DNA of 21,015 nucleotides from a virus: positions 1 to 21,015 of IMG/VR virus record IMGVR_UViG_3300006954_000005; one strand, written 5' to 3'. The position numbers and the translations under genes were made by a program. Below, in pieces: positions 1 through 21,015 of this stretch. The notes below the pieces were generated by a model. The model searched no databases and had not been told where the DNA came from. It saw only the letters and a list, made by a program, of their open reading frames with translations. Position 1 is the stretch's first letter, and each line of letters begins with the position of its first letter.

Positions 1-408
1 AGTCTTGCCCATCAAGTTCCCTCCAGCACCGGCCCCGATGTAACTAAGAGCGCTCGCCAATGCAGACGGAGATTGTTGAGGAGGGGGAGCTTGGATGACC
101 GCTCGATATTGACCAGATTCATTCTTCTGAGCTTTCAGAGCTGGAACCCATTGTCCGTTGACAAACGCTCGATATTCGCCAGCATCGTTCTTCTGGGCCT
201 TCTCGACCGGAATCCAGTTCTCCTGCTGAGATTGTGCTGGAGTAGTTTGAGCAGACGGAATGACTTGGGGCAACGGTGCTCTTAGTTCTGGAGTGTCTGG
301 AATCGCGTTAGCCTGAGAACCGAATGGATTCGGATAGACGGCCCTTAGGACTCGCTGATGGTTCTCCATTGCTTGTTGCCACCAAGCATCGCGTTCTTCA
401 GGCGTCAT
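1..408 (-). CDS. N-terminus of a long internal virion / ejection protein (cut by window edge)
   Basis: The frame runs from ATG 406-408 (ATGA overlap with the previous stop at 405) to the window edge without a stop: 136 codons. It starts MTPEERDAWWQQAMENHQRV, a helix with paired Trp, then a Pro/Ala/Gln-rich linker (27-62), two tandem 22-residue units NWIPVEKAQKNDAGEYRAFV (64-83) and QWVPALKAQKNESGQYRAVI (86-105), then Pro-Pro-Pro and an Ala/Ser/Gly-rich hydrophobic helix. Following two putative ejection genes, it is probably the large third member of the set. An enzymatic domain such as a transglycosylase, if present, would lie outside the window. Confidence 0.7.
   Translation of the reverse strand, partial: MTPEERDAWWQQAMENHQRVLRAVYPNPFGSQANAIPDTPELRAPLPQVIPSAQTTPAQSQQENWIPVEKAQKNDAGEYRAFVNGQWVPALKAQKNESGQYRAVIQAPPPQQSPSALASALSYIGAGAGGNLMGKT
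94..219 (-). repeat. Two tandem 22-residue coding repeats
   Basis: Trp-(Ile/Val)-Pro-x-x-Lys-Ala-Gln-Lys-Asn-x-x-Gly-x-Tyr-Arg-Ala occurs twice with a 22-residue step at the start of the truncated protein at 1-408. DNA of the two units is also recognisably alike, so the duplication is fairly recent compared with the other repeats in the window. Confidence 0.75.
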
Positions 409-1649
409 AGGTCTTTCCACCCTCCAGGAACGCTAGTTCCTTGCTGCATCTTCTGATAAATCTCCCTCGATCTCGGAAGTAGGAATCGAGTCTCGAAATC
501 ATCTCCACCATATCCGGACTCGTATTGTTTCTTTAGGCCCTTGAGTTGCCCAGCCATCAGAGTTTGGTATCTTCCAATCATCCCTGAAAGTTGCGCAGGA
601 CTATTCGATCTTGAAAGTTCCACAGCCAACTCCTGGCGCTCTTGTTGACCACCAGCGCTCGCATTCCCAACCACTGACTTGACGATTTCTTTCGCTACGA
701 TTCCCTTGATAGCATCAAAGTTCGTAGGAGTTGAACTACCAGTTTCTTCAGCGATTCTCTGAGCAAGTTGGTTAAACCGTTTGACGTTATTATTCTTCAG
801 AGCGTCGGCAGCATCGTTCAGTGTATCCAAGTGGTCGATAGCGACATTGAAAGCTCTGGTGGTACGACCTTCTACGCCCGTAGAAAATGCGTTCCTCGTC
901 TTCAGGGAAATTGCGTAGTTCTGGGCGTTATAGTCTGGATTGATCTCCATAACCTTCCGCATGGTCTCCTGAGCCCCAGGTGAGCGCATGGAAAATCCTT
1001 GAAGCGGTGCTTGCTTGTACTCCGCTATTGCTTTGGCATTTGTCGCGATAGTCGCTGGGTCAAGTTCCTTGGAAGCTTTCATCTCCTGAAATCTAGCTTC
1101 CGCAGCCGCTAGAGCGGCGTGCCTGGTTGACCAGACCGTGGGCGGGATAACATCTCCAGACTTATCCAGTTGCGCCTGAAGTTGTTTGGCCTCATTAGAT
1201 ATGTAGGGATTGTCGCTCTGCATCAGTGTCGAAAAGAGACCAGGATTCGTATCAGAGGTCCGATAGGTCTTCAATTCCTCCGTCTGAGCCCGATCCTTGT
1301 CTATCCGCTCTGCATGCGTGATAAGCTCAGGTTTCCCTAGAGCCAGACCCATTCTCCTCAAGAATGCTGGATCTTGCATATCAGCACTGCCGGCACCTTG
1401 GAACATCTTCAGTTGATTCTGTTTGAGTTGTGTCTCGGCACTTGGACCTACTAGACCCTGTAATTCAGGAGGCAATTTAGAAGGATCAATCGACCCAGAT
1501 TCCACACCTTTTACAATCTGTCCCAACAGACCCTGTTGCATGGCATTCTGTTGCTGCTGTCTCAGGAGGTCCTCCCGCTGCATCCCCTGTAGAACTTGTG
1601 GGTTCAAAGCCGAACCCAGGCCCCTCAGAGTGTCACCGAGGCCAGCCAT
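405..1649 (-). CDS. Alpha-helical internal virion / ejection protein candidate
   Basis: A 414-residue protein, nearly all helical and charged, with no Cys. The N-terminal 45 residues are Leu/Gln-rich (Gln-Gln-Gln-Gln at 31-34). Residues about 240-285 (Tyr-Asn-Ala-Gln-Asn-Tyr, then Phe-Ser-Thr-Gly-Val-Glu-Gly-Arg, then Ala-Ile-Asp-His-Leu-Asp-Thr-Leu-Asn-Asp-Ala) match a segment common in phage proteins ejected with the genome, usually written as Phe-x-x-Gly followed by Asn-x-x-Ile-x-His-Leu. It starts at ATG 1649, overlapping the previous stop by one base (TAATG) with GGGGGT upstream, and ends in an ATGA overlap with the next gene. The exact role is unproven; T7 gp15-type and P22 gp16-type proteins are functional parallels only. 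Confidence 0.65.
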   Translation of the reverse strand: MAGLGDTLRGLGSALNPQVLQGMQREDLLRQQQQNAMQQGLLGQIVKGVESGSIDPSKLPPELQGLVGPSAETQLKQNQLKMFQGAGSADMQDPAFLRRMGLALGKPELITHAERIDKDRAQTEELKTYRTSDTNPGLFSTLMQSDNPYISNEAKQLQAQLDKSGDVIPPTVWSTRHAALAAAEARFQEMKASKELDPATIATNAKAIAEYKQAPLQGFSMRSPGAQETMRKVMEINPDYNAQNYAISLKTRNAFSTGVEGRTTRAFNVAIDHLDTLNDAADALKNNNVKRFNQLAQRIAEETGSSTPTNFDAIKGIVAKEIVKSVVGNASAGGQQERQELAVELSRSNSPAQLSGMIGRYQTLMAGQLKGLKKQYESGYGGDDFETRFLLPRSREIYQKMQQGTSVPGGWKDL

Positions 1650-3391
1650 TACAGACCCCCGATGAAGTCGAAATAGTCATTCCCTGTACCACCGGAGAAC
1701 ATCGGATTGGTCGGGATAGTCGGATCGAATTGTCCAGTCGGGTCGTAGAAGTCGTTATTTCCGCCACCTTGGAAATTACCTTGAGTCGGGTTGCCGTATT
1801 GATCCACCCCGACAGGTCCTTGACCCGGACTAAACAGATTTCCTATCCCGTTGTACAGACTACTGCCCAATCCTCCTAGCCCAGATAGCAGACTTCCAAA
1901 CCCCGGACCTCTGTTTAGAAGGCTCCCAGAGGCCCCCAGACCTGCTCCTAGAAGTTTGTTGTAGGTCTGGTTGTTCTGGAGCATCCCTTTAAGGGCTTCG
2001 TTATAGAGCGCCCCTTGGGTCGCGGCGACTTGGGTTCCGGCTCTGGTAGCTAGGTCTCCCCTACCAAGTCCTCTCGTATAGTCGTAGTTGGCGAGTTGCT
2101 GATTTCCGAAAGACGATCCTCCTACCCCTCTTTGCTGAAGGCTGTTGGTAAGGGCCGTCCTACCCAGCCCTGTTTGCAGGTCGTAGGGATTGGTGATCGC
2201 GCCCATGAAGGCAGGAGCATTCAACGATCCGGCTGTATTGTTTATCAGACCGACCTGACCCGAAATGCCTTGTCTTTGCTGGTTCCCGAGATACCCAGCC
2301 AAGACAGCAGGAGAAAGACCGCCGATCAGGTTGAGAAGGTCTCCGAGACCCGATCCGCTAGTCTGGCCCGACTCGTCAAATCCAGGCGTCCCACCAGCGG
2401 AGGCTGTGGGTCCTCCTCCGCCCAAACCAGAGAGTGCTCCAAGTCCGAGTTTGGGGAGAATACTTGGAACTCCGCCAGCCCCACCGGCTGCACCACCGCC
2501 TTCCAAGGCCCCTGAGGCTATATCCCCACCACCACTGGGAAAGATAACAGAGCCGTCCGCACCATATTGCAGCGCCGCTGGAGCAACGTCCCCACCAAAT
2601 CCTCCGAAGGCGCTTCCACCTTCAGGAGCCGTAGCAGCTAAACCTCCTGTATCTCCAATTCCTCCAGCAGCGGCTCCAGCTTCTCCACCAGCGTCACCGA
2701 GAGCACCTAAAGCCCCACCGCCAGCAAGCCCCAGAATCCCGAAGGTGATACCTTGGGCGACTTTATCGACCCCTGTAGGTCTGGTGGTGCTGTAATAGTT
2801 CTCAGCATCTACTGCGCGTTGTTGCGGAGTCCTCAGATCTAGCATCCCGCCGTTACCAAGATTTAGCACTGTCCCACCAGAGGCATTCCCTTTACCCAAT
2901 CTAGCTCCAGTGAGGTCGATTGGATTTCCACTTTGATCGTAGAACTGTCCTCCACGATAGGTCGCATTGAGATTAGGAGAGTTTCCGCTTTCATCGTACA
3001 TACGGAAATTCTGCCCCTCAGACAATGGATAATTAGGAAGTCCAAAACTAGCAAGAGGATTAGTAGGACCGTTGAGTTGTGCTGGAGCGTTTGGAAGTCC
3101 TGTAGTTCCATTGAACCCTGGGGTCCCGCCTGCATACATCGTCCCGCCACTCAAAGTTCCAGCAGGATCGAATTGTCCCGTGGACTCATTGAATCCAGGC
3201 GTTCCTCCCGCAAACATATTTCCCGAACCCATCAACGGGTTTCTCTGAAGGAGCGCCGGATTTGTGGGACTGGGAAGCCCCGTGCCTTCGTTGAAGCCCG
3301 GTGTTCCACCAGCGTAATATGTCCCGTTGTTCGGGTTCATGAGATTGAACCCTTTGAACAGTCCGGAGACCAGAGGGTTGTAGAGGGCCAT
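1649..3391 (-). CDS. Glycine-rich internal virion / DNA-ejection protein candidate
   Basis: A 580-residue low-complexity protein, very rich in Gly, Ala, Leu, Asn and Ser. A good ribosome-binding site (AAGGAAGG) precedes ATG 3391. The N-terminal 100 residues hold three copies of AGGTPGFN (27-34, 61-68 and 87-94), and a fourth (AGGTPGFD) appears at 332-339. The motif Thr-Gly-Gln-Phe-Asp-Pro occurs near both ends (71-76 and 552-557). Gly/Ala/Leu-rich hydrophobic stretches at about 210-232, 308-325, 347-370 and 480-520 could insert into membranes, as expected for proteins ejected into the host envelope with the DNA. It is followed by an alpha-helical protein and a long protein start, the usual ejection gene trio. 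The function is inferred from composition and context. Confidence 0.65.
   Translation of the reverse strand: MALYNPLVSGLFKGFNLMNPNNGTYYAGGTPGFNEGTGLPSPTNPALLQRNPLMGSGNMFAGGTPGFNESTGQFDPAGTLSGGTMYAGGTPGFNGTTGLPNAPAQLNGPTNPLASFGLPNYPLSEGQNFRMYDESGNSPNLNATYRGGQFYDQSGNPIDLTGARLGKGNASGGTVLNLGNGGMLDLRTPQQRAVDAENYYSTTRPTGVDKVAQGITFGILGLAGGGALGALGDAGGEAGAAAGGIGDTGGLAATAPEGGSAFGGFGGDVAPAALQYGADGSVIFPSGGGDIASGALEGGGAAGGAGGVPSILPKLGLGALSGLGGGGPTASAGGTPGFDESGQTSGSGLGDLLNLIGGLSPAVLAGYLGNQQRQGISGQVGLINNTAGSLNAPAFMGAITNPYDLQTGLGRTALTNSLQQRGVGGSSFGNQQLANYDYTRGLGRGDLATRAGTQVAATQGALYNEALKGMLQNNQTYNKLLGAGLGASGSLLNRGPGFGSLLSGLGGLGSSLYNGIGNLFSPGQGPVGVDQYGNPTQGNFQGGGNNDFYDPTGQFDPTIPTNPMFSGGTGNDYFDFIGGL
2378..3313 (-). 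repeat. Coding repeat AGGTPGF(N/D), four copies
   Basis: Inside the glycine-rich protein the motif AGGTPGF recurs at residues 27, 61, 87 and 332. The first three copies are followed by Asn-(Glu/Gly)-(Gly/Ser/Thr)-Thr-Gly, spaced 34 and 26 residues apart, and the fourth by Asp-Glu-Ser-Gly. They are coding repeats, not mobile DNA. Confidence 0.8.
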
Positions 3392-3940
3392 CTAAACGCC
3401 CTTCCTTCCATTTATGGAATACAGGTACAAATTCCCCGAAGGGCTTCCATAGGGGACAACGCCCCTGTAGTAGAGAACTCCGTAATCTTTCAACGGATCG
3501 AACATCGACTTTTCGCTCTCGGTCGCCTTGACCAAGAAAACTCCGACATCCTTTTGAAAGCGCATCATGTGACACAAGGCGATGAGACTTCGCTTCCTGC
3601 TCGTTTCACCAGCCCACTTGAAGAAATAAATAACCGGCTCGAACGTCCACCCGTCTGTCTTGATTCCGACAAGACCTACTTGACCTCTACCGGATTTGAA
3701 CTGGGAACTATCGTCCTCGATGATCCACAGAAGATTAAAAGCGCCGAATTGCACGACCATCGCTGGAAGAAAATCCTCCTGCGTCAATCCTTGAGGGATC
3801 GGGAAAGAGCCGTTCTTATACGCGGCCCACAAAAACCCTAGATCGGTCTCCAGGTACTTTCTTACGAACGGACGCGAGTCCTTGAAAATCTCCTTGCGTC
3901 TTTTCTCATGTTCCGAAGGTCTCTTCAGCACCGCGCTCAC
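3392..3940 (-). CDS. GNAT-like protein in the tail module (hypothetical)
   Basis: A 182-residue protein starting with GTG in a GTGA overlap. After a charged helix (2-30), the order of elements suggests an acyltransferase-type alpha/beta fold: Gly-Arg-Gly-Gln-Val-Gly-Leu-Val-Gly-Ile (strand pair near 84-93), Phe-Glu-Pro-Val-Ile-Tyr-Phe-Phe-Lys-Trp-Ala (about 100-110, where GNAT proteins have the central strand), Ser-Arg-Lys-Arg-Ser-Leu-Ile-Ala-Leu (the pyrophosphate-loop and helix position), then Asp-Pro-Leu-Lys-Asp-Tyr-Gly-Val-Leu-Tyr-Tyr-Arg-Gly (C-terminal strand). The classical Gln/Arg-x-x-Gly-x-Gly/Ala loop is not intact, so enzyme activity is doubtful. Such proteins are often found between tail hub and internal virion protein genes of podovirus-like phages; the role is unknown. 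Confidence 0.55.
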   Translation of the reverse strand: MSAVLKRPSEHEKRRKEIFKDSRPFVRKYLETDLGFLWAAYKNGSFPIPQGLTQEDFLPAMVVQFGAFNLLWIIEDDSSQFKSGRGQVGLVGIKTDGWTFEPVIYFFKWAGETSRKRSLIALCHMMRFQKDVGVFLVKATESEKSMFDPLKDYGVLYYRGVVPYGSPSGNLYLYSINGRKGV

Positions 3941-5541
3941 GTAAGCAGGTCTATAGAATCAACCTGGAAATTCGTGCTCGTATCCAAGGATGTGGAGAAA
4001 AAGAATCCCGGACCCTTACCAGTAGGACTGAAACTCTGATCGCTGATCTTCTGCAAGAAAGCCAGTCCCGAGCTCCAGTAGGTCGAGGCTCCGGACCAAT
4101 ATTTGGTATCGCCCCAATAGTTCCCTGTGAAAGCTGTAGGTGCTCCTTTCAGAGTCACCACGGAGGAGGAGACGTTGTATTCATCTCCCCAGTCGAAACT
4201 CAACGTCAAGTCACAGGCCGTCAAGACTCGCCGATATTGAACGATTCCATGCAGGATCTTGTGCATCAAATCAAGGCCACCTTGACCGTTCTTATCCGCA
4301 CCCTCACCGTTGTAGATGTATCTCGTCCTTCTCAGAACAGCGATGGTCGAGGAACTCGCGTCCCCACTTCCTGTCCCGTTGATGTCGAATATCCTTCCTG
4401 CGGAGTCGCCGATAAAGACCGTGAAAACTTGAGTCCCTGGAATCTTCATGTACTTCGCCGCGTTGGTGTTGAAGTTGAAACTCTCGGCAGTTTTATAGAC
4501 CGACCAGGGAGACATCTGATCTCCAGCGGCGACTACACGACCTCCTCCTCCAAGGAGAGCCTTGAACAGGACTAAGACTTTATCCACCACGAAAAAGAAG
4601 ACCTTCTGATTCTTCTGATCGTAGGCAATGATTGCGCCGGTCAGGTCTTTAGTAGTGGTCGGTATCCATCTGGAAACGTCGTCCGTCGCTACATCTCCGG
4701 ATTCCACGGTCGCGGAGAAGAGATCGATCTTCCCGCCCTGACGCATGTAAATAACGTCATTACCGATGTTCGCTATCGATTCCGATCCCGTCGCTGCCGA
4801 CCCAGCATAGAATTCATCGAACTTGTACGTAGAGGCATCGGACCCGGAGAGCCTGTAAAGCCTTCCGCTCTCAGTCGAGATCACGAGTTGATCGTAGAAT
4901 AAGACCATCCCGTTGATAGGCTTTAAGTCCGGGCTGAGTAGGAAAAACGCTTCCGTCCCCGTAGCGAACGAAGCCCCGCCGGTCTCTTGAGGTCCGCCTC
5001 TCACAGATGTATCGTAGGAGGTAGGGTCCTCGAACTTGGAGGCTACTATCAGGTGAGGCGTGTCCGTTGTGGTAGTTACATTGGCAAGCCACACCCGACC
5101 GTCTTTGACCACTCCATACTTGGCGAAAAGGGAAACGCCAAGCCCAGTAGTCTGCGTGCTAAAAGTCGTCCCATCCCATTGTTTTACGACTGTGGCCTTG
5201 GCTATATCAGTGATGATTAAATAGTCACCAAGGGACCAGTAGGTGTCCCTCAATCTTGAATTGCTGGATACGGTGCCCTTAGAAGTGAAGGTCGAAGCGC
5301 CATTCCAGAGATAGACCGTGTCTCCAGACTGGACTAAGGTAGTCTCGGAGTTATCTCGTTTTACCAACTGAAGGAAGCCGTTAACTGCCGATGCGTTAGT
5401 CGCTGTGCCTTTCAGGTCTATCGGAGCCCGAGGGATTAATTTCGTCTGATTCAGCCCAAGCTCGAAGTTCTGTCCGAAGCCGCATTCGTGTATCGAGGGC
5501 GTCTGTAATTCATTCAGGCCCCCCGGAAATATGAGCCTCAT
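3937..5541 (-). CDS. Tail hub/stabilisation protein (beta-propeller-like)
   Basis: A 534-residue beta-rich protein. It starts Phe-Pro-Gly-Gly-Leu-Asn-Glu-Leu and goes on to repeated hydrophobic strand pairs such as Asp-Thr-Val-Tyr-Leu-Trp-Asn-Gly, Asp-Tyr-Leu-Ile-Ile-Thr-Asp, Gly-Arg-Val-Trp-Leu-Ala-Asn, Gln-Leu-Val-Ile-Ser-Thr-Glu-Ser-Gly-Arg-Leu-Tyr-Arg-Leu-Ser-Gly-Ser and Asp-Val-Ile-Tyr-Met-Arg. Such blade-like repeats are typical of the P22 gp10 and T7 gp12 type nozzle proteins that close the tail and hold the packaged DNA. The last 120 residues (Trp-Gly-Asp-Thr-Lys-Tyr-Trp-Ser-Gly) form a separate beta domain usual in this class. It lies between adaptor and GNAT-like genes, with ATGA and GTGA overlaps at both ends. 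Confidence 0.85.
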   Translation of the reverse strand: MRLIFPGGLNELQTPSIHECGFGQNFELGLNQTKLIPRAPIDLKGTATNASAVNGFLQLVKRDNSETTLVQSGDTVYLWNGASTFTSKGTVSSNSRLRDTYWSLGDYLIITDIAKATVVKQWDGTTFSTQTTGLGVSLFAKYGVVKDGRVWLANVTTTTDTPHLIVASKFEDPTSYDTSVRGGPQETGGASFATGTEAFFLLSPDLKPINGMVLFYDQLVISTESGRLYRLSGSDASTYKFDEFYAGSAATGSESIANIGNDVIYMRQGGKIDLFSATVESGDVATDDVSRWIPTTTKDLTGAIIAYDQKNQKVFFFVVDKVLVLFKALLGGGGRVVAAGDQMSPWSVYKTAESFNFNTNAAKYMKIPGTQVFTVFIGDSAGRIFDINGTGSGDASSSTIAVLRRTRYIYNGEGADKNGQGGLDLMHKILHGIVQYRRVLTACDLTLSFDWGDEYNVSSSVVTLKGAPTAFTGNYWGDTKYWSGASTYWSSGLAFLQKISDQSFSPTGKGPGFFFSTSLDTSTNFQVDSIDLLT

Positions 5542-6221
5542 CTGTAAATCGGCGCGTAGTACCTCGGCGGATTCTTGCCGATGATGAGATCAGCCAATAC
5601 GGCCTTGGCCTTTATATGTTCCGGGTCCTGAGCTATCAGAGCCGGGTCCATGCCTTCATAGACCATCTTGAAACGCCTTGCAGCAAGTCTGCAAAACGCT
5701 TGGGCCTCTTGCTCGTTGTGAAACGGCAGCGTATCCGTGGCATTCGTCACCGATACGTCGGCTTCGTAGTCGTAGGCGTAGGTCACAACGCCTTGAGGCA
5801 CCGGATAGAAGGAAATTTGCTTGGTCGTCGTCGCCTCGAAGTAGAAATAGAACGGCGTGCTCTGCTGAGTCTTGTAGTTGTAGACCGAGACCTTTAGAGC
5901 ATCCTCACCACCAGGGTAGAGAAACATCTCGAAATTCGATGTCGAGTCGTATAGCATTGCTTTACCGAAAAACCGAATGAAGTCCGTAGCCAAGGCATAG
6001 CTTCTAGTCCCCTGGACAGTGACGATGCTTCCGGTGGTCTTTTTCTCGTAAGGAAGAAGCGTGTCCGAGGTCAGTTCGTTCAATTCATCTTGAATAGAAA
6101 TCTGGGCTAGATTTATCGTCGCCCCATGCTGTAGATCAGAGAATGTCGTAGGAGCGTCCGTGTCCCCTCTCAAAATTCCCTCGATCCTCATGATCCTGGT
6201 GACAGCGGAGAGAAAGTTCAC
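5538..6221 (-). CDS. Head-tail adaptor / tail completion protein
   Basis: A 227-residue mostly helical protein. The N-terminal part (MNFLSAVTRIMRIEG, then Thr-Phe-Ser-Asp-Leu-Gln-His-Gly-Ala-Thr-Ile-Asn-Leu-Ala-Gln and Ile-Gln-Asp-Glu-Leu-Asn-Glu-Leu) is the common start of podoviral adaptor proteins that dock under the portal. The middle holds a beta insertion (Tyr-Ala-Leu-Ala-Thr-Asp-Phe-Ile-Arg, then Phe-Tyr-Pro-Val-Pro-Gln), and the C-terminus returns to helices with Glu-Gln-Glu-Ala-Gln-Ala-Phe-Cys-Arg-Leu-Ala-Ala-Arg-Arg. The GTG start has AGGAGG six bases ahead. The following tail-hub gene overlaps by ATGA. This matches the adaptor-then-hub order of short-tailed phages; T7 gp11 and P22 gp4 are functional analogues, and I do not claim homology to either. 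Confidence 0.8.
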   Translation of the reverse strand: MNFLSAVTRIMRIEGILRGDTDAPTTFSDLQHGATINLAQISIQDELNELTSDTLLPYEKKTTGSIVTVQGTRSYALATDFIRFFGKAMLYDSTSNFEMFLYPGGEDALKVSVYNYKTQQSTPFYFYFEATTTKQISFYPVPQGVVTYAYDYEADVSVTNATDTLPFHNEQEAQAFCRLAARRFKMVYEGMDPALIAQDPEHIKAKAVLADLIIGKNPPRYYAPIYR

Positions 6222-6550
6222 TCCAACCCTCCTAGTAGAGGTCTAAGCCCCTCCATTACGTGCTTCTTTATCTCGTCCCTGGTCAGTCTATTCGCCGAAG
6301 CATGAGAAAGAATGCTGGGCTTGGTGAGGATGAACGTAAAAGCTGTATGCGGCATTTCTACGGATACAATGAATCGACCGTCTTTCTTTGGCTTTTCCTT
6401 TGGAGGATTCGGAGGAACTTGTACAGGAGGTAAAAGTGCAGGAGCAGGTTCAGAAACGTCGAATCCGTCATTTAGGGGACTTGCTGCGTATCTGGCCTTT
6501 TGGGCCTCGCGTTTGGCAGTTTTCAGTCTTGCCGCTTCAAACTGATCCAT
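6218..6550 (-). CDS. Small hypothetical protein (110 aa) between capsid and adaptor
   Basis: A 110-residue protein with no recognised family. The first 25 residues are a charged helix (MDQFEAARLKTAKREAQKAR), then comes a Pro/Lys-rich linker (33-55, including Pro-Pro-x-Val-Pro-Pro-Asn-Pro-Pro-Lys), then a beta-type segment Phe-Ile-Val-Ser-Val-Glu and a C-terminal helix ending Gly-Gly-Leu-Glu. ATG 6550 lies about nine bases after the terminator T run, with only weak GGA upstream. An in-frame ATG at 6661 would add 37 residues inside the conserved end of the capsid gene and is unlikely. The stop overlaps the next GTG (GTGA). A minor head or head-completion role is only a guess from position. Confidence 0.6.
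   Translation of the reverse strand: MDQFEAARLKTAKREAQKARYAASPLNDGFDVSEPAPALLPPVQVPPNPPKEKPKKDGRFIVSVEMPHTAFTFILTKPSILSHASANRLTRDEIKKHVMEGLRPLLGGLE
6228..6233 (-). promoter_or_regulatory. Strong ribosome-binding site for the adaptor GTG start
   Basis: AGGAGG lies six bases before GTG 6219-6221. This near-consensus site fixes the non-ATG start of the adaptor gene and would let it be translated independently of the upstream gene. Confidence 0.7.
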
Positions 6551-6559
6551 AAAAGTCCA

Positions 6560-6586
6560 AAGGAAAAGCCCCCGTTGCCGAGGGCT
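6560..6586 (-). terminator. Rho-independent terminator after the capsid gene
   Basis: On the minus strand, five bases after the capsid stop, AGCCCTCG (6579-6586) pairs with CGGGGGCT (6567-6574) around a GCAA tetraloop: eight pairs, one of them G-U, six to seven G-C. TTTTCCTTT follows (the T run starts within the last stem base). It is the only clear intrinsic terminator I found. Partial termination would give more capsid mRNA than tail mRNA. Confidence 0.75.
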
Positions 6587-6591
6587 GAAGG

Positions 6592-7689
6592 TCAGTATTT
6601 CTTGGAAAGAGTCTGGATTTTTGCAATCCAATTCTCGTTTAGCCGTTTGCCGGCAAACCATGATTTCCAGGCCAAAGACCCTTGTTCGTTGAACGGATCG
6701 GCCACACCCGAACTTCCGGGTTTGTGATAGATCAGTTCAACCGTGGGGACTCGGTCGTACATCATGTAGATTTCCTTGGCGTGGTTTTCACCCAGACCAA
6801 TCGAACCTACCGCTTCCCGACCGTAAATGAAGGTCGAGTACACGTCATGCAGCACCGCCGAGGAACCGTGGAAGCCAGCGGCGGCAGCGGACTCAGTGGA
6901 ACCGTCCGAGATGATCGGAGCGATTTCAGTCGAGCACCACCGCACACCACCTACAGCCCCAAACTCGCCCGGTTCGGTTTCCGTATATCCGCCGTATTGT
7001 TCCACCGGGATAAAGCCAGTGAGGGCGCGGATTTCTTCTTCCACGTCCACATGGCAAATACCGTAGAACGACTGACGAATAGGCGAAGTCCCGATATTCT
7101 GAGACCCGAAACCTGCGGGAGTGAACTTCATTGCTGAATTGCGATTCAACTGATTGACACAGAAACGAATGTCATTCAGGTTGATCGCCTCTGCAATCGA
7201 GGAATAGGTAGCGGCCACTGTTCCGGCCGATCCATTCCCAATCCTGACGATTACAGATTCGCCGTCGTAGACGTTCCTCATCAGGGTGTTCAACGACTCC
7301 CCGGCATTCGCCCCCATGGTGTCCATCAGGGCCGCCGAGTTGCTATTGACGTTGAAGAGGTCGATCTCTTCGGTGAGGCTTAGTGCATTGCCGAACTTTT
7401 GAATCGCAACCGTTACGTCGGTGATCGTCGGGCGAACCGAACTACGACCGAATCCAAAAGCAGGAGTCGTTCCTTCGGTGTTCTCCGTCAGAGCCGTTGT
7501 AACCGCCGTAAGGTTCTCAATACGACGCCATTTGACTGACGCCGCACCTTGAGCCTTTTCCAGACTACCCGGGAGGGTTCCGTTGAAATACGGAAGCCTC
7601 TTTCGCGCTGCGGAGAGCAGAGTCTCCATCAGCACGAAATTTACCGGTGCCGGTACGGTTGATGCAAAGTTAGACTGAAGTAGAGCCAC
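6592..7689 (-). CDS. Major capsid protein, N4 gp56-like family
   Basis: A 365-residue protein in the scaffold-then-capsid position, assigned to the N4 gp56-type major capsid family. The C-terminus is diagnostic: Asp-Pro-Phe-Asn-Glu-Gln-Gly-Ser-Leu-Ala-Trp-Lys-Ser-Trp-Phe-Ala, then Arg-Leu-Asn-Glu-Asn-Trp-Ile. The N-terminal arm Ala-Arg-Lys-Arg-Leu-Pro-Tyr-Phe, the Thr-Pro-Ala-Phe-Gly-Phe-Gly-Arg-Ser-Ser-Val run and the Ile-Gln-Lys-Phe-Gly-Asn-Ala-Leu-Ser-Leu-Thr-Glu-Glu helix also fit this HK97-fold family. It builds the icosahedral head. The start codon is GTG with AGAGGAG six bases upstream, both inside a hairpin. A rho-independent terminator lies five bases after the stop, so capsid mRNA probably can end here. 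Confidence 0.92.
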   Translation of the reverse strand: MALLQSNFASTVPAPVNFVLMETLLSAARKRLPYFNGTLPGSLEKAQGAASVKWRRIENLTAVTTALTENTEGTTPAFGFGRSSVRPTITDVTVAIQKFGNALSLTEEIDLFNVNSNSAALMDTMGANAGESLNTLMRNVYDGESVIVRIGNGSAGTVAATYSSIAEAINLNDIRFCVNQLNRNSAMKFTPAGFGSQNIGTSPIRQSFYGICHVDVEEEIRALTGFIPVEQYGGYTETEPGEFGAVGGVRWCSTEIAPIISDGSTESAAAAGFHGSSAVLHDVYSTFIYGREAVGSIGLGENHAKEIYMMYDRVPTVELIYHKPGSSGVADPFNEQGSLAWKSWFAGKRLNENWIAKIQTLSKKY

Positions 7690-7710
7690 TTGTTACTCCT
7701 CTAAGTGGCT
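7684..7710 (-). promoter_or_regulatory. Hairpin over the major capsid ribosome-binding site and GTG start
   Basis: On the minus strand AGCCACTT (7703-7710) is followed by an 11-base loop and then AAGTGGCT (7684-7691), a perfect 8-bp stem. The loop displays the Shine-Dalgarno sequence AGAGGAG, while the 3' arm contains the GTG start codon (7687-7689). The hairpin therefore exposes the ribosome-binding site while pairing the start codon. A role in tuning capsid translation is inferred. Confidence 0.6.
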
Positions 7711-7738
7711 ACCCCCTTTCTCGTTTAGGTTGTGAGTG

Positions 7739-8434
7739 TTAGCTTCCGCGAATCAGTTGCTGGACCTTGGCCTGTCTCTCTTTAGGAGTCATGCCGGCCC
7801 ATTGATCCTGGTCGGACTGCTTTTGGGTGGTAGCCATTTGATTTCTTGAAGCCTGAACGGCGCGTTGGTTTTCCACCAGTTGAGGGTCCTGCTTGACCGT
7901 GTACTTTTGCTGAAACTCACTTGCTACAGCTCCTAGAGCGGCTTTGAACGCTTCGGGATTCTGATTCCGGTTTTGCCAGATTTTCAGAAACCTTGGGTCC
8001 TGCCGCGCTTTAGCCTGTAGGGCGACTTCAGCAATATCAGGGTCGATGCCGGACTTCTCTGAGATGGTGCCAACGGCCTGCTTTATATCTGCCTCTGTGC
8101 GCTCATAGGAGAGCTTCTGCTGCATTTGATTCAGTTCTCCCTTGGTCTGCGCGAGGGCTTGGTTAAGAACAGACAACCCGGAAGCCAACTGCGCCTGATA
8201 GGCCGCAAAGTTCGGATCGAACGGATCGGGAACCTTGAACTGCGGATGAGGCGTTTGAGGGACTTGAGGGCTTGGTGTCTGTGGTGCTTGCGGTTTGAAG
8301 TCAGCCGCATCGGCCTCGATCTTGAAGTCGGAATAGACCTTCTCAAGAGGCGTCGGAGCAGGAACCGGGGTCGATGTTTGAGCCGGTGTGCTGGTGTCAG
8401 CAGGCGTAGTGCTCTGCTGCGGGGTGTCTGCCAT
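7739..8434 (-). CDS. Capsid scaffolding protein
   Basis: A 231-residue protein just upstream of the major capsid gene. AGGAGA at a good distance precedes the ATG. Composition is typical of scaffolds: an N-terminal Pro/Thr/Ala/Gln-rich disordered tract (1-75), a helical Gln-rich middle (about 78-125, likely coiled coil for oligomerisation) and a charged helical C-terminus (residues 200-231, Lys/Arg/Gln-rich) of the kind that contacts the coat protein. It has no Cys. In this class the scaffold directs prohead assembly and leaves before or during DNA packaging. The assignment rests on composition and position, since scaffold sequences are poorly conserved. Confidence 0.85.
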   Translation of the reverse strand: MADTPQQSTTPADTSTPAQTSTPVPAPTPLEKVYSDFKIEADAADFKPQAPQTPSPQVPQTPHPQFKVPDPFDPNFAAYQAQLASGLSVLNQALAQTKGELNQMQQKLSYERTEADIKQAVGTISEKSGIDPDIAEVALQAKARQDPRFLKIWQNRNQNPEAFKAALGAVASEFQQKYTVKQDPQLVENQRAVQASRNQMATTQKQSDQDQWAGMTPKERQAKVQQLIRGS

Positions 8435-8444
8435 GATATTTCTC

Positions 8445-8639
8445 CTATTTGATTAGAGTTACATCCAAACCCAAAACCGTCATGCAAAGGTCAAAGCCTT
8501 CCTGCATGGCGGATTTGTGCTTCCATTCCTCTACGTTATCGACTTTGGAATCCCACGCTGGAACTATGGGCCTTTCGTCTTTCATCTTGTTCAGGAACCT
8601 GCGGAATTCAACATCGCCCATGACTTCCTGTAGATTCAA
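8445..8639 (-). CDS. Small conserved-type phage protein (64 aa), unknown function
   Basis: A 64-residue acidic/basic helical protein, MNLQEVMGDVEFRRFLNKMK onward, with Trp residues at 29 and 39. It sits directly before the scaffold gene. Short proteins with a Gly-Asp-x-x-Phe-Arg-x-Phe-Leu start occur beside scaffold and capsid genes in podovirus-like genomes, with no known role. The start I use is TTG at 8637-8639, which forms a TTGA overlap with the preceding stop and has a strong AGGAG six bases upstream. An in-frame ATG at 8621 with its own AGGA is a possible alternative that would drop six residues. Confidence 0.7.
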   Translation of the reverse strand: MNLQEVMGDVEFRRFLNKMKDERPIVPAWDSKVDNVEEWKHKSAMQEGFDLCMTVLGLDVTLIK

Positions 8640-9883
8640 TGCAGGCTCCTGTAGATCGTGTAAATCTTCATGACTTCATCTTCCTCGAACGCTTTGTTCA
8701 GGTCGTCAATCTCGGCTAGGAGGAATAGAAGCCGCTGCTGGAGGTCCATCAGTTTTTCTACAAGCCGCTCCATCCTGTACAGATCTGGAGCGATATCGAC
8801 CTGTCTTCTGACGGCCTCGATCTTCTTCTGGACTTGCTCGACTTCCTTCCTGAGTTGGGCCTCGGTCTTTAGTCTTCGGCCTTCCTCCCACCACTTGGGA
8901 GGCCTGTATCTACGACCAGAAGCCCCGCCGCCGCTTGTGACTTCCGGGGCGACCGGAGGAGGTGGTTGGGGAATCGCATCCAACATCGAGAACCCCAGAG
9001 CCAATGTCCTAAGGTCGCTCGGGAATAAATAGCCGTTCGGATTCTGCCAATCAAGGAGACTGAACGGCATCACCACCACGGGAGCGAGAGTCCCCTGGGA
9101 GAGGTTCTGAATCCAGGTATTCAGGTCAATGCTTCTACTCGGTCCTTTGGGAACCGGCCAATCGAGGTTCGCCGGTCCCTGTCCTGAAGCCCCGAAGAAC
9201 TTGTCCTGCCCTATCAGCGTCAGTTCTACCGCGTTCAGCCAAGTCCTGAGATCACTCGGGAACCTAGCTCCAAGTGGTACAGGCCAATCACCCTGTCTGA
9301 AGGGACTGGTCTGGCTCGGACTTTGAGTCCAGGTAAGAAGGTCTACAACCCGTCTAGGAACTCCTGGATTGGGCCAATCCCTCTGATTGAGAGGGGCTTG
9401 GACTGTAAGCGATCCGAGATTGAAAGACCTGACCCAACTCAGTAAATCTACCGACCTTTGAGACCCTCTAGGATTTGGGTAATCGTAGGTCGCCCATTGA
9501 CCAAATGTACCAAACTGCTTGTCCTTCCCGATCAGTTGGGTTTCTGTCGGGTTGATAAAGGTCCAGAGGTCGATTGATCTCTGCGGGCCTCGGGGGTTGG
9601 GATAGTCGTAGGTCCGCCATTGCCCCGGACCAGCGAACTGCTTATCCAGCCCCTTTAGTAGGGTCGCGTTTCTAGGACCACCCTCTATCCTCAGATATGC
9701 AGCTAGATAAAGAGCATCCCTACGTAGAGTCGGATTGGGGTAGTCATACGCCTTCCACTGACCATTCCCGGCGAACTGTTTCCCGCCTGAGGGCCCTCCT
9801 ACCCTTCCCTGTATAAAACCTGGAGGATTCTGATTAGCTTGTCCTAGAGGCCGGTTGTATATTAACGGCGCACGGATCGTCAT
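8636..9883 (-). CDS. Tandem-repeat protein (DYPNP/DWPxP repeats) with C-terminal coiled coil
   Basis: A 415-residue protein with two parts. Residues about 35-300 contain seven imperfect repeats, each centred on Asp-(Tyr/Trp)-Pro-x-Pro (cores at 46-51, 92-97, 133-138, 168-173, 198-203, 240-245 and 277-282) and followed after about ten residues by Asp-Leu-x-(Thr/Ser)-Trp or similar. Repeats 1, 2, 3 and 6 are preceded by a Lys-(Gln/Phe)-Phe-Gly/Ala linker with Gly-Gln. A Pro-rich hinge (302-313) and a Gly-rich link lead to a charged coiled coil (about 337-400, heptad-like Leu/Ile/Val spacing). The layout resembles a fibrous virion component in which a helical base holds a repeated rod. I do not recognise a family with known function. 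It overlaps the next start by TTGA. Confidence 0.7.
   Translation of the reverse strand: MTIRAPLIYNRPLGQANQNPPGFIQGRVGGPSGGKQFAGNGQWKAYDYPNPTLRRDALYLAAYLRIEGGPRNATLLKGLDKQFAGPGQWRTYDYPNPRGPQRSIDLWTFINPTETQLIGKDKQFGTFGQWATYDYPNPRGSQRSVDLLSWVRSFNLGSLTVQAPLNQRDWPNPGVPRRVVDLLTWTQSPSQTSPFRQGDWPVPLGARFPSDLRTWLNAVELTLIGQDKFFGASGQGPANLDWPVPKGPSRSIDLNTWIQNLSQGTLAPVVVMPFSLLDWQNPNGYLFPSDLRTLALGFSMLDAIPQPPPPVAPEVTSGGGASGRRYRPPKWWEEGRRLKTEAQLRKEVEQVQKKIEAVRRQVDIAPDLYRMERLVEKLMDLQQRLLFLLAEIDDLNKAFEEDEVMKIYTIYRSLH
8646..8650 (-). promoter_or_regulatory. Ribosome-binding site deciding a TTG start
   Basis: AGGAG lies six bases before the TTG at 8637-8639, inside the last codons of the repeat-protein gene. 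It is the main reason for accepting a TTG start for the 64-residue protein. Confidence 0.6.
8984..9781 (-). repeat. Seven imperfect protein-coding repeats in the repeat protein
   Basis: The coding repeats span residues 35-300 of the protein at 8636-9883. Units are roughly 30-46 residues; the first three are the longest and most alike (Lys-Gln-Phe-x-x-x-Gly-Gln-Trp-x-x-Tyr-Asp-Tyr-Pro-Asn-Pro), and later ones are shorter with Trp replacing Tyr. At DNA level the units have drifted, so this is an old expansion rather than a recent duplication. Confidence 0.75.
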
Positions 9884-10584
9884 CCGCTGCTACCGCCTAT
9901 AGGTATAAACCCGGCCTCCGGAGTTTGCTTTATCAAGAACGAAATCCCCACAGAGGTCGTAGAAAAAGTCGCCGTAGCTGTCTGGGTGTCGGTACTCGCA
10001 TTAGAACTAAGCCCCAAGTCCGCCAACATCAGTGAAGGGAAACTCACCGATTGGGAACTGGACTCCGCTCTTAATGTCATGGGAGCGGGTTGATCCATTC
10101 CCATTACGTCCAAAATCTTCAGGTTCGCGGCCCAGACACAAACCAAGGTGTTGTAGTTATTCCACGTCGCAGGGGTCAATGACGGAGCTACGGAACTCAC
10201 CCCGATGGCGTTCTGCTGTGCTCCCGAAGGGCCGTCCAACGGATAACTTAAATTCCCGCCTTGGTATTCAGCGAATATCCAAAATCCTGTCCCTGAGAGA
10301 TTAGTCCAGTTGAATGTATATGGCCCAGACTCCCCGGAGGAGATTTTGCAGAAAACCGCTACTCTACTGTTAGAAGCCGAGACGACAGCCTGCTGAATCT
10401 CCGACCACCCTGCCGGCGGGACTATATTTCCAGGCTCGCTCAAAGTACCTACGATTATCATTGCCGCTATCAACAAGGTCCCGTCTATCGGCGTTAGGAC
10501 GGTTGTTACGTCAACACTTGTCAGAGACCCTACGATAAAGTTTCCTGTGTTTGTCGCTGCATCTCTAATCTGGGGGCAAGCCAT
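9880..10584 (-). CDS. Beta-rich virion protein (tail fibre/decoration-like)
   Basis: A 234-residue protein. GAGG at a spacing of seven bases selects ATG 10584 over a TTG two codons upstream; the start overlaps the previous gene by 55 bases. Residues about 34-130 follow a pattern frequent in phage fibre and surface proteins: Gly-Thr-Leu-Leu-Ile-Ala-Ala-Met, then Val-Pro-Pro-Ala-Gly-Trp-Ser-Glu-Ile, then a Val-Ala-Val-Phe-Cys-Lys-Ile strand, then Tyr-Thr-Phe-Asn-Trp. It then has alternating strands ending in a hydrophobic Val-Gly-Ile-Ser-Phe-Leu-Ile strand. This looks like a two-sheet beta sandwich. A role as a virion surface protein is inferred; binding specificity is unknown. It overlaps the repeat-protein gene by ATGA (9880-9883). 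Confidence 0.6.
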   Translation of the reverse strand: MACPQIRDAATNTGNFIVGSLTSVDVTTVLTPIDGTLLIAAMIIVGTLSEPGNIVPPAGWSEIQQAVVSASNSRVAVFCKISSGESGPYTFNWTNLSGTGFWIFAEYQGGNLSYPLDGPSGAQQNAIGVSSVAPSLTPATWNNYNTLVCVWAANLKILDVMGMDQPAPMTLRAESSSQSVSFPSLMLADLGLSSNASTDTQTATATFSTTSVGISFLIKQTPEAGFIPIGGSSG

Positions 10585-11654
10585 GACCAAGCCTCACTGA
10601 TATTTTCGTAAGTGTCTGGCTTCCAGACAATACGTTGATTAGGACCGGACCATGGGAACTGCTCCCCTTCTTTTATTCCTTGGGATTCTTCCCAGAACTT
10701 CGGACGATTGCCTATGTAGGGATCGTCCTCCGAAATCTTGTTGAACATCAGCCAGGGTCTGTCTCCGAAGAGAGCGAGATTCCACGGCCCGCTCGGGACG
10801 AATAGATTGCATTTGGCTTGTTCATAAAGCGCCATTCTGATATCCAGATTCAAAGATGCGAGCGGGAACGTCATACATCCTAATATAGGGTCTCCGGCTT
10901 TCGCGGTGTCTCTGATGAATATGACTCTCTCGCCAGTAGAGTCGGCGAATTTCTTCCACGCCTCAATATTGCTGTTCCTATGCCCCCACGAGTCTAGTTC
11001 TCTGAGCGTCACCGTCACCGGAGAAGGGCCATCCTTGAGGAACATTCTCACCGTTTCTCTTGCTTCGTCCGATGCCTGGAGATGAGGCACCTGTTCCTGT
11101 TTCGCTGCCCGGGTGACATTTCTGAGCACGTACCAAGGACTCGCCCTGCCTCCTACAGCTCTTTGATCCTCGATACCACCTACCAACTTGATGAGGGGCT
11201 TCATGACGTTCACGAACATTTGCTGCTCTTGCGGGCTGCCTATTCCTGACTTCCCATCCTGACCCTTCGTAAAAGCCACTTTTAATGGGCTCGGCGCACC
11301 TTCTCTCCTGCGGGTCATTTCCGCATCTATCAGCCAGATCAGAAAATCAAAACTCTTAGGAGAAGATGCAAGGTTGTAGCAGACATAATCCGCGGTCAAA
11401 CCTTTGTCCGGAGGCCCCGATGAAATCCTCGCCCGTTCGTAGAGCTTCAACTTCAATGTATCCAGGACGAAAGGAACCGCGTATTCCATATCGGCCACAC
11501 CTGCAAAATCGCAGGCCATCAAGTTAGGTAACTGACAGACCGTGATCGTGGCGTGACAGATTTGCCCTCCTCTTGCTCTCTTTAGCCAAATCTCGAAAAG
11601 CTTTACTACTTCCTCATTACCGTAGGCTTGAGTATTCTTGACCTCAGAGAGCAC
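10530..11654 (-). CDS. Probable glycan-modifying protein, paralogue of the gene at 18917-19579
   Basis: This 374-residue protein shares four blocks in order with the 220-residue protein of the sugar cassette: YNLASSPKSFDF (93-104), a Val-Thr-Val-Thr-Leu-Arg block followed by a helix and Arg-Val-Ile (212-245), SGPWNLALFGDRPW (288-301) and PWSGPNQRIVW (334-344). It carries about 90 extra N-terminal residues, with Cys-His-Ala-Thr-Ile-Thr-Val-Cys at 33-40, and a longer middle. A glycosyltransferase-like role, perhaps GT-B fold, is inferred from the gene pair, not from a diagnostic motif. The start is uncertain. I use GTG 11654, which overlaps the preceding TAG by one base; the frame is open to 11762, but that would sit inside the previous gene. 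It is the only sugar-type gene placed among virion protein genes. Confidence 0.6.
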   Translation of the reverse strand: MLSEVKNTQAYGNEEVVKLFEIWLKRARGGQICHATITVCQLPNLMACDFAGVADMEYAVPFVLDTLKLKLYERARISSGPPDKGLTADYVCYNLASSPKSFDFLIWLIDAEMTRRREGAPSPLKVAFTKGQDGKSGIGSPQEQQMFVNVMKPLIKLVGGIEDQRAVGGRASPWYVLRNVTRAAKQEQVPHLQASDEARETVRMFLKDGPSPVTVTLRELDSWGHRNSNIEAWKKFADSTGERVIFIRDTAKAGDPILGCMTFPLASLNLDIRMALYEQAKCNLFVPSGPWNLALFGDRPWLMFNKISEDDPYIGNRPKFWEESQGIKEGEQFPWSGPNQRIVWKPDTYENISEAWSWLAPRLEMQRQTQETLS

Positions 11655-12169
11655 TAGAGCGGCTCGTAGACGATGTGAGCTCCCATCAGTCCTACAGAAC
11701 CGCCGGTAAAGGCAGAGAGCGTACTTCCAGAGGCAGAAGCCGTAGTCCCGATAATGCCCCACTCCTCTCCGGGAGCCGCAACCCAGCGCACGATCCCACC
11801 GAAGGCGTTGAACGACAGGTTGAGTCTCGCCTGAGTAGCAACCGAAGACCTTGCAGGCCCTGTGGAAGCTGCGACGAACGTCAGAACAGCCGTGGACATA
11901 GCTTGTGTAAAGCTATTCAACGGACCATCTGCATTCGGTGTTGCAAGAGCGGTAGGGGTCGTAGCGAAAGCCACTGACCTTGCGAACTGCATGATATTGA
12001 TAGACGAGGCCGAAGCTTGCCCTCCCTCGTAAATCTCGATCACGTTCAGGGCAGTCGAGGCACCGGGGTTTTCAATACCCATATACGTGCTGTTGGCCAG
12101 AAAGTTAGTACCACCATCCGCCGTGGCCGTAGGCGTAAAGGTCGCTGCTTGGAAGAGTCTTTTTGCCAT
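11654..12169 (-). CDS. Probable virion structural/decoration protein
   Basis: A 171-residue protein rich in Ala, Ser, Thr and Gly with a beta-strand pattern and no Cys. The ATG is preceded by AAGGA at a spacing of six bases. Residues 1-40 (MAKRLFQAATFTPTATADGG then Tyr-Met-Gly-Ile-Glu-Asn-Pro) and the Asn-Val-Ile-Glu-Ile-Tyr-Glu-Gly-Gly run look like a small capsid-type beta domain, and the C-terminal Leu-Met-Gly-Ala-His-Ile-Val-Tyr-Glu fits an edge strand. I do not recognise the family. Its place among other beta-rich proteins and before scaffold and capsid genes suggests a head decoration or accessory structural protein (inference). Its stop (TAG) overlaps a GTG of the next gene. Confidence 0.6.
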   Translation of the reverse strand: MAKRLFQAATFTPTATADGGTNFLANSTYMGIENPGASTALNVIEIYEGGQASASSINIMQFARSVAFATTPTALATPNADGPLNSFTQAMSTAVLTFVAASTGPARSSVATQARLNLSFNAFGGIVRWVAAPGEEWGIIGTTASASGSTLSAFTGGSVGLMGAHIVYEPL

Positions 12170-12178
12170 GATTGGTCC

Positions 12179-12550
12179 TTACGGTAATAGAATGTTGGGC
12201 GGTTGTAGTAACTCCTGCGGACTGCCCATCTTCTCCGCAAGCTCTAAGGTGATATCTACCACCTTGGAATAGGGTAAATGCACGTACAAAGGGTCGTGTC
12301 TCTTTAGATCACACCAATCGCAAATATAGTGATCGCATTGAGAGCAGTAGGCCCTTTCTCTGGTCCTCAGCGGATTTTTGATCCACGAGTTTTTACAATG
12401 AGAACAGGTGAGACTCGCGGCCTCGAATATCTTGCCCTCACCGCAGAATTTTGGATCGTAGCCAGCTTGTCTGGCAATTTCCTCAGGAAGTCCTGGAGAG
12501 GCACGGTGATCTACAAGAAGATAGCCTTCGTGTCTTTTGAGTGAACTCAT
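12179..12550 (-). CDS. Zinc-ribbon phage protein of unknown function
   Basis: A 123-residue protein with three Cys pairs: Cys49-x-x-Cys52, Cys69-x-x-Cys72 and Cys77-x-x-Cys80, plus His74. The arrangement is a treble-clef or zinc-ribbon-like knuckle with one or two metal sites. The N-terminal block MSSLKRHEGYLLVDHRASPG and the Phe-Glu-Ala-Ala-Ser-Leu-Thr-Cys-Ser-His-Cys run resemble a conserved protein I recall from environmental podovirus-like genomes, always without a known function. The start is ATG 12550, which forms an ATGA overlap with the upstream stop; an in-frame extension to 12601 is rejected because it lies inside the previous gene. It could be a minor virion protein, an assembly chaperone or a nucleic-acid-binding factor. 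Confidence 0.75.
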   Translation of the reverse strand: MSSLKRHEGYLLVDHRASPGLPEEIARQAGYDPKFCGEGKIFEAASLTCSHCKNSWIKNPLRTRERAYCSQCDHYICDWCDLKRHDPLYVHLPYSKVVDITLELAEKMGSPQELLQPPNILLP

Positions 12551-13206
12551 AGAACGATCTGCGCCATCAAAACATCCGCTGCACCGTCCGTCACCGACCA
12601 CGCTTTGAATCCGAGATTCGCCCCATCTGTCGGGTTCCCAGCATCAAACCCAACCCCAGGATTACCGGTTGTATAGCCCGAGGTGTCAGTAACCTGCGCG
12701 ATCTGCGTCCCGTTCTGAAAAACGGTTATGACTCTCGCACTTGAAGGTCCAGTGATGATAGCTTTGACGGTATCCCCATCCACGAATGGAGCCACCATCG
12801 CCACACCACCAGCCGTCAGATCAGTGATGCTGCCTTGAGGGCCGAGCCACTTGGCGATGATAAGAGTCCCGGTCGGCCCTAGACTGTCGATAAAGTCGCA
12901 CTCGTAGCTTTTGATCTCATTCCCTGGAACGTTGATTTGCATATTAATATGCAACTCGACTTCCGCTGCGCCGTGAGTGCCGGTCACGAACACTGTCCCA
13001 GTGACGGTTTGATCTTGGCCCCAAGTACCGTTTAATGCAGCTACAGAGTCGTTGCTACCGGAACTATCCGGCCCATTGATTCTATTCGGTGGGCCTGAGG
13101 CCGTTTTGACGTTCGTGGTCCAAGCCGCAGGCAGGGTGGTATTCCAGTTCCCGCCATCCGAGATCGGATTCTCTGGAGCAGCGCCAGACCATGTGTAAAA
13201 GGCCAT
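12547..13206 (-). CDS. LamG/concanavalin-like beta-sandwich virion protein
   Basis: A 219-residue protein rich in Thr, Gly, Asn and Ser with alternating beta-strand pattern. The C-terminal stretch TSGYTTGNPGVGFDAGN followed by Leu-Gly-Phe-Lys-Ala-Trp-Ser-Val-Thr-Asp is characteristic of concanavalin A-like (LamG-type) jelly-roll domains: glycine-rich turn, then the final strand before the end. The middle Val-Glu-Leu-His-Ile-Asn-Met-Gln and Asp-Gly-Asp-Thr-Val-Lys-Ala also fit. Such domains bind carbohydrate or decorate capsids and fibres in phages, so a surface or host-glycan-binding role is inferred. Only a weak ribosome-binding site (GGAT) precedes the ATG. It overlaps the zinc-ribbon gene by ATGA (12547-12550). 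Confidence 0.65.
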   Translation of the reverse strand: MAFYTWSGAAPENPISDGGNWNTTLPAAWTTNVKTASGPPNRINGPDSSGSNDSVAALNGTWGQDQTVTGTVFVTGTHGAAEVELHINMQINVPGNEIKSYECDFIDSLGPTGTLIIAKWLGPQGSITDLTAGGVAMVAPFVDGDTVKAIITGPSSARVITVFQNGTQIAQVTDTSGYTTGNPGVGFDAGNPTDGANLGFKAWSVTDGAADVLMAQIVL

Positions 13207-13216
13207 TTTTATCCAG

Positions 13217-13354
13217 TCAGCGGGCTATGCCGATCCAGACGATGAAGTGCCGCCCATCGTGCGCCGCGGGCTCGCCGATTACCCGCCTGATGTTCGCCAG
13301 CAGCTGGCCCGCCAGCTCGGACTCGACCCCCAGCGGGAACTTGACGCTACTCAC
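13217..13354 (-). CDS. Small GC-rich ORF (45 aa), hypothetical
   Basis: A 45-codon frame fills the otherwise empty gap between portal stop and the next gene. It starts with GTG (13352-13354), four bases after the portal stop, with GAGG about 11 bases upstream, and stops with TGA at 13217-13219, ten bases before the next ATG. By hand count 93 of 138 bases are G or C, and 41 of 45 sense codons end in G or C, far more than in neighbouring genes. The peptide begins MSSVKFPLGVESELAGQLL and ends in a hydrophobic FIVWIGIAR. No family is recognised and there is no signal peptide or clear membrane helix. The opposite strand is also open here with plausible residues, so strand is not certain; codon third positions favour the minus strand. 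Confidence 0.5.
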   Translation of the reverse strand: MSSVKFPLGVESELAGQLLANIRRVIGEPAAHDGRHFIVWIGIAR

Positions 13355-13357
13355 GTA

Positions 13358-15532
13358 TTAATTCGCCTCGCTCACCACGTATCCGTCGCCGGTCTTCTGG
13401 ACCTTTGTCTTTCTCGGACGCGAAGCGATCTCGCGCATCTTAGCTTCGTGTTCGGCCTGTTTTCTAGCGGACTCCTGTCTATCCAAAGCTGCTTGATCCG
13501 CAATCTGCCGTGCTTGTAGAGCATAGTCCGCAGCGAGGGCTTGTCTTTCGAGCAGGAATCGTTTTTCCATGTCCTGACGCTCGATTTCGAGTTTTGCTAT
13601 GGTCTCGTTCGCTTTCCTGACGACTTCTGCTGCGTCCTTCTTCATCTCGGAGACCGCCAGAGCTTTCTCGGTCTGTTGCTCGGCGATCTTGATTTGGATA
13701 TTCGCCTGGGCCTCTTGTTGTTGGAGTTGCAACTTCTGCATCGCAACGGCTTCGCCGGACTTGGCCTTTTGAAGCTCTTGACTCATCTCCTGCAACTGCT
13801 GCTGCATTTGCTGAATTTGTTGTTGTACTTGAGGCGGAATTTGAGGTCCTTGGGTATTCACGTAAGACTCGGCACCCTTGACCCCAGCGTCTTCGTACAT
13901 ATCAATCAGGATTTGCGGTCTGTTCAACAGTTCCATGAATCCCGGAGTCTGGGCTGCAAAAGCGGTAACGGAGGTCATTTGCTGCGCTCTACGCTGTTCA
14001 CCCAAGACGCCCTTGGAACCCACAATCTCGAAGTGGACCGTATCCGGAAGGTCCTTTTTCTGGATGACGATGAAATCTGGAAGTTCCTTCTCGGCGCAGT
14101 AGAAGGAATAGCTGGTCAACTTCTTCAGATTGAATTCGTGCTGCATGTAGAGAAACCTGCGAAGCCCCGAGGGTTCGAGCTTCCCTACAAAATCCACTGT
14201 CCTGACTTCACCAGACTGCTGGGTATTGGTGACTTCGGTAGCCGTTTTACGGTCTGCATCCGAAGCTCCCGACCGAATCGCATTTACAGCCGTTCCTTCC
14301 TCGATCTTCTGAAGCCCGAACTGAACACCTTGCAGGGCTATGGCCGGATCCCCAACCACCATGAAATTGACCTTGTTCGACCCTTTAGATGGGTCCATCG
14401 CCCCCGGCTGGATTCTGGGACCACCCATTCTCACCAGATAAGCGTCATTTCCATCGTAAGTTCCAGGAGGGCTGATATGCAGGGAAACACCATCTATGAA
14501 TTTGTTAGCCAGGATGGTGGTCATCTTCTGCATCGGGGAATTCTTGACTATCGGGGAGGTAAAGTACGGGTCCCGAACATCCTGTCTTTCATACCCCATA
14601 TAGATCACTGGAGCGAACGGCATCTCATTAGGGGCGTAGTAGATGATCGTGTCGTTCGCGGTCATGCACTTGGAATTAGGAAGGTAGATATCCCCGTCGT
14701 CCCGCTCTATGACCAAATCCCCGTAGTAGGTGAGGATCTCAACATCGTCCGTATCCACGCCCTTATCCGTGTTCTGTCGCTTCGGAATCTTGGTGTTGGA
14801 GATGTTCATATATCCTTCGCCCTCAAGATCCAAGACCTTGTAGCGAGGCATATACGAAATAATCATCATCGAGCCCGTATAGAAGATATTCCCCTCCGGT
14901 ATTACAGAGGGACTCATATCCGGGTAACAGTTCCACATGCTGTGAGGCTTCCACACCGGAGCCTCTAAAGACTCGACTCCTTTACCATCGTAAATCTTGT
15001 TCTGGACTTCCCAGATCGTCTCAGCAACGAACGACCCGTGGTGAAGAGCTTCCTTTATCGAAAGTTCGACCCTAGCTCTGAGGCCGAAGTCCAGATGTTG
15101 TTGCGCCATGAACGATCTATAAACTCCATCGGCCTTGTCCTGTTTCTTCTGGTCTACAGGCACAGGCTTACCGGTCTGTGGATCGAGGACTTGAGGCGGC
15201 TTTACGTGCGTCTCGAACCAGGTCCTGTTAGCAGGAAAGACGAGCCTTAGAACATCCGCTGTGATAATTTCCGAAGCCTTGGATAACTCTCCAAGCTCGA
15301 AGGCCGATGTCCAGTCTCTAGGGGCTTCTTTGCCGTCTGGCATGTACTTCACCATCGGCTTCATGGCTATCTGTCTATCGACTTCCTTCCAGATTTTTTC
15401 GTGATCGTTCCGGAAGTCAGAGTCTTTACGTCTCTGGAGCTCCTTTTTCAGGAATTCCTCTACCTCCTGCCAATCTTTAGCTCTGATCTTCCGTTTCTTG
15501 ACCTTTTCGTTGGAGGTCTCGGCGGTCGTCAC
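13358..15532 (-). CDS. Portal (head-tail connector) protein with C-terminal coiled coil
   Basis: This 724-residue protein directly follows the terminase, the classic position of the portal, through which DNA enters and leaves the head. The N-terminal half has the charged helical start and the Trp-Thr-Ser-Ala-Phe-Glu-Leu...Leu-Arg-Leu-Val-Phe-Pro pattern typical of podoviral portals. The middle (about 300-480) is a mixed domain with Pro-Met-Gln-Lys-Met and Ser-Gly-Ala-Ser-Asp-Ala-Asp-Arg-Lys-Thr-Ala-Thr-Glu-Val, a segment common in such portals. From about residue 566 to 704 it is one long Gln/Glu/Lys-rich coiled coil, similar in position to the C-terminal helical barrel of the P22 portal, which is of nearly equal length; direct homology to P22 is not claimed. 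It starts with GTG at 15532 (GTGA overlap). Confidence 0.9.
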   Translation of the reverse strand: MTTAETSNEKVKKRKIRAKDWQEVEEFLKKELQRRKDSDFRNDHEKIWKEVDRQIAMKPMVKYMPDGKEAPRDWTSAFELGELSKASEIITADVLRLVFPANRTWFETHVKPPQVLDPQTGKPVPVDQKKQDKADGVYRSFMAQQHLDFGLRARVELSIKEALHHGSFVAETIWEVQNKIYDGKGVESLEAPVWKPHSMWNCYPDMSPSVIPEGNIFYTGSMMIISYMPRYKVLDLEGEGYMNISNTKIPKRQNTDKGVDTDDVEILTYYGDLVIERDDGDIYLPNSKCMTANDTIIYYAPNEMPFAPVIYMGYERQDVRDPYFTSPIVKNSPMQKMTTILANKFIDGVSLHISPPGTYDGNDAYLVRMGGPRIQPGAMDPSKGSNKVNFMVVGDPAIALQGVQFGLQKIEEGTAVNAIRSGASDADRKTATEVTNTQQSGEVRTVDFVGKLEPSGLRRFLYMQHEFNLKKLTSYSFYCAEKELPDFIVIQKKDLPDTVHFEIVGSKGVLGEQRRAQQMTSVTAFAAQTPGFMELLNRPQILIDMYEDAGVKGAESYVNTQGPQIPPQVQQQIQQMQQQLQEMSQELQKAKSGEAVAMQKLQLQQQEAQANIQIKIAEQQTEKALAVSEMKKDAAEVVRKANETIAKLEIERQDMEKRFLLERQALAADYALQARQIADQAALDRQESARKQAEHEAKMREIASRPRKTKVQKTGDGYVVSEAN

Positions 15533-16971
15533 CAGTTAGATGCTCCTACTGGCACAGGTCTTTGCTTGACGTTCAGATAAGGCGTGATCCAGTGCCTTCT
15601 CATCATGTAGGCGTACCGCGAGGCCGAAATCACGTCATCGGCGTATTTCACGATCTTCGTATCTAGCCCTCGGTGGTACATCTGCTTTTCCTCCATCCAT
15701 GTTCTGCAAGTCTTAAAGACCTTCCAGCGACCCGTATGCATCCTTTCCAGCATTTCCAGTAGCGGAGCCTCGACCGAATTCCCACCTTTGCCTTCATCGT
15801 CTCCAGGTGCCGGAGGGTTACTTGCTTTTTCGTGCCAGACGTTGACATGAGAGAGCCTGTATTGATCGATCAATGCTTCTCCGGTTCCCTTTTCGGTATT
15901 CAATCCATCGTGCGGCCAGAAGACCGGTATCCACTCGCCCCACTTATTCACAACCGATGCATGTACAGCTGGTAGAGCTTTCGATTCCCGATAGTCGGCG
16001 ATGAGATAGATAACATCTGCATCCCGATCCCAAGCGAGTCTTGCAGCTCCGAACGGATGATCCCAGCCGAAGTCGATACCGGTGCCCTGAACCCAATGCC
16101 TGGGTATCTCGATTGGATCGATCAGAACCTTCTCATCTGGAATGTTGAAGATGACTCCAGCGCCGGCTAGAGGCGTACCCTTGGACCTCAACTCGCGTTC
16201 ATGCTCCGGGATGGAGGCAAGTTTTTCCGCTCTCACATCTGGGGTCATATGTGGTGCATCGTCCCAAGAGGCGGTTATCAAAGCCTGTCCAGGTTGGATA
16301 TTGTTGAATAACTGAGATACCACCGCCGTCATCCCCTCCTCGGGCGTGAAAGTCGCCATTACCAGAGACTTGCTCTTGGCAAATGTCGCCCTGATGATCT
16401 GGCTCAAGACTTGGGAGTCGGGTTCTTCGTCCAGGTGTGCTACATCCGTAGCGCGCGCCATGAACTTCTTGAAGCCCATTTCATAGGCGAGGAATTTCAA
16501 CTTCGACCATCCTCTGGTTCTTGTTTTTATCAGGACCGTATCTATGGCATTCGGGACACCGGCTTTGCGGGTTATCTTCCCGATGTGCTCTATCGGAATG
16601 GTCCCGGTTCCTATTTGTTTATCGTCCTCCGGGTCCCCGATGTACAAAGCCTGTAGATGATCTCTGGTGAGATCGTTGGTGACACTTGCGCAGACCATCT
16701 GTATCGGATAGTGGAACCTGTGTCCTTTCCACCAATCCGGATAAATACCGGTGAGATGCATCGCGCCTTCGTAAGCAGCGCAGATGGTCTTCCCGATCTT
16801 ATTCGCAGCTACAATCGCTCTGAAGTGAGCAAGTTTTCCTGGAGTCTTGAAACCCTCCGCATGGTGGAACCTGAGTTGATACGGATATGGCTTGTAGGCG
16901 TCGAGCTTGTGAGTTGCTTTTTTCCTGTCTATCGCGGCGAGGAGTTTTACGAACTGTTCAGCCGGTTCCAT
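15529..16971 (-). CDS. terL: Terminase large subunit (DNA-packaging ATPase/nuclease)
   Basis: This 480-residue protein is the motor that pumps DNA into the prohead and cuts the concatemer. The ATPase half has a Walker A-type loop AANKIGKT (55-62), a Walker B strand with acidic pair ATDVAHLDEE (174-183, Asp181 and Glu182) and a coupling motif Ala-Thr-Phe-Thr-Pro (206-210). The C-terminal RNase H-like nuclease half shows the three expected acidic positions: Gly-Ile-Asp300-Phe-Gly-Trp-Asp, Trp-Pro-His-Asp355, and Lys-Tyr-Ala-Asp445-Asp446. Length is normal for TerL. It starts inside the end of the GT8-like gene and meets the portal with a GTGA overlap. A small terminase subunit is not recognisable in the window; it may lie outside. 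Packaging mode (headful or ends-specific) cannot be decided from sequence. Confidence 0.95.
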   Translation of the reverse strand: MEPAEQFVKLLAAIDRKKATHKLDAYKPYPYQLRFHHAEGFKTPGKLAHFRAIVAANKIGKTICAAYEGAMHLTGIYPDWWKGHRFHYPIQMVCASVTNDLTRDHLQALYIGDPEDDKQIGTGTIPIEHIGKITRKAGVPNAIDTVLIKTRTRGWSKLKFLAYEMGFKKFMARATDVAHLDEEPDSQVLSQIIRATFAKSKSLVMATFTPEEGMTAVVSQLFNNIQPGQALITASWDDAPHMTPDVRAEKLASIPEHERELRSKGTPLAGAGVIFNIPDEKVLIDPIEIPRHWVQGTGIDFGWDHPFGAARLAWDRDADVIYLIADYRESKALPAVHASVVNKWGEWIPVFWPHDGLNTEKGTGEALIDQYRLSHVNVWHEKASNPPAPGDDEGKGGNSVEAPLLEMLERMHTGRWKVFKTCRTWMEEKQMYHRGLDTKIVKYADDVISASRYAYMMRRHWITPYLNVKQRPVPVGASNW

Positions 16972-17641
16972 TCAGCGACGCCAGTTCCTTCAACCATTCC
17001 TCTGCAAATGGACAGTCCGAATATTCTTTGAACCAAGGACCCCCACGGGTGAAATGCACAAGCCTCGCATCCGCAGAAGGACACTGATTTTCCTCCCCGA
17101 CAAGATGGTTCCACGTCTTCGGAATTGCACCTATCTTGTCGTCCTTCGTCCAGTGAAACTGGTGTAGGGCTAGACCTGGAGCGTTGTTCACATACTCAGG
17201 GGTTAGCGTCCTACAAAGCGCGTTGTTGAAGATCATCATCGAGGACCAGTTCTTCTTTGGGTATCGTGTCTGAATCTGATCCAGGAACTTCCGCTCATCC
17301 TTGGGTCTATAGTCGTGCTCTACGACCTGGACAGCATCCGACCACCTGGAGGCGAGGGTCATGTACTTCGCAATTTCTACAATGTCGCCGAGACAGAGCA
17401 TGTCGCAATCCAGAAACACCGCCCAGCCTTCATAATTACAAAGGTACGGAACGATGAATCTTGAAATGCTGAAATCCGTGGACTCGAACTCACCACGAGG
17501 CCTGTCGTAAATGCCCTTTAGATTCGCCCTGTCCAGGAACGTGAAACTCACCGGTATAGATGATCTTCTTCTTATGGAATGTGCCAAGACATGGGCGGCA
17601 ATGGATTCCTTGTCGTCCCAGCCTATGAAAACGCGGATCAT
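16958..17641 (-). CDS. GT8-like glycosyltransferase
   Basis: A 227-residue GT-A enzyme. It opens with MIRVFIGWDDKESIAAHVL, typical of GT8-related proteins that carry an invariant Trp-Asp near the N-terminus. The strand Ala-Val-Phe-Leu-Asp-Cys-Asp-Met places the metal-binding DxD at Asp78 and Asp80. Near the C-terminus Leu-Val-His-Phe-Thr-Arg-Gly-Gly-Pro-Trp-Phe is the usual closing motif, supplying a His and Gly-Pro that contact the nucleotide. The start codon overlaps the preceding stop (ATGA, 17638-17641), and the end overlaps the terminase start by 14 bases. It therefore ends the sugar cassette and links it to the packaging genes. Donor sugar and acceptor are unknown. Confidence 0.8.
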   Translation of the reverse strand: MIRVFIGWDDKESIAAHVLAHSIRRRSSIPVSFTFLDRANLKGIYDRPRGEFESTDFSISRFIVPYLCNYEGWAVFLDCDMLCLGDIVEIAKYMTLASRWSDAVQVVEHDYRPKDERKFLDQIQTRYPKKNWSSMMIFNNALCRTLTPEYVNNAPGLALHQFHWTKDDKIGAIPKTWNHLVGEENQCPSADARLVHFTRGGPWFKEYSDCPFAEEWLKELASLNGTG

Positions 17642-18435
17642 CTGATTCTGGTGTCGAATAGACCCTTGTTCAATTCCCCGGAGTGCATATAGCAGTCATG
17701 GGTGAAGAACCACTGGTGCATGTGATTGGCCTTGCGTTTCATCCACCGAGAGAGATAGTCCTTCGACAAATCCTCCATCGGCTTTTTGTACCAGACGTAG
17801 TCTTCTTCGCTCAATTCGAAACAGGTAAATTCATCCGAGTCGGTGACGATGTAGCAGTCCTTGGGTTCGTATCCCAAAAGACCGCCGCCATCTATAGACT
17901 TGACCTTACCGATATTCCCCTTCATCAAAATAGGATGCATGTGGATGCACCTTGCTACCAGAGTGTCTTCATTTCTCCAGTAGATTTGATATGGGGTTCC
18001 TGAGAAAGGCTTCGCTCCCCAGAATAAAGATTCCGACCCCGGATGAATATTGGCAAGAGCAAGCTTGCACAAGTCCCTATTGCTGATCGGCAGATGGAGA
18101 CCATGCAGGAATTTGTCCTTGTTCAGCCTCACCGCCGGGACTACGACCAAGTCCTTGACGCAGTCTTGTAAAAACTTTCCGGCCCCTTCGCCGAATACCA
18201 TATCGGCGCAGAGAATGACCGTCTTATCTCCGTAGGACAGGATGTGCTTATAGCAATCAGTCACGAGCTCGATCTTGTCATCAGGCGGTCTTATCCTGAT
18301 GGTCTTGTATCCCGGGAATTCTTCGGGCTCATCGGTGAAGACGGTGATGCAATCAAGTCCAAGCGAGGGAAGGCAGATGTTCTTAGCCAACCACCGGTAC
18401 TCAGGCCCCCAGGCGACTAATACCCCTCGCAACAT
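17638..18435 (-). CDS. GT-A-like glycosyltransferase (hypothetical)
   Basis: This 265-residue protein starts at ATG 18435 (MLRGVLVAWGPEYRWLA), overlapping the methyltransferase stop by 19 bases. Residues 1-60 look like a GT-A nucleotide-sugar fold. The Val-Ile-Leu-Cys-Ala-Asp-Met segment (73-79) occupies the position where glycosyltransferases carry a DxD-type motif, though only one Asp is present. The block from Gly146 to Leu159 (Thr-Pro-Tyr-Gln-Ile-Tyr-Trp-Arg) plus Ala-Arg-Cys-Ile-His-Met-His-Pro (161-168) is a distinctive conserved-looking signature, followed by Ser-Ile-Asp-Gly-Gly (180-184) and Val-Thr-Asp-Ser-Asp-Glu (197-202), candidate catalytic acids. Function rests on this fold impression and on context; the exact activity is unknown. 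It joins the next gene by an ATGA overlap. Confidence 0.6.
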   Translation of the reverse strand: MLRGVLVAWGPEYRWLAKNICLPSLGLDCITVFTDEPEEFPGYKTIRIRPPDDKIELVTDCYKHILSYGDKTVILCADMVFGEGAGKFLQDCVKDLVVVPAVRLNKDKFLHGLHLPISNRDLCKLALANIHPGSESLFWGAKPFSGTPYQIYWRNEDTLVARCIHMHPILMKGNIGKVKSIDGGGLLGYEPKDCYIVTDSDEFTCFELSEEDYVWYKKPMEDLSKDYLSRWMKRKANHMHQWFFTHDCYMHSGELNKGLFDTRIR

Positions 18436-18944
18436 AGCGCAAAGAGGTAGTGGCACATCGGGAAGAATCCGGTATGTACGACTTCGTCATTCATCCCGAA
18501 CATGAAAACGTGCCTCCAGTATTTTTCGCAAAGAACTTTCAATTCTTCGCCGGATTTGCAATTAACGTGACCCTCCTTGGAAAGCCTGGAGGCGTAGACC
18601 TGAGACTCGACCGAAGGTGTTCCGATAACACAGACCGGAGCGCAAAGAGAGAGATTGTTCAGGAACGTGTTCTCTTCCTTGATATGCTCGAATACATCTA
18701 TGCAGTAGACCGCGTCGTATCCGGTTTTTGGACAGGACAATGCATCGTAGCCTGTCTTTATGTCCGTGACTTCCAATTCTCCAACTACTTGCTCCACTAT
18801 CTTGGAGTAGATTCCCTCGCCGGCTCCAATCTCAAGAACTTTCTTTTTCCCCGCGAGCATCTTGGAGACGAACTTATAACGAGAGGCGGTGAAGACGAAA
18901 TGCTTGGGGTCGTCTTTCAGTACGTAGGCGAAGTCTCCGTCCAT
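18417..18944 (-). CDS. SAM-dependent methyltransferase (class I)
   Basis: A 175-residue Rossmann-type methyltransferase. Motif I is VLEIGAGEG at residues 36-44 (SAM-binding Gly loop), the acidic residue after strand 2 is Asp61, and the motif-IV region DAVYCIDVFEHI lies at 77-88. Later Ile-Gly-Thr-Pro-Ser (107-111) and Gly-His-Val-Asn (125-128) are commonly seen in phage and surface-sugar methyltransferases. The start chosen is ATG 18944, overlapping the upstream stop by 28 bases; an open frame extends further upstream to 19070 but would add 42 residues inside the previous gene. With glycosyltransferases on both sides, the likely substrate is a sugar or glycan rather than DNA: no DNA-methylase target-recognition region or Asn/Asp-Pro-Pro-Tyr motif is visible. 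Confidence 0.85.
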   Translation of the reverse strand: MDGDFAYVLKDDPKHFVFTASRYKFVSKMLAGKKKVLEIGAGEGIYSKIVEQVVGELEVTDIKTGYDALSCPKTGYDAVYCIDVFEHIKEENTFLNNLSLCAPVCVIGTPSVESQVYASRLSKEGHVNCKSGEELKVLCEKYWRHVFMFGMNDEVVHTGFFPMCHYLFALCCEGY

Positions 18945-19579
18945 ATTATTTTCTGATTCTCGTTCGCCCAAGGTAGTTGCTCGTTGTACCAGCCGTGTTC
19001 TTTGTGGTAGGTCTCCCACCGGCCTACTGGTTTTATATACGCCGTGTAGGGATAGTCCGAGAAGAGACACAAAGACAAAGGGCCGTTCTGTCCGAAGTAG
19101 TTCATCTCAGCCCCGGCGTAGATCGAAAACCGCTCTGCAAGGTCTATCGGCTCGTCGTAGTAGTCTTCGATCACCCGAGCGCCGATTTTCTTGGCGAAGA
19201 CTCTCCATTCGTCCCCCGTGTTTCTTTCAGGGTGACGATGGTAATGCCTGATCGTAACCGTGAATCTGTCAGAGCCCTTGGTCTTGGAGATGAGTTTCCT
19301 GATGAAACCTTTTTCTCTGTAGGCTTTCAGGACCGAGGACATATGATGTCCAGGTGTTATCCCTCTTGACTCTGTGAAATCGAAACTCACCCCCACGATC
19401 TTGCAAGCGGGAATCAGGATGGAGTGGATTCGTTCTTCCAGTTCCTGACCATGGAACTTCTTAGACCCGTTCTGTAGGTCGAAGATAATATGATCCGCCC
19501 CGTAAGTCGTGGCGGCGACTAGAAACTCGATGAAGTTAAAACTAGCCGGCGACTGCCTGAGGTTGTAGCTTGCGTCCAC
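18917..19579 (-). CDS. Probable glycan-modifying protein, paralogue of the gene at 10530-11654
   Basis: I cannot name the family. The 220-residue protein shares four ordered blocks with the 374-residue protein encoded at 10530-11654: YNLRQSPASFNF (4-15) with YNLASSPKSFDF; a Val-Thr-Ile-Arg block ending in Lys-Ile-Gly-Ala-Arg-Val-Ile (106-137); NGPLSLCLFSDYPY (165-178) with SGPWNLALFGDRPW; and PWANENQKIIW (203-213) with PWSGPNQRIVW. A Gly-Pro followed by a helix and Pro-Tyr/Trp near the C-terminus recalls the donor-binding half of GT-B enzymes, so glycosyltransferase activity is a reasonable inference given five sugar-related neighbours. The start is GTG at 19579, which keeps the conserved YNL block; it overlaps the preceding gene by 38 bases. 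No strong ribosome-binding site decides it. Confidence 0.65.
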   Translation of the reverse strand: MDASYNLRQSPASFNFIEFLVAATTYGADHIIFDLQNGSKKFHGQELEERIHSILIPACKIVGVSFDFTESRGITPGHHMSSVLKAYREKGFIRKLISKTKGSDRFTVTIRHYHRHPERNTGDEWRVFAKKIGARVIEDYYDEPIDLAERFSIYAGAEMNYFGQNGPLSLCLFSDYPYTAYIKPVGRWETYHKEHGWYNEQLPWANENQKIIWTETSPTY

Positions 19580-20237
19580 CTTTTAGGTGTTCCATATAGG
19601 AACCCAAGACTGTAAGCGGCCAGACGTGATCTATGCCCTGAAGATTAGAGTGGTTCAGGTCGTTGCCTTTTATCCCCGACCTCGCATGGTCGAATACGAC
19701 CGCGTCCTCCCAAGTCTTCAGGTTCATAAACCGTCCTGAAGTGTAAGTAGGGAGATAGTTTCTCCTGAACTTAGTGAAGTCAGGATGCTCGGTGTTGAAG
19801 CCGAGGAATCCGGTCTCGGAACAGAAATTCGACCTTCCTAGATAGCAAAATGGGTCGTCCTTTATGAGCCCCGAAAGGAAACTCTCTGGGATCGGTTTGT
19901 TGGTTATCGTGTCCGCGTCCAGCCAGAAGACTTCCTTATCTTCGTCGAAAACGCTGTCCATGCAAAAGACCTTCCGGCAAAACCTGTATGCGTCGAATCT
20001 ATAGTCGTATCTTCCGTCGATCCTCCCATCAGCTCCGTCAACGTCTTTGAGCTTTTCAAGGAACGCTCGGATTCCTTCTATGTCGTAGAGAAACCTATAC
20101 TCGATCTGCGTAGAGATAAAATCCGGCTTTTGCTCGTAGCAGACGATGAACTTACACGGCCAATTGTGAAGGGTCTCAAGACATCTCTTACCGTAGAGCT
20201 TATAGCCTTCTGGGGAGAAACTCGTTACGGCAAGCAT
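19542..20237 (-). CDS. GT-A-type glycosyltransferase with DxD motif
   Basis: This is a 231-residue protein. It opens with MLAVTSFSPEGYKLYG, a typical first beta strand and helix of a GT-A nucleotide-sugar fold. A basic/aromatic region (RYDYRFDAYRFCRKVF, about 76-91) precedes the hydrophobic strand carrying the metal/sugar-nucleotide motif Trp-Leu-Asp-Ala-Asp (Asp107 and Asp109). Then come Leu-Gly-Arg (133-135) and Glu-Thr-Gly-Phe-Leu-Gly-Phe-Asn (141-148), a usual acceptor-side signature in such proteins. I chose the ATG at 20237, which overlaps the preceding stop by 13 bases and has AAGGGA upstream; an in-frame TTG at 20300 would add 21 residues that do not look like part of the fold. The donor and acceptor are unknown. 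It is likely co-translated with its neighbours, given the overlaps on both sides. Confidence 0.75.
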   Translation of the reverse strand: MLAVTSFSPEGYKLYGKRCLETLHNWPCKFIVCYEQKPDFISTQIEYRFLYDIEGIRAFLEKLKDVDGADGRIDGRYDYRFDAYRFCRKVFCMDSVFDEDKEVFWLDADTITNKPIPESFLSGLIKDDPFCYLGRSNFCSETGFLGFNTEHPDFTKFRRNYLPTYTSGRFMNLKTWEDAVVFDHARSGIKGNDLNHSNLQGIDHVWPLTVLGSYMEHLKGGRKLQPQAVAG

Positions 20238-20851
20238 CCTATATTTGTCCCTTTGAAATGCTTGCCTAAGAAATGCAGGAGTATGTGCTCCGACTTCCAA
20301 TCATTGCCCGTGGTCTTCGTCCCACCATCGTTGAACGGCGTAGGGACTGTGGACTTGTAATCGAGTTTCGGGTTGAAGACGATATCGAATCCCGCAAGGG
20401 TAAGAATCCGTGGATTTAATATCTCCAAGACGCATACCGCTGCCGCCATGCCTGTACTCAAGTTTGGATGACTCGCACCCATATCTCTAAAGAGCTTGTT
20501 CCAGACGAAGGCTTGGTGAGTTAAAACTCTGATCCTCGACCCGTTAGTCTTTTTTCTGAGGGAATCTATAAGACCTGTATCGTAGGTCTCATACTTGGGG
20601 TAGCACCAGTATTCCTCTGCCGGGACCTTGTGAAGGTGGTAACAGACCTCCGTGGTCGAGAACATGATGTCGGTTCTCGTGCCGTAGTCCTCTTTATTCT
20701 TGAGGAGCTCGGAACAGTTTTTAAGACGCAGGACTTTTTCGTGAGCGTCTATTTTCTTACCTAAACTTTTACCTTCGAGACTCGGGCCATGCCCTACTAT
20801 GACGACTTCCACTCTCTCAAACTCTGAAAGACGTTCACGTTCGGATACCAC
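20225..20851 (-). CDS. Sialyltransferase-like glycosyltransferase (GT29/GT42-type)
   Basis: This 208-residue protein resembles the sialyltransferase fold. Near the N-terminus (residues 16-45) VVIVGHGPSLEG leads into Gly-x-x-Ile-Asp-x-His-x-x-Val-x-Arg-x-x-Asn, which matches the sialylmotif L pattern. Gly-Thr-Arg-Thr-Asp (57-61) follows, and LSTGMAAAVC...LAGFD at 131-156 matches sialylmotif S. The C-terminal Asn-Asp-Trp-x-x-Glu (183-188) lies where GT29 enzymes have a His-x(3-4)-Glu motif, so the catalytic His may be missing. In the family the donor is CMP-sialic acid or a related CMP-sugar; that is family knowledge and not shown here. The start is uncertain: GTG at 20851 gives a 55-base overlap with the upstream gene, and an in-frame GTG at 20812 just before the domain is an alternative. 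It probably acts on virion or host glycans (inference). Confidence 0.6.
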   Translation of the reverse strand: MVSERERLSEFERVEVVIVGHGPSLEGKSLGKKIDAHEKVLRLKNCSELLKNKEDYGTRTDIMFSTTEVCYHLHKVPAEEYWCYPKYETYDTGLIDSLRKKTNGSRIRVLTHQAFVWNKLFRDMGASHPNLSTGMAAAVCVLEILNPRILTLAGFDIVFNPKLDYKSTVPTPFNDGGTKTTGNDWKSEHILLHFLGKHFKGTNIGCLP

Positions 20852-21015
20852 AACATGGGGCCGTTCTTGTCTCCATATCTATACTGAAACTGATCTATGA
20901 CTCGTCCCGATGTAACAGGCGGTATAACGACATCAACCCGTGCCCCGATACTGCCTGCGATGTGGGCGATGGTCTGGGGTACTGTAACCACCTTCTCCAG
21001 ATTTGCGCAGATCCC
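20797..21015 (-). CDS. GT9-like glycosyltransferase, C-terminal part only
   Basis: The reading frame is open to the window edge, so only the last 72 codons of a longer gene are present. An internal GTG at 20991 could be mistaken for a start, but the frame is open upstream of it (Gly-Ile-Cys-Ala-Asn-Leu-Glu-Lys-Val) and those residues fit the family. The segment VTVPQTIAHIAGSIGARV followed by a Trp-Tyr-Pro-Asn-Val motif resembles the C-terminal nucleotide-sugar-binding half of GT9 (heptosyltransferase-like) GT-B enzymes, which typically read as Asp-Thr-Ser-x-Ala-His-Leu-Ala-Gly-Ala-Leu-Gly and later Pro-Trp-Tyr-Pro. The usual first Asp is replaced here by Pro-Gln. It overlaps the next gene by 55 bases and opens the visible sugar cassette. 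Substrate cannot be predicted. Fold assignment is moderately sure. Confidence 0.6.
   Translation of the reverse strand, partial: GICANLEKVVTVPQTIAHIAGSIGARVDVVIPPVTSGRVIDQFQYRYGDKNGPMLWYPNVNVFQSLREWKSS

Follow-up and report, generated by a model that had tools for sequence, protein, structure and literature searches.

A glycosyltransferase cassette overlapping the terminase gene of podoviruses suggests virus-encoded glycosylation of virion proteins

Gene layout and family assignments

In this work we have analysed a window of 21,015 nucleotides of viral DNA, whose source is a small tailed phage with a cassette of seven open reading frames opening its virion-assembly operon. The cassette occupies 16958-21015 on the minus strand and adjoins terL. 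The gene starts given here are the likeliest ones, judged from the window sequence and from the starts in relatives.

20797-21015, minus strand: GT1, C-terminal 72 amino acids, cut by the window end; aligns with full-length relatives
20225-20812, minus strand: ST2, GT29 sialyltransferase-like (Pfam GT29)
19542-20237, minus strand: GT3, putative GT-A glycosyltransferase (WLDAD motif)
18917-19579, minus strand: U4, homologous to the gene at 10530-11600
18417-18944, minus strand: MT5, SAM methyltransferase (Methyltransf_23)
17638-18435, minus strand: GT6, possibly a sugar enzyme, without family match
16958-17641, minus strand: GT7, GT8-like glycosyltransferase (phrog_28018); overlaps terL by 14 bases
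15529-16971, minus strand: terL, terminase large subunit (Terminase_6N and Terminase_6C, 1e-17)
13358-15532, minus strand: portal protein (phrog_1216 portal, 8.7e-15; phrog_332, 5e-18)
10530-11600 (longest ORF to 11762), minus strand: GTX, U4 homologue, between portal and scaffold
6592-7689, minus strand: major capsid protein (phrog_1357, 3.3e-38)

All seven junctions, including the one with terL, overlap, by 16, 13, 38, 28, 19, 4 and 14 bases in the order listed. An earlier note on this DNA had described seven genes running into terL without a gap, as we also find, with overlaps of 4-55 bases; the lower figure stands, whereas 55 came from an upstream GTG of ST2 and the likely maximum is 38. 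The longest ORF of ST2 begins at 20851, and relatives point to the GTG at 20812. At 255 of 294 predicted junctions the genes stand within 30 bases of each other, and at 231 there is no gap at all. Scans for promoters and terminators gave counts near or below those of shuffled sequences. Since the cassette genes overlap terL, they are very probably carried on one transcript with the packaging and capsid genes.

On the strength of a profile, a motif or a fold prediction we assigned four of the products (GT1, ST2, GT3 and GT7) as glycosyltransferases, which together with MT5 bears out the earlier count of at least four such genes and one SAM methyltransferase. ST2 matched Pfam GT29 at 1.7e-7 (31.3 bits, cut-off 23) and its family profile matched ST3Gal-I (2wml) over 183 columns at 8e-6. 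In motif VS (H-x4-E) the aligned relatives keep the His, in place of which the window copy has Asn. GT3 carries a WLD.D motif whose D.D is invariant across a family found in 21 of the 40 dereplicated relatives, and it had no convincing match in Pfam or the PDB. GT7, with an FLDCDM motif, matched phrog_28018 at 1.3e-46; a Glyco_transf_8 match was obtained for 11 of 15 aligned family members (best 1e-6), and the gene lies downstream of GT1 in 17 of the 40 relatives. MT5 has a VLEIGAGEG motif and matched Methyltransf_23 above the cut-off (2.3e-8). Profile-profile comparisons of GT3 with GT7, and of GT6 with either, were not significant. The two remaining genes, U4 and GT6, had been called sugar-type, a label our profile searches did not sustain, as neither matched any family. 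The single-sequence AF2 model of GT6 (pLDDT 32) was discarded. U4 resembles the gene at 10533-11600 (BLASTP, 26% identity, 2e-16); this gene, GTX, is an eighth related gene outside 16958-21015. No relatives of U4, GT6 or GTX were found in viral contigs and phage records, and profile-profile comparison of U4 and GTX with GT1 or GT9 was not significant.

GT1 and its cellular kin

The AF2 model of a full-length GT1 relative (L035, pLDDT 89) shows a GT-B/GT9 fold. Its Foldseek matches include WaaF (1psw, 5e-6), 3tov and TibC (4rap), and LPS heptosyltransferases come first among them, though their TM-scores reach just ~0.45. Could the cassette then remodel the LPS core or O-antigen of the host, to exclude superinfection or to keep progeny off debris? 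The GT9 heptosyltransferase fold, GT8 and GT29, and also the GDP-mannose dehydratase and ColD carried by relatives, fit LPS synthesis equally well, which counts against a virion target; colitose is a known O-antigen sugar. We nevertheless regard host-surface remodelling as unlikely. The Gtr serotype-conversion cassettes of temperate phages are likewise phage-borne sets of glycosyltransferases, but GtrA was found in none of 17 clade records, although the controls matched, and the cassettes of the window and its clade are sited in the structural block, coupled to terL, and not at an attachment site or in a lysogeny region. The cassette proteins examined have no clear membrane segment (top 19-residue hydropathy mean 1.6), and the only acyltransferase_3 found (G006) lies near that contig's integrase, away from the cassette. 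Moreover, enzymes acting late would change little of a surface already formed.

The closest cellular kin that we found for GT1 point elsewhere than to LPS. They are TPR-glycosyltransferases, several of them encoded beside flagellin. The GT1 catalytic domain matched such a protein of Roseomonas with an HMM E-value of 4e-51, and the gene for this protein directly precedes flagellin, flaF and flbT. It also matched an Azospirillum TPR-glycosyltransferase protein (2.7e-50), and in Azospirillum Sp7 and TSH58 TPR-glycosyltransferase genes lie near matches to flagellin and FlbT. The characterised enzyme of this layout, Caulobacter FlmG, is a cytoplasmic flagellin O-glycosyltransferase with TPR and GT-B domains; it is soluble, acts before assembly and uses pseudaminic acid (PMC7591256). 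The likeness of the flagellin-linked proteins to FlmG is one of domain layout and flagellin context. In FlmG the N-terminal TPR domain gives acceptor specificity, whereas clade-A GT1 proteins, mostly of 315-393 amino acids, begin with a short helical stretch in the AF2 model, have no Pfam match, and appear to lack an N-terminal TPR acceptor-binding domain. For this reason we class clade-A GT1 as working like FlmG and not as a FlmG. The clade-B GT1 protein of MW202512 is annotated as a tetratricopeptide repeat protein. The apparent lack of a TPR domain, the LPS heptosyltransferases among the top Foldseek matches and the Asn of ST2 at the motif-VS His all count against glycosylation of virion proteins. 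TibC, a protein heptosyltransferase, is another partial likeness, its GT9-like fold being among the best structural matches of GT1 (TM-score ~0.4); according to its PDB title it is an iron-containing dodecamer.

Since the sequences in the joint GT1 alignment differed too much, the collection scan used a five-sequence subset, which biases the resulting list towards clade-A-like GT1. In the genome collection the sole cassette-bearing match was a Gammaproteobacteria MAG contig, which may be misbinned.

The cassette in related phages

The earlier note had proposed checking whether related phages keep the cassette next to terL, and they do: in all 40 dereplicated groups that carry GT1 on the contig, the gene is upstream of terL and shares its strand, and in 38 of them no recognised cassette gene comes before it. 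The cassette is not a chance arrangement, for 40 dereplicated relatives repeat its gene set, strand and order. GT1 is also its best-conserved gene, while the genes between GT1 and terL are swapped among relatives. Clade loci retrieved by terL with more than 4 kb of upstream sequence all hold GT1 (26 loci and the window), and the eight without it each have less than 4 kb.

No nucleotide-sugar genes were found in the window itself, as had been noted before, and there the use of host sugar donors still fits; the same cannot be said of the relatives, 16 of 40 of which encode a GDP-mannose 4,6-dehydratase and 16 of 40 a DegT-family enzyme. The latter is ColD-like, of a GDP-colitose-type pathway, in at least 14: these dereplicated copies have the motif SHH..T.EGG, with His for the PLP-binding Lys, while of the other two the motif of L266 falls outside the count and L001 is too distant. 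Being ColD-like, with this His for Lys, the DegT enzymes were rejected as GDP-perosamine makers. The relative L030 also encodes a protein resembling GDP-fucose synthase.

Phages glycosylate hydroxymethylated bases, and the enzymes might protect phage DNA from restriction, as in T4-like phages. One relative, L027, does have a DNA methyltransferase-like PHROG match in its cassette. The thymidylate synthase/dCMP hydroxymethylase family, however, was found in none of 25 distinct clade records (the controls matched; the early region is missing from the window), the cellular kin of GT1 are linked to flagellin, and varied nucleotide-sugar and methyltransferase genes better suit a glycan of several sugars. 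DNA glycosylation therefore appears to us highly improbable. A Tet_JBP search of the clade records gave no match, nor did its controls.

GT1, GT7 and a methyltransferase also occur in a second lineage of podoviruses, where they sit between the genes for capsid and tail; in all 15 loci that show both the capsid and the tail-stabilisation genes, GT1 lies between the two. The GT1 tree gives the two phage lineages support of 100/100 and 100/99 and places cellular enzymes between them. The tree fits two recruitments, the second lineage having apparently recruited the enzyme separately. Could the acceptor be a protein of the host, for instance one of its defence components, and not of the virion? 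Cytoplasmic protein glycosyltransferases could use any cytoplasmic protein, and the sequence itself names no acceptor. The placement within virion gene blocks in two lineages argues against this, and several enzymes in series suit a glycan that is displayed, so that we consider a host target very unlikely.

Proposed function and comparison with known systems

Gene content and position suggest virion glycosylation, as the earlier note had proposed, and that proposal is strengthened by the flagellin-linked kin of GT1 and by the capsid-tail placement in the second lineage, which speak for a virion protein as the target rather than for conversion of the O-antigen or modification of DNA. We think it probable that the virus encodes, in this cassette, a line of cytoplasmic enzymes that glycosylate a virion protein; acceptor, linkage, glycan, timing and purpose are what we infer from the observed gene content, order, overlap, conservation, homologies and tree. 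The first step probably falls to GT1, which would attach a sugar to a structural protein of the phage much as soluble FlmG-type enzymes do to flagellin before its assembly. ST2, GT3, GT7 and perhaps U4 and GT6 would extend the glycan sugar by sugar, with MT5 perhaps capping or methylating it. Sugar donors would come from the host in the window phage, whereas many relatives may make part of theirs through the GDP-mannose dehydratase and ColD route. With the middle genes swapped, the glycan would differ from phage to phage. The major capsid protein is one candidate acceptor among others, and the proteins encoded at 8636-13206 are likewise only candidates, those of 8636-9883, 9880-10590, 11654-12169 and 12547-13206 among them. 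We see about an even chance for the fuller picture, in which a protein O-glycosyltransferase of flagellin type entered the virion gene blocks of two podovirus lineages by independent recruitment. Around GT1 these lineages would have built a mosaic, gene-swapping glycan line, supplied in some phages with GDP-3,6-dideoxyhexose (colitose-type) of their own making, and every one of these 40-kb phages would thereby show a sugar coat particular to it.

If this is true, multi-step virion glycosylation would be no rarity of mycobacteriophages and giant algal viruses but would characterise entire podovirus lineages from environmental samples as a fixed trait, its first enzyme would be traceable to flagellin glycosylation, and selection for sugar coats on natural phage particles would become a testable question. 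The mosaic gene order might then also supply protein glycoengineering with a set of soluble glycosyltransferases that work stepwise.

We found no published description of these podovirus cassettes in the open-licence literature. Virion glycosylation encoded by phages is already known as a kind, of which this cassette is a variant. Che8, Corndog and Myrna are mycobacteriophages whose capsid and tail-tube proteins are reported to be modified by glycosyltransferases that the phages themselves encode (Freeman et al. 2023, cited in PMC12363180). The present system shares phage-encoded glycosyltransferases but differs in that podoviruses have a whole line of genes coupled to terL, methyltransferases among them, and that relatives add nucleotide-sugar enzymes. 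The chlorovirus PBCV-1 encodes most of its capsid glycosylation machinery, which is cytoplasmic and includes a GDP-mannose dehydratase and a methyltransferase domain (PMC5408694); it is a large algal virus with a proven glycan, in contrast to the gene-level picture of the podovirus cassette.

The glycosylation cassette upstream of terL

The cassette genes and terL all lie on the minus strand of the window, a fragment of 21,015 bases from an IMG/VR virus record, and their limits are the most likely ones from the sequence and the start sites of relatives.

20797-21015, minus strand: GT1, C-terminus; gene cut by the window end
20225-20812, minus strand: ST2, GT29
19542-20237, minus strand: GT3, WLD.D motif
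18917-19579, minus strand: U4, homologue of the gene at 10530-11600
18417-18944, minus strand: MT5, Methyltransf_23
17638-18435, minus strand: GT6
16958-17641, minus strand: GT7, phrog_28018
15529-16971, minus strand: terL

Neighbouring genes from GT1 to terL share 16, 13, 38, 28, 19, 4 and 14 bases at their seven junctions, in that order, and terL is followed 3' by the portal gene, several unassigned genes, a scaffold-like gene and the gene for the major capsid protein. We examined the conservation of this arrangement in 34 loci of the window's podovirus lineage (clade A), which came from a terL scan of viral contigs and from other searches and which all have the portal in common. GT1 was present in 26 of them, and the upstream sequence of the remaining eight is shorter than 4 kb; GT1 was not seen in terL relatives without a portal match. 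Loci from a GT1 scan were then added and the set was dereplicated by terL, giving 40 groups with GT1 on the contig; because part of this larger set was retrieved through GT1, the 34-locus set alone escapes that bias. In all 40 groups GT1 lay upstream of terL and shared its strand; it was the first recognised cassette gene in 38, an epimerase-like or GT7-like match being found further upstream in the other two (L255 and L258). Since GT1 comes first in the cassette in nearly all relatives and the window ends within it, the window's cassette is probably complete except for the GT1 N-terminus.

The other members vary: ST2 and GT3 each occur in 21 of the 40 groups, GT7 in 17, a GDP-mannose dehydratase and a DegT-family protein in 16 each, a radical SAM protein in eight and GT9 in six, with others rarer. 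Most predicted junctions (255/294) measure 30 bases or less, and 231 abut or overlap. The middle genes turn over fast, as a relative whose terL is 64% identical (L007) has GT1 and ST2 as the only recognised cassette genes in common with the window. The radical SAM protein is of the radical SAM/SPASM type, lies within the cassette (L035:7563-8498; also L020, L167, L257, L269 and L286) and may act in sugar or peptide modification. Many contigs of marine viruses (L090-L165, and L223, Pelagibacter phage Mosig) also have GT3 followed by GT7 as a pair; the Mosig pair is placed close to genes of nucleotide metabolism, not to structural genes.

Elsewhere in the window, a 475-codon open frame antisense to the portal gene (13541-14968, plus strand) probably arises from the codon usage of the portal gene. 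The small protein encoded at 12179-12601, between portal and scaffold, has paired CxxC motifs and matches zinc fingers weakly. A 415-aa protein (8636-9883) has several copies of a motif like GQW.TYDYPNPRG..RS.DL and is a possible virion surface protein, and in a 580-aa protein (1649-3391) AGGTPGFN.STG recurs several times close to the N-terminus, with one further copy later.

Cassette enzymes and nucleotide-sugar genes

Profile searches placed ST2 in GT29 (1.7e-7), and a profile of ten family members matched porcine ST3Gal-I across 183 columns (8e-6). The motif-VS His is replaced by Asn in the window's ST2 (20303-20305) and is kept in aligned relatives; the window's enzyme may be altered or inactive. 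MT5 matched Methyltransf_23 (2.3e-8) and GT7 belongs to phrog_28018 (1.3e-46), with a Glyco_transf_8 match in 11 of 15 aligned family members. GT3 gave no match in profile searches; its WLD.D motif is invariant, and only this motif and its company mark it as a putative glycosyltransferase. For GT1, full-length relatives were analysed. The AF2 model of one (pLDDT 89) matched GT9 heptosyltransferase II, a second GT9 protein and TibC in Foldseek (5e-6 to about 1e-4), at TM-scores of about 0.45 or lower. No relatives of U4 or GT6 were found in the viral contigs and phage records searched, and a single-sequence AF2 structure of GT6 (pLDDT 32) was discarded as uninformative. U4 is homologous (26%, 2e-16) to the gene at 10530-11600. 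This gene, in the unassigned block that separates portal from scaffold, has a longest reading frame extending to 11762 and likewise had no relatives in these collections.

Some relatives carry nucleotide-sugar genes. In L035 the GDP-mannose dehydratase scored 372 bits against TIGR01472 (cut-off 415), and the DegT-family protein matched ColD, the GDP-4-keto-6-deoxymannose 3-dehydratase (3e-101), with His at the Lys position of aminotransferases. Of the 16 dereplicated DegT-family copies, 14 were seen to carry this His-for-Lys motif; the L001 copy, only 22% alike, was left unclassed. L030 additionally has a GDP-fucose-synthase-like protein (4.5e-81), with which a GDP-colitose-type or GDP-fucose route would be complete. 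A cassette protein of another relative (L027:4910-5554) has a heptose kinase/adenylyltransferase PHROG match (6e-22), a further hint of nucleotide-sugar supply.

Origin of GT1

GT1 also occurs in a second podovirus lineage (clade B). In MW202512, whose capsid protein and terL arrangement differ from those of the window's lineage, GT1 (annotated TPR), an FkbM methyltransferase and GT7 follow shortly after the capsid gene. We found 34 loci of this type, with the capsid gene upstream in 20/21 and the stabilisation gene downstream in 28/28. The cellular matches of GT1, from plasmid records, are TPR proteins of Azospirillum and Roseomonas, which align with it through their C-terminal domain. The Roseomonas gene lies directly 5' of flagellin, flaF and flbT, and in Azospirillum brasilense Sp7 and TSH58 such genes have flagellin and FlbT matches nearby; no flagellin was found in the neighbourhood of the gene in another Azospirillum locus (L325). 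Several TPR-glycosyltransferase genes stand in tandem on Azospirillum plasmids (L327-L332), some near flagellin and FlbT matches. FlmG, which combines TPR and GT-B domains, O-glycosylates flagellin in the cytoplasm (PMC7591256). The first step of the cassette, by GT1, would be alike in working, although clade A GT1 appears to lack the TPR domain of FlmG and is not counted as a FlmG on that ground. In a maximum-likelihood tree without an outgroup, a well-supported branch sets off each phage lineage, and the cellular proteins fall between the two; this favours two recruitments of GT1 without proving them.

Acceptor and expression

Could the cassette glycosylate a virion protein, host LPS or phage DNA? 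Protein and LPS glycosylation are not separable by enzyme families alone. We favour a virion protein as the putative acceptor, because the genes lie in virion gene blocks in both lineages, the cassette overlaps terL and GT1 is akin to flagellin-linked enzymes. The absence of GtrA, a membrane protein of O-antigen conversion cassettes, from 17 clade records and of clear membrane segments from the cassette proteins examined points the same way, away from LPS. DNA glucosylation is argued against, as no thymidylate-synthase-family enzymes were found in 25 clade records. Virion glycosylation is established in phages Che8, Corndog and Myrna (PMC12363180), and chloroviruses have a virus-encoded cytoplasmic glycosylation line that includes a GDP-mannose dehydratase (PMC5408694). 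The cassette may work like these systems, with a putative defining glycan.

At least some clade members look temperate, since three of 17 records have an integrase and the annotation of MW202713 shows an integrase, a repressor and an antitermination protein ahead of the cassette, read in its direction. We infer that late, antiterminated expression of the cassette is plausible. Genes for acyltransferase_3 proteins are typical of O-antigen conversion; one is found on a clade contig, a few kb from an integrase gene but apart from the cassette (L324, G006:24674-25462).
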